The translations under genes were made by a program, and so were the position numbers. Of a DNA stretch of 64,000 nt, positions 1-64,000 are shown piece by piece. Position 1 is the first letter of the stretch; each line of letters opens with the position of its first letter. Source of the DNA: an uncultured Litoreibacter sp. Its GTDB lineage: Bacteria; Pseudomonadota; Alphaproteobacteria; Rhodobacterales; Rhodobacteraceae. The stretch is taken from the NCBI GenBank assembly GCA_947493265.1, contig CANLQL010000002.1, positions 62,001 through 126,000 of the forward strand, written 5' to 3'. The notes under the pieces are model-generated. The model searched no databases. It had not been told where the DNA came from and saw only the letters and a list, made by a program, of their open reading frames with translations.

Positions 1-2
1 CA

Positions 3-389
3 ATGGTCCATCGGTTCAAACTGCGGGTGTATTACGAGGACACGGATCTGGCCGGGATCGTCTATTACGCGAATTATCTGAAGTTTATTGAGCGTGCGCG
101 CAGTGAATGGGTGCGCGAAATCGGTGTCGATCAGGCGAAAATGAAGGCGGAAAATGACCTCGTTTTTGCCGTGCGGCGGGTGGAAGCGGACTATCTGATG
201 CCTGCGAAATTTGATGATCTTCTGGAGGTCCAGACCAAGGTGGTGGACCTATCCGGCGCAAAGCTGGACCTGTCGCAGGAGGTCATGCGGGGCGATGACA
301 CGCTTTTTGCCAGCAAAGTCACGCTGATTTGCCTGACCGGAACCGGGCGTCCGACACGTTTTCCGGCGGAAATTCGCCAGATCACGTAA
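3..389 (+). CDS. ybgC: YbgC-type acyl-CoA thioesterase of the Tol-Pal operon
   Basis: A 128-residue single hotdog-fold protein. The N-terminus carries the 4-hydroxybenzoyl-CoA/YbgC signature VYYEDTDLAGIVYYANYLKF (residues about 9-28), with the catalytic Asp in EDTD and the following helix FIERARSEW. Family members hydrolyse short-chain or malonyl-type acyl-CoAs in the cytoplasm and are encoded next to tolQ in many proteobacteria, as here. The ATG is two bases into the window, so a slightly earlier start cannot be excluded, but the length suits the family (about 130 residues). A gap of 118 bases separates it from tolQ. The physiological substrate is not readable from sequence. Confidence 0.93.
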   Translation: MVHRFKLRVYYEDTDLAGIVYYANYLKFIERARSEWVREIGVDQAKMKAENDLVFAVRRVEADYLMPAKFDDLLEVQTKVVDLSGAKLDLSQEVMRGDDTLFASKVTLICLTGTGRPTRFPAEIRQIT

Positions 390-507
390 TTGCGAACGCA
401 AATAAGGCGCGGCATTTTCACTGCCCCATAGCCAGACAGGCACAAAGCGACTAAACTGCCTGCAATCAAGCCACGCAAAAAGTGGTAACAAGAAGCGAGC
501 AGGTAAT

Positions 508-1203
508 ATGGAAGCTGAAGCGATTGGGCTGGCCAGCGAAGTTGATTTTTCAATGACGGCGCTGTTCTGGCGGGCAAGTTTTACTGTAAAATTAGTGATG
601 TTGATGCTGATCGCAGCCTCTTTCTGGGGCTGGGCCATCATCATTCAGAAATTTATCAACTACCGGATTGCACGCCGGGAAGCGGAAGAATTCGACCGCG
701 CTTTCTGGTCTGGTGATCCCCTGGATGAGTTGTTTGACCGGATTGGCGAAAGCCCGAAAGGCTCTGCGCATCGGATATTTGCTGCGGGCATGTCGGAATG
801 GCGCAGGTCTCATCGCGAAGATGGCCGGTTGATTGCCGGGGCCACGGCCCGGATCGACCGCTCCATGGATGTGGCGATTGCCAAGGAAGACGAGAAGCTG
901 AACTACGGGCTTGGCTTTCTGGCAACCGTCGGTGCGACCGCACCGTTCATCGGATTGTTCGGCACCGTCTGGGGCATCAAGAACGCGTTTGAAGAAATCG
1001 CCATTTCGCAAAATACCAACCTTGCTGTTGTGGCCCCCGGTATTGCAGAGGCTCTGGTTGCGACGGCGCTGGGTCTTCTTGCTGCGATCCCGGCGGTGAT
1101 TTTCTACAACAAACTTAGCTCGGATGCGGACCGGATCGCGTCGGGCTACGAGGCGTTTGCGGACGAGTTTTCAACCATTCTGTCGCGCCAGCTGGACGCT
1201 TGA
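508..1203 (+). CDS. tolQ: TolQ, proton-channel subunit of the Tol-Pal system
   Basis: A 231-residue MotA/TolQ/ExbB family inner-membrane protein. Hydrophobic segments lie at about residues 18-48, 131-153 and 175-197; the middle one contains the typical GLGFLATVGATAPFIGLFGTVWG stretch in part, and the last has the conserved EALVATALGLLAAIPAV core. TolQ forms the stator with TolR and uses proton-motive force to energise TolA during outer-membrane constriction. It is followed 3 bases later by tolR, so the two are almost certainly co-transcribed. Length matches the family. Confidence 0.97.
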   Translation: MEAEAIGLASEVDFSMTALFWRASFTVKLVMLMLIAASFWGWAIIIQKFINYRIARREAEEFDRAFWSGDPLDELFDRIGESPKGSAHRIFAAGMSEWRRSHREDGRLIAGATARIDRSMDVAIAKEDEKLNYGLGFLATVGATAPFIGLFGTVWGIKNAFEEIAISQNTNLAVVAPGIAEALVATALGLLAAIPAVIFYNKLSSDADRIASGYEAFADEFSTILSRQLDA

Positions 1204-1206
1204 GCC

Positions 1207-1692
1207 ATGGTAGCGACAGTTTCCCAAGGCGCGTCGTCAGGTGGACGGCGCGGGCGCAGGCGTAAGTCAAAAGCCAAGCCCATGTCCGAGATCAACGTCA
1301 CCCCCTTTGTGGACGTGATGTTGGTTCTGCTGATCATCTTCATGGTGGCGGCCCCGCTTCTGACGGTTGGTATCCCGGTGGAATTGCCGAGAACTGCCGC
1401 CAATGCCCTGCCGACAGAGCAGGAAGAGCCGTTGACCATAACCGTAACGGCAGATGGCATCCTGATGATCCAGAACACCGAAATCAGCGGTTCCGATCTG
1501 GTACCGCGTTTGCGCGCAGTGGCCGCCGAACGCGCTGATAACAAGGTATTTTTGCGCGCTGACGGGGCGGTGCCTTATGAACGCGTGGTTCAGGTCATGG
1601 GCGCGCTGAACCGTGGTGGGTTCAACGACATTGGTCTGGTGACAGACACCGGCGGTCCGACCCTAGATGGCACGACGGAGTCCGACGGCTAG
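1207..1692 (+). CDS. tolR: TolR, proton-channel subunit of the Tol-Pal system
   Basis: A 161-residue ExbD/TolR protein: a short basic cytoplasmic N-terminus (RRGRRRKSKAK), one transmembrane helix at about residues 34-54 with the essential membrane Asp (D36 in TPFVDVMLV), and a periplasmic domain. It works with TolQ as a proton-driven motor. The gene starts 3 bases after tolQ and its stop lies immediately before the tolA-like start. Confidence 0.97.
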   Translation: MVATVSQGASSGGRRGRRRKSKAKPMSEINVTPFVDVMLVLLIIFMVAAPLLTVGIPVELPRTAANALPTEQEEPLTITVTADGILMIQNTEISGSDLVPRLRAVAAERADNKVFLRADGAVPYERVVQVMGALNRGGFNDIGLVTDTGGPTLDGTTESDG

Positions 1693-1693
1693 G

Positions 1694-2773
1694 ATGCGCA
1701 AAGGGGCCTACATATCCGGGGCAGGCCATATGGGTCTGTTCCTCTGGGTGCTGATCGGCGGCTTTTTCGTGGCGCGTGATGATGCCGCCGAAATTGGCGT
1801 GACGGATGTGTCGATCATCTCCAGCGAGGATTTCGCGTTGCTTCAACCGCAATCCCCGTCGACCAGTGACGCGCCAGAATTGCCCGATGCGCCGGAACCC
1901 GAGCCCGCGCCCGAACCGGAACCTGTGCCTGAACCGACCCCGGAACCAGAACCTGCTCCTGAACCACCCGAGGCCCCGGAACAACCAGAACCTCCGGCAC
2001 CTGAGACAGCCGTGCTGGAAGCGCCGGAACCCCCTGCGGCACCTGAAGTTGATGCGGATGCGACGCCTGCGCCGGTTGAAGCCCCGCGCGTGGCCCCTGA
2101 AGCCGCGCCTGAGCCATCGCCAGAAGCCGCGCCTGATGTGGTCGAACAAGCGCCAACCGCACCCTCTGAGGATCCTGATCAGGTCGAAGAGGCGCAGGAA
2201 GAAACCGCACCCGAAGAAGCCTCCACCGAGATTGTAACGGAGGCAGAAGAAGAAAAATCCGCCGCACCGACGCAATCCAATCGCCCATCTGCGCGGCCAA
2301 ATCGCCCGCAACCCACTGCGACAGCAGAAGTTGAGCCGCAGGAAGGGACCCCAACCGAAGACGCACCAGCGAGCGACCCGCTTGCTGACAGCATTGCCGC
2401 CGCCGTATCGGAAGCCAACGAAACGCCGACGCCCGCGGCCCCGTCTGGCCCGCCCCTGACATCTGGGGAACGTGACGGGTTGCGCTTGGCCATTCAGCGG
2501 TGCTGGAATGTCGGCTCGCTGAGTTCGGATGCGCTGCGCGTCACCGTTATTGTGGGCATGTCGCTTGACCGGGCTGGCAAGCCGGAATCGTCGTCGATCA
2601 AGCTGATTTCCGCCGAAGGTGGGCAAGGCGCTGCCGTAAATCAGGCATTTGAGGCTGCAAGACGGGCTTTGATCCGTTGCGGGGCCAAAGGCTATGATCT
2701 TCCCAGTGACAAATACGGCCAATGGCAGGATGTTGAGATAACCTTTAATCCCGAAAGGATGAGGATCAAATGA
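1694..2773 (+). CDS. tolA: TolA-like periplasm-spanning protein, Pro/Glu-rich linker
   Basis: A 359-residue protein with one N-terminal membrane anchor (about residues 8-27), a long low-complexity Pro/Glu/Ala linker (about residues 55-250, many PEPEP-type repeats) and a compact C-terminal domain from about residue 260 with a Cys pair (RCWN and IRCGA), as in TolA domain III/TonB_C. Position between tolR and tolB supports TolA. A start 27 bases earlier (1667) would overlap tolR; the ATG at 1694, one base after the tolR stop, is preferred. The linker lacks the Lys/Ala-rich helical character of enterobacterial TolA and is rather TonB-like. The stop overlaps the tolB start region. Confidence 0.85.
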
Positions 2774-4092
2774 TGAAACAGTTTTTGAGCGCAAGTTTCA
2801 CAGGATTAATGCTGCTGTTCGGCACGCCCTTGATGGCGCAGGACGGCCCGCTGAGGATTGAGATCACCGAAGGTGTGATCGAACCTTTGCCCTTTGCGGC
2901 CCCCACATTCGTGGCTGAAACCGCAGGGGCCGATCAGCTTGCCCGCGAGCTGGTGGAGGTAATCACGGCCGATCTGCAAGGCTCTGGCCTGTTCCGCGGG
3001 ATTTCTCCCGACGCGTTTATCTCCCAGGTGACAAGCTTTGATGGGGCTGTTCAGTATGCCGATTGGAAGGCGATCAATGCGCAGGCTCTGATCACCGGGG
3101 CTGTCAGCACCACGGGTGATGGCCAGATCATCGTCAAATTCCGCCTCTATGATGTGTTCGCCGAAAACCAGCTGGGCAGTGGCCTGCAATTTGTAGGCTC
3201 GCAGGATGGTTGGCGTCGCATGGCCCATAAGGTGGCCGATGCGGTCTATTCGCGGATCACTGGCGAAGGGGCGTATTTCGACAGTCGTGTTGTCTATGTC
3301 TCTGAAACCGGGCCGAAAAACCTGCGCAAGAAGCGCCTTGCTGTGATGGATTATGATGGGGCGAACCAACAGTTTTTGACCGATGACAGCTCCATCGTGT
3401 TGGCCCCACGGTTTTCGCCTAATGGCGACCGGGTGCTTTATACCTCCTACGAGACGGGTTTCCCGAAAATCTACGTGTTAGATATCGCCAGCGTGCAGCG
3501 TCGCGGTCTGGAAGAACAACCCGGCACGATGAGCTTTGCGCCGCGTTTTGCCCCCAATGGCCAAGACGTCGTGTTTTCCCTGACGCAAGGGTCGAACACC
3601 GATATCTACAAGCTGAACCTGGGCTCTGGGACACGCACGCAGCTGACCAATTCGCCGTTTATTGAAACGGCCCCCAGCTATTCGCCCGATGGCAGCAAGA
3701 TTGTATTTGAAAGCGACCGCTCCGGCACGCAGCAGCTTTATGTCATGGATGCCAATGGGGGCGAACCCACGCGGATCAGTTTTGGGCAGGGCCGCTACGG
3801 CACACCCGTCTGGAGCCCGCGTGGCGATCTGGTGGCCTTCACCAAGCAGAACCGTGGCCGGTTCCATATCGGTGTGATGCGACTGGACGGCAGCGAGGAA
3901 CGGCTTTTGACAGCCTCGTTCCTGGATGAAGGCCCGACATGGGCGCCAAACGGGCGTGTGATCATGTTTACACGTGAAAGCTCCGGGGCCAGCGGATCCT
4001 CGACCCTTTATTCGGTGGATATTTCGGGACGGAACCTGAAAGCCGTGCAAACCGGTGGTTCAGACCCGTCTTGGTCGCCGCTGTTGAAATAA
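2770..4092 (+). CDS. tolB: TolB, periplasmic beta-propeller of Tol-Pal
   Basis: A 440-residue exported protein with a signal peptide ([20 protein letters not shown], mature from about residue 25), an N-terminal TolB_N alpha/beta domain (to about 165) and a six-bladed propeller made of repeats of the type [30 protein letters not shown] and [15 protein letters not shown]. TolB binds Pal and TolA in the periplasm. The ATG overlaps the tolA stop (ATGATGA arrangement), so either of two adjacent Met codons (2770 or 2773) may be used; translational coupling is likely. Confidence 0.97.
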
Positions 4093-4172
4093 AGCGTGGA
4101 TTCCCACCGCGCGACAATGATGCTAAAGTAGCGAAAATCGAGCCAATAACTGACCCATAAGGATCAACAGAT

Positions 4173-4682
4173 ATGAAACTTCATTCAAAAGCAGTACTTT
4201 TGACCGCAGCGCTTTTGCTTTCGGCGTGTTCGCAAAACCCTTTTGATCGTTTTGGCGGGGCCGGCGGAAGCGGGTCTGGAACAAATGGTGTCAGCACAAG
4301 TGCGTTGGACCCGTCCAGCCCGGCTTATTTCTCTGAGACGATCGGCGACCGTGTTCTGTTCGAAGTGGATCAAAGCACGCTGACAGCTTCTGCGGAATCA
4401 ACCTTGGCCCAACAGGCACGCTGGTTGCAGGACAACGGTACTTACACCGCGATCATCGAAGGCCATGCCGATGAGCAGGGCACCCGCGAATATAACCTCG
4501 CCTTGGGGGCGCGTCGGGCGTCTGCCGCGCGGGATTATCTGGTCGCGAATGGGGTTGCCGACAATCGCCTTCGCACCGTCACATACGGTAAAGAGCGTCC
4601 GATTGAGATTTGCTCGTCCGAGGATTGTTACGCCAAGAACCGCCGCGCTGTGACTGTGATCTCAGCCGGTCTTGGCAGCTAA
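4173..4682 (+). CDS. pal: Pal, peptidoglycan-associated outer-membrane lipoprotein
   Basis: A 169-residue lipoprotein. Signal peptide with lipobox LLLSAC (Cys19) followed by a Gly/Ser-rich linker and a C-terminal OmpA-like peptidoglycan-binding domain (about residues 55-165) with the hallmark stretch IIEGHADEQGTREYNLALGARRA and the Asp/Arg residues that hold diaminopimelate. It anchors the outer membrane to the wall and binds TolB. An AAGGATCAA ribosome-binding site precedes the ATG. The 80-base gap from tolB is the largest in the tolQ-cpoB block. Confidence 0.97.
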   Translation: MKLHSKAVLLTAALLLSACSQNPFDRFGGAGGSGSGTNGVSTSALDPSSPAYFSETIGDRVLFEVDQSTLTASAESTLAQQARWLQDNGTYTAIIEGHADEQGTREYNLALGARRASAARDYLVANGVADNRLRTVTYGKERPIEICSSEDCYAKNRRAVTVISAGLGS

Positions 4683-4699
4683 ACCAAAGAGGGTCGCTT

Positions 4700-5524
4700 A
4701 TGTTTCGCGCATTCGCCGTCATCGCCGCCATCGCGTTAACGGGTCCTGTTCTTGCACAGGATCGCGCGCAAACATTGGCGGACATCAAACAGGAACTTTC
4801 GGTTCTGTCGCTGGAGATCCAGAAGCTGAACCGCGAATTGTCCACGACAACCGGGCCGCAGCTAAATCTTGGTGGGCAGTCGGGCATTGACCGCCTGAAC
4901 GCGATTGAAGCGGCCGTGGCCAGTCTGACCAGCCAGACCGAAAGTCTGCAAAACCGGATCAACCGGGTGGTTTCTGACGGATCAAACCAGATCGGTGATT
5001 TGCAGTTTCGCCTGTGTGAGCTGACACCCGATTGCGATCTGGCTGATTTGCCAGAACAAGCGAGCCTTGGTGGCGAAACCGGTGCGGGGTTGCCTGCGAC
5101 CGGAACGGGTCAGCAGGTGGACAACACCGGGGCCGAACTTGCGATCGGCGAGCAATCCGACTTTGAGGCGGCGAAAGCCTCCCTTGAGGCGGGGAACTAC
5201 GAAGAAGCTGCCGCGCAATTTGCGGCCTTTACACTGAACTATCCAGGCGGCCCGCTAAGCGGTGAAGCGCATTTCCTGCGTGGTGAGGCTTTGGGCCAAG
5301 CCGGTGACTGGAATGCGGCCGCACGCGCGTATCTGGAAAGCTTTTCCGGCTCTCCGCAGGATGCCCGCGCGCCTGAGGCGCTTTATAAACTGGGACTATC
5401 GCTCAACGAGTTGGGGCAAAGTTCCGAAGCTTGCCTGATGCTGGAAGAGGTCGGGAACAGGTTTCCGGGGTCCGATCAGGTCGGTCCGGCCAATGCGTCT
5501 CGCGGGCAATTGGGCTGCACTTGA
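4700..5524 (+). CDS. cpoB: CpoB (YbgF), Tol-Pal associated TPR protein
   Basis: A 274-residue exported protein. Signal peptide MFRAFAVIAAIALTGPVLAQ, then a predicted coiled-coil (about residues 25-100, IKQELSVLSLEIQKLNRELS) and C-terminal tetratricopeptide repeats (about 155-265, beginning DFEAAKASLEAGNYEEAAAQF). CpoB coordinates outer-membrane constriction with septal peptidoglycan synthesis. The frame is open from 4610, but that extension lies inside pal; ATG 4700 gives a clean signal peptide and a GAGGGTCG ribosome-binding site. The stop overlaps the tilS start. Confidence 0.95.
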   Translation: MFRAFAVIAAIALTGPVLAQDRAQTLADIKQELSVLSLEIQKLNRELSTTTGPQLNLGGQSGIDRLNAIEAAVASLTSQTESLQNRINRVVSDGSNQIGDLQFRLCELTPDCDLADLPEQASLGGETGAGLPATGTGQQVDNTGAELAIGEQSDFEAAKASLEAGNYEEAAAQFAAFTLNYPGGPLSGEAHFLRGEALGQAGDWNAAARAYLESFSGSPQDARAPEALYKLGLSLNELGQSSEACLMLEEVGNRFPGSDQVGPANASRGQLGCT

Positions 5525-6771
5525 GCGCGGCTGACGACGCGCTTTTCCATGCCGCCGGTGCCTTGTTGGATGCCCAAAGCCCGTCGAAACTTGGCGTGGC
5601 TGTTTCGGGTGGAAGCGACTCCATTGCCGCATTGAACATTCTGACGGGCGCGGCGCGTGCCCGTGACATTTCAATCGCGGCGATTACCATCAATCATGGC
5701 CTGCGCGCGGAGGCCGAAGCCGAGGCCGCTTTCGTCGCTGAGACCTGCAAGAAACTGGGCATTCGTCATGACATTCGCCGTTGGCAGGACTGGGACGGGT
5801 CGGGCAACCTGCAAGCCCAGGCGCGCGACGCGCGGTATGGGTTGATGGCCGCCTGGGCCCGCGAAACCGGCGTTGATCACATCGCACTAGGCCATACGCA
5901 AGATGATCAGGCAGAGACGTTTTTGATGCGCCTTGCGCGGGGGGCCGGGGTTGACGGTCTGTCCGAGATGAAGCGCGTCTTTTCGCGCGGTGGTGTGACA
6001 TGGCTCAGACCGTTTTTGCGTACAAGTCGTGCAGCTTTGCGGGCGCATCTGCTGCGCCACGGGTTAAGTTGGGTCGATGATCCCAGCAATGACGATCCGC
6101 AATTCGAACGCGTGCGTTTGCGCCAGGCGATGGCGCAATTTGAAGAGGTGGGGTTGGACGCAGCAACGCTCAGCCAAAGCAGTCAGAACCTCGCAGATGT
6201 GCGCGATGCGCTGGATTTCTATGTCCGCGGTGCCGCGGCTGACTTCGTTCAGATCGATCAAGGCGATGTCTTGCTGTCCGACATGTCGCAGACGCCCCCG
6301 GAAGTGCGCCGCCGTTTGATCAGTGCAATCCTGCGCTGGATGTCTGGCGGTGACTTCGCGCCGCGGGCTGCGGCGATGGCGCAGTTGCAAGATGGGTTGG
6401 ACGCGGCCGGGAAACACGTTCTGGCGGGGTGTGTGATCACGCGCGACGGCCAGCAGACCCGATTTACCCGCGAATGGAATGCCGTGCGCGACCTGACCTG
6501 CGCGACGGATGAGATCTGGGACAACCGATGGCGCTTGGAAGGACCGCATGCGGCGGGTCTGCATGTGCGCGCCTTGGGAGAAGACGGCTTTTCAGCCTGT
6601 CCCGATTGGCGCAGCGGCGGATTGCCGCGCGTCTCGCTTTTGGCCAGCCCGTCGGTCTGGGACGGCGAAACGCTGGTCTCTGCCCCGCTAACCAGCGGAA
6701 ATAACGGCTGGAACGCCCTATTGAGGTCAGATTTTCGTGATGACCTGCAGGCCTCCCAGCAGGGCATTTGA
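5521..6771 (+). CDS. tilS: TilS, tRNA(Ile)-lysidine synthase
   Basis: About 416 residues. N-terminal PP-loop ATPase motif SGGSDS at residues 29-34, then the conserved GHTQDDQAETFLMRLARGAG segment and WVDDPSNDDPQFERVRLR, diagnostic of TilS. It converts C34 of the tRNA-Ile CAU anticodon to lysidine, an essential reaction. The open frame begins at 5431 inside cpoB; the likely start is the TTG at 5521, which overlaps the cpoB TGA (TTGA) and suggests translational coupling. The C-terminal domain is shorter and more divergent than in E. coli, as usual in alphaproteobacteria. Confidence 0.93.
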   Translation: MSAADDALFHAAGALLDAQSPSKLGVAVSGGSDSIAALNILTGAARARDISIAAITINHGLRAEAEAEAAFVAETCKKLGIRHDIRRWQDWDGSGNLQAQARDARYGLMAAWARETGVDHIALGHTQDDQAETFLMRLARGAGVDGLSEMKRVFSRGGVTWLRPFLRTSRAALRAHLLRHGLSWVDDPSNDDPQFERVRLRQAMAQFEEVGLDAATLSQSSQNLADVRDALDFYVRGAAADFVQIDQGDVLLSDMSQTPPEVRRRLISAILRWMSGGDFAPRAAAMAQLQDGLDAAGKHVLAGCVITRDGQQTRFTREWNAVRDLTCATDEIWDNRWRLEGPHAAGLHVRALGEDGFSACPDWRSGGLPRVSLLASPSVWDGETLVSAPLTSGNNGWNALLRSDFRDDLQASQQGI

Positions 6772-6902
6772 CCTGCGACACTGGACCTATATGAAAAACC
6801 TGTGGATTCGTTTACGCTTTCACATTGAATGCAGGGTACGAATGTCTATCTTAAGGCGGTGGCTTTGGGAGACATGAAAGCCGACTAATTAGGAGATTTC
6901 TT

Positions 6903-8822
6903 TTGGGCAACGCGCGAAATATCGCTTTCTGGGTCGTGCTTTTTCTGCTGATCCTGGCTCTGTTCAACTTGTTCAGCGGCGGTCAAACGGCTGTGAACTC
7001 CAGAACGATCCCGTATTCTGACTTTATCGAACGCGTGGAGCGTGGTGATGTCAGCTCGGTGACCTTGGATGGCGAACAGATCGTCATCAATTCCGGCAAT
7101 GAGCAATTTGCGACCATCAAGCCAAATGGCGTTGATGTGACGCCGGTGCTGTTGGAAAACAATGTCACGATCGATGCAAAACCGCAGGAACAAAACGGCA
7201 TACTTGCCTATGTCGGCACGCTTCTGCCGTTCCTGGTGATCATTGGTATCTGGATTTTCTTCATGAACCGGATGCAGGGCGGTGGCAAAGGCGGGGCGAT
7301 GGGTTTTGGCAAATCGCGCGCGAAGCTGCTGACTGAAAAGCATGGCCGCGTTACCTTTGACGATGTCGCCGGTATCGATGAGGCCAAGGACGAGCTGGAA
7401 GAAATTGTGGAATTCCTGCGCAACCCGCAGAAGTTTTCCCGCTTGGGCGGCAAGATCCCGAAAGGCGCATTGCTTGTGGGCCCTCCGGGCACCGGTAAAA
7501 CGCTTCTCGCCCGCGCCATCGCTGGCGAAGCTGGCGTGCCGTTCTTCACCATTTCAGGTTCTGACTTCGTGGAAATGTTTGTGGGTGTGGGTGCGTCCCG
7601 CGTGCGCGATATGTTCGAGCAAGCTAAAAAGAACGCGCCTTGTATTGTCTTTATCGACGAGATTGACGCCGTGGGCCGGTCCCGTGGTGTCGGTTACGGC
7701 GGCGGCAACGATGAGCGTGAGCAAACCCTTAACCAGCTTCTGGTTGAAATGGACGGGTTTGAAGCCAACGAAGGCATCATCATCGTGGCAGCGACCAACC
7801 GTCCCGACGTTCTGGATCCTGCGCTATTGCGTCCGGGTCGTTTCGACCGTCAGGTGCAGGTGCCGAACCCGGATATCAAAGGTCGTGAGAAAATCTTGCG
7901 CGTGCATGCACGTAAAGTGCCACTTGGTCCGGATGTGGATCTGCGCATCATCGCGCGTGGCTCACCCGGGTTCTCGGGTGCTGATCTCGCCAACCTTGTG
8001 AATGAGTCCGCTTTGATGGCGGCGCGTTTCGGGCGGCGCTTCGTGACGATGGAAGATTTCGAGAACGCCAAAGACAAGGTTATGATGGGTGCCGAACGGC
8101 GCTCCATGGTGATGACCGAGGATGAAAAGAAGCTGACCGCCTATCACGAAGCGGGTCATGCGATCGTCGGTCTGAACGTTCCGCAACACGATCCGATCCA
8201 TAAAGCGACGATCATCCCGCGCGGCCGCGCGCTGGGCTTGGTGATGAGCTTGCCGGAACGCGATCAGTTGAGTGTGTCCCGGACCAAGTATACCTCCAAA
8301 ATCGCGATGGCGATGGGTGGTAAAGTTGCCGAAGAGCTGAAATTCGGGCCGGAAAACGTCACCTCGGGTGCGACATCGGACATTCAACAAGTGTCCAAGA
8401 TCGCCCGGGCCATGGTCACGCAATTTGGTTTCGCTGAAGAGTTGGGTCATGTCGACTATGCCAACGAGCAGCAGTCCTATCTGGGCACTTATGGCGGCGG
8501 GACGTCTCACAGTCAGGAAACGCAGAAGATTATTGATCAGAAGGTTAAAGAACTGATCGATGAGGGTTATGAAACAGCGAAACGTATCCTGACTGAGAAG
8601 AACGATGACTGGGAACGTCTGGCGCAAGGCTTGCTGGAATACGAAACGCTGACCGGCAGTGAGATCGCGCGCGTCATTGCGGGCGAGCCTTTGAAGCGGG
8701 ACGATGACGAGGATGATACCCCTGACAACGGGACAACAACCTCTGTTGCGGCCATTCCGAAGACCAAGAAGCCAAAGACACCGAAGTCTGATGGCGATAT
8801 GAGCCCGGAACCTTCGGCCTAA
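6903..8822 (+). CDS. ftsH: FtsH, membrane-bound ATP-dependent zinc metalloprotease
   Basis: A 639-residue protease with two N-terminal membrane helices (about residues 7-24 and 103-121) around a small periplasmic domain, an AAA+ domain with Walker A GPPGTGKT (193-200), Walker B IVFIDEID, second region of homology [21 protein letters not shown], and the zinc site HEAGH (415-419). It degrades misfolded membrane proteins and regulators. The start is TTG 6903 preceded by TAGGAGAT. The last ~45 residues are a charged, Pro/Lys-rich tail. No clear heat-shock promoter was recognised upstream. Confidence 0.98.
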
Positions 8823-8840
8823 GTCACTCCGAAAATTGCT

Positions 8841-8874
8841 GAAAACGCCGCGCATGAATTTGCGCGGCGTTTTC
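8841..8874 (+). terminator. Rho-independent terminator after ftsH
   Basis: A perfect 14-bp inverted repeat (8841-8854 pairing with 8861-8874) with a 6-base loop. The core is GCCGCGCA/TGCGCGGC flanked by AAAA on the left and TTTT on the right. It lies 18 bases after the ftsH stop and closes the tol-ftsH block; with A and T runs on both sides it could work on either strand. Confidence 0.93.
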
Positions 8875-8965
8875 TGTTGGTGATCAGCGTTGTAACACAA
8901 TGCCATTGGACAGCGCGCTTTTGCGCTGTCAAAACGGACCCAAGCAAAAACCGCGGAGACCAGAT

Positions 8966-9550
8966 ATGCCAGCATTGAAACCCACCGGTGTGACCGGAAA
9001 GATCGTTTGGCTTGGTGTCGTGCGTGATCGTGACGCGGCGCTGCGGTCGGGCGCAATTACAGAAGCAACCGCGACCTATGCGGGCATCAACGGCGAAGAT
9101 CATGGCGGGCTGACACGTCCATCATGCAGCCGGGTAACTTCGCAATATCCCAAGGGCACAGAGATCAGGAACACGCGCCAATTGTGCATCGTTTCAGCAG
9201 AAGAAATGGCGGAAGTTGCAGACGCGATTGGAGTGGAGGCGTTTAACCCCGAATGGTGTGGTGCGAATATTGTGATCGAAGGGATCCCGGATTTCACCCA
9301 TATCCCACCGTCGTCTCGGTTGCAGTCCGAAAGCGGCGCGACCTTGACGGTCGACATGGAAAACCGTCCCTGCCATCTACCTGCCCCGGTAATTGATGAG
9401 GACGCGCCGGGTCACGGCAAGGCATTCAAGCAGGCGGCAAAGGACAAGCGTGGCGTCACGGCCTGGGTAGAACGTGAAGGCAGCTTGAAGGTCGGCGACA
9501 CGGTCACGCTGCACATTCCTGACCAACGCGCGTGGAACGGTCCGACCTAG
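8966..9550 (+). CDS. MOSC domain protein (molybdenum-cofactor sulfurase-type fold)
   Basis: A 194-residue stand-alone MOSC protein. The core MOSC pattern is seen in EAFNPEWCGANIVIEGIPDFTHIPPSSRL (in part; about residues 90-118), with the conserved Cys of the NPEWCGANI stretch, and an earlier LCIVSAEEM segment. MOSC proteins bind sulfur at this Cys and act as sulfur carriers, or reduce N-hydroxylated compounds in the YiiM-type group. It stands alone between the ftsH terminator and fhs; substrate unknown. ATG 8966 is preferred over the longer open frame from 8900, which would start almost on the terminator, and has GGAGACCAGAT upstream. Confidence 0.85.
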   Translation: MPALKPTGVTGKIVWLGVVRDRDAALRSGAITEATATYAGINGEDHGGLTRPSCSRVTSQYPKGTEIRNTRQLCIVSAEEMAEVADAIGVEAFNPEWCGANIVIEGIPDFTHIPPSSRLQSESGATLTVDMENRPCHLPAPVIDEDAPGHGKAFKQAAKDKRGVTAWVEREGSLKVGDTVTLHIPDQRAWNGPT

Positions 9551-9686
9551 CGCATAGTTTCCAATATGAAACCGCCCGCCTGCAATTGGACGGTTCCGAA
9601 TTCCGAAATGTCGTAATTCCATGCTGCTGTCGGTATGCGACAGAGTACCCATTGGAAAAATGACCAGTTTTGGAGGATGGACCGTC

Positions 9687-11363
9687 ATGGAATACAAATC
9701 AGATATTGAGATCGCTCGGGAAGCAAAGAAGCGCCCAATTCAAGAGATCGGTGCAAAGCTGGGCATCCCTGATGCGGATCTTTTGCCATTTGGCCATGAC
9801 AAAGCGAAAGTCTCGGCAGAGTTCATCGCCGCGCAAAAAGGCAAGAAAGACGGCAAGCTGATTCTGGTCACCGCGATCAACCCGACACCTGCGGGCGAAG
9901 GTAAGACGACCACGACTGTGGGTCTGGGCGACGGTCTGAACGCGATTGGTAAGAAAACCGCGATCTGTATCCGCGAGGCGTCGCTGGGTCCGTGCTTCGG
10001 CATGAAAGGCGGGGCTGCAGGTGGCGGTTACGCGCAAGTCGTTCCGATGGAAGAAATGAACCTGCATTTCACAGGTGATTTTCACGCCATCACATCTGCG
10101 CATAACTTGCTGAGCGCGATGATCGACAACCACATCTACTGGGGCAACGCGCTTGAGATCGATCAGCGTCGCGTCACATGGAAACGTGTTCTGGACATGA
10201 ATGACCGGGCGCTGCGCGATGTCGTCTCCAGCCTTGGCGGCGTGGCAAATGGCTTCCCGCGTCAAACTGGCTTTGACATCACGGTGGCCTCTGAGGTTAT
10301 GGCGATCTTGTGCCTGGCCACAGACCTGGACGACCTGCAAAAACGTCTGGGCGATATCATTGTGGCCTATACGCGCGAGCGCAAACCGATATTTGCCCGC
10401 GATATCAAGGCCGATGGTGCGATGACAGTTCTGCTGCAGCAAGCCATGCAACCAAACCTCGTGCAAACGCTGGAAAATAACCCGGCTTTCGTTCATGGCG
10501 GCCCGTTCGCCAATATCGCGCATGGATGTAACTCTGTTGTGGCGACAACGACGGCGCTGAAATTGGCTGATTTCGTCGTCACAGAAGCAGGCTTCGGCGC
10601 TGATTTGGGCGCAGAGAAGTTCATGAACATCAAATGCCGCAAAGCGGGTCTGGCACCCGATTGCGTCGTGCTGGTGGCCACATGCCGCGCGATGAAAATG
10701 AATGGCGGCGTGGCGAAAGCGGACCTGGGTCCGGAAAATGTCGAAGCCATCGAAAAAGGCTGTCCGAACCTTGGCCGTCACATCGAGAATGTGAAATCTT
10801 TCGGTGTGCCCGTGGTCGTCGCGATCAACCACTTCGTTACGGATACTGATGCGGAAGTCGCAGCCGTGAAAGCCTATGTCGAGGCGCAAGGCTCAGAAGC
10901 AATTCTGTGCAAGCACTGGGAATTGGGGTCCGAGGGGACCAAAGACCTGGCCGCACGCGTCGCAGAGATTGCCGAAAGCGGTGCCAGCAATTTTGAACCA
11001 TTGTACGGGGACGACCTGAGCCTGATGGCCAAGATCGAAACTGTCGCCAAGCGCATCTACCGCGCCGACGAAGTTCTGGCTGACAGCAAGATCCGCAACC
11101 AGCTGAAGGATTGGGAAGATGCCGGCTATGGCAACCTGCCGGTCTGTATGGCGAAAACGCAGTATTCCTTCTCCACGGATCCGAACCTGCGCGGTGCGCC
11201 GACAGGGCACAGCCTGCCAATTCGTGAGGTGCGCCTAAGCGCTGGTGCGGGCTTCGTGGTTGTTGTCTGTGGTGAGATCATGACGATGCCGGGCCTGCCG
11301 CGCGTCCCATCTGCGGAAGCGATCATGCTCAATGAAAATGGTCAGATCGAAGGTCTGTTCTAA
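9687..11363 (+). CDS. fhs: Formate-tetrahydrofolate ligase
   Basis: A 558-residue cytosolic enzyme that makes 10-formyl-THF from formate, ATP and THF (reversible). The P-loop-like motif [18 protein letters not shown] at about residues 69-86, the [24 protein letters not shown] stretch and the C-terminal [15 protein letters not shown] are family signatures. ATG 9687 follows a TTTGGAGGAT ribosome-binding site; the open frame extends to 9621 without support. Paired with folD downstream, it handles one-carbon units between formate and methylene-THF, a common arrangement in roseobacters that oxidise methylated compounds. Confidence 0.98.
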
Positions 11364-11381
11364 ACTCCCATAACTCGGGTG

Positions 11382-11418
11382 CCTGTCTGAGGCGCGCATT
11401 GAACGCGCCTCAGACAGG
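11382..11418. other. Strong hairpin between fhs and folD, no U-tract
   Basis: Perfect 15-bp inverted repeat: 11382-11396 (CCTGTCTGAGGCGCG) pairs with 11404-11418, with a 7-base loop. The following bases (GCTGGCGAG) lack a T run, so it is not a canonical terminator on the plus strand; it may stabilise the fhs mRNA end or be Rho-linked. Confidence 0.6.
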
Positions 11419-11478
11419 GCTGGCGAGACGCTGTCCCACCAGCTTTCGAAAGACCCGCTGCAAGAAAAGGAAAACTCA

Positions 11479-12381
11479 ATGACCGCGAAAGTTATTGATG
11501 GCAAAGCATTTGCCGCCACCGTGCGCGCGCAAGTGGCCGAACATGTCACACGTCTGGTAAACGACAACGGGATTACGCCGGGTTTGGCTGTGGTGTTGGT
11601 CGGGGAAGACCCGGCAAGCCAGGTTTACGTGCGTTCCAAAGGCAAGCAGACCGTTGAGGTCGGCATGAAAAGTGTCGAGCATAAGCTGGACGTAGACACC
11701 TCCGAGGCGGATCTTCTGGCCCTGATCGACCAGCTGAACAATGATGACAGCATCCACGGAATTCTCGTACAGCTGCCATTGCCGAAGCACCTGAATGAAG
11801 ATCTGGTGATCAACTCGATCTCTCCGGCGAAGGATGTGGACGGGTTTCATATCTCCAATGTCGGGCTGCTTGGAACGGGTCAGAAATCTATGGTTCCTTG
11901 CACGCCACTTGGGTGCTTGATGATGTTGCGGGATCATCATGGCAGCCTCAGCGGGATGAACGCAGTGGTTATCGGGCGCAGCAACATTGTTGGCAAACCG
12001 ATGGCGCAATTGCTGTTGGGTGACAGCTGCACGGTGACGATTGCGCATTCGCGGACCAAGGATCTGCCAGAAGTGGTGCGCGGTGCCGATATCGTTGTTG
12101 CTGCAGTTGGACGACCAGAAATGGTTCCGGGCGACTGGATCAAGCCGGGTGCAACTGTGATTGATGTGGGTATCAACCGTCTTGATGCGCCCGAAAAAGG
12201 CGAAGGGAAAACCCGCCTTGTGGGCGACGTGGACTATGACAGCTGCGCAGCGGTAGCCGGTGCAATTACCCCGGTTCCGGGCGGCGTCGGTCCAATGACA
12301 ATCGCCTGCCTTCTGGCCAACACGCTGACTGCGTGCTGTCGCGCAAATGGTCTGGCCGAGCCGGAAAGCCTGACAGCCTAA
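11479..12381 (+). CDS. folD: FolD, methylene-THF dehydrogenase/cyclohydrolase
   Basis: A 300-residue bifunctional enzyme that interconverts 5,10-methylene-THF, 5,10-methenyl-THF and 10-formyl-THF with NADP. Visible signatures are [22 protein letters not shown] (in part; about residues 34-55) containing the catalytic Tyr and Lys region, [12 protein letters not shown], the [11 protein letters not shown] nucleotide-binding motif, and C-terminal [10 protein letters not shown]. Follows fhs in the same direction. Its last 4 bases overlap the end of the convergent pdeM gene. Confidence 0.98.
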
Positions 12382-13046
12382 TCCGACCTTGGCATCGGGA
12401 TCTGGCAGGGTGTTTGCCCTGTCAGGATCGCGTGGGCCTGTTCGCGCATCAACGGATCGAAGACCGGGCTGTCGGAGTACAGACCACCCGTATAGGTCCC
12501 AAACGCCGGCAAGATCAGCTTGTGATCATCATACAAAAAGCACGGCCGCGATATCGAACGGCCGCGCAGCTGCATCCGCGCTTTCGGGTGAAAATGGCCG
12601 GTCACTTCACCGCGCGCACCCGGCGTCGCGATATGGCGAAACACCAGCGGTCCCACGCGATATTCGAACAGATGTGTGCCGCCGATCTCCAGCGGGCCGG
12701 GGTCATGGTTGCCCTCAATCCAGACCCAGGTGCGCCCGGCCATCAGCCGCGTCATCCAGTCAGAAACCTGGTCGTCGATGGCGGCCCCGGCCTGCAAATC
12801 GTCAAAGCTGTCGCCCAGACAAATTACGACAGAGGGCGCTGTGCGTTCAATTTCGGCATCAAGCCGGGTCAGCGTGTCGATCGTCTCATAGGGGGGGAGC
12901 ATCTGGCCACCACGCCGCGCGATCCGTTCTGACTTTCCCAGATGCAGGTCTGACACAACCAGAATGCGTTCCTCGGGCCAAAACAATGCCCCCGCGCCAG
13001 AGGCTTCCAGATGACAGTCCTGAAAGGAAAAGGGAAACACGTTCAT
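12378..13046 (-). CDS. pdeM: PdeM-like metallophosphoesterase (ligase-associated DNA repair)
   Basis: A 222-residue calcineurin-like phosphoesterase. Metal-binding motifs appear in order: SDLHLGK (about residues 32-38), GDSFDD (about 77-82), GNHDPG (about 113-118) and GHFHPKA near residue 149. The family name, ligase-associated DNA damage response endonuclease PdeM, comes from its usual linkage to a DEXH helicase, an ATP-dependent ligase and an exonuclease. Here only the helicase is adjacent (43-base gap, same strand). The 3' end overlaps folD by 4 bases. Confidence 0.87.
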
Positions 13047-13089
13047 GCTTCGTTCGTGCCAAATCGCCGGGCCATTGGCAAGCGGAACA

Positions 13090-15492
13090 TCATGATCCTG
13101 TTGCCATGGCGATCAGGCGTTCTGCTTCCTCTGCCATCAAGCGTTCCTCCGCCTTGCCTTTGACGGGCACTTTGCCGACTTCCAGAAACAGGGGGGCGGC
13201 CAACGGGGTAATGCGATCCAGCACCCGATGATCAATCTGGCCCTGCGTTCGGGCAACCATATGTTCGATCCGACCGAAGTCGATCAGACCCTTCATCGCC
13301 TCTTCCCGTGTGATATCCAGCATCAGATGGTCTGGGTCATATTTTCGCAATGTATCGTACAGAATATCGCTGGAAAACGTCGCTTGCCGCCCGGATTTCC
13401 GCTTTCCGACAGTCATTTTGTCGATCAATCCCCCGATGATGGCAGAGGCGCGGAACGTGCGTTTCATCACCGCATTTCCTGCAAGCCAGGTCTCCAAACC
13501 TTCGCGCAGATCCACCACGTCGAACAGCGATGCCGGGTCTTCCAGAGGGGTCAATCCCCAGATCATCGTCGCATAGTCAGTGGCTAGAAACCCAAGTGGA
13601 TCAAAGCCTTGTTCTTCCATGCGTTGGGTCAACAGCAGGCCCAGCGTCTGCTGTGCGTTGCGCCCAGCAAAGCCATAAATGCAGGAGTGTGACCGCGCCT
13701 CGTGGGGAAAGGTCTCTATCAGCAATCGACCCTTTTCGGGGAGCTGAGATACATGTCGCTGCAACGCCAACCATTGCGCGGTGTGGTCCGGCAAGTCTGG
13801 CCAGGACGGCTGCGCGAAGATCGACAGGATCCGATCGCTCAGCTGGGTCGAGGTTGCGAATTTCGTGCCCGCAAAAGCTGCGATCTTCGGCGATTTGGTC
13901 GCGTTGCGCGTCACCTCAACCACCATTTCGCGCAGGCCCTCGTAGCGGACGACCTGTCCGCCGATCAGGAACGTGTCACCGCTGGTCAGTGTTGCCGCGA
14001 AGGCCTCTTCCACCTCGCCCAATGGTGCGCCACCCATGCGGTTTTTCAGCCTGACTTTCAGCGTTTCGTTGTCCAGTATCGTGCCGATATTCATCCGAAT
14101 CTGCCGCGCCGCACGCGGGTCTCGTAGCTGCCAAAGCCCGTCCCGCTGCACCAATCGCTGGTATTTGTCATAGGCCCGCAGCGCGTAACCGCCTGTCGCG
14201 CAGAAATCCAGGCAGGCTTCAAACTCTTCAGGGCTCAATTGGTGATACGGGCCCGCCGTTGTCACTTCAGCGTAAAGTTCTGCAGCATCAAAAGGGCCGC
14301 TGGCCGCCCGGATCAGGATATGCTGACACAGCACGTCGCGCGGCCCGCGCCCGCGCGGCTCCCCATCCAGTTCATGTGCGATCACGGCATCAAGGGCGGC
14401 TTTGCATTCGACGATCTCAAACCGGTTTGCGGGCACCAGAATGGCCTTGGACGGCGCGTTGTATTGGTGATTTGCCCGACCAATGCGTTGCACCAAACGT
14501 TTGACGTTTTTGGGTGCGCCTATCTGAACCACAAGGTCCACATCGCCCCAATCAATGCCCAAATCCAAACTGCCCGTACAGACAATTGCCTTCAGCTGCC
14601 CCGCGACCATCGCGGCTTCCACCTTCGCGCGTTGTTCGCGGGCCAGTGATCCGTGATGGATGCCGATCGGCAATTGTTCATCATTGGCGAGCCAAAGATT
14701 GTGGAAGAAAATCTCTGCCTGCGCACGGGTATTGTGAAAAATCAACGTCGTGTTGTGGGCCCGGACAAGATCAAGCACAGCGGGGATCGCGTATTTTCCC
14801 CCGGCTCCGGACCAAGGCGGCGGCGTTTCGGTTTCCAGCATCGTGATGTCCGGATCGGGTCCGGGATCGGCCAGCACAAGACGCGTTTCGTTTGGATGGC
14901 ACGCCAAGAACTTTGCCACCGCAGCGGGGTCTTCCACCGTTGCCGACAGACCGACCCGTCTGAGGGTCGGGGCCAATGTTTGCAACCGGCTGAGCGCCAG
15001 CATCAGTTGATCGCCGCGCTTTGATTCCGCCAGGGCATGAATCTCGTCTACGATAACTCGTTGTATTCCATTGAAAATTCGGGGTGCGTCTTCATAGCTA
15101 AGTAATAGCGCCAGACTTTCGGGCGTCGTCAGCAGGATTTGCGGCGGGTCTGCACGCTGCTTTCTTCGTTGGGTCTGGGTTGTGTCGCCGGTGCGATCTT
15201 CGATGCGGATATCCAGCCCAATCTCATCAACCGGCGTGCGCAGGTTGCGTTTTATATCATTGGCCAAGGCTTTGAGCGGCGAGATATAGAGCGTGTGCAA
15301 TCCCGGCTTCGGAGATTTTGCAAGTTCGGCCAATGTGGGGAGAAACCCCGCCATTGTCTTGCCGCCGCCAGTTGGTGCGATCAGCAAAACCGACGGGTCG
15401 GCTGCGGCTTCAAGCATGGCTTCCTGATGCGGATGGATGGACCAACCGCGTGCCGAAAACCAATTTGAAAGTGAGGTAGGAAGTGCGTTCAT
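13090..15492 (-). CDS. Lhr-like DEXH helicase (ligase-associated DNA damage response)
   Basis: An 800-residue superfamily 2 helicase. Motif I APTGGGKT (about residues 39-46), motif Ia YISPLKALA, motif II VDEIHALAESKRGDQL, motif III LSATV, and motif VI RIGRANH. The C-terminal half is the Lhr-core/WH region and the DUF4145-free tail typical of the shorter (about 800-residue) clade, not the 1500-residue full Lhr. It translocates on ssDNA in 3'-5' direction in known relatives. Upstream of pdeM on the same strand; the ligase and exonuclease that normally complete the set are not in the window. Confidence 0.9.
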   Translation of the reverse strand: MNALPTSLSNWFSARGWSIHPHQEAMLEAAADPSVLLIAPTGGGKTMAGFLPTLAELAKSPKPGLHTLYISPLKALANDIKRNLRTPVDEIGLDIRIEDRTGDTTQTQRRKQRADPPQILLTTPESLALLLSYEDAPRIFNGIQRVIVDEIHALAESKRGDQLMLALSRLQTLAPTLRRVGLSATVEDPAAVAKFLACHPNETRLVLADPGPDPDITMLETETPPPWSGAGGKYAIPAVLDLVRAHNTTLIFHNTRAQAEIFFHNLWLANDEQLPIGIHHGSLAREQRAKVEAAMVAGQLKAIVCTGSLDLGIDWGDVDLVVQIGAPKNVKRLVQRIGRANHQYNAPSKAILVPANRFEIVECKAALDAVIAHELDGEPRGRGPRDVLCQHILIRAASGPFDAAELYAEVTTAGPYHQLSPEEFEACLDFCATGGYALRAYDKYQRLVQRDGLWQLRDPRAARQIRMNIGTILDNETLKVRLKNRMGGAPLGEVEEAFAATLTSGDTFLIGGQVVRYEGLREMVVEVTRNATKSPKIAAFAGTKFATSTQLSDRILSIFAQPSWPDLPDHTAQWLALQRHVSQLPEKGRLLIETFPHEARSHSCIYGFAGRNAQQTLGLLLTQRMEEQGFDPLGFLATDYATMIWGLTPLEDPASLFDVVDLREGLETWLAGNAVMKRTFRASAIIGGLIDKMTVGKRKSGRQATFSSDILYDTLRKYDPDHLMLDITREEAMKGLIDFGRIEHMVARTQGQIDHRVLDRITPLAAPLFLEVGKVPVKGKAEERLMAEEAERLIAMATGS

Positions 15493-15547
15493 ACCCCAAC
15501 CATAGCGCGATTGCGCAGCAGGTTAAGGCATGAACGACAGTTTCGCG

Positions 15548-16864
15548 TTAGTGTTTGATCTCTTCGTCGACCACATACATGTTCGCCCATGCCCGGTCGA
15601 TCAGATCTGGCGACATCTTATAGGGAATACCTTCATAGTCGCAGACCGAAATCATCTGATCGATCAGGAAGTTTGCATGGTAGTTCGCAAACAGGTTGTC
15701 GATCGATGGGTATTTTTTCTTGAGAAGATGGATCAACGATTCCTCGTTCATGGAGATCTTCTTTTTCTTCGCAACCAGCGCCAGAACCTTCAGGAATTCT
15801 TCCTGCGTCGGGCCATCGATCTTGATCTTGTAGAAAATCCGCCGCAGCGCCGCGCCGTCAAACATTTCGTTCGGGTGGAAGTTGGTCGAGAAAATCACCA
15901 AAGTGTCGAACGGAACTTCGAATTTTTCACCTGATTGAAGCGCCAGAATATCGTAGCCGGCTTCCATTGGAACAATCCACCGGTTGATAAGTGCCTGAGG
16001 GGGTTCTTCCTGACGGCCAAGGTCGTCCACGATGAACACGCCGCCGGTTGACTTCAGCTGAAGCGACGCCTGATAGGTGCGCGAGGTGGAATTGTAGTTC
16101 AGATCGAGCATGCTCAGCGACAATTCACCACCGGTCATCACGGTTGGGCGTTCACACAGGATGTATCGCTTGTCGAAGCGGTTGTCGGTGCGGCGCAGGG
16201 AGGACGTCGTCTCAGCCTCTTCAGCCCCGGCGATCGTGTGCACGATCGGGTCATACATGGTCACAACCTGACCTGCATATTCGATGCAATGTGGGATGTA
16301 GATCTTGTCGCCCAAAGCGTCGCGAATTCCGTTTGAAATCGCGGACTTACCGTTGCCGGGAGGGCCATAAAGCAAGATCGATCGGCCAGAGCTGACTGCC
16401 GGGCCAAGGTTGCTCAGCAGGTCGTCGGGCAGGATCAAATGCCCCATCGACCCCATCAAGCGGTCTTGCGTGATCTGGATGTTGCGAACCGATTGACGCT
16501 CCACTTGTTCTTTGTACAGATCCAGCGGAACGGGCAAGGGGCCATAATATTCAGACTGGCTCAACGCATCCAAGGCGCGGGCTTTGCCTGTGTCAGACAG
16601 CTGAAATGTCATTTCGCTGCCGGAGCCCGCATGCAAGGTGCCTTGTGCTTCCATCAACTTTTGCTCGCGTGCGATCTCAACCAATTGTTGGGCCAGCGGC
16701 AAGGTCAGGCACAGCGCGTTTGCGATGTCATTGACGGTTTCCAGGTTCTTGCGGAACACGGTTTTCAGCAGAATATCCCGCATCATCACGATACTGAGGC
16801 CGGTATCTTTCAGCGAACGTGGCGGGGCCGGGGCGACAACTCCGGGGGGGACATGCATATTCAT
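15548..16864 (-). CDS. AAA+ ATPase with N-terminal winged-helix-like region, Tad-linked
   Basis: A 438-residue cytosolic protein of unknown job. The N-terminal ~125 residues (VNDIANALCLTLPLAQQLVEIAREQ) look like a winged-helix module. The ATPase core follows: Walker A GPPGNGKS (about 170-177), Walker B VFIVDDLGRQ, sensor-1 IFSTNFHPNE and an Arg-rich LRRIFYK region. No signal or membrane segment. It sits at the downstream end of the minus-strand Tad pilus genes after an 87-base gap, so a role in pilus assembly or regulation is inferred only from position. It is not one of the known Tad ATPases (TadA, TadZ). Confidence 0.75.
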   Translation of the reverse strand: MNMHVPPGVVAPAPPRSLKDTGLSIVMMRDILLKTVFRKNLETVNDIANALCLTLPLAQQLVEIAREQKLMEAQGTLHAGSGSEMTFQLSDTGKARALDALSQSEYYGPLPVPLDLYKEQVERQSVRNIQITQDRLMGSMGHLILPDDLLSNLGPAVSSGRSILLYGPPGNGKSAISNGIRDALGDKIYIPHCIEYAGQVVTMYDPIVHTIAGAEEAETTSSLRRTDNRFDKRYILCERPTVMTGGELSLSMLDLNYNSTSRTYQASLQLKSTGGVFIVDDLGRQEEPPQALINRWIVPMEAGYDILALQSGEKFEVPFDTLVIFSTNFHPNEMFDGAALRRIFYKIKIDGPTQEEFLKVLALVAKKKKISMNEESLIHLLKKKYPSIDNLFANYHANFLIDQMISVCDYEGIPYKMSPDLIDRAWANMYVVDEEIKH

Positions 16865-16951
16865 TGGTTCAGCCCTTTTAGGAAATTTTCCAATGAATAG
16901 CCTTGTTTTACGGCATTAATTGGGCCGCAATTCGTCGCAATAAGGGAGTGT

Positions 16952-17440
16952 TTAGAACGCGCGCAGTGCCAAATAGGCGACCAAAGTCAGCGCCAGCGGG
17001 TATCCCATCGGGAATTGCTTGGTCTCAACCCAGCTTTGCCAGGTTGGTGTGGCATTCCGAATGGCTGGAATTGCGCGTGCAATGCGGTGGCTGACATAGC
17101 CAAAAATGACGCATCCGGCCAATAAAAACAGGCTCATTGACAGATCCTGCAGGGCGAAAAATGGGGCCATGGCAGCTGCAAATTTTGCGTCTCCGGCACC
17201 GACAAGGCCCATGGCGCTTGCCACAAAACCCAAGACCAGAATGGCCACGAAATGCAGCAATCTGGCCCCAAATTCCGGGAAGGGAAGGGCCAATGCGCCG
17301 ACCACCAGGAAAACCGCCATCAGGGCCAGAACCGACTTGTTGGGAATTTTCATCCGCGACAAGTCGCTATAGGCGGCCCAGATCGCAATCGGGATCACGC
17401 ATGGTAAAAACCAAAGCGCGGGAACGCTCGCCAAGTCCAT
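16952..17440 (-). CDS. cpaA: CpaA/TadV prepilin peptidase
   Basis: A 162-residue polytopic membrane protein with about five hydrophobic segments. The two aspartates of type IV prepilin peptidases appear in AAYSDLSRMKIPN (about residue 26) and in GLVGAGDAKF (about residue 83). It lacks the N-methylation domain, as usual for TadV/CpaA. It cleaves Flp prepilins after the Gly of the DE(D/S)G site. Three bases separate it from the upstream TPR lipoprotein gene, so it is co-transcribed. Confidence 0.92.
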   Translation of the reverse strand: MDLASVPALWFLPCVIPIAIWAAYSDLSRMKIPNKSVLALMAVFLVVGALALPFPEFGARLLHFVAILVLGFVASAMGLVGAGDAKFAAAMAPFFALQDLSMSLFLLAGCVIFGYVSHRIARAIPAIRNATPTWQSWVETKQFPMGYPLALTLVAYLALRAF

Positions 17441-17443
17441 GAA

Positions 17444-18292
17444 TTACGCTTTTTCGAGCTTTGTCAGGGAGTTAACAGCCGCCTCGAAATGCTGCGGATG
17501 GGTCTCAATCGCTTGTTCCAGCAAGGTTTTCCCGGTGTTGAGATCGCCTTGTTTCACCGCAGCCAGTGCCAGAGTGTACAACAGCTGTGCCCGTTCGGTC
17601 TGGGTGACTTTTATGATCGGCAGGGTGTAGTTTTTCTGCGCGCCACGGGCCAAAACCATGTTGTTTTTGGCTGTAAAGAGGCTTGGATCATACGTGATCG
17701 CCTCGCCGAACAGCGCTTCGGCTTCGCTATATTCTCCGCGTGACAGCTTCGAATAACCCCAGTTGTTCAGCACATTACCCGGGCGGGTCGTCAAACCGAC
17801 GGCTGTTTCATAGAAACTGTCGGCCTTCTTCCACTCTTTGTTGCTGTCGGCGATCATTGCTTCCAGGCGGTAGCGGTCAAAATTCTCATAGGTTGGCGGG
17901 ATCGTGTCGAGGATGCTTTCAGCCTTGTCCCAGTTACCCGTTCTGATCAACGCATCCGCGTAGGAGACGTTATCGGCGTTCGTTGCGTCTTCATGCGCCA
18001 CAACTCTGGACCAGATAACGGCCCCTTCGGTGGCGCGTTTGGCGCGGATCAAGGACATGGCAAGGCCGCGTTGCAGATCGATCCGTTTGGGATCTTGCGC
18101 AGATGCGCGTTGGAAATAGGCCACCGCTTCTTCAGGGTCCGCGACGGTTAACATGATGTCATTGAGGTTGGTCTGATCAATCACATTGACGTTCTTGAGG
18201 GCTTTTTCTGTTTCGCTTTCGTTTGTGCTTTCACATGCCGAAAGTGCGACCGTGCCCAAAAGGCACAGGATACCTGTCTTCAATTGGCGCAT
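17444..18292 (-). CDS. tadD: TadD-like TPR lipoprotein
   Basis: A 282-residue lipoprotein with lipobox VALSAC and tetratricopeptide repeats (for example AVAYFQRASAQDPKRIDLQRGLA and NVLNNWGYSKLSRGEYSEAEALFGEA, in part). TadD acts as pilotin or assembly factor for the Tad secretin. The frame opens at a TTG (18316), but ATG 18292 gives a proper signal peptide and has GAGGACG just upstream. Second TPR gene of the locus; overlaps nothing and is 10-34 bases from its neighbour depending on start. Confidence 0.88.
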   Translation of the reverse strand: MRQLKTGILCLLGTVALSACESTNESETEKALKNVNVIDQTNLNDIMLTVADPEEAVAYFQRASAQDPKRIDLQRGLAMSLIRAKRATEGAVIWSRVVAHEDATNADNVSYADALIRTGNWDKAESILDTIPPTYENFDRYRLEAMIADSNKEWKKADSFYETAVGLTTRPGNVLNNWGYSKLSRGEYSEAEALFGEAITYDPSLFTAKNNMVLARGAQKNYTLPIIKVTQTERAQLLYTLALAAVKQGDLNTGKTLLEQAIETHPQHFEAAVNSLTKLEKA

Positions 18293-18326
18293 TTTTGCGT
18301 CCTCTGCTGCTCTCAATTGCGCTTGA

Positions 18327-18893
18327 TCAGGGTGTTTGAAGCAGCAGGTAGTTACCTTGGCCTCGTCGCACTAAGTCAAACGCTTCATTATTTTGATCGA
18401 CAGTATAGGCCGGATTTTTCAATTTTGCGAGGGCGAGGCGCAGGTTTTCCCGGATCTCGTCCGATTTGCCACTATCCAGTGCGAAGGCTGTTTGGAACAC
18501 GCGGCTGGCCTCGCCGGGTTGGCCGCGGGTCATCAGAACGACCCCAAGATTGTTCCAGGCCGGAACGAAGGTTTGGTCTTCCTTAACGGCTTTTCTCAGA
18601 AGGTTTTCAGCCTGACCCAGACGCCCAAGTTTCAGGTTCGCTGATCCCAGAGCGCTTAGCACATCAACGGTCGTCCCAGTTTCGCCAGCTGCGCGGTAGT
18701 AGGCCCGCAGTGCCAGCTCATATTCGCCCGAACTCATCAGACGGTGCCCGACGATCAACCCGTCAACGGAATCGCGATCTGTTATCTCACCAAAGGGTGC
18801 AAAAGGATCGGCGCTGCCGGGAAGTTCTGGCGGGGCTTGATCGCACCCCGCAAGACAAATCAGGATCGTAAAGCTGCTCGCCCACCTGAGCAT
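18327..18893 (-). CDS. Second TPR lipoprotein of the Tad locus
   Basis: A 188-residue lipoprotein: signal peptide with lipobox ICLAGC (Cys17), then TPR-like helices (YELALRAYYRAAGETG, ALGSANLKLGRLGQAENLLRKA, AWNNLGVVLMTRGQPGEASRVF). Paralogous in layout to the adjacent tadD. Presumably periplasmic or outer-membrane and part of pilus assembly. Only 6 bases from tadC, so the same operon. Confidence 0.85.
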   Translation of the reverse strand: MLRWASSFTILICLAGCDQAPPELPGSADPFAPFGEITDRDSVDGLIVGHRLMSSGEYELALRAYYRAAGETGTTVDVLSALGSANLKLGRLGQAENLLRKAVKEDQTFVPAWNNLGVVLMTRGQPGEASRVFQTAFALDSGKSDEIRENLRLALAKLKNPAYTVDQNNEAFDLVRRGQGNYLLLQTP

Positions 18894-18899
18894 GAGAAT

Positions 18900-19883
18900 T
18901 TAGCCACCATTGAGGTTCACGTAGATGCCATAGACCGAAGGCCCGATCAGGATAATCATCAGCGGGGGGACGGTAAACATCATTGTTCCCAAGGTGAGTT
19001 TTGTCGGCAGAATATTGGCTTTTTCTTCTGCACGCATGACCCTTTTGTCACGCATTTCCGACGCGTAGACGCGAAGCGCGTCTGCGATGGAGGTACCAAA
19101 GCTTGCCGATTGGATCAAAACGGTCACGAAGGAGCCGACATCCTGGACGCCTGCACGCTCGGACATGTCTTTCAGAACGGTGATCCGGTCCTTACCGGCC
19201 TTCATTTCGTTTGCGACCATCTCAAATTCTTCGGCCAGGGCTGGGTAGCCTGCTTTCATTTCATTGGCCACGCGCAGGATGGATTGGTCGAGGGACTGAC
19301 CCGCCTCCACGCAGACAAGCATCAGGTCAAGGGCATCGGGAAAGCCGGATTCAATCTGTTCCATGCGTTCCTGGCGGCGTCGTTCGATCCAATATTTGGG
19401 CAGGTAGTAGCCAGCGGCCCCAGGGACCACAATGCTGATGATCACGCCGCGCGTGCCAAGATCGTTGGACAAGACCAGAACGTACAGAATCCCGAGAATG
19501 AGGAACAAAACCCCAAGCGCAAATTGCGCAAAGTGGAAGGTCCGAACGGCGGTTTTGTGTTTGTATCCTGCCTGAAGCAGTTTCAGCTTCATGCCCGCAA
19601 GTTCATCCTGATCCTGCGGTTCAAGGAAGTTTGCATATTTGTCGAGCTTGTTGGTCCCGGCCGCATGGCGCAAAGACGGCGCATTGTCGTCCTTGTCTTT
19701 GGCCGGACCTCGTTTGCGTTTCGCCTCGTCGCGAAGTTTGTCCAGCGGGTCAACCTGCTTGCGCAACATGATCGGCAAGGTCACCAGAACAAGGATCAGG
19801 CCCAGGAAACCGACGGCGAAAAGAGGTCCCAGAGGACCCATAAGGTCCACCAGATACGTGTTCACTGTGTTGAGAATTTCCAT
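18900..19883 (-). CDS. tadC: TadC, Tad pilus inner-membrane platform protein
   Basis: A 327-residue GspF/T2SSF-domain protein. N-terminal membrane helix (about residues 17-36), two middle helices (about 107-150, FAQFALGVLFLILGILYVLVLS in part), the conserved cytoplasmic helix bundle with DALDLMLVCVEAGQSLDQSI, and C-terminal helices (about 290-322). With TadB it forms the inner-membrane base on which the TadA ATPase acts. Four bases from tadB. Confidence 0.95.
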   Translation of the reverse strand: MEILNTVNTYLVDLMGPLGPLFAVGFLGLILVLVTLPIMLRKQVDPLDKLRDEAKRKRGPAKDKDDNAPSLRHAAGTNKLDKYANFLEPQDQDELAGMKLKLLQAGYKHKTAVRTFHFAQFALGVLFLILGILYVLVLSNDLGTRGVIISIVVPGAAGYYLPKYWIERRRQERMEQIESGFPDALDLMLVCVEAGQSLDQSILRVANEMKAGYPALAEEFEMVANEMKAGKDRITVLKDMSERAGVQDVGSFVTVLIQSASFGTSIADALRVYASEMRDKRVMRAEEKANILPTKLTLGTMMFTVPPLMIILIGPSVYGIYVNLNGG

Positions 19884-19887
19884 CTTT

Positions 19888-20856
19888 TTAGACCTTAATA
19901 TTGACCATGATCTTCATGAAGATCACGTTCACGGTTAGAAAAATGCCCACGACGATACAGGCTGGAATGAAATATTCGGTGGTTTTGACTTCAGTATAGT
20001 AATCCGGTTGAAGAACGTTGATCCCGACCAACGCGGCCAGCGGGAACACAGACAGGAACATGCCGGACCATTTCGCCTCAGCTGTGATCGCTTTCACACG
20101 GCGGAACAGTTTGAACCGTGCACGGATAACTTGCGACAGCCCGTGCAAAATTTCGGCTAGGTTACCACCGGATGTCTGTTGGATCGTTACGGCCACGGCA
20201 AGGAAGCGAAGATCCTGCATATCCATGCGTTCTGCCAGATGTTTCAGACTTTCGGTAACATCGCGCCCGTAGGCGGCTTCGTCCGAGATCACGCCAAATT
20301 CTGTGCCCAGCGGGTCTGCAACTTCTTTCGCCACGATGTTGATCGCAGATGAGAACGGATGACCCACCCGCAAGGACCGAACCATCAGTTCAATCGCGTC
20401 GGGCAGTTGTTCTTCCAGCAACGCCATGCGTTTCTTGGCTTTGTTGTTCACCCAGACATAGACCGCGCCAACACCCATACAGACGGAAATCGCCGCCCGA
20501 ATTGGCAGGCTTGCACCTGTCATATAGGTCAGCATTCCGAAAATCAGGACCGCCAAAACGCCCATCATCGCCATCAGCGCAGTGGGGGAGAAGGCAATAT
20601 TTGCCCGCAAGGCCTTGTCGGCCAGCATCGAATAAAGCGGTATCCCGCCCGAACTCATGTGTTGGTTCATCTCCTTGCGGAGTTGTTCCAGCACCTGTTC
20701 GCGGGAGCCGCCTTTCTGGATCATATCCAGACGGCGGTTGACTTTGCTGTTGAGGCTGATGGATTTCCCGAAGATGACCAGGTAGGCCCCTTCGATCATC
20801 AGCAGAACGGCGACGAAGATGACGCCGTAAAGAATTGGCTCAAAGCTAATTTCCAT
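19888..20856 (-). CDS. tadB: TadB, Tad pilus inner-membrane platform protein
   Basis: A 322-residue GspF/T2SSF-domain membrane protein: N-terminal helix, two central helices (about residues 90-137), the cytoplasmic domain with LPDAIELMVRSLRVGHPFSSAI and QTSGGNLAEIL, and two C-terminal helices. Works with TadC as the pilus platform. Between cpaF (5-base gap) and tadC (4-base gap). Confidence 0.95.
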   Translation of the reverse strand: MEISFEPILYGVIFVAVLLMIEGAYLVIFGKSISLNSKVNRRLDMIQKGGSREQVLEQLRKEMNQHMSSGGIPLYSMLADKALRANIAFSPTALMAMMGVLAVLIFGMLTYMTGASLPIRAAISVCMGVGAVYVWVNNKAKKRMALLEEQLPDAIELMVRSLRVGHPFSSAINIVAKEVADPLGTEFGVISDEAAYGRDVTESLKHLAERMDMQDLRFLAVAVTIQQTSGGNLAEILHGLSQVIRARFKLFRRVKAITAEAKWSGMFLSVFPLAALVGINVLQPDYYTEVKTTEYFIPACIVVGIFLTVNVIFMKIMVNIKV

Positions 20857-20861
20857 CGGGT

Positions 20862-22310
20862 CTACTCCGCGGCTACAGGTTCATAGATGGAGGCCGGCAA
20901 ATCGTAGCCCCACTGCTTGAACCGTTCTGAATAATGGGACCGGACACCAAGCGGGGTGAACTGGCCGATGATTTTTCCGTCCGGCTGTAGGCCAAGGCGC
21001 TGATATCTAAAGACTTCCTGCATGGAAATCACGTCACCTTCCATCCCGGTAATCTCGGTGATGGACACCATCCGGCGGGAGCCGTCCTGCAAGCGGGAGG
21101 CCTGCACGATCAAGTTCACAGCCGAGGAAATCTGGGCGCGCACAGCCTTGATCGGCATCTCGATCCCGGCCATCGCGATCATGTTTTCCAGACGGGACAC
21201 ACCATCGCGCGCGGAGTTCGCGTGGATCGTGGTCATTGACCCATCGTGGCCGGTGTTCATGGCTTGCAGCATGTCGATAACTTCTTCGCCACGCGTTTCG
21301 CCCACGATGATCCGGTCAGGACGCATTCGCAGGGCATTTCGCAGACAATCTCGCTGAGAAACAGCACCCTTGCCTTCGACGTTGGCTGGACGGCTTTCCA
21401 TCCGGCCGACATGGACCTGTTGCAGCTGAAGTTCGGCCGTATCCTCGATCGTCAGGATACGTTCCGAGTTATCAATGAAGCTCGACAACGCGTTCAGGGT
21501 GGTCGTTTTACCTGAACCCGTACCGCCCGAGACGATGACGTTCAGTCGGCACGCGACGGCGGCTTGCAAATAGGCGGCCATTTCCTCAGAAAACGCGCCG
21601 AATTTCACGAGATCGTCGATCCCGAGCTTTTCTTTCTTGAATTTCCGAATGGACACCAGGGAGCCATCAACCGCAATCGGCGGGACCATAGCGTTAAAGC
21701 GCGAGCCGTCTTTCAGCCGCGCATCCACGTAAGGATTGGATTCGTCGACGCGACGACCAACAGCGGACACGATCTTGTCGATGATCCGCAGCAGGTGCTT
21801 TTCATCCTTGAAGCGTGTCGCGGTAAGTTCCAGTTTACCTTCGCGCTCAACAAAGACGCGGTTTGGACCGTTCACCAGAATATCGTTGACGGTTTCGTCC
21901 TTCAAAAGCGGCTCAAGCGGGCCCAGGCCGGTCACTTCGTCATAAAGTTCGGAATGCAGGGTCTGACGTTCTTCTTTGGTCAGAACGATCGACATTTCTT
22001 CAAGGCCTTCGGCGCAAATCTCAATGATTTCGGCCTTAAGCTCGTTCTCGGACGCGGTTTCCAGCGCGGACAGGTTCAGGTTGTCCAGCAGATGGTGGTG
22101 CAGTTGGGACCGGACTTCCTCAAGCTTTTGACGGCGCTTGAGCTCTTTGTCGGCGGCAGCCACTTCCGCAGGAGATTTCGCAGCGGCGCGCGCTTGCTTT
22201 TGCATTTGCACTGGCGGTTTCGTCGCCTCACCTTTCGGCGCAGGAGCAGCAGCGGCTGGTGCCTCTGCTTTCTCGGTCGGTGCTTCATTCTTTTTGTAGC
22301 GCGAGAACAT
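20862..22310 (-). CDS. cpaF: CpaF/TadA secretion ATPase of the Tad pilus
   Basis: A 482-residue VirB11/GspE-type hexameric ATPase. An Ala/Lys-rich N-terminal tail (about residues 8-60) precedes the CpaF N-domain; Walker [17 protein letters not shown] (about 260-275), Asp box, Walker [21 protein letters not shown], and His box MTTIHANS are all present. It powers Flp pilus extension and possibly retraction. Same operon as cpaE, 11 bases upstream. Confidence 0.96.
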
Positions 22311-22321
22311 CTGTTGGGTCC

Positions 22322-23569
22322 TTACTCAGCTGTGGCTTCTGCGCGGTTCACTTCGTGAAGCGATGCGGCAAGCTTTGCGATTTCTTTTCGAAGCGGATTT
22401 TTGGCTGCGGTATCTGCAAGCGGCAGGCCGTGGTCGCAGGTTTGTGCAACCTGCTTGCCGCCATCGGGCAGGTACAATTCGATATCAATATCAAGGCTTT
22501 CAGCGAGCCGCTTGGCCCGCGCCTTGCCTGACATGTCTGTGAATTTCGGTCCGCGGTTCAGCGCGTAGCGGATCTTCTCATAAGGAAGGTCTTCAGATTT
22601 CAACGCGCGGATCAGGCGCAGCGTATTTTGCGCAGACCGCAGGTCCAGCTCCATCATGCCGAAATAGACATGCGCCATCGACAAGACGGTCTCGGTCCAT
22701 TGGACAATCGTGGAGGGCATATCGACAATCACGTAGTCGAAATTGCGCCGGGCCGTATCGATGATTTTTTCAATTTCTTCCGCTGACAGAATATCAAGCG
22801 GCAGGATTTCAGATGGTGCGGTCAGGATGCTGACTTTTTCATTGAAGCTCAGAAGCGTCGATTTGAAAATTTCGTCATCCATGTTCTCAACATCAGAGAG
22901 CATTTCATAAACCGCTTCGCGGCGTGGCAGGTCGAGATATGTCGCGACAGAGCCGAACTGGAAATCCAGATCGAGCAAACAAACCGTCGGGCTTGCTTTC
23001 TTGTCGACGGTTGCCAATTCCCAGGCCAGGTTCACAGCAAATGTGGTGCTGCCCGCACCACCTGCAAACCCTTGAACAGGAAGGATAACACCGTCTTTTT
23101 TGCCGACGCTGCCGGTTTGTGTCGCGGCTGGGTCGACCTGTTGAATAACGGGTTCGGGTTCGGGTTTGCGCAGACGCTCAATCGCATCATGCAATGCGGA
23201 TTCCGGCAGCGGGTAGGGGACGAAATCGTCCGCGCCCAACCGCAGCAGGCGGTGCAATGCAATTGGTGAAAGGTCGTCTGCGATCAAGATAACCTTGATC
23301 GAGTTGTCTTTTGCCTTGGTGATCAGATCACCAATCATTGTCAGATTTTCTTCGTCCTGGTCGTCGACCGCGACGGCGATAAACTCTAGATCTTGCGCAT
23401 CCGGCTGCAGCAAAAATGCGGCCGCATCGTTGAAATCAAGATCTCCCCAGCTTTCCCCCAGTTCAGTTTCCATATCTTCAATCAGAAGATCAAAATTCTG
23501 AACGTCTCGCGCAACTGTACACGCGACAATCGGCGCGGGTTCCGGGCTTAACGCTACACTACTCGACAT
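22322..23569 (-). CDS. cpaE: CpaE/TadZ, MinD-like localisation protein with deviant Walker A
   Basis: A 415-residue protein with an N-terminal response-regulator-like domain (about residues 20-130, IKVILIADDLSPIALHRLLRLGADDFV in part) and a C-terminal ParA/MinD domain. The position of the Walker A loop (residues 167-176) reads GFAGGAGSTT: the canonical Lys of GKS/T is Ser174 and the signature Lys is also missing. LLDLDFQFGS and VDMPSTI follow as the other nucleotide-site motifs. TadZ proteins place the pilus apparatus at a pole; atypical P-loops are known in the family. A 215-base gap upstream probably holds a promoter. Confidence 0.93.
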   Translation of the reverse strand: MSSSVALSPEPAPIVACTVARDVQNFDLLIEDMETELGESWGDLDFNDAAAFLLQPDAQDLEFIAVAVDDQDEENLTMIGDLITKAKDNSIKVILIADDLSPIALHRLLRLGADDFVPYPLPESALHDAIERLRKPEPEPVIQQVDPAATQTGSVGKKDGVILPVQGFAGGAGSTTFAVNLAWELATVDKKASPTVCLLDLDFQFGSVATYLDLPRREAVYEMLSDVENMDDEIFKSTLLSFNEKVSILTAPSEILPLDILSAEEIEKIIDTARRNFDYVIVDMPSTIVQWTETVLSMAHVYFGMMELDLRSAQNTLRLIRALKSEDLPYEKIRYALNRGPKFTDMSGKARAKRLAESLDIDIELYLPDGGKQVAQTCDHGLPLADTAAKNPLRKEIAKLAASLHEVNRAEATAE

Positions 23570-23784
23570 GCCAATATCCCTAATGATCCAAAGGACCAGT
23601 CCTATAAGACCACCGTTGATGCGCCCGGAGTGTCAGACGCACGGTGAACTGTTTTCAGTTTACAGACCAACAAACCGATTCAGTGGGATTGTGGACTGTA
23701 CTGGGTCAACAATTGCTTAGGAATAAGGGCAATAATGGGGCCAAATTAGCGAAAATCTGAGGAATATTTCTAATTCTTCACCAA

Positions 23785-24438
23785 TTACTGGACGACTTCG
23801 CCTGCTGCGGCCTCCGCATCGGTCCGTGCTGTTGCAAGGTACTCACGGTAAACGATGGCAGCATATTTGCCGTCCAATACCAATGGGTTACCGTCTACAA
23901 AGCCCGAAACTTCGGTGACTGTACGGCGATTTCTACGCTCTCTGCCTTGAGAAACAACCAATGGTTGGGTCTCGCCAAAGGACGCGACAGCCTCAAGACG
24001 GGATCTCGAAATTCCCTGACGTGTTAAATAGTTAACAACGGCACGGGCACGACGCAGTCCCAAAGACCTGTTGTAGCTGTCAGAGCCCACCAGATCGGTG
24101 TGGCCATATACGCGGAAGCGAACTTCCGGGAATTGTTTGATCCAATTTGCTTGTGTGCGCAGCGTCGCGCGGGCGGCTTCGTCCAGATTGGCGCGGTTAA
24201 AGTCAAAATTCACCATTGCGGGAACTTCGTCCTGGAACCGGCGGCCGATCGTCTCGGCGTACGAGATCTGGCCCGTGTTGATCAGGTGGTTGGTCAATGT
24301 CGGGTTGCCGAAGCCCCCTTCATCGATCGTCACACCGGCTTCGCGGTAGAATTGTCCGGTTGTGTCGCCACAAGCTGTCAGGCCAAGGGCAAGACCCGTT
24401 AAGATCGCGATTTTGCTAGAAGATCCACGCATTGTCAT
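23785..24438 (-). CDS. OmpA-family lipoprotein of the Tad locus
   Basis: A 217-residue lipoprotein: lipobox LGLTAC (Cys23), a short spacer, then an OmpA-like peptidoglycan-binding domain (about residues 70-175) with VYGHTDLVGSDSYNRSLGLRRARAV in part. Its stop/start arrangement overlaps cpaC by one base (24438), so translation is coupled. OmpA-like genes between the secretin and cpaE are usual in alphaproteobacterial Tad loci; it probably ties the secretin to the wall. Confidence 0.88.
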   Translation of the reverse strand: MTMRGSSSKIAILTGLALGLTACGDTTGQFYREAGVTIDEGGFGNPTLTNHLINTGQISYAETIGRRFQDEVPAMVNFDFNRANLDEAARATLRTQANWIKQFPEVRFRVYGHTDLVGSDSYNRSLGLRRARAVVNYLTRQGISRSRLEAVASFGETQPLVVSQGRERRNRRTVTEVSGFVDGNPLVLDGKYAAIVYREYLATARTDAEAAAGEVVQ

Positions 24439-25853
24439 TACTCCATCACGTAGCCATAGGAGCCAGAAAAGTCCTGGCGGGCGACTTCACCTGTGGCGCG
24501 ACGCTCAGAACGTACGGTTCTGGACACTTTGCCGTTCAGGAACAATTCACGCTCGCTTGGCGGGCGGACACGGTCTGTTGCCAGAACATATCCATCGCCG
24601 CGTGTCGGAGACACAAGATGCGCGGTCACGATGACAACCAGCTCACTTTGACGGCGCTGGTAGTTTGCGCTGCGGAACAGCGCGCCCAAAACCGGGATAT
24701 CACCCAGCCATGGCACCTGACCGGCGGAATCGACGAAGTCATCTTCCAAAAGGCCTGCAATTGCGAAGCTTTCGCCATCGCGCATTTCCACGGTGGTAGA
24801 ACTTGCCCGCTTCGAGAACGCGTTCACGGTAAAGCCTGCGGCTTGCACCTGTACGGTGGTATCAATGCTGGACACGGCAGTTTCGAGACGCAGGTTGATG
24901 ATGTCTTGATCAACCACAGTCGGTGTAAAGGTCAGCTCCACACCGAAGGGGCGGTATTCGATGCCGACACCGTCTTCACTGGAGACCGGGATTGGATACT
25001 CGCCACCTGCAAGGAAGTTTGCTTCCTGGCCGGATAGGGCTGTCAGGTTTGGTTCTGCCAAGGTGCGAACCAGGCCTTTTGTTTCCAAAGCTTCAATCAA
25101 AACAGAGGCTTGGAGGCTGCCGCTGCCGAAGCCGATGGCCAGTACACCGTTGTCTGTCCCGGACCGGGCGATTGTGCCACCGGTCAGGAACGCAGCCGGG
25201 TTACCACCTTCTTGGAAGGTGTTGGTAAAGCCCTGACCGTCAAAGTTGCCGGTCACGCCGGCCAGACCCAAGCTTACGGACAAATCTTTGCTGACCGAGC
25301 GGCGCATCTCTGCGAAACGGACTTTCAGCATGACTTGCTGGGTGCCGCCAACGCTCATCAGGTTGGACACCGCACCGGGGGAATAGCGACCGGCAAGGTC
25401 CAGCGCGCGGTTCAGTTTCGCGATGCTGGACACTGTCCCACTAAGAACGATGCCGTTATTCGCTGTGCGGACTTCAATTGGCTCGCCAGGCAGGATTTGC
25501 TGCAAGCGCTCTTTGAATTCTGCGATATCGGGGGCGACACGCACTTCCACGTTGGTGATCAAATTGCCTTCCGGGCCGAGCAATGTCAGCGTCGTGCGAC
25601 CGGGCGAGCGTCCAAGAACATAAAGCGTTCTGTCGGACAGTGTCGCGATATCGGCGATCTGGGGGTTTGCAACAGAAAGTTCAGCGAATGGAGTTTCGCT
25701 TTCAACGACAACCGCGCGGTTGATCGCAACGTTCAGACTGCTGGATGCTGTCCCGTTCAGAACTGTCAGCGTTTCGGCTGCTGCTGAGAACGGGGAAGAT
25801 GTGGTCACCGCAAGCCCCAAAAGGCCAGCTGCAAATAGCTGCTTCAATGTCAT
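24438..25853 (-). CDS. cpaC: CpaC/RcpA, Tad pilus outer-membrane secretin
   Basis: A 471-residue secretin. Signal peptide to about residue 26, an N-terminal pilus-formation domain (LNVAINRAVVVESETPFAELSVANPQIADI in part), a BON domain (about 110-180, VLSGTVSSIAKLNRALDLAGRY in part) and the secretin C-domain with LSGQEANFLAGGEYPIPV and SSIDTTVQVQAAGF. Forms the outer-membrane pore for the Flp pilus. Separated from cpaB by a terminator hairpin (26010-26042), so it starts a second transcription unit. Confidence 0.96.
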   Translation of the reverse strand: MTLKQLFAAGLLGLAVTTSSPFSAAAETLTVLNGTASSSLNVAINRAVVVESETPFAELSVANPQIADIATLSDRTLYVLGRSPGRTTLTLLGPEGNLITNVEVRVAPDIAEFKERLQQILPGEPIEVRTANNGIVLSGTVSSIAKLNRALDLAGRYSPGAVSNLMSVGGTQQVMLKVRFAEMRRSVSKDLSVSLGLAGVTGNFDGQGFTNTFQEGGNPAAFLTGGTIARSGTDNGVLAIGFGSGSLQASVLIEALETKGLVRTLAEPNLTALSGQEANFLAGGEYPIPVSSEDGVGIEYRPFGVELTFTPTVVDQDIINLRLETAVSSIDTTVQVQAAGFTVNAFSKRASSTTVEMRDGESFAIAGLLEDDFVDSAGQVPWLGDIPVLGALFRSANYQRRQSELVVIVTAHLVSPTRGDGYVLATDRVRPPSERELFLNGKVSRTVRSERRATGEVARQDFSGSYGYVME

Positions 25854-26009
25854 GTGATCCTGCCTCTCTGATCACTGGATTTAACGGGTCTTATGCCCAA
25901 TTTCTCGGCAACGATGCCCGAGTTTCGTTTTTATTGCAAGAATCAGGTGCTTAGAGCCAAGTGTTGATGTGGGACGCGCGCAACACATGGCTAGTGCTAG
26001 TCAAAAGAA

Positions 26010-26042
26010 AGGGCGCGGCAACTATATAAGCCGCCGCGCCCT
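26010..26042 (-). terminator. Terminator hairpin after cpaB
   Basis: Inverted repeat 26010-26019 with 26033-26042 (AGGGCGCGGC/GCCGCGCCCT), 13-base loop. Read on the minus strand it is followed by TTTCTTTTG, so it fits a Rho-independent terminator 27 bases after the cpaB stop. It splits cpaB from cpaC. Confidence 0.85.
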
Positions 26043-26068
26043 CAAAATTGAAATGTTTGCGTTTGATC

Positions 26069-26902
26069 TTACTCGGCGCAGCGGATTGGAATTTCCACCA
26101 CATCGCCACCACGGCGGGTCCGGATTGTACAAACCTTCTTGGCCTGACGCTGAACACGAACCGGATCTGCGATACCCAGAAGCTGGTTTTGGTCAACTTC
26201 AACCGCGGCAACCTCGTCCTGGTCATCGGCCCCGATCAGGGCCAAGGTCAAACGACCTGTGGATTGTGCCAGTGCCAAGGCCGCGACTTGTTGCGGCGAG
26301 GCAGATACAGTGACAGTCCGCGCGATTGTTGGTGCAGACCGATCGCCATCTGCGATTTGGTCAACAGCCAGAAGCGTAATGCCTGTGTCGATCAGCTGAG
26401 TTACTTCGCGGCCTTGGCTGTCGCCTGTCCAATAGACATCGACGCGGTCACCGGGACGCAGGAAGCCCGAAACACCGGAAGACACGTCAACACGAAGCGC
26501 AAACGCACGCATACCTTTGGCAAGGCGGGAAGACACACCGGCGTCTTCGCCAGGTGCTGTGACTTTGGCTTTCAGGATGGCTTCATGCTTTTCCATGACG
26601 CGCAGAACTGTGCGCAGCTCGTCCCCATCAGGAAACAGCGCTTTTGGATCGACAAATGCGCCCTCTGGCACACCTTCTTTCGGCCATGACATCACACTGA
26701 CGTCTGATTTGTTCAGCTTTTGGCCATATGCCATCCGCTTGTTGACGACGTAGACCTTTGTCAGTTCAACCTGACTTGCCAGCGCCCGGCGCTGGTCTTC
26801 TACTGTAGATTGATATTCACCGATCCGGTTTTTCGCCATATAGGCTGCAAAGCCTGCAAGGCCGATCCCCAAAATCAGAACAAGTCCAAAAACCAAGCGC
26901 AT
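26069..26902 (-). CDS. cpaB: CpaB/RcpC, Tad pilus assembly SAF-domain protein
   Basis: A 277-residue protein with one N-terminal membrane anchor/signal (about residues 2-22, LVFGLVLILGIGLAGFAAYMA), a SAF/RcpC domain (about 48-115, VYVVNKRMAYGQKLNKSDVSV in part) and a second RcpC-type region with GFLRPGDRVDVYWTGD. Periplasmic; supports the secretin CpaC. It is bracketed by two terminator-like hairpins, so its expression relative to flp and cpaC may differ. Confidence 0.93.
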   Translation of the reverse strand: MRLVFGLVLILGIGLAGFAAYMAKNRIGEYQSTVEDQRRALASQVELTKVYVVNKRMAYGQKLNKSDVSVMSWPKEGVPEGAFVDPKALFPDGDELRTVLRVMEKHEAILKAKVTAPGEDAGVSSRLAKGMRAFALRVDVSSGVSGFLRPGDRVDVYWTGDSQGREVTQLIDTGITLLAVDQIADGDRSAPTIARTVTVSASPQQVAALALAQSTGRLTLALIGADDQDEVAAVEVDQNQLLGIADPVRVQRQAKKVCTIRTRRGGDVVEIPIRCAE

Positions 26903-26913
26903 TTTCTAGCCCT

Positions 26914-26945
26914 TCCCAAAAACCAAAAGCGCCCCAGTGGGCACT
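26914..26945 (-). terminator. Terminator or attenuator between flp1 and cpaB
   Basis: On the minus strand a 7-bp stem (26945-26939 with 26934-26928, AGTGCCC/GGGCGCT, one G-U pair, 4-base loop) is followed by TTTTGGTTTTTGG. It lies about 105 bases after the flp1 stop and just before the cpaB start, so it could attenuate readthrough from the pilin genes. Confidence 0.5.
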
Positions 26946-27050
26946 CTGTACATTTCTCTTAAGGAAACAATCGCAGCCAATTACGGCAAAACAGTGAACA
27001 GACGGTGCTCGCTGTATGACATTTTCGCCGTTAGCAGCGAGGCGCTCGGA

Positions 27051-27257
27051 TTATTCCGAGTCCTCGAAACTGGTGACGATGATGTCAGACTTGAGTGTCG
27101 TCTCAATTTCACCGGCGATGTCCTCGGTGGCAGTGTCGATGGAATTCACGACGGCCAAGGCGAGGCCGATCAGAAATGCGGCCAGGACAACCCAGTCAAC
27201 TGTCACCGCTCCATCTTCGTCGAGAGCAAAATTTTTGATCGCAGTACTCATATTCAT
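27051..27257 (-). CDS. flp: Flp-family pilin, copy 1
   Basis: A 68-residue prepilin. The leader ends in DEDG and the mature N-terminus reads AVTVDWVVLAAFLIGLALAV, a Flp-type hydrophobic helix. Cleavage after the Gly by CpaA is expected. The residues at mature +5/+6 are Asp-Trp where classical Flp pilins have Glu-Tyr. The hydrophilic tail is short (about 30 residues). Shares leader and helix with copy 2 but has a different tail. 236 bases downstream of copy 2, beyond a terminator. Confidence 0.85.
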   Translation of the reverse strand: MNMSTAIKNFALDEDGAVTVDWVVLAAFLIGLALAVVNSIDTATEDIAGEIETTLKSDIIVTSFEDSE

Positions 27258-27440
27258 ACCTTAGTCATCTGTGTGTTTGCTTGCGCGTTGACCCCAATAA
27301 ACAATCGAAATCTGGCATTTATTTGCACATTTCGGGCGCCAAAGGTCTTATTTCGCGTTAAATTGGAAATTGAGTGTTTCGGATTTCGCGCAATTCCCCT
27401 GTAACACCCTGTTATTAAATGAAAGTTTCTTGCGAAAAAA

Positions 27441-27460
27441 GCCGCACCCGAAGGTGCGGC
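27441..27460 (-). terminator. Rho-independent terminator after flp2
   Basis: Perfect 8-bp stem GCCGCACC/GGTGCGGC (27441-27448 with 27453-27460) with loop CGAA. Read on the minus strand it ends in TTTTTTCGC. It lies 33 bases after the flp2 stop and would set pilin mRNA apart from the rest of the locus. Confidence 0.93.
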
Positions 27461-27493
27461 TTCCTAGACTAACCCAAGTGGGTTAAGCCGATA

Positions 27494-27751
27494 TTAGTCT
27501 GTGGAACCACCGGAAGTGTCGCCACCAGAAGTATCGCCGCCGGAAGCGTCGCTGTCTTCGAAAGAAGAAGTGATTGTTGTGCCTGTCAGCTGTGTTTCGA
27601 TCTTGCCGGATACGTCCTGCAGACCGTTAGAAACAGAAGCCATAACGGCGATGCCCAGGCCAACGATGGCTGCGGTCAGAACAACCCAGTCAACAGTCAC
27701 GGCACCAGATTCGTCAGCGAAGAAGTTTTTTACGTTTGCGAAAAGTTTCAT
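27494..27751 (-). CDS. flp: Flp-family pilin, copy 2, with Gly-Gly-Asp-Thr-Ser repeat tail
   Basis: An 85-residue prepilin. Leader MKLFANVKNFFADESG, mature N-terminus AVTVDWVVLTAAIVGLGIAV. As in copy 1, Asp-Trp stands at +5/+6. The C-terminus ends in short repeats (SGGDTSGGDTSGGSTD) not seen in copy 1. Strong ribosome-binding site TTTGGAGGGAT and its own terminator suggest high-level separate expression, as expected for a major pilin. Confidence 0.87.
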   Translation of the reverse strand: MKLFANVKNFFADESGAVTVDWVVLTAAIVGLGIAVMASVSNGLQDVSGKIETQLTGTTITSSFEDSDASGGDTSGGDTSGGSTD

Positions 27752-28112
27752 AGTAGTATCCCTCCAAAGGATAAAGTTTGTTTCGTTTCCAAGTTCACCT
27801 AAACGTTAGTGCGATACTTTCCGGCCTCTGTTCCTTCGGCATCACCGCGTCGGTATGGGGAGAATATAGCCGGGAGTTTGAGGCGAGAGTTGGGCACCAA
27901 TGGTTCAATTTTGAAGCGCGCCGATTTTTTTACCAATTATTTCATAACATGTTGAAATTAAACGGAATAAACTTTCAAAAAAGTTAATAATTCTCGTTTT
28001 GGTGAAGTTTTGGCGTGATCAGTGTTCTGATTTTTAACCACAATAACCGGGATTTTGTGGTATTTGTTCGCGAATTCTGCAAGCTCAGTCTTAAAAAGAA
28101 TGAGCAGGCAAC
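27752..28112. promoter_or_regulatory. 361-base AT-rich divergent promoter region, flp2 / lytic transglycosylase
   Basis: No convincing gene. The region is clearly more AT-rich than its surroundings (27920-28060) and lies between divergent starts, so it should hold promoters for both. It includes an inverted repeat ACCACAA-N11-TTGTGGT (28037-28061) about 52 bases before the transglycosylase start. I cannot assign -35/-10 boxes with certainty. Confidence 0.5.
28037..28061. promoter_or_regulatory. Inverted repeat, possible operator upstream of transglycosylase
   Basis: Perfect 7-bp arms ACCACAA (28037-28043) and TTGTGGT (28055-28061) spaced by 11 bases, a spacing that puts the half-sites on about the same face of the helix. 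The regulator is unknown. Confidence 0.35.
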
Positions 28113-29003
28113 ATGAAAAATCATCGCAATTTTATCCATATGCTGATTTTGGCAGGGATCTGCGCTGCTTTTGCCTCTTTTGCGCCTGCGCAGACTGAAA
28201 CCACATCCAATGATCCAGCCTTTGGGGGTGATTTTACCTTCCGAAAGATCGCGCCGCCGACAAAGGGGACGCAAAAGCGGATCACAATTCAAATTCAGCC
28301 CGGTGATCGCGCAAACGCAAAGCAGACCGCGCCGTTTGAGCCGGTTACGCTGGAAGACCTCGAAAAGGACGCGGTCTTACCGCAAGACGAAACAGCCCCG
28401 GACGGGGAGGATGCCCCGGTTGATCTGTCTAACTGGTTCTGGGATGTGATTCCCCCTGATTTGGGGACCACAACGGCGGGGCGGTTCAATGCAGCGGCGG
28501 ATCATGCGGAAAATGCCCCTATGAATATTGCGCCCCGGTTGGATGATCTGGCCAAGATCGCAACTGCTCACGGCACCAGCATATTGATCGAAACGTTAGG
28601 CTCCCAAATATCTCCGGCGCTGGTGCTGGCAGTGATCTCAGTGGAATCAGCCGGGCGTGCGGCTGTCGAAAGCGAAAAAGGCGCGCAGGGGCTGATGCAG
28701 CTTATCCCCGCCACGGCAGAGCGGTTCGGGGTGGAAGACGCCTCTGACCCGGCACAGAATATTCGCGGCGGCGTGAAATACCTTACCTGGCTGATCAATC
28801 ACTTTGAGGGTGACGTGCTGCTGGCGCTTGCTGGATATAATGCAGGTGAGAATGCGGTGACCGGCAACAACGGCGTGCCACCCTATGCGGAGACGCGCGC
28901 CTATGTGCCCAAAGTCATGGCGGCTTGGAATATCGCGAAGGCGTTGTGCCTGACCCCGCCCGAGCTGCATTCAGACGGCTGCGTCTTCCGCACGTCTCAG
29001 TAG
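28113..29003 (+). CDS. Lytic transglycosylase, SLT domain
   Basis: A 296-residue exported protein. Signal peptide (cleavage after AFASFAPAQ near residue 27), a 110-residue low-complexity linker, and a Slt-type domain from about residue 145: catalytic Glu178 in VISVESAG, GAQGLMQLIPATAERFGV, ALAGYNAGENAV and YVPKVM motifs. Cleaves peptidoglycan glycan strands to anhydro-muropeptides. Divergent from the Tad pilin genes, so it may open the wall for the pilus, but this is inference. 3' end overlaps the convergent NUDIX gene by 7 bases. Confidence 0.92.
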   Translation: MKNHRNFIHMLILAGICAAFASFAPAQTETTSNDPAFGGDFTFRKIAPPTKGTQKRITIQIQPGDRANAKQTAPFEPVTLEDLEKDAVLPQDETAPDGEDAPVDLSNWFWDVIPPDLGTTTAGRFNAAADHAENAPMNIAPRLDDLAKIATAHGTSILIETLGSQISPALVLAVISVESAGRAAVESEKGAQGLMQLIPATAERFGVEDASDPAQNIRGGVKYLTWLINHFEGDVLLALAGYNAGENAVTGNNGVPPYAETRAYVPKVMAAWNIAKALCLTPPELHSDGCVFRTSQ

Positions 29004-29671
29004 ATCCGCAAGAATTCAGAAACCGCCGTATCGTTTTTGAAGAACGGAACCGATGGTGGGGTGCCGGTATCTTTGATCAGCGCCTCAACTTCCGCCAGAA
29101 CGACCTCTGTTATAAAGGGCAGGTTCAGATCGCGGGCTTTGGCCAGCGCCACCCAGTGCAGATGCGAAAGCTCATCACTGGCGCTGGAAAAGTCATCCAG
29201 TCTTCCTTTGATAATGTCAGCGTTAACCAGAAAGAACCGTGCATCAAAGCGGCGGGGGCGTCCGGGCGGTGTGATCGCACGGAAGAAATACCGCAAACCT
29301 TCCGCCGATGGTGCATGGCCGGTTTGATAAAACCCGCGCCAGTCCTTAGCGATCTCGCCAGGCATCTGGTCGGTCTGTTGGCCCAGGATCAGGCCGGTTT
29401 CTTCCCAGACCTCGCGAATAGCGGCCGCAATGATGGCATCGACCCGGTTCAGATCGGCCATTTGCCCAAGACGGGCACGACAGCTGTCAGACACGGTCGC
29501 GGACAAAGCAGCCAACGCATCGGCCTCATCGACGGCCCCGCCGGGAAAGACATACTTATTGGGCATGAAAACCGCGTTCTTGCCGCGTTGGCCCATAAGA
29601 AGGTGCGGGACGTCATCAATGTATCGGTAAATGACGACGCTGGCGGCGTCACGGATCGGAGTATCACTCAT
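28997..29671 (-). CDS. NUDIX hydrolase, NUDT7/19-like with interrupted Nudix box
   Basis: A 224-residue cytosolic hydrolase. The Nudix catalytic helix is AAIREVWEETGL (about residues 83-94), preceded by FPGGAVDEAD at about 45. About 35 residues separate the GG element from REVWEE, whereas the standard box has G-x5-E-x7 spacing; such an insertion is typical of the NUDT7/NUDT19 group (CoA or acyl-CoA diphosphatases). Substrate is inferred, not proven. Likely in operon with the DUF983 gene 31 bases upstream. Confidence 0.85.
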   Translation of the reverse strand: MSDTPIRDAASVVIYRYIDDVPHLLMGQRGKNAVFMPNKYVFPGGAVDEADALAALSATVSDSCRARLGQMADLNRVDAIIAAAIREVWEETGLILGQQTDQMPGEIAKDWRGFYQTGHAPSAEGLRYFFRAITPPGRPRRFDARFFLVNADIIKGRLDDFSSASDELSHLHWVALAKARDLNLPFITEVVLAEVEALIKDTGTPPSVPFFKNDTAVSEFLRIY

Positions 29672-29702
29672 ATATATAGAATGGACCCGCGCGCGGGCAG
29701 GA

Positions 29703-30110
29703 TCAATCCGTATTCAGCGCGCGCTCTGGTCCGAAGCCATGCATCCGCTTTGCCCATTGAATGCCGACGACCAGACCTTTGAGGCGTGGCAGCAGATAAA
29801 GTGACAGCGCTACGCAGCCCACAGAAAAGATCGTCGCGACGACCAGGGGATCAGGTTCATACTCAAAGAAGGCCCAAAGCATGGTGGGGGCCATGATGTG
29901 GCCCACGATCAAAATGGTCAGATAGGCGGGGCCGTCATCAGCACGGTGGTGGTGCAACTCTTCCAGGCAGACCGGGCAATGGTCGCGCACTTTAAGATAG
30001 CCGCTAAACATTGGACCTTGCCCGCAACAAGGGCATTGCCTGCGCCAGCCGCGCAGCATCGCCGGTTTCATGTCCCGCTCAATATCACTGCAAGAAGTAT
30101 CTCGTGGCAT
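29703..30110 (-). CDS. DUF983 membrane protein
   Basis: A 135-residue protein of the DUF983 family. Two CxxC pairs near the N-terminus (CPCCGQGPMF and CPVCLEELHHH) suggest a zinc ribbon, followed by two transmembrane helices (about residues 60-80 and 88-110). Function unknown; relatives occur near cytochrome oxidase or NUDIX genes in alphaproteobacteria. The open frame runs up to 30455, but ATG 30110 has AAAGGTGG at ideal spacing and removes a sequence without family character. Confidence 0.85.
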   Translation of the reverse strand: MPRDTSCSDIERDMKPAMLRGWRRQCPCCGQGPMFSGYLKVRDHCPVCLEELHHHRADDGPAYLTILIVGHIMAPTMLWAFFEYEPDPLVVATIFSVGCVALSLYLLPRLKGLVVGIQWAKRMHGFGPERALNTD

Positions 30111-30290
30111 CGTTCCACCTTTCTGCACACCGTATAGTAGAGCAAATTTCAAATAGCGCTGCGACAGGCTGTCTTGCGACGCCTTGTCGCAAATTTCTCC
30201 ACCGTGAAAAAACTTCGACGGAAACCAGACCTGTTCGCGTTTGAAAGACATCAAGGCACTGAAGAGCAGTCGCCAAAAATGGAGAAAGAC

Positions 30291-30779
30291 ATGAGCAAGA
30301 CGTTTGAAACACCGAAAATGATCCTTCTGGCTTTGGGGATTGCGGTTGCCCTGCCAATGGCGGCCTCGGCGGCCCCGCATGGATCGCGCATCGACTTTGA
30401 AACACTGGATGCAGATGGAAACGGTGAAATCACACAGGCAGAAATGACGGCGCAAGCTGAAGCGCGCTTTGCGGAAGCCGATACGAATGGCGACGGCAAC
30501 CTCAGCGTGGAAGAACTGACAGCACGCGCGGATGCCAAATCTGCAGAACGTATGCAGCGCCGGATCGCTAGAATGATCGAAAACCGCGATGCCAATGGCG
30601 ACGGAATGCTAAGCGCAGAAGAAATGCGCCCAGATGAAAAGCGCGCAGCCGGTCGTTTCGACAAGTTGGATGCCGACGATAACGGCTCAATCTCCAAGGA
30701 GGAGTTTGAAACCGCGATGGCGCGCCACGGTGGCAAGCACAAGAAACGTCACGGCGGTCAAAAAGAGAAATCTGAGTGA
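30291..30779 (+). CDS. Exported calcium-binding protein with four EF-hands
   Basis: A 162-residue protein with a signal peptide (LLALGIAVALPMAASA) and four canonical EF-hand loops: DADGNGEITQAE, DTNGDGNLSVEE, DANGDGMLSAEE and DADDNGSISKEE, with a Lys/His-rich tail (GGKHKKRHGGQKEK). It should bind calcium in the periplasm. GGAGAAAGAC lies right before ATG 30291. It precedes the ECF sigma operon in the same direction but is set off by a hairpin (30792-30824). Role unknown; EF-hand proteins of this size are common next to ECF genes in roseobacters. Confidence 0.87.
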   Translation: MSKTFETPKMILLALGIAVALPMAASAAPHGSRIDFETLDADGNGEITQAEMTAQAEARFAEADTNGDGNLSVEELTARADAKSAERMQRRIARMIENRDANGDGMLSAEEMRPDEKRAAGRFDKLDADDNGSISKEEFETAMARHGGKHKKRHGGQKEKSE

Positions 30780-30791
30780 TCTGAGCAGTCG

Positions 30792-30824
30792 ATTGCCCCG
30801 GCGCGGTCCGCCCGCTGGGGCAAT
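30792..30824 (+). terminator. Hairpin after the EF-hand gene
   Basis: 12-bp stem ATTGCCCCGGCG (30792-30803) with 30813-30824 (one G-U pair), loop of 9 bases, 13 bases after the stop codon. Only a weak T content follows (TGAGCCCTT), so termination is plausible but not certain. Confidence 0.55.
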
Positions 30825-30858
30825 TGAGCCCTTGCCTGCGTTGCGCTAGCTTTCCCTG

Positions 30859-31434
30859 ATGAACAACACCGCCGATCCTTTGGCTGACCTATCTGATGAC
30901 GCGGTGCTGGTGCTCTACGTGAATGGCGACGCACAGGCAGCCGGGATTTTAACGCGGCGGTTGGCCCCGAGATTGCTAAGCTATACCACGCGGATCCTGC
31001 GCGACCGGGCTGAGGCAGAAGATGTTGTGCAAGACGCGATGATGCGGTTATGGCAGATGGCCCCGAAATGGCAGCAGGGGGACGCGAAGCTGTCCAGCTG
31101 GCTTTTCAAGGTGGCCAGCAATCTTTGCACTGACCGTCTGCGCAAGCGACGTGGTGTGGGATTGGATGAAATTGCCGAACCTGTCGATGATACGCCGGGG
31201 GCGGCAGACAAGATGATGCAGGCCGAACGGGTCTCGGCGCTGGATGCAGCACTTGCGACATTGCCGGACCGGCAAAGGCAAGCTGTGGTCCTGCGCCATA
31301 TAGAGGGTCTGACAAACCCGGAAATTGCCGACATATTGGACGTGTCGGTTGAGGCGGTCGAAAGTCTGACCGCACGGGGTAAGCGGGCGCTTGCAGCCAG
31401 CCTTGCCCCGAAACGAGAGGAAATAGGGCTATGA
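30859..31434 (+). CDS. ECF-type sigma-70 factor
   Basis: A 191-residue extracytoplasmic-function sigma factor. Region 2 (about residues 33-95) shows RAEAEDVVQDAMMRLWQ and KLSSWLFKVASNLCTDRLRK; region 4 (about 125-180) shows LDAALATLPDRQRQAVVLRHIEGLTNPEIADIL in part with the helix-turn-helix. It directs RNA polymerase to a stress regulon. Its stop overlaps the next gene by 4 bases (ATGA), which fits a sigma/anti-sigma pair. Confidence 0.95.
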   Translation: MNNTADPLADLSDDAVLVLYVNGDAQAAGILTRRLAPRLLSYTTRILRDRAEAEDVVQDAMMRLWQMAPKWQQGDAKLSSWLFKVASNLCTDRLRKRRGVGLDEIAEPVDDTPGAADKMMQAERVSALDAALATLPDRQRQAVVLRHIEGLTNPEIADILDVSVEAVESLTARGKRALAASLAPKREEIGL

Positions 31435-31799
31435 CGCGCGCGCATGGGGATGATGACACCGAACTGGCAGGGCTGGACGCCTTGTTTGAAGACGCCAAGG
31501 CGCATCCCACAGACTTGCCAGACAGCTTGTTTGGCAAGATCGTCGCGGATGCAGACGCAGTGCAGCCACAGATCGCCACCAACCCGCAACACCCGCAATC
31601 CTTTTGGGGCGGCGTGTTGGCGGCCCTTGGGGGCTGGCCTGCTTTTGGCAGTCTGGCGACGGCCGCGGTTGCGGGCCTTTATATAGGAGTGTCTGATCCG
31701 ACGCTCGCCACGAACCCGTTTTCCATTGATCCAGACGTTGAGTTTTCGGAGTTCCTGTCGGATGACAGCAGCCTCTTTGATGCGGAGATCGCCCAATGA
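31431..31799 (+). CDS. Putative anti-sigma factor, single-span membrane protein
   Basis: A 122-residue protein with a cytoplasmic N-terminal part (LAGLDALFEDAKAHPTDLPDSLFGKIVADA in part), one transmembrane segment (about residues 68-87, PAFGSLATAAVAGLYIGVS) and an acidic periplasmic tail. No zinc HxxxCxxC motif is visible. Its 4-base overlaps with the sigma gene before it and the sensor gene after it make an anti-sigma role likely; the family is not recognised from residues alone. Confidence 0.7.
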   Translation: MTRAHGDDDTELAGLDALFEDAKAHPTDLPDSLFGKIVADADAVQPQIATNPQHPQSFWGGVLAALGGWPAFGSLATAAVAGLYIGVSDPTLATNPFSIDPDVEFSEFLSDDSSLFDAEIAQ

Positions 31800-32281
31800 C
31801 CACGTCCCCTTCTGAGAACAAGACCCGCAATTGGATGCGGATTGCGCTGGTCGGATCGCTGGCCCTGAATTTGCTGATCGTGGGCATTTTTCTGGGGGCC
31901 AAGCTGTCCGGCGACGGACCGGGAGACCGGCGGGGGGGTCATAACCTGCCGATCGGCGTTTTGGGCCAAGCCCTGGACCGGGATGACCGTCGCGCCCTTG
32001 GGGCGGCGTTTCGCAAGGAAATGCGCAAGACCCGCGGGGCCGAAGCCACGCGGGTTGATGGTGCAAGGTTCCTTGAGGTTCTGCGCGCCCCAGAGTTTTC
32101 GGCCGCTGAGCTGGAAGAGCTGATGAGCAATCAGTTTGCCCGCTCGCGTGCCTCGTTTGAGGTAGGCCGCGTGCTGCTTCTGGAAAAGATCACCGAAATG
32201 ACCCCAGAAGAACGCGCAGCTTATGCTGACCGTTTGGAAGAAGGGGTCATGCGAAAGCTGAAAAACAAGCGCAAACCGTAA
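31796..32281 (+). CDS. Periplasmic heavy-metal-sensor (Metal_resist/CpxP-like) protein
   Basis: A 161-residue membrane-anchored protein: one helix (about residues 16-36, IALVGSLALNLLIVGIFLGA) and a helical periplasmic domain of the metal-resistance/Spy-like fold with DRDDRRALGAAFRKEM, LEVLRAPEFSAAELEELM and EKITEMTPEERAAYADRLEEGV in part. No Cys and few His, so direct metal sensing is doubtful; it may sense envelope stress. Third gene of the sigma operon. Convergent with the diguanylate cyclase gene, 7-base gap. Confidence 0.82.
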   Translation: MTTSPSENKTRNWMRIALVGSLALNLLIVGIFLGAKLSGDGPGDRRGGHNLPIGVLGQALDRDDRRALGAAFRKEMRKTRGAEATRVDGARFLEVLRAPEFSAAELEELMSNQFARSRASFEVGRVLLLEKITEMTPEERAAYADRLEEGVMRKLKNKRKP

Positions 32282-32288
32282 GGTCGCG

Positions 32289-33647
32289 CTAAGCCGCCAC
32301 CAGGGACAGGTTCACCGTGTTCCGGCCATCGGATTTCGCTGCATAAAGCGCTTTGTCCGCCGCATGCATGATGTCGTTGATCGGGCCGTCACCATAGCTG
32401 AGCGTGGCCCCGACACTCATCGTCACGTTAAATTGCCCGTCACCGTCAAAGCGCAGGCTTTCAATCTTCTCGCGCAGTTTGTTGGCGGTGCGAACGGCCA
32501 GCTTTTCATCGGAGCAGGGCAAGGCGATCAGAAATTCCTCCCCGCCGATCCGGGCCAGCAGGTCGATATCCCGCAATGTGTCTTTCAACGTTTGCGCAAT
32601 TTTCTTCAGCACCACGTCGCCCGCTAGATGGCCATGCTTGTCATTGATCTGCTTGAAGTGGTCGATATCAAGGATCAGCAGCGCAAAGCTTGATTTCGTT
32701 TGCCGCGCTTCACTTGCGATCTTGTCCAGCTTGCTGACCGCGTAGCGGCGGTTGCGCACGCCCGTCAGCGGGTCTGTCGTAGCCATGCGTAGCCCGTCCT
32801 GAATGCAGACATTCAGATAGTCGTCCTTCTGTCGGTTGTCCGAGAGGCGCTGGATCAGTAGGGAGATTACCTCAGGCTCCGGCATTTCGGTGAACACATG
32901 GTCCGCACCACGATCGTAGGCGCGGGCAATTTCGCTGCGCTTGGCCCCCGGCAGGATCACAACAAGCCCAAATATATAGGCGGACCGGGTGGAGCACATT
33001 TCGCTCAGCAGTCGCAATGTCGCCCCGGTGTCGCGATTATGCGATCCGATAACCAGCACGTCATAGGCACTGGAGGACGGTCCAGAGAACAGGATTTCGC
33101 TGTGATCCAGCACATCGACGATGCCTGCAAAATCCCCGATCAGTTGCGTGCGCAGCTTGTCCGCGGCTTCATAATTGCGCGACACGCACCCGACCGTTGC
33201 AGGGCGTTTGGTCAGGCGGCGCGGGACGGAGATTTCTTCCACGTAATGTTCGCGGTCGCGAATGTCCTTCAGAAGCCGCGAGGTTCGGATCATCGCGCGG
33301 GCTTTGGACAAAAGGACCGTGTCGGGAACGGGGTTCTCCATAATCGCACTGGCCCCGGCCTCCAGCAAATCGACCTCCGGGCAATCAAGCGGCATCTCTG
33401 CAAAGCACAGGATCGGGATGTGGCTGGTGTCAGGATGAGATTTCAGGTTCTTGCAAATGGCTTTGGCCGCATCGGCCCCAATATTGAGCGCCAGAAAGAT
33501 CAGATTCGGCATCTGCGTTCTTGCCGCCTGAACCGCATCCCCAACCGATGGCGCAATCGCGACGCGGAAATGGGCAGCGCTTAACTTTGTTTTCAGGATG
33601 ATACGGTTGATAGAAATTCCATCAACGACCAGAATTCTTCCGCCCAT
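32289..33647 (-). CDS. PleD-like diguanylate cyclase with degenerate receiver
   Basis: A 452-residue cytosolic protein with REC-REC-GGDEF layout. GGEEF active site at 368-372 and the inhibitory RxxD site RDID at 359-362 are intact, so c-di-GMP synthesis with product inhibition is expected. The first receiver has lost its phosphorylation residues: Gly10 for the second acidic residue, Ala53 at the acceptor Asp, Ala83 at the Thr switch, Asn105 at the Lys. The second receiver is also degenerate. Start ATG 33647 has AAAGGCGG upstream; an ATG 15 bases earlier has none. Control may come by protein contact, not phosphorylation. Confidence 0.9.
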   Translation of the reverse strand: MGGRILVVDGISINRIILKTKLSAAHFRVAIAPSVGDAVQAARTQMPNLIFLALNIGADAAKAICKNLKSHPDTSHIPILCFAEMPLDCPEVDLLEAGASAIMENPVPDTVLLSKARAMIRTSRLLKDIRDREHYVEEISVPRRLTKRPATVGCVSRNYEAADKLRTQLIGDFAGIVDVLDHSEILFSGPSSSAYDVLVIGSHNRDTGATLRLLSEMCSTRSAYIFGLVVILPGAKRSEIARAYDRGADHVFTEMPEPEVISLLIQRLSDNRQKDDYLNVCIQDGLRMATTDPLTGVRNRRYAVSKLDKIASEARQTKSSFALLILDIDHFKQINDKHGHLAGDVVLKKIAQTLKDTLRDIDLLARIGGEEFLIALPCSDEKLAVRTANKLREKIESLRFDGDGQFNVTMSVGATLSYGDGPINDIMHAADKALYAAKSDGRNTVNLSLVAA

Positions 33648-33703
33648 ATCCGCCTTTCGCATTTTCTTTAAATCTCGTTGGGCTTAGTTGTTGGTCATCT
33701 TGA

Positions 33704-33718
33704 TTAACAAAAATTTAC
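33704..33718. promoter_or_regulatory. CtrA-like box between the diguanylate cyclase and DUF3572 genes
   Basis: TTAA-N7-TTAC, one mismatch from the alphaproteobacterial CtrA site TTAA-N7-TTAA, located between two divergent genes (57 bases before the diguanylate cyclase start). Only one short match, so chance is possible. Confidence 0.3.
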
Positions 33719-33731
33719 CGGATCAAAAAAA

Positions 33732-34022
33732 GTGGCGTCACAGGCTCAAAAAGATCAGGCAACCGCGCTGGCGCTTCAGGCGCTGGGCTGGATTGTGTCG
33801 ACAGATGACCTGTCGGGCGTGTTCCTCAATGCCAGCGGTGCCTCAGCCGAGGACCTGCGTGAAAACGCAGAAGACCCTGAATTTCTGGGCTCTGTGCTGG
33901 ATTTTCTGATGATGGATGACGCTTGGGTGATCGGCTTTTGCGATGAGGTCGGCTGTGCCTACACGCAGCCCGGGATCATGCGCCAATTCTTGCCGGGCGG
34001 TGACTTGCCGAACTGGACCTAG
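33732..34022 (+). CDS. DUF3572 family protein
   Basis: A 96-residue soluble protein, start GTG. Features ALALQALGWIVSTDDLSGVFLNASG and ADDPEFLGSVLDFLMMDDAWVIGFC-type segments of the alphaproteobacterial DUF3572 family (the residues here read EDPEFLGSVLDFLMMDD). Small, acidic, all-helical. Function unknown; usually located near pleD/divK-type genes in alphaproteobacteria, as here. Convergent with the dehalogenase gene (3-base gap). Confidence 0.83.
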   Translation: MASQAQKDQATALALQALGWIVSTDDLSGVFLNASGASAEDLRENAEDPEFLGSVLDFLMMDDAWVIGFCDEVGCAYTQPGIMRQFLPGGDLPNWT

Positions 34023-34025
34023 GCC

Positions 34026-37000
34026 TTACAGATCGATCTCGATGATGCCGCCCGCGTCTTTTGCGCGCGACTGACACAGAATCATCGCCCCGGCCCGGTC
34101 TTTGTTCGACAGCACGAAATCCCGGTGTTCAACCTCGCCCGACAGGACCGTGCATTTGCAAACTCCACAAAGCCCGTCTGAACATTTGACATCCACATGC
34201 ACACCTGCCGCCAGAAGCGCATCGGTTGGCGCAGTTTCAGCGGGGACAAATACGTCCTGTCCGGACTTGACCAGCCGCAGCGTGAAGTCGTGGTTTTCAT
34301 ACTCCGGCGCATCCGGAACAGCGAAATACTCCAAATGACGCGCCTCGTCCGGGAACCCGTTGGCGGTTGCGGTGTCCATGACCGCGGTCATGTAGCTTTC
34401 CGGCCCGCAGGTATAAACATGGGCCCCGTCTTGGGCGCGCAGAAGATGGGTCAGATCGGCGCGGCTGCCTTCGTCGGAAAAATGTAGATGCACGTTGGCC
34501 GCCCACGGTACCGCAGCCAAATCGTCCAGAAACCCCGCCCCGGCGCGGCTGGAGCAGCTGTAATGCAGCGCAAACGGCTTGCCCAACCTGTGCAACCGAT
34601 GGGCCATCGCAATCATTGGCGTGACACCGATCCCACCGCCCATCAGGTAGCTGAACGAGGCACCCTCATGCAGCGGAAAATGGTTGAGCGGTTTGGAGAT
34701 AAAAACCTTGCGCCCTTCTTCAAAGATCCGGTGCATCAGTTTTGAGCCACCCCGCCCAGACTCCTCCCGCAGAACGGCGATCTGGTATTTCGTGCGATCA
34801 TCCGGATCACCAGACAGGGAGTATTGGCGCAGAAATTCAGGGGCCACGACGACATCTATATGCGCCCCAGCCGTCACCGGGGGCATGTCGCTGCCATCCG
34901 GCATGGAAAATTCGTATTTCGCGACGCCGCCGGCCATATGGTCCACCTTTGACAGGACGACCTGCATCACAGGGCTTTCTGACTGATCGGCGGTGTAGAT
35001 ATGTTCGGGCGGCTGGCCCGCTGCGCGGCGGCGCTTATGTTCACTGGCCGGGACCATGTCGCTATAGGCCTGAATGCCCGCCTCGCGGTCCATCGGGAAT
35101 GGATAGTTATAGGGGGGTGGTGCCAAAGGTGCGGGATAGACCGCCAAGGTCTGGTCCTCAAACTTCAGGTTTAGATCCTTGGATAAGGGCCGTTCATTGA
35201 CCGGATGCGCGGAGGGGCGATACGCGCCGTCATCGACCATTTCCAGGTCCCACCACCATTTCTTGACGGGGTTGATCTCCCCGTTGCCCAGCATATCGTC
35301 CAGCTTGGCCAGCGTTCTTGCCGCCCCCGGCATGTTCATTGCAGCCCAGCGGAATGGCGTCTCGGCAAAAAGACCTTCCAGATTCCACGGGCAGGTTTTC
35401 ATGCACCGGCCACACATGGCCCCGTTTTTCTGCGAAATGCGGTAGGTGGTACATTTCTGACTGTCGGATTTCCAAATCTCGTAGCCATTAAACATCAGCT
35501 TCGGGCCAGCGGTGATTGCGCCGGACGGACATTCACGGGCGCATTTGTTGCAGGCTTCGCAGAACCGTTGCAGACCAAAATCGATCGGCTTGTCATGGGT
35601 CATCGGCATGTTTGTGGTGACAACACCGGATTTCAACCGTGGACCCAGATAGGGGTTCAGGATAACCTCGCCAATCCGGGAAACTTCGCCCAGCCCCGCC
35701 AACAGCAACAAGGGCGGGTGCAAGACCTCATCATCCATGACCGAATGGACCCGCGCAGTGTAGCCCAGATTGCGAATATGTTGCGCCAGAACACCGCCTA
35801 GCAACGAAAACCGCAGATAGGCCCGCATGGATTGCGCGCAGGCAATCCAGTCATCGCCGGAAGCCCCTTCCATCGTCTCATGGCCCTGATCGATGATCAT
35901 CGAGATCGCATTTTCGTGGTAGGGCGTGATCTTTTGGCCTGCCGCGTCATGCGAATAGTAAGCCCAGTCGGGACAAGCCGACAGACCTGCTGCATCAACC
36001 CCAAGCCAGTACAGTGCGGCTTTGATATTGGCGGCATTGCGGGCGGCATCATTTGTGGAGGGGTGAACCGCAGCCGCATCCCCGTCCTGAAGCAGCACAA
36101 AGGCCCCCAGCGATGGACGGAACGCATAGGCGGCTGCGGACTTGCGGACGTAATTGCCGTTTTTCGTGGCTTCCTGGTTGGACACGCCCATGTCACCAAA
36201 CAAGCTGCGGGCAAACATATTAGCGCGTTTGGGCACGCGGGCGACATTTGCAGCGTCTATATAAGTTGTCGGCTCATCTACCCGTTTCAGCTTTTCAAAC
36301 GGATGCGGCCCATCCGCAAAATCGCGCTTGGCATAGGGGTCATGGTTCCCGGCAGATCGCGCATTGCTGCCCAACCCTTTCGACCACGCCAGCACAGAAG
36401 GCTGTTTTGGGCTGAGGCAGGCATCCGCAGCCATCGCAAGCGTGGTTGTAATGACAGACAGTCCAAAGCGGCGGCCCAGAAACGGGTTTTGTCCGTCCGG
36501 CGTCAGAAGCCCCGCGGCAATGGCCAGTTTGCCCAGATCAATGTCGGTGGCGGCTTGAGAATGCGCGCGCGCGTCGTGGCCCAACGTACGGATGTAACTG
36601 GCGAGCGTGACGGCGGTTTCCATCGCCCGCAGGCAGGTGCGCTGATCCTGCGCGCCTTTGATCCAGTCGCTTCCCGGCTCATCGGGTCGCGGATCGCGCG
36701 GCATATCGTAAAGAAACACCAGCGCATGGGTGTGGTGCTGACAGGTGGTGGGGGGTGCGCGCAGGCTTTCCTTCAGCCCGGCCATGATCACATCGATCCC
36801 AGCCGCCAGGCTTTTTGGTTGCATGGTTTCGATCTTGGCCGCCAAGCGGTCGACATCCGGGTTATGTGCCGGCGTTTCCAACCAACTTCGCGCAGGGATC
36901 TCACAAACGCCCACCATTGCGGCATCGCAATAATAACCAAAGGACTTGAGATGCTGCGTGCGCGCGTCCAGATCCTCCGGGATCTCGGCCTGTTCTTTCT

Positions 37001-37211
37001 TGATTAACCCGTCGCGGGTCGCATCAAGCATTGCTTGGTAGTCCTGCATCGCGTTGACGATGCTCAACGGGTCATCGGGACGGCGAAAGGTTAACGGCTC
37101 AAACGGGGCAATCTGAGACAAATCGGGCGCACCTGCGGTGTGGCTGAGCTTTTCGCAAGGGTAAGGGCCGTAGTGAAACGGCCTGTTGCGATAGGAAAAC
37201 ACCTTACCCAT
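34026..37211 (-). CDS. Self-sufficient catabolic reductive dehalogenase fused to NAD(P)H reductase
   Basis: A 1061-residue fusion. Residues 1-320: RdhA-like half; 370-545: cobalamin-binding core; 551-561: [4Fe-4S] ligands CEACNKCARECP; 587 and 600-607: second cluster (C587, CGRCMKTCP); 745-965: ferredoxin-reductase type domain with RQYSLS (795-800, flavin), GGGIGVTPMIAM (858-869) and YTCGPESYM (933-941); 1010-1046: plant-type [2Fe-2S] with CSDGLCGVC and C1046. No Tat signal, so cytoplasmic. The layout matches BhbA/NpRdhA-type enzymes, which remove halogen from halophenolic acids with NAD(P)H and B12. The true substrate is unknown. It lies 14 bases downstream of marR. Confidence 0.9.
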   Translation of the reverse strand: MGKVFSYRNRPFHYGPYPCEKLSHTAGAPDLSQIAPFEPLTFRRPDDPLSIVNAMQDYQAMLDATRDGLIKKEQAEIPEDLDARTQHLKSFGYYCDAAMVGVCEIPARSWLETPAHNPDVDRLAAKIETMQPKSLAAGIDVIMAGLKESLRAPPTTCQHHTHALVFLYDMPRDPRPDEPGSDWIKGAQDQRTCLRAMETAVTLASYIRTLGHDARAHSQAATDIDLGKLAIAAGLLTPDGQNPFLGRRFGLSVITTTLAMAADACLSPKQPSVLAWSKGLGSNARSAGNHDPYAKRDFADGPHPFEKLKRVDEPTTYIDAANVARVPKRANMFARSLFGDMGVSNQEATKNGNYVRKSAAAYAFRPSLGAFVLLQDGDAAAVHPSTNDAARNAANIKAALYWLGVDAAGLSACPDWAYYSHDAAGQKITPYHENAISMIIDQGHETMEGASGDDWIACAQSMRAYLRFSLLGGVLAQHIRNLGYTARVHSVMDDEVLHPPLLLLAGLGEVSRIGEVILNPYLGPRLKSGVVTTNMPMTHDKPIDFGLQRFCEACNKCARECPSGAITAGPKLMFNGYEIWKSDSQKCTTYRISQKNGAMCGRCMKTCPWNLEGLFAETPFRWAAMNMPGAARTLAKLDDMLGNGEINPVKKWWWDLEMVDDGAYRPSAHPVNERPLSKDLNLKFEDQTLAVYPAPLAPPPYNYPFPMDREAGIQAYSDMVPASEHKRRRAAGQPPEHIYTADQSESPVMQVVLSKVDHMAGGVAKYEFSMPDGSDMPPVTAGAHIDVVVAPEFLRQYSLSGDPDDRTKYQIAVLREESGRGGSKLMHRIFEEGRKVFISKPLNHFPLHEGASFSYLMGGGIGVTPMIAMAHRLHRLGKPFALHYSCSSRAGAGFLDDLAAVPWAANVHLHFSDEGSRADLTHLLRAQDGAHVYTCGPESYMTAVMDTATANGFPDEARHLEYFAVPDAPEYENHDFTLRLVKSGQDVFVPAETAPTDALLAAGVHVDVKCSDGLCGVCKCTVLSGEVEHRDFVLSNKDRAGAMILCQSRAKDAGGIIEIDL

Positions 37212-37225
37212 AGCGCATTGCGTCC

Positions 37226-37684
37226 CTAAAAATTCGACAAGAAGGCATCTTCGCCTTCACGCATGCGGATAAGCAGGGCACGCAGGGTTTCGCGTTCGCT
37301 TTCGCTCAGCTTGTTTGCGAAATGCTTTGCATTTGCGTTTGCTGCGGGTACCGCCTCATCCAGCATATCGCGTGCTTTCTGCGTAGCGGTGACAACGGTG
37401 CGGCGGCGATCATTTCGCCCGGTGCCGCGTTCGATCAGACCGTCTTTTTCCATATGCCTCAGCGCGCGCGAGGTCGCCGTGCGATCTATGCCCACGAAAT
37501 CCGCGATATCAGACGGGCTGGACAGGCGTTCTTCGACCACAGCCAGCAAAATGCACCAGTTCAGGCGGGTCAGACCGATCGGTCGCAGACATTCCTCCAG
37601 ACGCCGCTCAAACACCCGACTGGTCAGGGTGGATTGGTAGCCAATCGAGGCATGAAGCGAATAGCGTTTGATCTCTGCGGACAT
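37226..37684 (-). CDS. MarR-family transcriptional regulator
   Basis: A 152-residue winged-helix regulator. MarR DNA-binding core LSSPSDIADFVGIDRTATSRALRHMEKDGLIERGTGRNDRRR (in part; about residues 48-90) with the basic wing. MarR proteins often sense phenolic ligands. It lies 14 bases upstream of the dehalogenase gene on the same strand, so it is probably the operon's own regulator. The open frame to 37822 overlaps the divergent HAD gene; ATG 37684 is preferred. Confidence 0.9.
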   Translation of the reverse strand: MSAEIKRYSLHASIGYQSTLTSRVFERRLEECLRPIGLTRLNWCILLAVVEERLSSPSDIADFVGIDRTATSRALRHMEKDGLIERGTGRNDRRRTVVTATQKARDMLDEAVPAANANAKHFANKLSESERETLRALLIRMREGEDAFLSNF

Positions 37685-37732
37685 GGGCGTCAGTGTCGGC
37701 CACGCGATGGGTAGCGTCAAGGAACAGCAGGC

Positions 37733-38428
37733 ATGATCAAGGCAATTCTTTTCGACAAAGACGGCACATTGATCGACTTTCACAAAACCTGGGGGCGCTG
37801 GGCTGCTGGATTTTTGAACCATGTCGCAGATGGCGATGAGGCGCTTGTTGAAAAGCTTGCTGCGGCGATCCGATTTGATCCTGCAACCTTCCAGTTTGCC
37901 CCCTCAAGCCCGGTGATTGCAGGCACGCCGGAAGAAGGCGTGAATTTGATCGCGCCGCATCTGCCCCAATGGCGCTATGACGATCTTCTGGCCTGTTCCA
38001 ATGACATGGCCCGGGACGCGCCCTTGGCCGAGGTACTGCCATTACGCCCGTTTCTGGCAGCCTGCCGGTCTGAAGGGTTGGGCCTTGGTGTGGCGACCAA
38101 CGATTCCGAGGCTACGGCCCGCGTGCATATGACCACCCTGGGGGTGGAAGATATGTTTGACGCGATTATCGGCTCAGATTCCGGGCATGGCGGCAAACCC
38201 GGCCCTGGTATGTGTCTGGCGTTTGCCCAGAAACTCGGCCTTGATCCGGGCGAGGTTTTGATGGTCGGCGACAGCACCCATGATTTCGAAGCGGGGCGGG
38301 CGGCCGGTATGGCCTGTGTGGGCGTTCTGACCGGCGTCGCCAGCCGAGATGACCTGGAACCCCATGCGGATGCGGTTTTCGGCAATATCGGTGCGATCCC
38401 CGATTGGTTAAGAGCCCGCGCCAGCTAA
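37733..38428 (+). CDS. HAD-family phosphatase, phosphoglycolate phosphatase-like
   Basis: A 231-residue HAD hydrolase. Motif I FDKDGTL (residues 7-13) with nucleophile Asp8, motif II region GVATNDS, motif III Lys in GHGGKPGPGM and motif IV MVGDSTHDFEAG. The DxDGT form predicts phosphatase, not haloacid dehalogenase activity. Divergent from marR over a 48-base gap that must contain both promoters. Substrate unknown. Confidence 0.9.
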   Translation: MIKAILFDKDGTLIDFHKTWGRWAAGFLNHVADGDEALVEKLAAAIRFDPATFQFAPSSPVIAGTPEEGVNLIAPHLPQWRYDDLLACSNDMARDAPLAEVLPLRPFLAACRSEGLGLGVATNDSEATARVHMTTLGVEDMFDAIIGSDSGHGGKPGPGMCLAFAQKLGLDPGEVLMVGDSTHDFEAGRAAGMACVGVLTGVASRDDLEPHADAVFGNIGAIPDWLRARAS

Positions 38429-38518
38429 CCTCAGAAAACGACGAAAAGCGTCGGTATCTGTCGGACATTGGTCGTGGGCGTGCCGCACAGTTTGAAGGCA
38501 CACAGCGGAGGATGACAC

Positions 38519-40075
38519 ATGGCAGAGGCCTCAACGAAGCGCAGACGGTCCGGCGGACGGGCGGGCAACGCGCGGCGCACCGACAGCCTGCTGCCAGACC
38601 AGATGCCCTGGAACCCACCGGTCAATCCGGACCGTCCGACCGAACCGCTGGACGCAGATGGGGTGCAGGCGATCCATCAAGGCTGCCTGCGCATCCTGTC
38701 GGAACTGGGGATCGAGTTTCTCAACCCCGAAGCGTGTAAAATCCTGAAAGAAGCGGGCTGCAAGGTCGAGGGTACGAACGTCAAAATGGACGAGGATTTC
38801 GTGATGGAAATGCTCTCCCACGCGCCGGAGACGTTTACCCTAACACCGCGCAACACCGACAGGCGACTGACCGTCGGCGGCAAGCATATGCTGTTTGGCA
38901 ATGTGTCTTCGCCACCCAACGCCTGGGATATGGAACGCGGCAAGCGGTCCGGTGACTTTGAAACCTACAAGGAATTTCTCAAGCTCACGCAATTCTTCAA
39001 CTGCATCCATTTCGCAGGCGGCTACCCGGTGGAGCCGATCGACGTTCATGCCTCCGTCCGACACCTCGATTGTCTTTATGAAAAACTGGTTCTGACGGAC
39101 AAAGCCGTGCATGCCTATTCGCTGGGCCGCGAGCGGGTCGAAGACGTGATCGAGATGACCCGGATCGCAGGCGGGCTGTCCCATGCGGAGATGGACAAAA
39201 GCTCCCACATGTACACCAACATCAACTCTGTCTCGCCGCTCAAGCATGACTTTCCGATGCTCGAAGGGGCCATGATCTGCGCGCGCCGCAATCAGGCGGT
39301 GATCGTGACGCCGTTCACGCTGGCAGGTGCCATGGCCCCGGTGACAATGTCGGGTGCTGTCGCGCTAAGCCTTGCAGAAGGGCTCGCCGCGATTGCGCTG
39401 TTGCAATACATCAATCCGGGATGCCCCGTGGCCATTGGGACGTTCACTTCCAACGTGGATATGAAAACCGGTGCGCCTGCGTTCGGCACGCCGGAATATA
39501 TTCGCGCCACGCAGATGACGGGTCAAATGGCGCGGTTCTACAAGCTGCCGATGCGATCATCCGGGGTTTGCGCGGCCAATGTCCCGGACGGTCAGGCCAT
39601 GTGGGAGACGTCAAACTCCCTTTGGGCGTCGGTGCAATCTGGAACGAATGTCGTCTACCATGCGGCCGGATGGTTGGAAGGCGGTCTGATCGCCAGCCCG
39701 GAAAAATTCATCATGGATTGCGAGGTTTTGCAGCATATCCAGCGGTATTTTGAGCCCGCAACTTGGGCCACATCCGAAGGCGATATCGGATTTGATGCGA
39801 TCAAAGAAGTTGGTCCGGACGGGCACTACTTTGGCTGCCAGCATACGCAGGACCGCTATGAGACCGCGTTTTACCAGCCCATGATCAGCGACTGGTCGAA
39901 TTTTGAAGCCTGGGATTTGAACGGTGGGGTCTGGACCGCAGAACGCGCCCACAAGATGTACAAGGCAATCATCAACGAATTTGAGGCCCCGTCTCTGGAC
40001 CCTGCAATCAAGGACGAGTTGCAAGCATTTGTTGCCAAACGAAAAGAAGAAGGCGGCGCGCCGACGGACTTCTAA
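38519..40075 (+). CDS. MttB-like corrinoid methyltransferase, without pyrrolysine
   Basis: A 518-residue member of the trimethylamine methyltransferase (COG5598) family: N-terminal basic tail, then FLNPEACKILKEAGCKVEG, TLTPRNTDRRLTVGG, LSHAEMDKSSHMYTNINSVSPLKHD (in part) and C-terminal LDPAIKDELQAFVAKR. The frame has no internal amber, so it is a non-pyrrolysine homologue, like the glycine betaine methyltransferase MtgB. Such enzymes move a methyl group from a quaternary amine to a corrinoid protein. No corrinoid protein gene lies beside it. Substrate is open; methylated amines such as glycine betaine are likely for a marine bacterium. Confidence 0.9.
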   Translation: MAEASTKRRRSGGRAGNARRTDSLLPDQMPWNPPVNPDRPTEPLDADGVQAIHQGCLRILSELGIEFLNPEACKILKEAGCKVEGTNVKMDEDFVMEMLSHAPETFTLTPRNTDRRLTVGGKHMLFGNVSSPPNAWDMERGKRSGDFETYKEFLKLTQFFNCIHFAGGYPVEPIDVHASVRHLDCLYEKLVLTDKAVHAYSLGRERVEDVIEMTRIAGGLSHAEMDKSSHMYTNINSVSPLKHDFPMLEGAMICARRNQAVIVTPFTLAGAMAPVTMSGAVALSLAEGLAAIALLQYINPGCPVAIGTFTSNVDMKTGAPAFGTPEYIRATQMTGQMARFYKLPMRSSGVCAANVPDGQAMWETSNSLWASVQSGTNVVYHAAGWLEGGLIASPEKFIMDCEVLQHIQRYFEPATWATSEGDIGFDAIKEVGPDGHYFGCQHTQDRYETAFYQPMISDWSNFEAWDLNGGVWTAERAHKMYKAIINEFEAPSLDPAIKDELQAFVAKRKEEGGAPTDF

Positions 40076-40153
40076 ATGTCCTGAAAATCTTAGCTATTTG
40101 GCTTATTTTAAGACTTCTGGGTTCTAGTGCCTTTCAGATTTTGGAGGGTAGCT

Positions 40154-40756
40154 ATGTACGGTTTGGTGAACCGCTCGATACAGTGTTTCGTCGAAGATAC
40201 GTATGGGCGTATGGTCTGGGAACGCATCATCGCTGATGCGCGCTCTGAGGTCGTCGACTTCGAAGCCATGCTCTCCTATGACGATGCGCTGACCGGGCAA
40301 GTCATTGAAGCGACGGCAAAACATCTGTCTCGGGATCGATCCGGCCTGCTGGAAGATCTGGGCAGCTACCTTGTGACCCACCAGCATATGGAAGCGGTTC
40401 GCCGCTTGTTGCGCTTTGGCGGGCATACATTTGAAGACTTCCTGCAATCGCTTGATGATTTGCATGACCGGGTGAAACTGGCCGTGCCAGATTTGGAGCT
40501 TCCATTTCTAACCTTGGAACAACAGTCTGAGGAAAGCTACACTGTCGCCTGCCGGTTTTCGGAACCTGGATATGGTGCGGTGCTTTTGGGCATGCTGCGC
40601 GCGCTGGCAGATGACTACGGCGTGCTGGTTCTACTGGATCTTGAAGATGCGAATGACGGTGAAGCCCCGTATGAATTGCTGAAGGTCAACCTGCTGGAAA
40701 CCTCTTTCGCGTCCGGGCGCAGTTTCTCACTTGCGGGTCAGGCGGCGGGGCAATGA
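40154..40756 (+). CDS. H-NOX (heme NO-binding) sensor protein
   Basis: A 200-residue HNOB-domain protein starting MYGLVNRSIQ, a typical H-NOX opening. The heme-ligand histidine is His104 in DDLHDRVKLAVPDLELP, with Pro112/Pro117. The YxSxR heme-propionate motif is altered: the segment reads SYTVACRF (Tyr129, Thr130, Ala132, Arg134), so Thr and Ala replace Tyr and Ser if Arg134 is the conserved Arg. Bacterial H-NOX proteins bind NO and inhibit or modulate partner kinases or cyclases. ATG 40154 has TTGGAGGGTA upstream. Overlaps the diguanylate cyclase gene by 4 bases (ATGA). Confidence 0.88.
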   Translation: MYGLVNRSIQCFVEDTYGRMVWERIIADARSEVVDFEAMLSYDDALTGQVIEATAKHLSRDRSGLLEDLGSYLVTHQHMEAVRRLLRFGGHTFEDFLQSLDDLHDRVKLAVPDLELPFLTLEQQSEESYTVACRFSEPGYGAVLLGMLRALADDYGVLVLLDLEDANDGEAPYELLKVNLLETSFASGRSFSLAGQAAGQ

Positions 40757-41760
40757 CGTTTCACGAAAAAGGCCAGTTGATCCTGTCGGATCAGGTTCTG
40801 GATGCGCTGATGCCGCTGCATTTGCGGGTGGATTCCACCGGTATCATTCGCCATTTCGCCCCGACGCTGCGCAAGCTTTGCGAAACGTCGGATGTGATCG
40901 GTAAACCGCTCCTCGATGTCCTGGATATTCGCACCTCCCGCCAGATAACAGAATTTGCTGAGCTTTGTGACGTCAGATCCGCGCGGTTGAAGCTGAATTT
41001 CAAACAAGGCTCTGGCTATGCGTTAAAGGGGCTTTTTGTCCCGCTGCCCGATCAGGGCGCGATTGTGAACCTTTCACTGGGCATTTCCATGCGGGACATC
41101 GTGCGCGATCATGGGCTGTCCGCGGCGGATTTCGCGCCCACAGATTCCACCGTTGATATGCTTTATCTGATCGAAGCCAACACAACCGCTTGGGACGAAA
41201 CCAAGCGCCTGACCGAACGCCTGCAAGGGGCCAAGATCGCCGCCGAAGAACAGGCCTTTTCAGACACGCTTACCGGATTGAAGAACCGCCGGGCGATGGA
41301 TCACTTCGTGCGCAGGTTCCTTGATAAAGCGGTGCCGTTTGGTCTGATGAACCTTGATTTGGACTACTTTAAACAAGTGAATGACACGCTGGGACATGCG
41401 GCCGGGGATCATGTTCTGCAAAAAGTATCTGAAGTGCTGATTTCAGAGACGCGGGATGGGGATGTCGTGGCCCGTGTCGGCGGGGACGAATTCGTGCTGG
41501 CCTTCCGCAACTGTGTCGACCCCAAGATCATAGAAAAAATCGCCCTGCGCATCATCACCATGCTTGAGGTTCCGATCCTGTTTGAAGGCAATATCTGCAA
41601 CGTCTCTGCAAGCGCGGGAACCACGCTGTCGACGCATTACGAAAAGCCGGATCTAGATGTGATGTTGGCCCATGCAGACGCAGCGCTTTACGAATCCAAG
41701 CGCAAAGGTCGGGCGTGCCACACCATGTTCATGCCTGATAACCCACTCAAAGCCTACTGA
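40753..41760 (+). CDS. Diguanylate cyclase, H-NOX partner, with HNOBA-like domain
   Basis: A 335-residue protein. Residues about 15-150 resemble the HNOBA (H-NOX associated, PAS-like) domain of soluble guanylate cyclases (VDSTGIIRHFAPTLRKLCE, KGLFVPLPDQGAIVNLSL). A coiled coil about 148-168 leads into a GGDEF domain with GGDEF at 243-247 and inhibitory RDGD at 234-237. It should make c-di-GMP under control of NO/O2 via the overlapping H-NOX protein. Known H-NOX/cyclase pairs (Shewanella, Legionella) link NO to biofilm change. Confidence 0.92.
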   Translation: MTFHEKGQLILSDQVLDALMPLHLRVDSTGIIRHFAPTLRKLCETSDVIGKPLLDVLDIRTSRQITEFAELCDVRSARLKLNFKQGSGYALKGLFVPLPDQGAIVNLSLGISMRDIVRDHGLSAADFAPTDSTVDMLYLIEANTTAWDETKRLTERLQGAKIAAEEQAFSDTLTGLKNRRAMDHFVRRFLDKAVPFGLMNLDLDYFKQVNDTLGHAAGDHVLQKVSEVLISETRDGDVVARVGGDEFVLAFRNCVDPKIIEKIALRIITMLEVPILFEGNICNVSASAGTTLSTHYEKPDLDVMLAHADAALYESKRKGRACHTMFMPDNPLKAY

Positions 41761-41926
41761 AAGCCGCGAGTTTTGGCTGCGGATGCGCACCGCTTGGCCT
41801 GCTGGTCGCTGGCCGGAATTTGCCAGTCATTCGCATTTTTAAGAATTGCGTTGCGGCGGTGCAGTGCTGCAGTGCAACATTGCTTGGTCAGCTCAGTTTC
41901 CAATTTTTGGTTGCTTAAGGAATGTC

Positions 41927-43126
41927 ATGGCAAACATCTTTGTCTTCGCCTTTGACCTGTCCGAGGCATCGCAGATCCGACGAATTCAAAGTCTGCAAAA
42001 ACTGGGGCATGTGGTGCACTCCGCCTCATTTGACCGCCGGAACATGAACTCCGATTTCCAGCCTGATTGGCCCAATATCGATTTGGGCAAAGCCACGAAC
42101 GAGCAATATGGCAAGCGCCTCCTCGGGCTGTTTTCCGGTCTTTGGCAGATGCTTCGCAATAAGGCCGCCGTGACGAAAGCCGACGTCATCATCGCCCGAA
42201 ACTTTGATCTTCTTGTGCTGGCCTGGGCCACACGGCGGATCCTAAACCGCCGCGATATTCCTTTGGTCTATGAATGCCTCGATATTCACCGCCTCTTTAC
42301 CAAGGACGGTCCCATCGGTGCGGTCATGCGTTGGGCGGAACGGCGTGTGCTGCGATCAGTCCAACTGTTGGTTGTCTCGTCACCGGGGTTTGTGATGTCC
42401 TATTTCAAACCAACGCAAGGCTATGATGGCGCTGTGTCGATCCTCGAAAACAAGCTCTGGTTCGAAGACAAGCCGCTCGCGCGCCCCAGTAAACCAAGGC
42501 GTTCCAACAAAAAAGAGCCTCTGTCCGTTGGCTGGGTCGGGTCGATACGATGTGCCCCGAGTCTGAAAATATTAATGGAAACGGCGGACCAATTGGGTGC
42601 CGCGGTTGAGATAAACATTCATGGCAATATTCACCATCACGCCTTGCCAGATTTTGACCGCGAGGTCGCTGCCCGCAGCAACGTGATTTACCACGGACCC
42701 TATGCCTACCCGGCTGATCTTGCAGATGTTTACGGCAATTGCGACGTGGTTTGGGCCCAGGATTTATGGCAACGCGGCGCAAATTCGGACTGGCTGCTGC
42801 CGAACCGGATCTATGAAGCTGGATGGTTCGGCTGCCCCTGTATTGCGGTGTCAGATACCCAAACCGGCCGCCGCATTGCAGAGGATCAATTGGGGTTCAC
42901 AATCCCTAAGCCTGACGCAGACCACTTGTGCCAATTGCTGAACTCAGTCTCCCGCGATGAGCTTGCGCGCGTCTCTGACCAGATATTGGAGATGCCAAAC
43001 GCGCGGTTTTTGTTGGACCGGAAAGACGTTGCGAACGCCCTTTCTCCGGTCCTGCCAAAAGACAGATCGCGCGTCACCTCGAAGAAGAACATGCTTTCTG
43101 CATTGCAGCGAAAATCGGTGAAGTGA
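41927..43126 (+). CDS. Glycosyltransferase, GT4-like
   Basis: A 399-residue cytosolic GT-B protein. N-terminal Rossmann start IFVFAFDLSEASQIRRIQSL, the VIIARNFDLLVLAWATRRI segment and C-terminal nucleotide-sugar region GANSDWLLPNRIYEAGWFGCPCIAVSDTQTG in part with the acceptor/donor Glu. It is the first gene of the exopolysaccharide locus and probably adds one sugar of the repeat unit. ATG 41927 is preceded by TAAGGAATGTC. The frame opens earlier (41846) without support. Confidence 0.8.
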   Translation: MANIFVFAFDLSEASQIRRIQSLQKLGHVVHSASFDRRNMNSDFQPDWPNIDLGKATNEQYGKRLLGLFSGLWQMLRNKAAVTKADVIIARNFDLLVLAWATRRILNRRDIPLVYECLDIHRLFTKDGPIGAVMRWAERRVLRSVQLLVVSSPGFVMSYFKPTQGYDGAVSILENKLWFEDKPLARPSKPRRSNKKEPLSVGWVGSIRCAPSLKILMETADQLGAAVEINIHGNIHHHALPDFDREVAARSNVIYHGPYAYPADLADVYGNCDVVWAQDLWQRGANSDWLLPNRIYEAGWFGCPCIAVSDTQTGRRIAEDQLGFTIPKPDADHLCQLLNSVSRDELARVSDQILEMPNARFLLDRKDVANALSPVLPKDRSRVTSKKNMLSALQRKSVK

Positions 43127-43455
43127 GTCGGAAACGACCACGCGCCAGAGAATCGATCACAGTTCTTTTTGATTGGGAAGGTTACCGAATTCAGCGGATC
43201 GGCGTTTTTTTGATCGCTGAAGCGCAAGAATCCGCAAGTCGAAATAAGTCATTGAAAAGGCGTGAGTAAAACTCTTTTTTCGGCACTATTTCGAATGTGG
43301 GATGCCCGAAAAACAGGCAATTCCCAAATGGTGATCAAACTGGAACGGCGGGATTTTGCTTTTTTCAGCGAATTTCCGAATGAGTTTCCGCAACTGCGAA
43401 ACAAACGCTAATCATCTGTCCGACGAGCTTCGTTAACCAAAGTTAGGAGCGTATT
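43127..43455. promoter_or_regulatory. 329-base AT-rich gap before exoY
   Basis: No gene is supported here. The region is AT-rich (43180-43400) compared with neighbours and should contain the exoY promoter. TTAACCAAAGTTAGGAG just before the ATG (about 43434-43450) supplies the ribosome-binding site and recalls a CtrA half-site, but the spacing is wrong for a full box. Confidence 0.4.
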
Positions 43456-44169
43456 ATGTCATCAGTGAACAGCGTTGAGATGAGTGTTCTGGACAAAGCC
43501 ACCAGACAAAAGCCCTGTGATGACGCCCAGATGGGTGCGCGTTCCCGGTCCGCCGCAATCGGCGGGCGCAGCAAAAGGGCTTTGGATTTGCTGATTGCCA
43601 GCATTGGGCTTTTGATCCTGTTGCCGTTGGCCGTTTTGGTCGCCGCCAGTGTGAAACTGTCCTCGCCTGGGCCAGTTCTTTATGGACACAAACGCGTGGG
43701 CCATGCGGGCAAGGTTTTCAAATGCTGGAAATTTCGGTCGATGGTGACCAATGGCGATGCGGTTTTGCACGCGTATTTCCAGACAAACCCGGACGCGTAT
43801 GCCATTTGGCAGGCGGACAGAAAATTGCAAGATGATCCGCGGGTCACACGAATTGGTGCGGTTCTCCGGGCGTTCAGCATCGATGAGTTGCCACAGCTTT
43901 TGAACGTGTTGAAAGGCGAAATGAGCATCGTCGGTCCGCGCCCTGTCATCCAGGAAGAGCTTGATACATATGGGCGCGCTGCAAATCTGTACCTCAGCAC
44001 ACGGCCGGGCATCACCGGTCTTTGGCAGGTCAGCGGGCGCAGTGATGTTGGGTTTCACCAACGGATCTTGCTTGATTGTGACTATGTGAAGAACTGGTCG
44101 CTGTCCCTGGATATGACGATTATCGCGCGTACGGTTCCGGTCGTGATTTCGACCAAAGGGTCTTACTAA
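43456..44169 (+). CDS. exoY: ExoY-like undecaprenyl-phosphate sugar-1-phosphate transferase
   Basis: A 237-residue bacterial sugar transferase. One membrane helix (about residues 45-68, LLIASIGLLILLPLAVLVAAS), then KCWKFRSMV, the DDPRVTRIGAVLRAFSIDELPQLLNVLKGEMSIVGPRPV block (in part) and PGITGLWQVSGRS. This is the ExoY/WbaP priming enzyme class that puts the first sugar phosphate on the lipid carrier at the inner membrane. It fixes the start of the repeat-unit pathway for the neighbouring genes. Confidence 0.95.
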   Translation: MSSVNSVEMSVLDKATRQKPCDDAQMGARSRSAAIGGRSKRALDLLIASIGLLILLPLAVLVAASVKLSSPGPVLYGHKRVGHAGKVFKCWKFRSMVTNGDAVLHAYFQTNPDAYAIWQADRKLQDDPRVTRIGAVLRAFSIDELPQLLNVLKGEMSIVGPRPVIQEELDTYGRAANLYLSTRPGITGLWQVSGRSDVGFHQRILLDCDYVKNWSLSLDMTIIARTVPVVISTKGSY

Positions 44170-44216
44170 CCCGCTTCGGGTGGCGGGGGCAGGTCGCGCA
44201 AACGCGCCCTTGCCCC
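44169..44216 (+). terminator. Weak double hairpin between exoY and the flippase gene
   Basis: ACCCG-CTT-CGGGT (44169-44181) directly at the exoY stop, followed by an imperfect GC-rich stem (44185-44198 with 44203-44216). No T run follows. It may attenuate rather than stop transcription into the flippase gene. Confidence 0.35.
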
Positions 44217-44232
44217 TGTCTGGACAGACATC

Positions 44233-45741
44233 ATGAGCGCGTCATCAGATCATATTTCCGCGTCCGTCAGGCCGGGCAACTACCATCCGCATCTTGCCAG
44301 CGGGCGGTCCGCCTTGGCGGTTTTCGGCGTTCTCTGGTCGTCGCTGCATACGTTGATCCCGACACTCAGCTCGGCGTTGGTTTTCTTTGTCAGCGCGCTT
44401 TATCTGACGCCATCCGACTTTGGGCTGGTGGGATTGGCGGCAAGCTTGGTGATGTCAGTTATCGCGTTCTCCCCCGCGGCATTCGGGGAGGCTTTGGTGC
44501 AGCGCAGCGACCTCAACAAGGCACATACGGACAGCGTTTTTTGGTTAACAACGGGCTTCGCGGCTGTGACGTTCCTGCCAATCGTGCTGGGGTCAGGGGC
44601 AATCGCAGGCTGGCTGGGCACGGATGAGATCGCCCCCTTGCTGGCAGTGCTCGCGCTGCGGATTCCGCTGGATCTGATGGCGGCGGTGCCCAATGCGATG
44701 ATCCTGCGGGCGATGAAATTCAAACTGCTTGCGATCCGAACCGCGATTGCAACTTTGGTCAGTGTGACCCTCTGCCTTGGTATGTTGTTTGCTGGTTTTG
44801 GCTATTGGGCGCTGGTTGCCAGTCAGGTGTCGGCCAGCCTTGTAACCTGTCTGATGGCCTTCGCCGTCAGCGGGTGGCGGCCCGGCATCTCGTTGAAAAT
44901 CACGGCAATTCGCGACCTGTCGAGTTACGGTATTTTCGCGTCTGGCAACCGGATGTTGTCCACGATCAAGCTGGATCATCTGGTGTTGGGGGTCCTTGCC
45001 GGGCCGCAAGCGCTTGGCCTTTTTGTCTTTGCGCAACGGCTGTTCCAAATGTTGACGCAGCTCATCGGTGGGACCTTGTCATCTGTCACGCTCAGCCTGC
45101 TTTCCACCCTGCAGGGGGAGCCGGAAAAGACCGCAAAAGCCTTCGCAATCGCGTCTTTTACGGCGGCCGCTCTTAGTGTGCCGATGTTTACGATGGCCGG
45201 CATCCTTGCCCCCGACGTGATCGCGCTTGCCCTTGATCCGAAATGGCAAGGCAGCGCCTTTCTTGTCCAAGGATTTTGCGTCGTTGGCGTCCTGGCGGGG
45301 ATTAGCGTGGTGCAGGCCGCATTGCTCAACAGTCAAGGCAAGGCGCGCTGGTGGTTTTACTATCAGCTGATCCAGCAATCGAGTTCGGTCTTGGTGATCG
45401 CGCTGACCTACAGCTTTGGGTTGCACGTGATGATGATCATCCTGATCGCAAAGACCATCGCGGTTTGGCCGCTTTCAGCCTATCTCACGGCGCGGCTTCT
45501 GGACCGATCCGTCTGGTCATACCTCAGCGAATTTCGGGTGCCGGTTTTTGCAAGTCTTGTGATGGCCGCCGGAATGCTTGGTCTGAAACTGGCGGCCCCG
45601 GATTGGTCCGGCGTGCCGCTTCTGATCGCACAGATCGGGCTGGGCGCGCTGATTTACCTGCCAATCATCGCTTATTTTTCCCGCGACCGTCTGGCGATGG
45701 TTCTGAAAATAATCTCTGCAAAAGGACACTCCACCCCATGA
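44233..45741 (+). CDS. Wzx-type polysaccharide flippase
   Basis: A 502-residue polytopic membrane protein with about 12-14 hydrophobic helices, starting with LWSSLHTLIPTLSSALVFFVSALYLTPSDFGLVGLA in part, the N-terminal signature of MOP-superfamily polysaccharide exporters (ExoT/WzxC type). It should flip the lipid-linked repeat unit across the inner membrane. The stop overlaps the pyruvyltransferase ATG by 4 bases. Confidence 0.92.
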   Translation: MSASSDHISASVRPGNYHPHLASGRSALAVFGVLWSSLHTLIPTLSSALVFFVSALYLTPSDFGLVGLAASLVMSVIAFSPAAFGEALVQRSDLNKAHTDSVFWLTTGFAAVTFLPIVLGSGAIAGWLGTDEIAPLLAVLALRIPLDLMAAVPNAMILRAMKFKLLAIRTAIATLVSVTLCLGMLFAGFGYWALVASQVSASLVTCLMAFAVSGWRPGISLKITAIRDLSSYGIFASGNRMLSTIKLDHLVLGVLAGPQALGLFVFAQRLFQMLTQLIGGTLSSVTLSLLSTLQGEPEKTAKAFAIASFTAAALSVPMFTMAGILAPDVIALALDPKWQGSAFLVQGFCVVGVLAGISVVQAALLNSQGKARWWFYYQLIQQSSSVLVIALTYSFGLHVMMIILIAKTIAVWPLSAYLTARLLDRSVWSYLSEFRVPVFASLVMAAGMLGLKLAAPDWSGVPLLIAQIGLGALIYLPIIAYFSRDRLAMVLKIISAKGHSTP

Positions 45742-46640
45742 AACTGACCTATTTCCAAGGTGATCCGCCCAATTTCGGGGATGAGTTGAACGCAACGATG
45801 TGGCAGCACCTGCTGCCAGAGAACTTCTTTGACCACGACCCGTCGGTTCTGTTCATCGGGATCGGATCGGTCATTCAGCACATTTACCCGAAAGAGGCGC
45901 GCAAGATCGTCGTGGGGTCGGGGTACGGGGGATATACGCGCAAGCCTGATGTGCATGATGGCAGTTGGGATTTCCATTTTGTGCGGGGTCCTCAAACCAC
46001 AGAAGCGCTGGGATTAAGCCCAGATTTGGCCATTGCGGACGCGGCTATTTTGTTGCGGGAAACGCCGCTGCCTGCACCCGCTATGGGGATCAAAACCGCC
46101 TTCATGCCGCATTTTGAAAGCCTTGAACGAGGTAATTGGAAGGCGGCCTGCGCATTGGCCGGGGTCAAGTTTATCGACCCGTCACATCATCCCGACAAGG
46201 TCATCGCGCAAGTGCGCGGGGCCGAGCTTTTGATCACAGAAGCCATGCATGGCGCGATTGTGGCGGATGCGTTGCGCACGCCTTGGATCGGGGTGCGGGC
46301 GATGCATCACGTGCATAGGTTCAAGTGGCACGATTGGGCAGACGCGCTGAATATCGACTATCGCCCGCAATTTCTGTTCCCCTCAAATATACGCGAAGGC
46401 TGGGCGATGACGACCGGGCGTTGGGGGTCTGGACCGAAGATCATGGCTGTCGCCAAAAGCCCGCTTGCCCGGCCATTCAACGGGGCGTGCACGCATCTGG
46501 CGGCGCGCAGTTTGCAAAAACTGGCCAAGATCGAACCGCAACTCAGCCGCGACAGCGAGATTGATCGGGCGACGGATCGGGCGATGACAGCGGTCAAGAA
46601 ACTGATCGACGACTATGGGCCTAACCCCAGTTTCGCGTGA
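45738..46640 (+). CDS. Polysaccharide pyruvyltransferase, ExoV-like
   Basis: A 300-residue enzyme with the opening MKLTYFQGDPPNFGDELN typical of ExoV-type succinoglycan pyruvyltransferases, then FIGIGSVIQHIY, VVGSGYGGY, FVRGPQT and LLITEAMHGAIVADALRTPWIGV in part. It adds pyruvate ketal groups from phosphoenolpyruvate to sugars, giving an acidic polymer. ATG 45738 overlaps the flippase stop; the open frame to 45351 is within the flippase. Its last 28 bases overlap the convergent ExoQ-like gene. Confidence 0.92.
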   Translation: MKLTYFQGDPPNFGDELNATMWQHLLPENFFDHDPSVLFIGIGSVIQHIYPKEARKIVVGSGYGGYTRKPDVHDGSWDFHFVRGPQTTEALGLSPDLAIADAAILLRETPLPAPAMGIKTAFMPHFESLERGNWKAACALAGVKFIDPSHHPDKVIAQVRGAELLITEAMHGAIVADALRTPWIGVRAMHHVHRFKWHDWADALNIDYRPQFLFPSNIREGWAMTTGRWGSGPKIMAVAKSPLARPFNGACTHLAARSLQKLAKIEPQLSRDSEIDRATDRAMTAVKKLIDDYGPNPSFA

Positions 46641-47908
46641 TGTCGCCACGATCTTAGCCCGCGAATGCCATAGACGAAGGCGCAGATGACGATCACGCTG
46701 CGCAGAGAGAATTGAAAGAAGATCGGCACTTCCAGAACGCTGATCATGACCACCATCACCACCAGAAGGAACAGAAGTGCGGCATCTGTTTGGTGGGTTC
46801 GCAACGTCCAGAGACCGGTCGTCACGGCTGCTCCGAACAGCACGAAGCTTTGCAGCATCACGCCCAAAATGCCGATCTCTACGGCATTTGAGACATATGT
46901 ATTGTGAAAGTTGAACCCGCCGCGGCTTTCGATGCCGAACATATGCCAAAGCGCTTCTGCCGGCGCATGTCCGGGAACCCAAAATGCCTGATATCCGACC
47001 CCCAGAATTGGGCGTTCCGCGATGAACCTTGCGGCAATTCGCCAAAGGTCGGTGCGGCCTGTCAGGGTCACGTCTTTGCCCGTCGCCTCCAAAATGGCTC
47101 CGAACAAAGCGTCGGAATTTGCAAGGATCAGCAGCGCCATCAATGCAGAAAGAAGCATCGCGAAGGCGACCGAAACGACGCGCTGCATCGGCGACAATCG
47201 GTAAAGGACCAGCAGCAAGAACTGGATCATCAACGCAGGCGGCAGCAGTGCCAAAGCGCTGACCGACTGTGCCTGAAGCAAAAGCAAAAACCCAGTCATT
47301 GCACCCAGCAACGCCAGGATTCGAAATCTGTACGACGCGTGGCTGTCCAACATTTGCGCGGTGCAGATGATCACATAGGTCGCGGCCGTCCCGGCCATCG
47401 CGTTCTTGCTGCCGTAGATGCCAAGCCAGGCCCCGGTGTCGCTACGAACCTCGCCAAACACGGCGCTTGCGACAATCGCGAGCGAATAGAGCGCGAAAAG
47501 AAGCCGTGTGAAATCGCGCGCTGAAACGGTCGATGCGATCATGATCGCAATCAGAACAGTGGCCATCAATTGCACCCCAAACCGGGCCGAGGTTTCGGGG
47601 TAGATCGACCAAAGCGCGCTGAGGATGCAGAAGGCGGGTAGCGCCAGAATGTACCAGTTGCGCCGCGTGATGGCGAACAGCGCGCGGACATGCCGGACCA
47701 ATAGGATGGCCCCCGCAGCCAGAAACAAAAGCGCCCCAAACTTGCCCAGCACCGTGACAAAAACCAGTCCAAACAGCGCAAGGCCGGTGCACAGGACATC
47801 CGTGTTCAGTGCAATCGTCGACAAATGGCGCGTGGGGTTTCGGCGCCTGAGCGTTCCAGCCGCAACTGCTGCGGGCTGGCCGGGAAATAACTGTTTTTGC
47901 CCTGCCAT
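46613..47908 (-). CDS. ExoQ/O-antigen polymerase-like membrane protein
   Basis: A 431-residue protein with 10-12 transmembrane helices. The WSIYPETSARFG, GIYGSKNAMAG and LTGRTDLWR...GVGYQAFW regions match ExoQ/Wzy polymerases (Wzy_C/RfaL family). It should join flipped repeat units in the periplasm. The gene runs against its neighbours. Overlaps the pyruvyltransferase end by 28 bases. Confidence 0.9.
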   Translation of the reverse strand: MAGQKQLFPGQPAAVAAGTLRRRNPTRHLSTIALNTDVLCTGLALFGLVFVTVLGKFGALLFLAAGAILLVRHVRALFAITRRNWYILALPAFCILSALWSIYPETSARFGVQLMATVLIAIMIASTVSARDFTRLLFALYSLAIVASAVFGEVRSDTGAWLGIYGSKNAMAGTAATYVIICTAQMLDSHASYRFRILALLGAMTGFLLLLQAQSVSALALLPPALMIQFLLLVLYRLSPMQRVVSVAFAMLLSALMALLILANSDALFGAILEATGKDVTLTGRTDLWRIAARFIAERPILGVGYQAFWVPGHAPAEALWHMFGIESRGGFNFHNTYVSNAVEIGILGVMLQSFVLFGAAVTTGLWTLRTHQTDAALLFLLVVMVVMISVLEVPIFFQFSLRSVIVICAFVYGIRGLRSWRHHAKLGLGP

Positions 47909-48080
47909 GTTCCGGTGCTCACTGATCCTTAGATGCTCTATTTTTCAACGATTTACGCGCCTGGTGCAAAACAATTGCGCCCTATGTCCCGGGATGAGCA
48001 TATCGTCGCCGAATTTTGCGGAGATGCGACAATTCATGTGTGTTCTGAAGGCAGAAAAGGTAAACTTTGGGCTGTCGGTC

Positions 48081-50111
48081 ATGAGTGATTTTTGTCCTTT
48101 GCATCAAGGAAAACCGCTCTTGGAAACACCAAACGCTTCCCCTGTCGTGTCGGTCATCATGGCCAATTACAACGGCGCTGAATTCATTGATCAGGCGATT
48201 GCGTCCGTGTTGACGCAGACGTTTTTAGACCTCGAATTGCTGGTCTCCGATGATGCGTCGACCGATGACAGCCGGGCGATTGTGCGCGGGATTGCTGCAC
48301 GGGATGCACGGGTCAAACTGCTGGAAACTTCCGTCAATCAGGGCCCCGCTGCGGCGCGAAATCGCGCGTTGGATCAGGCCCGTGGAGAATGGATCGCCAT
48401 CGTGGATGCGGATGACATTGTGCATGCCGACCGGTTCCAGCGTATGTTGGATATTGCTGATCGCGAAGGTCTGGTGGGTGTTGCCGACGACCTGACTTAT
48501 TTCAGTGGGACGGTGCTGCATCCGGGCGCAAGTCTGTTGGGTGGGTTTTGCAAAACCTCACCGCTTGCCGCCACGCCGGCGATGTTTCTGGACGGCGGGA
48601 CCGAAGGCGCGCCGCAACTGGGCTATCTCAAACCGATGATCAATCGGGCGGCGGTCGGGAACCTCCGGTATTGCGAGGATATGCGGATCGGTGAGGATTT
48701 CGACTTCTATCTGCGCTTCGTTCTTGGCGGCGGGCAGATACATCTGTTGACGCAATCCTTTTATCTTTATCGCCGCCACGAAAACTCAATCTCGCACAGA
48801 TTGTCGCCCGAAGACGCGGAGGCGATGATCGCAGCGCAACAAAAGGTTCTGGACCAGCACCCTGACCTTGATGCGACGTTGGTTTCAAAATTCGCAGCGC
48901 GCAAGGCAGCGTTGCGCGAAGCCGGCGAATTTGAGGCCCTGGTTCGTGACATTAAGCAGCGTAATTTTGGTCAAGCAATCCAACGCGCTGGGCGAGAACC
49001 GAAACTGCTGAAACCCTTGGCGCAAATTGCCAAATCGCGTTTTGCAAACAAGCAACATGGACGGGTTTCGCAAGCGACCGGTGGCAGTGTCGCGGGTTTT
49101 TTGGCCCCGCGCGCTCAGGCGAGGACGTCCGACACTTCGCCGCGGGTCCATGTGCGCACGCCGACCTATGACCGGCCCGACGCGTTGCGGCGCTGCCTTC
49201 AAAGCCTGATCGATCAAACCTGGGAAAACTGGATCTGCGACGTCTACAATGACGGCGGGCCAGCCACGAAAGAGGTTGTAGATCGGTTGAACGATACCCG
49301 GATCAGATTTCATCAGAACACCCCCCGACGTTTGGCGTCTAAAAACATCGACACCTGTTTTAGCCGTCAAAACCCCCATGATGCGGATTATTTCTTTGTG
49401 CTGGAGGACGATAATTCCGTTCTGCCCCGCTTCATGGAGGACAATATAAGGCTTTGCGAAACTCAAGGCGTACACATCGTTTTCCGCAATCAATTGATCG
49501 AATTTAACAGCGGAACGGATGCGGCTACGACCAGCACATCCGGGATACTGGATGAGAAATTTCGCGAAGGCCGCTATGCGCCAGACGTGTTTCGGCTGTC
49601 CCTGATTGCCGATATCGGCGTGTCGAATGGCGGGCTGTTCTGGTCGCGCAATTGCGGAAGTGATCTGGAGGTGCACGCGGAGTGCAGCGCGACATTGCAG
49701 GAATATCTGCGTACCTTCGCAATCGATGAACCGATCTATGTCGCCATGGAACCACTGGCCGTCTGGGCCGATAACGGCGAGGCCACGACGCGGGATATGG
49801 GCAGCTCTGCGGGATATTTTCGCCGGGAGTTGTCGTTGAAGAAATCCGTTGGCATTTTGCAGCGCGCAGCGTGGCGGTTGGCCAGCGCGCAGGACAAGAT
49901 GGCGTTCTTAACCCATCCCGCGTTTCGTTACCCGGAAGCGCAACGCGCGCGCGGCCTCGTCAAATCACATATCGGGTTGCGGGCCGGGACCAAGATCGGG
50001 CTTGCGGAAACGGTTCGTCTAGCGGTACGCGGCGGAATTGTCCGGCTTATCGGCAGGCCGGAGCCATGCGTTGAGGCATTTGTCCATCGCCACAGTGCCG
50101 GGTCGGCCTGA
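48081..50111 (+). CDS. Tandem GT2 glycosyltransferase
   Basis: A 676-residue protein. First GT2 (GT-A) domain about residues 27-250: PVVSVIMANYNGAEFIDQA, LLVSDDASTDDS, IAIVDADDI (DxD). Second GT2-like domain from about 350: VHVRTPTYDRPDALRRCLQ, CDVYNDGG, FFVLEDDNS. Two catalytic modules in one chain suggest two successive sugar additions or a split role. The open frame runs back to 47625 antisense to exoQ; ATG 48081 is chosen, and the upstream 172 bases hold the promoter region with the divergent polymerase gene. Confidence 0.83.
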   Translation: MSDFCPLHQGKPLLETPNASPVVSVIMANYNGAEFIDQAIASVLTQTFLDLELLVSDDASTDDSRAIVRGIAARDARVKLLETSVNQGPAAARNRALDQARGEWIAIVDADDIVHADRFQRMLDIADREGLVGVADDLTYFSGTVLHPGASLLGGFCKTSPLAATPAMFLDGGTEGAPQLGYLKPMINRAAVGNLRYCEDMRIGEDFDFYLRFVLGGGQIHLLTQSFYLYRRHENSISHRLSPEDAEAMIAAQQKVLDQHPDLDATLVSKFAARKAALREAGEFEALVRDIKQRNFGQAIQRAGREPKLLKPLAQIAKSRFANKQHGRVSQATGGSVAGFLAPRAQARTSDTSPRVHVRTPTYDRPDALRRCLQSLIDQTWENWICDVYNDGGPATKEVVDRLNDTRIRFHQNTPRRLASKNIDTCFSRQNPHDADYFFVLEDDNSVLPRFMEDNIRLCETQGVHIVFRNQLIEFNSGTDAATTSTSGILDEKFREGRYAPDVFRLSLIADIGVSNGGLFWSRNCGSDLEVHAECSATLQEYLRTFAIDEPIYVAMEPLAVWADNGEATTRDMGSSAGYFRRELSLKKSVGILQRAAWRLASAQDKMAFLTHPAFRYPEAQRARGLVKSHIGLRAGTKIGLAETVRLAVRGGIVRLIGRPEPCVEAFVHRHSAGSA

Positions 50112-50405
50112 CTAGTTTTCCCGCGGACGTGTCACCGGATCGGATGCAGGAACCGGCGTGGCCTCTTTGCGGGGTTGAGCTTCCTCGGCTTGGGTTTCGC
50201 TATGCGGAGTTGGTGCCAAATAGGCCGTGATCAGGATCAGGACGAAATAGCCCAACTGAAGCGCGACAAGCACCACGACCACGCGCAGGAAAATCGTCCA
50301 GCCCCCGGCCTCGGCCATATAGGAGCCGATCCCCACGGCAAGGGTAGCGGCCAACATCAAACCAACGAAGATCGACAATCGCACGATCGGTACTCCAAAC
50401 ACCAA
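50112..50405 (-). CDS. ExoX-like small membrane regulator of exopolysaccharide
   Basis: A 97-residue protein with two transmembrane helices (about residues 8-28 and 36-62, FLRVVVVLVALQLGYFVLILITAYLA in part) and a hydrophilic Pro/Glu C-terminal tail. Size, topology and the LQLGYFV segment fit ExoX/PsiA-type exopolysaccharide production repressors, which act post-translationally on ExoY in rhizobia. Here it lies at the end of the exoA-exoP operon. Assignment is by resemblance and context. Confidence 0.7.
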   Translation of the reverse strand: MVFGVPIVRLSIFVGLMLAATLAVGIGSYMAEAGGWTIFLRVVVVLVALQLGYFVLILITAYLAPTPHSETQAEEAQPRKEATPVPASDPVTRPREN

Positions 50406-50438
50406 TCTCGCAATCGTACAGTATGGGGGCCGCCAAAG

Positions 50439-52403
50439 CTACACTCTGCGGGTTTTTCGCGGTCGTGCGTTGCGGGCCAAATCCAGGTAGCTGTCGGGCC
50501 AGCCGGGCCGCGCATATTTTGACAATTTTCCGATATCGACCTTGTTCAAGGCGATACCCACGATTTGTTGCGCAATTTCAGGCTCCTGCGCCAGGTATTG
50601 CGTGACCAGCCGGCGCGGGGTTTTGCCCCATTCGCTGACCATCAAAATCTGATCAAGCTGGGCCAGAACGACCTTCACATCCGACACTTTGCCAAGGGAC
50701 GGCATGTCAAAAACGATGCAATCATAGCGGTTGCGCAGCTCTTCGATCAGAACGGTCAGGTTCTGGTGATATAGAATATCGCCTGCAAACGACGGCGTCG
50801 CCGCGGCGAGACAAGGCATCACGTCAAGACCGGTAAAGGGAAGTTTCCGGATCGCATCGGGCATCGGAACAGTGCCTTTGAGAACCTGATGAATGCCGGG
50901 TCCGTCGCTCATTTCTAGCGCGTGACTGATCCCGCCCCCGGTCAAGTCCATATCGATCAGCAATGTGCGTGCGCCGTATTTGGCCAGCATATTTGCGTAG
51001 TTCGCGGCCAACATGGTCTTGCCTTCGCCGGGCAGCATGGAGGTCACGGCAATCGCAACGCAATCGCGGCGGGATGACCCGTTTTCCACTGTCGAATGAA
51101 TGTTGTGCAGGGTTTCGTTGAACAGCGATTGCGGGGCCAGAACCGACCAAAACAAGTGTGGGGCCAGGCGCATCACGGATTGCCGCTCAACCTCCAGACG
51201 GGCATTTTCTTCCGCTGCGTTCAAGCCGCTGCCTTGTGCTTTGCTTAAGATGATCTCGCGGGTTGCAGGGGGGGCGTTATCGGAAAGTTCACGAAGATTG
51301 ATAAGCGGTAAATGCCCTAAAAACCGCTGATCGGTGTGGGTATAGACGTCTGAGCTGACGCGAAACTTCTGTTCCCCGCTTTCGCGCAAAGCGGCGACAC
51401 ACAGCCCGGCCATCAGTCCTAGGATCGTGAAGATCGACAGGTTTTGCCATAGCTTGGGCAGCGCTGCGTCCTTGGGAACAATTGAATGGGTTAGTATCCG
51501 CCCGTTGGTCACCGGGAACGATCCTTGAATGGCGACCTGTTCGTAGCGGGCGGAAATCGTGTCCGACAAAGCGTCCAGATTTGCAGCCCGTTGCGCCAAT
51601 TCGCGCAAACGCTGGCCTTGGCTGGGATCGTTCTGGCGCAGATCAGCTGCCTGTTGCAGCACATCCCGCGAGCTTTGGTCGATCTCTTTTAGCCGCTCTT
51701 GCATCCATTCCGCCGTGCGCCGGGTGGAGTCCAGATTGGCATTCAGGTGATCGGCCAGATAGGCCTGTGCGTAGGTGTTGACCAACAAGCTGGCCAAGGC
51801 AGCGTTCGTGCCGACATAGCTGATTTCAACCGAAAAGCTGAGGCCGATCCGTTCGATCCCCATATCCCCCTGCAGCTTTGCGGCGGTGGCCAGAATGCGC
51901 GCCTCTTCCCGCTGTTCAGGGGTCATCGGAACGGGGTCGGGGATGTCTTCCTCCAGCCCAAGAAAATCAACGACCCGGGTTTTGATCGACGATACCGTGC
52001 GGGAGGCCAGCGAGACGGGCGGGTCCAAAAATGCGCCTGAATTGTGCAGGTCAGTTTGCCGGACAACCTCCGTCGCGAGTTGCAGGGATTTCAGCACTTC
52101 GATTTCATTCAGCAGCGAGGTGTCGTTGCGCACCAAAGGCGTGCTGGAGCTGATTTCCTCGGTCAGATCGCTCATCCGGTCATCGATCAGAACGGTTGCT
52201 TGGGTGTAATATTGCGGCGGTGACGTCAGGTGATGCGTCACCCCGCCTGCAACGCCCAGAAGGGCGAAAAACATCAGCGGCAGATATTGGCGGCGCAGTG
52301 CGGCCATGACATCGCCCAGCGTTGTCACATCGTTGGCGGGGTGGCGGTTGATCGCATCGGGATCGCCCAACGTGTCGCCAATATAAAGGCCCATATTGTT
52401 CAT
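50439..52403 (-). CDS. exoP: ExoP/Wzc-like polysaccharide co-polymerase with BY-kinase domain
   Basis: A 654-residue inner-membrane protein: Wzz domain with helices at about residues 41-58 and 322-340 around a coiled-coil periplasmic part, and a C-terminal cytoplasmic kinase domain with Walker A LPGEGKT (457-463), Walker A' LLIDMD (481-486) and Walker B IVFDMPS. It sets chain length and drives export. The C-terminal tail has only two Tyr in its last 30 residues (SKYARPGW and DSYLDL), unlike the Tyr cluster of Wzc. Overlaps the next upstream gene by 4 bases. Confidence 0.92.
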   Translation of the reverse strand: MNNMGLYIGDTLGDPDAINRHPANDVTTLGDVMAALRRQYLPLMFFALLGVAGGVTHHLTSPPQYYTQATVLIDDRMSDLTEEISSSTPLVRNDTSLLNEIEVLKSLQLATEVVRQTDLHNSGAFLDPPVSLASRTVSSIKTRVVDFLGLEEDIPDPVPMTPEQREEARILATAAKLQGDMGIERIGLSFSVEISYVGTNAALASLLVNTYAQAYLADHLNANLDSTRRTAEWMQERLKEIDQSSRDVLQQAADLRQNDPSQGQRLRELAQRAANLDALSDTISARYEQVAIQGSFPVTNGRILTHSIVPKDAALPKLWQNLSIFTILGLMAGLCVAALRESGEQKFRVSSDVYTHTDQRFLGHLPLINLRELSDNAPPATREIILSKAQGSGLNAAEENARLEVERQSVMRLAPHLFWSVLAPQSLFNETLHNIHSTVENGSSRRDCVAIAVTSMLPGEGKTMLAANYANMLAKYGARTLLIDMDLTGGGISHALEMSDGPGIHQVLKGTVPMPDAIRKLPFTGLDVMPCLAAATPSFAGDILYHQNLTVLIEELRNRYDCIVFDMPSLGKVSDVKVVLAQLDQILMVSEWGKTPRRLVTQYLAQEPEIAQQIVGIALNKVDIGKLSKYARPGWPDSYLDLARNARPRKTRRV

Positions 52404-53359
52404 TTCAGGTCCATAACTTCGAAGGATTTTTCAGGAATGTGCGCTGTGGAAGCGCCGTAGATTTGCACCGGCTTCAAACCGACCAGCCCGGCCATTGTCC
52501 CGATATGCAAGACCAGACGCTGCAAGGCGGCGTTGCGTTTTGGTGGGATCAGGGACGTGGCAAACAAAACCCCGGCGCAGAAGACGACTTTCGCCAGTGC
52601 CAGCCCGAATTGCGCCACTCGCGCAAGCAATGCGGATTTGGCGGCCAGGATTTTCCCGTGAGTCTGGCCCATGCGAAACCGCCGCCGCACCAGCCATCCC
52701 AGTCGCGCGCGGTCGTCTGGAACGTCCTCATACACCAGCGCCTTCGGAGCGAAGGTAATCTTGCCTCCCCGCTCGAAGATATCATGGAAGAACTTCGTGT
52801 CCTCGCCGCCGGATTTTCCCAAAGAAAGGTCAAAGGAAAGACCTCTGATGCGGGCGGTTTTGCGTTTGATCAGGACGTTGCAAGTATAGCCGGTCGTGAT
52901 TTCGCCATGGGTCCAAACCGGTGCGGTCGAATGAACCTGTTGGGCGCGCATCCAAGCCGGGGCGTTGGGGGCGTAGACGGCCTCAACCGGGCCAAGCACG
53001 ACATCGGCTGTGTCCTCTTCCATCTTTCGCGTCAGGTGAACAAGCCAGTCTTCTGCGGCCACCTCGTCATCATCGATAAACGCCAAAAAATCAGCGTGGC
53101 TATGGGCCAAAGCCCCGTTGCGCGCGATGGAGATATTGCCTTGCGGGACATGGGCGTAGCGAACCGGGATGGCAGCCATTTCCGCGATCTGTTGAACCGC
53201 CTCCTGCGCGCTTGGCGCGGCATCATTGTCGATCACCAGAACGGTGACATCATAACCGTCCGGCAAGATCAGGTTCAGAAGCGAGCGGAGCGTTCGCACC
53301 ACTTGCGGCCTGCGATAAGTACAGACACAAATCTCCAAATGGGGGGGTGATTGGGTCAT
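52400..53359 (-). CDS. GT2 glycosyltransferase
   Basis: A 319-residue GT-A enzyme. ICVCTYRRPQVVRTLRSLL at the N-terminus, LVIDNDAAPS, the DxD region FIDDDEVAAEDWL, and a C-terminal hydrophobic segment (about residues 260-300). Adds a sugar to the lipid-linked repeat unit at the membrane. The 4-base overlap at both ends (with exoA-like and exoP) shows a coupled operon. The longer frame to 53755 lies inside the exoA-like gene. Confidence 0.88.
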   Translation of the reverse strand: MTQSPPHLEICVCTYRRPQVVRTLRSLLNLILPDGYDVTVLVIDNDAAPSAQEAVQQIAEMAAIPVRYAHVPQGNISIARNGALAHSHADFLAFIDDDEVAAEDWLVHLTRKMEEDTADVVLGPVEAVYAPNAPAWMRAQQVHSTAPVWTHGEITTGYTCNVLIKRKTARIRGLSFDLSLGKSGGEDTKFFHDIFERGGKITFAPKALVYEDVPDDRARLGWLVRRRFRMGQTHGKILAAKSALLARVAQFGLALAKVVFCAGVLFATSLIPPKRNAALQRLVLHIGTMAGLVGLKPVQIYGASTAHIPEKSFEVMDLK

Positions 53360-54435
53360 GACGCGGCCCGCTCCCGCGGGGTATCGCCGCTGAAGGTGCT
53401 TCTTAGAACCTGCTGCCAGAAGCCAAAGGACCAGGTCAGATGCATCAACATCGCAACCGGTCCGCAAAGGGCCAGTGCGGGCCGGGACTGACGAGCTGCG
53501 ATAGCGATCCCGGCCAAAAGGCAGGTCACGGACCACAGTATGGCGGGCAATGCGAACGCCCAGTGAAGCCCCGAAAATCCGGTCAAAACTACGGCAGGCA
53601 GCACGCTCATCACTTTGGTTTGCCGCAGCCGTGGCACCACATTGTGCTTCAGCAGATTGCGCGCGCGCCCGGTGCCGAAGTTGAAATATTGGCGGGCGAT
53701 GGCAGAAAGAGACAGACGTGGGAAATAGGTGATCGTCACGCTGGAGGTGAGCCAAATTCGGCCCCCGGCCTGTCGCAAGCGGTGATCAAGCTCCGCATCT
53801 TCATTGTGGGAAAAGGCGGGATCATAGCCGCCGATTTTCTTGAAGGTTGAGATGCGAAATAGCGCGTGGTGCCCATGATCGACATATTGCGCGCTGGGGG
53901 TGTTGCGATGCTGCGCGCCGCCATTTCCAATGGCAGAATTTTGGACCGCGGCATTGATCTTTTGCAGCAGGGTCGAACCCTCGGCAATCATGCTGACAAC
54001 GATGCTGTCGGCGTGAACACTGCGCGCCTGCAGCATCAAAACCTCGCAGAAATCATCCGGATAGCGGCTGTGGGCATCCATCCGGATCAGATGCGTCGCG
54101 TGCGTCGTGTCCCGGGCAACAGCCAAGTTGATGGCCGCACTTTGGATCCTGTCAGGATTGTGTAGAAGGGAAACGCGCGGGTTTGTTGCAGCGACCTTCG
54201 CGACGATTTCGCACGTGCCGTCAGTGCTGCCGCCATCGACCACCACGATGTGACCGTCCAAACGGGCGGCAGGCCCTTCAAGCTGATGCAAAAGCCCTGC
54301 GATAAAGCGGGCTTCGTTCAAGCATGGGATCACGATAAGAGGGCGCTGCTGCGCTTTGGGATGCCGGGAAACAACGGACTTAGACTGCAGTTTTTCAACC
54401 ATCTCGAAACCTTCATACGCTGACATTGTGAACAA
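53356..54435 (-). CDS. exoA: ExoA-like GT2 glycosyltransferase
   Basis: A 359-residue membrane-associated GT2 enzyme: LIVIPCLNEARFIAGLLHQL (about residues 33-52), VVVDGGSTDGT, IRMDAHSRYPDDF, GYDPAFSHNEDAELDHRLRQAGG and C-terminal membrane helices (about 275-340). Matches ExoA, the succinoglycan beta-glucosyltransferase. Start uncertain: Met codons at 54435, 54426 and 54402. First gene of the exoA-GT-exoP-exoX operon. Confidence 0.88.
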   Translation of the reverse strand: MFTMSAYEGFEMVEKLQSKSVVSRHPKAQQRPLIVIPCLNEARFIAGLLHQLEGPAARLDGHIVVVDGGSTDGTCEIVAKVAATNPRVSLLHNPDRIQSAAINLAVARDTTHATHLIRMDAHSRYPDDFCEVLMLQARSVHADSIVVSMIAEGSTLLQKINAAVQNSAIGNGGAQHRNTPSAQYVDHGHHALFRISTFKKIGGYDPAFSHNEDAELDHRLRQAGGRIWLTSSVTITYFPRLSLSAIARQYFNFGTGRARNLLKHNVVPRLRQTKVMSVLPAVVLTGFSGLHWAFALPAILWSVTCLLAGIAIAARQSRPALALCGPVAMLMHLTWSFGFWQQVLRSTFSGDTPRERAAS

Positions 54436-54736
54436 GGGGATCGAGGCGAAAACTGCCCGATTTATCTAGGCTTTCACTATACCAGCGCCGAAAGCCGCGC
54501 CAAAACATACTGCTTGGCGAAGGGGCAAACCGGCCAATACCTGCGCATGGACCGGCAGGAATCCGGCGAAGTGATTTATCCTGCCGCGATTTGCAGCAAT
54601 TGATCGGCAATCTGCTGCCCAAGTGGTCATTTTGTGGGAGGCAATTTGCCAATTCGGGCGGATTTTTTGCCAGTGGCTTGCGGGAACCGGGGAAGATGCG
54701 ACTCTGTCTGGCGGCACGCAACAAGGGTGGGGCGTT
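54436..54736. promoter_or_regulatory. 301-base divergent region, exoA-like / glycosyltransferase
   Basis: No supported gene. It lies between divergent starts and should contain both promoters. The downstream frame is open across its right half (from 54623), so part could be coding if the next gene starts earlier than assumed. No clear operator or repeat was seen. Confidence 0.35.
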
Positions 54737-55711
54737 GTGGGAAAGACCGTCTTAATTGTCCAAAATGTCAGCTTTGCGCATGTGCGCAATGTCGCCCTGT
54801 TCGTCCAAACCATGCTGCAGCGTCATATCGACCCCGACACGCAATTGATTCTGTGCGACCAGATTGATCAGGCCAGCTATGGCGACGGCAGCACCGTTTT
54901 TGTCATCGGCGAGGGATTCGCCCGTCATCACAGGCGGGCAGGGTGTTTTTACGTCTATCTCAACTTTTCGATCGTTGAGGTTTTGGGCAATCCTTTGAAA
55001 CTCAGCCGCGAAGGATGGAGCGCGATCCGGCGGAAAAAGCGGATGATGCGCGAGAAAATAGACCTTTATGACCTCGTTCTCGACTATCTTGCCCCGCAAA
55101 CTGCGCTTTTAGCGCGAAAGCTGCCGCAACCGGTCTTAACCTTCCCAGTTGGGATTGCAGATCGGCCCAAAGCAGATCAGTTGCCGTTCGAAGATCGCCC
55201 GTATGACGTGTGTTTTGTCGGGGCGCTGACGCCGCGCCGCATAGACATTTTAGACGCGTTGGCGGCGCGTGGCTGGCGGTTGTCGCCGCATCGCGATGTT
55301 GTGTTTGAAGACATCGCAGCGCGTTCAAAATGCTGCCTGAATATCCACGCGTTTCGCTCAAACCATCTGGAAACGCCCCGAATTATTGGTTCATTTTCAG
55401 CCGGTTGTCCAATATTTACGGAAAACAGTTTCGGGTTGCAGTCTTTGGCCCCGAACGGCACCTATGTGTCGGTCAAGCATTCCAATCTGGTGGACCAAGT
55501 CACCCATTTTCTGAACGGCCCTACCGAGCTAGCGGCGCTGCAAAGCAGGGCCACGCGCTGGTATCGCGATGTTTATCTGCCGTCTTGTTTTGCGCAATGG
55601 GAGGTGTTGGTCAAACAGGTGAATGCAGCCCGTCAGACAACGCCGACAAATGAACAAAGAACCGCGTTGCGGGCTCAAATGTCTGTCTTGGGGAAAATTG
55701 GCAGTCCCTAG
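54737..55711 (+). CDS. Glycosyltransferase-like protein at the end of the EPS locus
   Basis: About 324 residues from the GTG at 54737 (AAGGGTGGGG upstream); an ATG at 54623 would add 38 residues without family character. LIVQNVSFAHVRNVALFVQTML opens a GT-B-like fold, and the C-terminal half (VCFVGALTPRRIDILDALAARGW in part, KCCLNIHAFRSNHLETPRIIGSFSAGCPI in part) resembles CgeB/glycosyl-transferase-1 domains. The last 13 bases, including the stop, lie inside the antisense tRNA-Glu gene. Confidence 0.72.
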   Translation: MGKTVLIVQNVSFAHVRNVALFVQTMLQRHIDPDTQLILCDQIDQASYGDGSTVFVIGEGFARHHRRAGCFYVYLNFSIVEVLGNPLKLSREGWSAIRRKKRMMREKIDLYDLVLDYLAPQTALLARKLPQPVLTFPVGIADRPKADQLPFEDRPYDVCFVGALTPRRIDILDALAARGWRLSPHRDVVFEDIAARSKCCLNIHAFRSNHLETPRIIGSFSAGCPIFTENSFGLQSLAPNGTYVSVKHSNLVDQVTHFLNGPTELAALQSRATRWYRDVYLPSCFAQWEVLVKQVNAARQTTPTNEQRTALRAQMSVLGKIGSP

Positions 55712-55773
55712 GGGAATCGAACCCCTCTTTCCAGGTTGAAAACCTGGCGTCCTAACCGATAGACGAAGGGACC
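55699..55773 (-). tRNA. tRNA-Glu (anticodon TTC)
   Basis: 75 bases with encoded CCA (55699-55701). Read on the minus strand: acceptor stem GGTCCCT/AGGGACT, anticodon stem CCAGG/CCTGG with loop TTTTCAA (anticodon TTC), T-arm with GGTTCGATTC. Discriminator G. The 3' end points toward the exopolysaccharide locus and overlaps the end of the last glycosyltransferase gene by 13 bases. Confidence 0.96.
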
Positions 55774-55868
55774 GCCGGAGATGTGGAGCGTTACTATTCA
55801 AACGCCGCAACTCTGGCAAGAGGAAAAAACCACACGGCGGCGAAAATAATGAGGCAAAATGCCCTTGT

Positions 55869-57632
55869 TTAAGCCGGGGCCGCGTCTTCGAGCCGAAGTT
55901 GCACGGATTGACGCCCTTGCCAGGTGTTGATCTCCACCCGACCGGCCAGATGGAAGCGTTTGCCCGCATGATTGCTGAGCGCTGGCCCCATTTCCCCGTT
56001 GAAAGCGCCAAAGGCGATTGCATCGAGGCGCGTGCCGCTGTCATCGGTAAAACTGATCTTCAGATGCCCTTCACCGACAGGCTTGGCGAAGGCAATTTTC
56101 TGGTCGGGAAAGACAAAGCGCGGGGCGGCGGCACTTGCGCCGAACGGGCCTGCGGCCTCCAGCTGGCGGATCAGTTCCACCGAGACACCGGAAGGCATGA
56201 CCACCCCGTCGATCTTCAGATCACGGGGCCCAAGCTCACCGGCCCCCTGGGCGGCCATGAGTTCAGACAGCCGGGCCATCGCAGGGTCGAGTTGCGCGCG
56301 GGTCAAGCTGAGGCCTGCGGCCATCTTGTGCCCGCCGCCTTTCGTCAGATGCCCCTCATGGACAAGTCGTTGGATCTGCGCACCCAGATCAATTCCGCTG
56401 ACAGACCGCCCAGACCCTTTGCCATCCTCACCGTCAAACCCGATGACAATCGCGGGCCTGTTGGCGGCTTCCTTCAAGCGCGACGCCACGATGCCCACGA
56501 CGCCTGCATGCCATCCATCGCAAGCGGCCCAGACCAAAGGCGCATCAAGCCCACGGGTTTCGGCCTGCGCCAATGCGTCTTCGCGCACCCGGGTTTCTAT
56601 TTCGCGGCGTTCCGTGTTCAGCGCATCAAGACGTTCTGCCAGGGCTTGGGCTTCTGCGGCATCGGCTGTGGCCAGTAGTCGCGCACCCAGATCCGCTGCG
56701 CCGATCCGCCCGCCTGCATTGACGCGCGGGCCCAGCAAGAACCCCAGATGATAGGATGTCGGTGCCGTATCCATCCGGGCAATATCGGCGAGTGCTGACA
56801 GTCCCACGCGCTGCCGTTTGGCCATGACTTTCAAACCTTGCTGCACGAAGGCGCGGTTGACCCCGACAAGCGGGGCCACGTCGGCGACTGTGGCCAAGGC
56901 CACCAGATCAAGCAAAGCCATAAGGTCAGGGGCAGGCGCACCCTTTTCACGTAATGCCCGATTTGCCCCGACCAGCATCAAGAACACCACGCCCGCGGCG
57001 CATAAATGCCCCAACGCGCCGTCTTCGTCCTGACGATTTGGGTTCACGACGGCCAAGGCGGGCGGAAGGGTTTCCCCGCCCAAATGGTGATCCAGCACGA
57101 TCACATCAGCGCCTTTCGCCGCCGCAATCGGTCCATGAGACAGCGTCCCGCAATCAACGCAGAGGATCAGATCATGGTCTTTCGCCAGCATTTCCATCGC
57201 TGGATCCGACGGTCCATAGCCTTCATCAATCCGGTCGGGGATATAGAGCGTTGCTTGCAATCCAAGATCGCGCAGCCAGGTTATCAGCAACGCGGCAGAC
57301 GATCCGCCATCCACGTCATAATCAGCAAAAACCGCTATTTTCTGTTTTTTCTCAACCGCTTCCAGAAAGCGCGTTACTGCCAGATCCATATCTTTCAAGG
57401 TCGACGGGTCGGGCAGCAGGTCGCGCAACGTGGGGGCAAGAAACGCCTCCGCCTCTTCGGCGGGAACCTGAAAGCGGGCCAGTGTCTGGCTCAGCGCGCG
57501 GGGCAGGCCAGTGCGCTGGGCGATCATTTCGGCGTGACGGTCCTGCGCGTCTGATGGCCCGATCCAGCGTCGGCCGGTCAGGGACGCCTCAACGCCCAGA
57601 AATGCAGATTGTTCTGATGGCACGCTGGCCAA
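55869..57632 (-). CDS. recJ: RecJ, single-stranded-DNA-specific exonuclease
   Basis: A 587-residue DHH-family nuclease. Motif I DYDVDG (104-109), motif III DHH (181-183), and the DHHA1 region with GRSVSGIDLGAQI and GGGHKMAAG, followed by an OB-fold C-terminal domain. Degrades ssDNA 5'-3' in RecF-pathway and mismatch repair. Four bases downstream of glpX on the same strand; operon hom-glpX-recJ. Confidence 0.97.
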   Translation of the reverse strand: MASVPSEQSAFLGVEASLTGRRWIGPSDAQDRHAEMIAQRTGLPRALSQTLARFQVPAEEAEAFLAPTLRDLLPDPSTLKDMDLAVTRFLEAVEKKQKIAVFADYDVDGGSSAALLITWLRDLGLQATLYIPDRIDEGYGPSDPAMEMLAKDHDLILCVDCGTLSHGPIAAAKGADVIVLDHHLGGETLPPALAVVNPNRQDEDGALGHLCAAGVVFLMLVGANRALREKGAPAPDLMALLDLVALATVADVAPLVGVNRAFVQQGLKVMAKRQRVGLSALADIARMDTAPTSYHLGFLLGPRVNAGGRIGAADLGARLLATADAAEAQALAERLDALNTERREIETRVREDALAQAETRGLDAPLVWAACDGWHAGVVGIVASRLKEAANRPAIVIGFDGEDGKGSGRSVSGIDLGAQIQRLVHEGHLTKGGGHKMAAGLSLTRAQLDPAMARLSELMAAQGAGELGPRDLKIDGVVMPSGVSVELIRQLEAAGPFGASAAAPRFVFPDQKIAFAKPVGEGHLKISFTDDSGTRLDAIAFGAFNGEMGPALSNHAGKRFHLAGRVEINTWQGRQSVQLRLEDAAPA

Positions 57633-57636
57633 GGGA

Positions 57637-58596
57637 TCAAACGGGGTTGCGGTAGACCATCCGGCGCACAGATCCGGTCTTGGAGCGCATCAGGATCGTC
57701 TCGGCGGTCAGGTAGCCCACTTCGCGACGAATGCCCGCAAGGATGGAGCCATCGGTGACGCCTGTGGCAGCAAAAATCACGTCTTGGGTGACCATGTCAT
57801 CCCGCGTGTAAATCTTGTTCAGATCGGTGATGCCTGCTTTTTCGGCGCGGCCTTTTTCGTCGTCGTTGCGGAACAGCAAACGGCCATACATCTGGCCGCC
57901 CATGCATTTCAGCGCAGCGGCGGCCAGAACGCCCTCGGGCGCACCGCCCGCGCCCATATACATGTCGATCCCGGTGGTTGCAGCTTCGGCGCAATGCATG
58001 ACACCGGCCACGTCACCGTCGGTGATCAGACGGATTGCGGCCCCGGTGGACCGGACCTCTTCGATCAGCTGTTCGTGACGGGGACGCTCAAGAATACAAA
58101 CGGTAATATCATCCGAGCTGCAGTCTTTGGCTTTCGCCAGGGCTGCGACCCGCTCGGCCGGGGACATGTCCAACGACACCACGTCTTCCTTGAAGCCGGG
58201 GCCAATTGCCAGTTTGTCCATGTAAACGTCGGGCGCGTGCAGCATCGATCCGCGTGGGCCCATCGCAATCACCGTCAACGCGTTGGGCATATCTTTGGCG
58301 GTCAGGGTTGTGCCTTCCAGCGGGTCCAGCGCGATATCCACGCCGGGACCATCGCCCGTGCCAACTTCTTCGCCGATAAACAGCATCGGGGCTTCATCGC
58401 GTTCGCCTTCACCGATGACCACAACGCCTGCGATATCCAGCATGTTGAGCTGTTCGCGCATCGCGTTTACCGCTGCCTGATCCGCTGCTTTTTCATCGCC
58501 ACGCCCGATCAATTTGGCCGAGGCCAGCGCCGCTGCCTCAGACACCCGCGCCAGTCCCAGCGAAAGCAAACGGTCTTGGAAGATAGAGGCAGTCAT
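57637..58596 (-). CDS. glpX: Class II fructose-1,6-bisphosphatase GlpX
   Basis: A 319-residue enzyme of gluconeogenesis/Calvin cycle. Metal and substrate motifs GEGERDEAPMLFIGE, DIALDPLEGTTLTAKDMPNALTVIA (in part), LITDGDVAGVM and MGAGGAPEGVLAAAALKCMGGQM are all present. ATG 58596 (MTASIFQDRL) is the common start in Rhodobacterales; the longer frame to 58713 overlaps hom. Forty bases downstream of hom. Confidence 0.97.
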   Translation of the reverse strand: MTASIFQDRLLSLGLARVSEAAALASAKLIGRGDEKAADQAAVNAMREQLNMLDIAGVVVIGEGERDEAPMLFIGEEVGTGDGPGVDIALDPLEGTTLTAKDMPNALTVIAMGPRGSMLHAPDVYMDKLAIGPGFKEDVVSLDMSPAERVAALAKAKDCSSDDITVCILERPRHEQLIEEVRSTGAAIRLITDGDVAGVMHCAEAATTGIDMYMGAGGAPEGVLAAAALKCMGGQMYGRLLFRNDDEKGRAEKAGITDLNKIYTRDDMVTQDVIFAATGVTDGSILAGIRREVGYLTAETILMRSKTGSVRRMVYRNPV

Positions 58597-58636
58597 AAGA
58601 AGTATCCTTACTATTGGGAAAAGGGCGTGCTCAGGT

Positions 58637-59923
58637 TCATAAAGCTTCGATGCGCAGGGCAACCGGCGAGCCGCTGACAACACCTGTGTCGGGCAGTTTC
58701 GCAAGGGCTGCATCCAGCGCGTCGCGTGTCGTTGTGTGGGTGACGATCAGAACAGGGGCCATAGGCTCATCGTGATCGTATTGGCGCATCCGGTCAATGG
58801 ACACACCCGCATCGCCCAACGCCGTCGCGACTTTCGCAAGCGCGCCGGGTTTGTCTTGCAACGTCAGTCGCAGATAATAAGGGGCCGGGATGGCCGATTG
58901 TGCAGGGGTCGGCTTGGTCAGCGTGCTGGCAGGTTGGCCAAAGGTCGAAAGCCGCGTGCCGCGCGCAATATCGGCAATATCAGACAGCACAGCGCTTGCG
59001 GTTGGACCTTCGCCCGCACCGGGGCCGCGAAGGACAACCTGACCAACAGCGTCGCCTTCCAGAACCACCATATTGGTGCCGCCTTCAAGCTGCCCAAGCG
59101 GAGAGCTTGCAGGCACAAGGCAGGGCGACATGCGCTGTTCCAACCCGCGGGCGGTCAATTGCGTGACGCCCAGCAGCTTGATCCGGAAGCCCATATCGGC
59201 GGCCTGGCGAATGTCTTCGATGGTGACGCGCTCGATACCTTCCAGCTCCACCGCACCGAATGCCACTTGCGTGCCAAATGCGATAGACGACAAAAGCGCC
59301 AGTTTGTGGGCCGCATCGATGCCACCCACATCCAATTGCGGATCGGCTTCCAGATAGCCCAGACCGTCGGCCTCCGCGAAGACCTCGGCATAGGTCAATC
59401 CGGCGCTTTCCATACGGGTCAGGATGTAGTTGCACGACCCGTTCATCACGCCCATGACGCGGGTCATTTCATTGCCTGCCAGCCCTTCGGTCAGGGCTTT
59501 CACAACCGGGATGCCACCGGCAATTGCGGCTTCAAAACGCAGGACCACGCCAGCGGCTTCGGCCTGTTCTGCCAAGGCTTGCCCGTGATGGGCGAGCATG
59601 GCTTTGTTGGCCGTCACAACGTCTTTGCCTGCGTTGATTGCCGCTTCCGTGGCGTCTTTGGCGGGGCCTTCATCGCCGCCCATCAATTCCACGAAGATAT
59701 CGACGTCATCGCGCTGGGCCAAAGCAACAGGATCGTCTTCCCATGCGTAGCCAGACAGGCTTACGCCGCGATCTTTGTCTTTGGAGCGCGCGGATACAGC
59801 CGAAATCACAATCTCCCGGCCAGTGCGGGCGGACAAAAGCGCGGCTTTCTGGCGGATGATCTTCACGACACCGATACCGACGGTGCCCAAGCCAGCAATA
59901 CCTAGTCGTAGTGGGTCAGACAT
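58637..59923 (-). CDS. hom: Homoserine dehydrogenase
   Basis: A 428-residue enzyme: N-terminal NAD(P) site GIAGLGTVGIGVV, catalytic domain with GVMNGSCNYILTRM and LGYLEADPQLDVGGIDAAHKLALL (in part; catalytic Lys/Asp region), and a C-terminal ACT domain (about residues 345-428, YYLRLTLQDKPGALAKVATAL) for threonine feedback. Reduces aspartate semialdehyde to homoserine for Thr/Met synthesis. ATG 59923 is preferred, with GGAGCCACGC upstream; an ATG 15 bases earlier is possible. Confidence 0.97.
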   Translation of the reverse strand: MSDPLRLGIAGLGTVGIGVVKIIRQKAALLSARTGREIVISAVSARSKDKDRGVSLSGYAWEDDPVALAQRDDVDIFVELMGGDEGPAKDATEAAINAGKDVVTANKAMLAHHGQALAEQAEAAGVVLRFEAAIAGGIPVVKALTEGLAGNEMTRVMGVMNGSCNYILTRMESAGLTYAEVFAEADGLGYLEADPQLDVGGIDAAHKLALLSSIAFGTQVAFGAVELEGIERVTIEDIRQAADMGFRIKLLGVTQLTARGLEQRMSPCLVPASSPLGQLEGGTNMVVLEGDAVGQVVLRGPGAGEGPTASAVLSDIADIARGTRLSTFGQPASTLTKPTPAQSAIPAPYYLRLTLQDKPGALAKVATALGDAGVSIDRMRQYDHDEPMAPVLIVTHTTTRDALDAALAKLPDTGVVSGSPVALRIEAL

Positions 59924-60029
59924 GCGTGGCTCCGTCATGGGTCTTGGTGGTGTCTCAGTTCCCGCGTCTGTTACCCGCGAAACTGTGCCAGTGCAATGAA
60001 GCTATGTGGTGAATGGTGGCAAAGCGTGC

Positions 60030-60311
60030 TCAAAGATCGCGCAAATTGTCCTGACCGTCGTAAATATCGCGATTGCGCAACGCCGCAGCTTTGCGTTTCA
60101 GCGCCTCCACGCGCGCCTCTAGCGCTTCGGTGTCTTCCTCGATCGCGGAGCCATCGGTGATGCCCGGTTCCAGAAAACTGTCGATTTGCAAAAGCTTCGG
60201 GATCGGTTGATCCTGGGCTGTCTTGCTGATCGTGTCATCGATCTCGGGCAGGTCGCGACTGCAGGCCGAAATGCCTATGCATGCGGCCAGAAATATCAGT
60301 GTGACACGCAT
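60030..60311 (-). CDS. Small putative lipoprotein
   Basis: A 93-residue lipoprotein: signal MRVTLIFLAACIGISAC with lipobox Cys17, an acidic middle part and a C-terminal coiled-coil-like helix (EALEARVEALKRKAAALRN). Family not recognised; function unknown. AAGGGGTCTGAT lies before ATG 60311; a longer frame to 60368 exists. Divergent from the TetR gene with a palindrome between them. Confidence 0.75.
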   Translation of the reverse strand: MRVTLIFLAACIGISACSRDLPEIDDTISKTAQDQPIPKLLQIDSFLEPGITDGSAIEEDTEALEARVEALKRKAAALRNRDIYDGQDNLRDL

Positions 60312-60381
60312 ATCAGACCCCTTCATCGCGATTGCAGGCAGATTAGGTCGTCGCGCGGTGAGGAACAAGTCTTGCTTGAAT

Positions 60382-60395
60382 TGAACATATGTTCA
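60382..60395. promoter_or_regulatory. Palindromic operator upstream of the TetR gene
   Basis: Perfect 14-bp palindrome TGAACATATGTTCA, ending 15 bases before the TetR ATG and 70 bases before the divergent lipoprotein start. Half-site length and position fit TetR autoregulation. Confidence 0.6.
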
Positions 60396-60410
60396 GATAC
60401 TGTGGGGTTT

Positions 60411-61034
60411 ATGGCGCGGAAAACAGGGTCTCATTCAGAAATTACCGGACCAAAGGTACGGTCTGTGGCCTTGCGTCTGTTTGCGCGGCAAGGGTTTGCT
60501 GCGGTGTCCATGCGCCAGATTGCGTCTGAGGTGGGCGTGCAAGCGGGGGCGTTGTATCTGTATACGCCCGACAAACAGACCTTGCTGTTTGATCTGATGA
60601 CCACCCATATGAACGAGCTTTTGCAGGCTTGGTCCGAAACCCCAAAGCCGCAAAGCCCGCAAGATCGTCTTGATGCGTTTGCCCGGTTCCACGTGCATTT
60701 TCACCTTGCCCGTCAGGAGGCCGTGTTCATTTCCTATATGGAGCTGCGCAATCTAACGGACGAGAATTTCAAGGCCGTGGAGCTTCTGCGCGGCCAATAT
60801 GAAGATGCGCTGCAGCAGATCCTGATTGCAGGGCAAAGCAGCGGCGTTTTTCATCTTAAGGATACCAAACTGGCCACGCTGGCGCTGATCTCAATGCTGA
60901 CGGGGGTAACCAACTGGTATCGTCCGGATGGTCGTTTCAGCCCGTCCGAAATTGCCGATATCTACGCGGATATGGCGTTAAAAACTGCCGCCGGAGACCT
61001 GGCTCTGGTCAAAGAAAAGAGCGCCGCGGAGTAG
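60411..61034 (+). CDS. TetR-family transcriptional regulator
   Basis: A 207-residue regulator. N-terminal TetR helix-turn-helix (about residues 12-58): VRSVALRLFARQGFAAVSMRQIASEVGVQAGALYLYTPDKQTLL in part. The C-terminal ligand domain (TetR_C, about 85-195) is of the fatty-acid/degradation type with MLTGVTNWYRPDGRFSPSEIADIYADM in part. Probably controls itself and the divergent lipoprotein gene via the palindrome at 60382-60395. The open frame to 60186 is antisense to the lipoprotein gene. Confidence 0.92.
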   Translation: MARKTGSHSEITGPKVRSVALRLFARQGFAAVSMRQIASEVGVQAGALYLYTPDKQTLLFDLMTTHMNELLQAWSETPKPQSPQDRLDAFARFHVHFHLARQEAVFISYMELRNLTDENFKAVELLRGQYEDALQQILIAGQSSGVFHLKDTKLATLALISMLTGVTNWYRPDGRFSPSEIADIYADMALKTAAGDLALVKEKSAAE

Positions 61035-61069
61035 TCTCCGGGCGCTCCAATTCTGAAGATAAATCTGAC

Positions 61070-62365
61070 TTAGTGGTTTGGGTAGATCGGGAAATTACCG
61101 CATAAATCCAAAACCTTGGCTTTCACGGCAGCCTCAACAGCCGCATTTCCATCTTCTCCATTTTCAGCCAGTCCATCGACCACTTCCACGATGTAGTCGG
61201 CGATCAGGCGGAACTCAGTTTCCATGAACCCGCGGGTTGTGCCTGCGGGGCTGCCCAACCGGATGCCACTGGTGATCATTGGCTTTTCAGTATCAAACGG
61301 AATGCCGTTTTTGTTGGTGGTGATATGGGCGCGGCCCAGTGCTTTTTCGGTCGCGTTGCCTTTCACGCCTTTGGGGCGCAAATCGACCAGCAGAACATGC
61401 GTGTCCGTGCCACCTGTGACGATATCCAGACCGCCCTTGATCAGCTGATCGGCCATCGCTTGCGCGTTCAGGATCACTTGCGCGATGTAGTCCTTGAATT
61501 CCGGACGCAGCGCTTCACCAAACGCAACCGCCTTGCCAGCGATGACATGCATCAGCGGGCCACCCTGAATGCCGGGGAAAATGGCGGAGTTGAACTTCTT
61601 CGCCAGCACCTCGTCATTTGTCAGGATCATGCCGCCACGGGGCCCGCGCAGGGTCTTGTGGGTCGTTGTCGTGGCCACATGGGCGTGCGGGAAGGGCGAC
61701 GGATGCGCGCCACCGGCGACAAGACCAGCAAAATGCGCCATGTCCACATGCAGATAGGCACCGACCATGTCGGCAATCTCGCGCATGCGGGCGAAATCAA
61801 TTTGACGCGGAATGGCAGAGCCACCGGCGATGATCATCTGGGGTTTATGTTCCTTGGCCAACGTTTCGACCTGATCATAGTCCAGCTCCAACGTGTCTTT
61901 GCGCACGCCGTATTGCACCGCATTGAACCATTTGCCCGACTGGTTCGGGGCTGCGCCATGGGTCAGGTGGCCGCCTGCATCCAAGCTCATCCCCAGGATC
62001 GTATCACCGGGCTTCAGAAGCGCTTGGAACACGCCCTGATTGGCTTGTGAGCCGGAGTTTGGCTGCACATTCACAAAGCCGCAATCAAACAGCTGCTTGG
62101 CGCGGTCAATTGCAAGGTTTTCAGCGATATCAACATATTGACACCCGCCGTAGTAACGGCGGCCCGGATAACCTTCGGCGTATTTGTTGGTCATCACGGT
62201 GCCTTGGGCTTCCATCACCGCGGCCGAGACGATGTTTTCGGACGCGATCAGCTCAATCTCGTCGCGTTGGCGGCCAAGTTCTTTGGTCACAGCGCCGAAC
62301 AGTTCCGGGTCACGGGTTTCCAGATGTTCGGTAAAGAAGCCGTCGTCACGATGTGTTGCGTTCAT
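61070..62365 (-). CDS. glyA: Serine hydroxymethyltransferase
   Basis: A 431-residue PLP enzyme that makes glycine and 5,10-methylene-THF from serine and THF. Signatures: [52 protein letters not shown] and the PLP-lysine motif [17 protein letters not shown] 62365 has CGGAGGACACCCCC upstream. Links to fhs/folD in one-carbon metabolism, although 50 kb away. Stands alone; no glycine riboswitch is seen in the 181 bases upstream. Confidence 0.98.
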
Positions 62366-62546
62366 GGGGGGTGTCCTCCGTGGGATTTGCCAGCGCATAA
62401 TTTAGGGACGTTTTAGGGCGGTTGTGGAGAAATCAAAAGCGACAATACGACCCGCTGGCACTGATTTGCGTCGGAACCCGCTGCATCTAAGCTCTTGTTT
62501 TTCCGCTCGGACCACGCAAAGACTTTCTCAAACGGAAAGCTAAGTG

Positions 62547-63314
62547 ATGAAAAAACTGGAAAAAATTGCCTTCATGGCGGCCGAGACACGGATCGCACAG
62601 GATGCGGCATCCGCCCTGTCGCAGCGCTATGGCACCGCCACCCCGAAAGAGGCCGACGTGATCGTCGCGCTGGGCGGTGACGGCTTCATGCTGCAAACCT
62701 TGCACGGCACACAGCATCTCGACACGCCGGTTTACGGAATGAATTGCGGCACGGTCGGCTTTTTGATGAACGAATATCAGGAACATGACCTGAGCGAACG
62801 CCTGGAAGCCGCCACCGAAGAGCTGGTGAACCCGCTGCATATGAAGGCCATTCGCGAAGATGGCAGCGTGTCTGAAGCGCTGGCGATCAATGAGGTGTCG
62901 CTTCTGCGCGCCGGATCCCAGGCGGCAAAATTGAAGATAACCGTCGATGGCCGTGTGCGTATGGAAGAGCTGGTCTGCGACGGCGCGCTGGTGTCAACGC
63001 CCGCCGGATCCACCGCCTACAACTATTCTGCCCACGGGCCAATATTGCCGATTGGCGCGGATGTTTTGGCCCTGACAGCCATGTCGGCTTTCCGGCCGCG
63101 CAGATGGCGCGGTGCGCTTTTGCAAAAGACCGCGACCGTGCGGATCGATGTTTTGCAGCCAGAAAAGCGCCCGGTTATGGCCGATGCGGACAGCCGGTCG
63201 GCGGGCAATGTCTTGTCCGTGGAAATCCGTTCGGAACCTGACGTGAAGCACCGCATCTTGTTTGATACCGGTCACGGGTTGGAAGAACGCCTGATCCGGG
63301 AACAATTCGTCTAG
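62547..63314 (+). CDS. nadK: NAD kinase
   Basis: A 255-residue ATP-NAD kinase. GGDG motif in ALGGDGFMLQTLH (about residues 45-57), NCGTVGFLMNEY, LAINEVSLLR and TPAGSTAYNYSAHGPILP (about 151-168). Makes NADP. A GTG at 62544 directly precedes ATG 62547; ATG is chosen. Its stop overlaps the end of the convergent cupin gene. Confidence 0.96.
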   Translation: MKKLEKIAFMAAETRIAQDAASALSQRYGTATPKEADVIVALGGDGFMLQTLHGTQHLDTPVYGMNCGTVGFLMNEYQEHDLSERLEAATEELVNPLHMKAIREDGSVSEALAINEVSLLRAGSQAAKLKITVDGRVRMEELVCDGALVSTPAGSTAYNYSAHGPILPIGADVLALTAMSAFRPRRWRGALLQKTATVRIDVLQPEKRPVMADADSRSAGNVLSVEIRSEPDVKHRILFDTGHGLEERLIREQFV

Positions 63315-64000
63315 CGGGTTGCGAACGCGCCGGGCAGGGACACCTCCAGCAACTCCAATTCATCGGATGGATCGGCGTAGCGCGTCATCATGCCCGGCGG
63401 GATGACGAAAGCGTCGCCGGGTGACAATTCATGCGGGTCCTGACCGTCGCCCTCCAGCCTCAGCGTGCCCTCCATCACGAAAGTAAACAGGATATCGGCG
63501 TCATGTTTCGTGGTCGTAATCTCCCCATCTGATTTGCGGATGACATGCACGCCCGCGACATCTGCCGTATGCGCGGCGATGGTGGTGTCGCGGCTTTGCA
63601 GACCGGGGATGCGAAATGGTGCCCAGGTCGCATTTTCCGCTTTGTGGTGGACGAATTTCTGGCCTTGAAACAGGCGCTCCGGATTGGCGGGGCCGTTGGG
63701 CAATTCCATATCATGATCAATTGTGGTGACGTGTTCTGCCGGGACGCCAATCTCAATTACTTCAATATTGTCAGAGGCGTAAAGAACCCGGTGGCGAATT
63801 TCGGGCGGCTGGATCACGCAGTTTCCTGCCTCCAGGCGGAACGCCTCCCCCTGGTCCTCATAGACCAGATCGACCCAGCCCTTGTAGCAGAAGATCAACT
63901 GAAATCCGACCGTGTGGTAATGGACCATATCAGGCACAGGCCCCCCGTCAGGAATACGGATATGGGAGGCGATGATCGACCCGCCCAAGCGGTCAGGGAT
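63311..64000 (-). CDS. Cupin-domain protein, 5' end outside the window
   Basis: At least 230 residues, two cupin-like beta-barrels: the N-terminal one (GFQLIFCYKGWVDLVYEDQGEAFRLEAGNCVIQPPEIRH in part) and the C-terminal one (LFTFVMEGTLRLEGDGQDPHELSPGDAFVIPPGM in part). The frame continues without a stop to the window edge (IPDR before the TTG at 63988), so the start is missing. Bicupins of this type are sugar-isomerase-like or dioxygenase-like; function unknown. Confidence 0.8.
   Translation of the reverse strand: MPDRLGGSIIASHIRIPDGGPVPDMVHYHTVGFQLIFCYKGWVDLVYEDQGEAFRLEAGNCVIQPPEIRHRVLYASDNIEVIEIGVPAEHVTTIDHDMELPNGPANPERLFQGQKFVHHKAENATWAPFRIPGLQSRDTTIAAHTADVAGVHVIRKSDGEITTTKHDADILFTFVMEGTLRLEGDGQDPHELSPGDAFVIPPGMMTRYADPSDELELLEVSLPGAFATR

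Follow-up and report, generated by a model that had tools for sequence, protein, structure and literature searches.

A fused RdhA–reductase protein related to BhbA and NpRdhA in an uncultured Litoreibacter sp. and the grouping of its relatives in the Rhodobacteraceae

The DNA analysed here, called the window throughout, is a stretch of 64,000 nucleotides from an uncultured Litoreibacter sp. (Rhodobacteraceae; contig CANLQL010000002.1, positions 62,001 to 126,000). A single intact open reading frame (ORF) coding for 1061 amino acids fills exactly positions 34026–37211 on the minus strand; across the same positions frame 1 of the plus strand contains stops, and the longest plus-strand ORF listed as overlapping them has 391 aa. 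The strand of the gene was absent from the preliminary description of this DNA. The gene, its parts and the neighbours needed below are the following:

34026–37211, minus strand: fused reductive dehalogenase gene, 1061 aa (ORF, NCBIfam/Pfam and match to solved structures)
36312–36974, minus strand: vestigial N-terminal copy of the RdhA core, about residues 80–300, borders approximate (BLASTP)
35577–36059, minus strand: B12-binding catalytic core of RdhA, about residues 385–545, borders approximate (TIGR02486, NpRdhA alignment)
35838–35840, minus strand: Cys458, at the position of A419 of NpRdhA in the second-halogen pocket (alignment; role of A419 from PMC7565698)
35817–35819, minus strand: Tyr465, at the position of the proton donor Y426 of NpRdhA (alignment)
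35631–35633, minus strand: Lys527, at the position of K488 of NpRdhA (alignment)
35439–35441, minus strand: Arg591, at the position of R552 of NpRdhA (alignment)
35382–35561, minus strand: two [4Fe-4S] sites, C551, C554, C557, C561 and C587, C600, C603, C607 (Fer4_16 at 551–610)
34317–34967, minus strand: flavin/NAD(P)H reductase module of the phthalate dioxygenase reductase type, about residues 749–965 (2PIA match)
34038–34286, minus strand: plant-type [2Fe-2S] domain, about residues 976–1058 (Fer2 at 984–1051)
33732–34022, plus strand: DUF3572 gene, one border of a conserved site
37733–38428, plus strand: HAD-like hydrolase gene, the other border of this site
37226–37822, minus strand: MarR-type regulator gene, 14 bases upstream of rdhA and on the same strand

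This domain order is a direct observation and agrees with the preliminary description, which had read the chain as an RdhA core joined to two [4Fe-4S] motifs, a reductase and a [2Fe-2S] domain: the ORF and the cluster ligands, including C1010, C1015, C1018 and C1046 of the [2Fe-2S] cluster, were found in the protein along with the reductase motifs RQYSLS (795), GGGIGVTPM (858) and YTCGPE (933). Its assignment to the BhbA/NpRdhA type of RdhA–reductase fusion also held. The NCBIfam model TIGR02486 ‘reductive dehalogenase’ matched with 191.6 bits against a cut-off of 160.35 (best stretch 424–643), and the best solved relative in a phmmer search was NpRdhA (4RAS, 6ZXU) over residues 159–732 (E 5e-158), with a second, weaker NpRdhA stretch at residues 3–105, while the C-terminal third (residues 749–1057) matched phthalate dioxygenase reductase (2PIA, E 1.7e-55). 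Fer2, Fer4_16 and Fer4_7 passed their Pfam cut-offs; the NCBIfam oxidoreductase models matching the reductase module stayed below their own. When residues 60–300 were compared with residues 380–560 by BLASTP, 34% was obtained over 110 aa (E 1e-12), and this N-terminal repeat fits the vestigial duplication of the cobalamin domain that is described for catabolic RdhAs (PMC10463259). A structure prediction from 16 sequences had a mean pLDDT of 61.7 and a pTM of 0.48; it was weak in the cluster region and not good enough to build on.

The active site was compared across 121 aligned rows (118 distinct), which comprise 116 distinct homologues besides the window protein and NpRdhA; the NpRdhA numbering was confirmed at twelve named residues. 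Excluded were two sequences covering the reductase only (L082, L121), a shorter RdhA-like protein (L117), two split copies (L125, L126) and a copy in two pieces (L095). F291, S422, M423, Y426, K488 and R552 of NpRdhA correspond to F333, S461, M462, Y465, K527 and R591 of the window protein, and all six are kept in 116 of 116 distinct homologues, as are all eight cysteines of the [4Fe-4S] clusters; the four [2Fe-2S] cysteines are kept in 114, 113, 113 and 113 of the 116, the remainder being gaps and one Ser. The catalytic Tyr and the Lys/Arg positions, whose alignment with NpRdhA the preliminary description had regarded as the test of its assignment, line up at Y465, K527 and R591. Differences from NpRdhA in the pocket are found at positions 290, 307, 310, 311, 419 and 452. 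In NpRdhA A419 lines the pocket for the second bromine, and K307, for which contact to a carboxylate is described in one product complex, forms a salt bridge to the carboxylate of 3-bromo-4-hydroxybenzoate when this is bound in one particular, non-productive way (PMC7565698). As the K307 position is Thr349 in the window protein and Lys in none of the 116 distinct homologues, nothing points specifically to a benzoate as substrate.

From these comparisons we consider it highly probable that the window protein is a cytoplasmic, self-sufficient RdhA of the ‘catabolic’ kind, that is an NAD(P)H-driven dehalogenase of ortho-halophenols like JtRdhA and BhbA. Removal of bromine or iodine from phenol-like compounds is most likely its activity, and both a preference for bromo- and iodophenols and oxygen tolerance would be expected from its characterised relatives. 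If the chemistry and the electron path are those of JtRdhA and NpRdhA, NAD(P)H would reduce the flavin of the reductase module, from where the electrons would pass through the [2Fe-2S] and the two [4Fe-4S] clusters to a base-off cobamide. The ortho-halogenated phenol would be held by Ser461, Lys527 and Arg591 and its halogen taken by the reduced cobalt, with Tyr465 giving the proton, and halide and dehalogenated phenol would then be released. In the host genome cobN (B12 synthesis) and pobA (4-hydroxybenzoate hydroxylase) were observed above their model cut-offs and hmgA is present; a second RdhA above the RDH cut-off was not found there.

The fusion is common in the family of the host and not exceptional, occurring in 112 of 295 genomes sampled across it, a count that takes in G119 and G288 (split) as well as G122 (cut by the contig end) and leaves out genomes with fragments only and the unfused G053. 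Within the host genus a relative covering the RdhA part is found in 19 of 21 genomes: at a level of at least 77% in 14 of them (the host itself included, and one copy truncated at the end of its contig) and at 64–65% in five. A scan of named genomes gave 283 relatives, and the best 80 of these belong mostly to Rhodobacteraceae or roseobacter genera; Jhaorihella thermophila, the source of JtRdhA, is not among these best 80. One record, L041, bears the title Pimelobacter, perhaps through misbinning. Eight plasmid records cover at least 80% of the query, among them pBHB, which carries BhbA. Putative bhbA homologues have also been reported, with reference to the work on BhbA, to be widely distributed in the Roseobacter clade (PMC13101508). 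The window protein belongs, in well-preserved form, to a family that was known before and is common among these bacteria.

The homologues were first divided into groups at 68% identity and then by a FastTree tree of 568 core columns, of which the pocket residue is itself one. The window protein belongs to a group of 81 rows with a local support of 0.949, several inner nodes being weak. At the A419 position this group has Cys in 78 rows, Ser in two and Thr in one, and the 40 rows outside have Val in 36, Ser in two (BhbA and Nitratireductor OM-1), Ala in NpRdhA and Gly in the unfused L115; among the fused homologues outside the group it is Val in 36 of 38. With duplicates removed, 77 homologues remain inside the group and 39 outside. 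This split into two groups is the only point of modest new interest, and in the part of the literature covered by our search we met no description of the Cys/Val split or of the conserved site.

The two groups also differ in their genomic place. Of the 77 loci of the window's group, 63 have a relative of the window's HAD gene no more than 5 kb from rdhA and 53 have a DUF3572 relative, counts that are lowered by short flanks at some loci. Neither is found near rdhA on any of the 39 loci outside, some of which are plasmid-borne or have pobA or TRAP genes as neighbours. The window's copy thus sits at a shared site that holds rdhA in some genomes and lacks it in others and that is apparently chromosomal, as one locus (L060) is titled chromosome. 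In all six congeners examined that lack a copy of the window's group there (G008, G010, G013, G016, G017, G018) the DUF3572 and HAD genes are 0.5–2.0 kb apart with no rdhA between them; a seventh, G012 (57% complete), was left out for want of a strong HAD match. Four of the six empty sites hold a lumazine synthase-like ORF, and so does G016, beside one more ORF, the likeness being based on Pfam for the G018 copy only. An RdhA of this type is absent from the genomes of G010 and G016, and the other four congeners have a 64–65% copy elsewhere. In G019 and G015 the copies belonging to the group are about 3 and 7 kb from the HAD gene and not tightly linked to it.

The MarR-type gene that the preliminary description had placed next to rdhA was likewise recovered, and shorter homologues suggest that its translation starts near 37684. 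From its position the MarR protein probably controls rdhA. A MarR homologue is found within 400 bases of rdhA at 41 of 77 loci in the group and at three of 39 others, one of these being an Aminobacter plasmid. The link is not absolute, since no MarR neighbour was detected at 36 of the 77 loci and since the empty site of G008 holds a MarR gene without rdhA. Four 6-base inverted repeats in 37600–37860 were considered as an operator and none was convincing.

Among the 20 window ORFs scanned no ring-cleavage or 4-hydroxybenzoate gene was found near rdhA, so that ‘catabolic’ rests on homology for this copy, and a catabolic operon of the bromoxynil type, with such genes adjacent, is not seen here. 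With the chemistry unchanged, the enzyme could instead be a resident one outside any catabolic operon that serves the detoxification or salvage of natural bromophenols, a role to which we give slightly less than an even chance. The conserved site with its unrelated neighbours speaks for this role, as does the finding by tblastn that relatives of pobA, ligA/B, extradiol dioxygenase and hmgA lie near none of the 82 loci at at least 68% identity (some of the 82 represent one genome twice, and 60 have 5 kb on both sides). At a distance of 6.6–7.9 kb the same 82 loci gave relatives of a TRAP permease (one), a TPP-enzyme (one) and aldehyde dehydrogenase (two). Against detoxification or salvage, the pathway genes may be located elsewhere; the host has cobN, pobA and hmgA outside the locus, so 4-hydroxybenzoate formed by dehalogenation could be used, with no local sign of this. 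Moreover, JtRdhA has been described to support growth of E. coli W on 3-bromo-4-hydroxyphenylacetate (PMC10463259).

We also considered co-occurrence with pobA as a clue to the substrate. Of the genomes that carry the fusion 89 of 112 also have pobA, compared with 110 of 183 among those lacking it (Fisher p 5e-4); for the control hmgA the numbers are 98 of 112 and 101 of 183 (p 4e-9). Both p values are purely descriptive, as the genomes are related. Since hmgA is the more strongly associated of the two, the association of pobA is not specific and the clue was rejected. Among 68 listed of the 89 genomes with both genes, pobA lies at most 0.4 kb from rdhA in three (G093, G216, G246), whose dehalogenases are 61–65% identical to the window protein and therefore have no bearing on the window's copy. 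TRAP transporter genes occur near some less similar homologues. The loci L145–L150 were selected because they lie close to pobA or hmgA, and they do not count as independent cases.

A more far-reaching proposal, which we put forward as a speculation with the chances rather against it, is that the window's group forms a functionally separate resident branch, with Cys (Ser/Thr) instead of Ala/Val in the second-halogen pocket, for the most part inherited at the one conserved site, uncoupled from catabolic operons and acting on different halophenols, namely natural marine bromophenols, as a standing means of detoxification or salvage, and that the Val- and Ser-pocket relatives are mobile, substrate-specific catabolic versions.

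Could the protein be an RdhA-type enzyme that carries out a non-halogen reduction on something other than a halophenol? Its pocket is unlike that of NpRdhA at the six positions named above, and we know of no assayed member of the window protein's group. Such a function is nevertheless improbable, as the residues for binding the phenol oxygen and for proton donation are kept and the catabolic RdhAs characterised up to 2023 are described to act on ortho-halogenated phenols (PMC10463259). A respiratory, organohalide-respiring RdhA, with which the protein shares the RdhA core (PceA, 4UQU, E 8e-31), is very improbable: the N-terminus is not Tat-like, with no Arg-Arg pair before residue 43, a simple hydropathy scan of 24000–47000 gave no RdhB-like ORF (45–160 aa with at least two predicted membrane spans), and an NAD(P)H reductase is fused to the RdhA. 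By these simple tests the protein appears, as proposed earlier, to lack a Tat signal and an RdhB gene nearby, and the predicted cytoplasmic location and non-respiratory nature are supported by the architecture. That it is QueG (epoxyqueuosine reductase), a similarity the preliminary description had wanted checked, or a derivative of QueG with tRNA as its substrate can practically be dismissed, as TIGR00276 matches weakly with 24.6 bits against a cut-off of 200, a separate QueG in the genome reaches 437.7 bits, and the active-site set of RdhA is complete.

For the preferred reading as a halophenol dehalogenase, aerobic reductive debromination by one protein that supplies its own electrons would be useful for the cleanup of brominated phenols. 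If a standing copy at a conserved genomic position is indeed present in many members of this group, which is largely marine, reduction may account for part of the organobromine turnover in oxygenated seawater. With the homologues divided by pocket residue and genomic place, substrate range can be tested directly between the groups.

Among the known systems, Ros_A3X954 from Roseobacter sp. MED193 is also a marine roseobacter RdhA without Tat and is active on 2,6-dibromophenol, but it is described with [4Fe-4S] motifs at 283–345, as a shorter protein that belongs to a different cluster of sequences (PMC13101508); a record of this strain additionally contains a homologue of the window protein that is fused (L077). 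The fused RdhA on the megaplasmid of Ruegeria sp. TM1040 (L091) has the same architecture (66% identity over 1055 aligned positions) and differs in its location, its gene context and in falling outside the window's group, into the Val set. NpRdhA from Nitratireductor pacificus (4RAS, 6ZXU, 6ZXX, 6ZY1) has an RdhA core that is 45% identical to that of the window protein (568 aligned positions), but has Ala419 in place of Cys458 and Lys307 in place of Thr349, and is described as having no fused reductase (PMC10463259). BhbA from plasmid pBHB of Comamonas sp. 7D-2 (WP_015585978; L090) agrees with the window protein in full-length architecture and in the catalytic residues (49% identity over 1052 aligned positions), but has Ser at the A419 position and is encoded on a plasmid typed as conjugative, near ligAB and a pobA-like stretch. 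JtRdhA from the marine Jhaorihella thermophila (WP_104007082) is described as an RdhA–PDOR fusion without Tat that has a duplicated cobalamin domain and the Y/K/R set and that debrominates and de-iodinates phenols with NADPH, the debromination also aerobically (PMC10463259); its likeness to the window protein is taken from this description. The preliminary description was therefore fair in counting few characterised members, but this exact architecture has already been purified and assayed from a marine source (PMC10463259). With architecture and marine origin of JtRdhA published in 2023, the window protein adds a member to a known kind.

Among the 77 loci of the window protein's branch of the fused RdhA tree, 47 have a relative of the MttB-family methyltransferase gene at most 5 kb from rdhA. 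The surroundings of the dehalogenase in the window include the following features:

26069–26902 (−): CpaB, Flp pilus assembly protein
30859–32281 (+) and 32289–33662 (−): ECF sigma factor, short gene, heavy-metal-resistance-like protein and PleD-like diguanylate cyclase
38519–40075 (+): MttB-family methyltransferase homologue, no in-frame stop
40127–41760 (+): overlapping genes for a haem-NO-binding (HNOB) protein and a GGDEF diguanylate cyclase
44233–52403: polysaccharide synthesis/export genes (flippase-like, O-antigen ligase-like, glycosyltransferase, Wzz/AAA protein)

Against the model for pyrrolysine trimethylamine methyltransferases, which requires 525 bits, the MttB homologue scored 246.7, so it is probably a non-pyrrolysine relative. 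The HNOB and GGDEF genes are likely to form an NO-sensing c-di-GMP pair.

Many relatives also have the ECF sigma/PleD-like block adjoining the conserved site between the DUF3572 and HAD-like genes, whether or not the dehalogenase is present. Its short gene gave no Pfam match and is a candidate anti-sigma gene. At this site the congener G008 lacks the dehalogenase and still carries a MarR relative; a dehalogenase (65% identical) is located about 105 kb away in its genome.

L137 (G008), 7990–8463: MarR relative retained at the site

Two-piece matches to the fused dehalogenase were found at L126 (G288), L125 (G119) and L095 (a Yoonia plasmid), and these copies are possibly decaying or mis-assembled. 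Another congener, G011, encodes a further protein:

L117 (G011), 6961–8127: second, shorter RdhA-like protein

With 33% identity across residues 385–610, this protein might belong to the type of Ros_A3X954, the shorter RdhA without Tat signal from Roseobacter sp. MED193.
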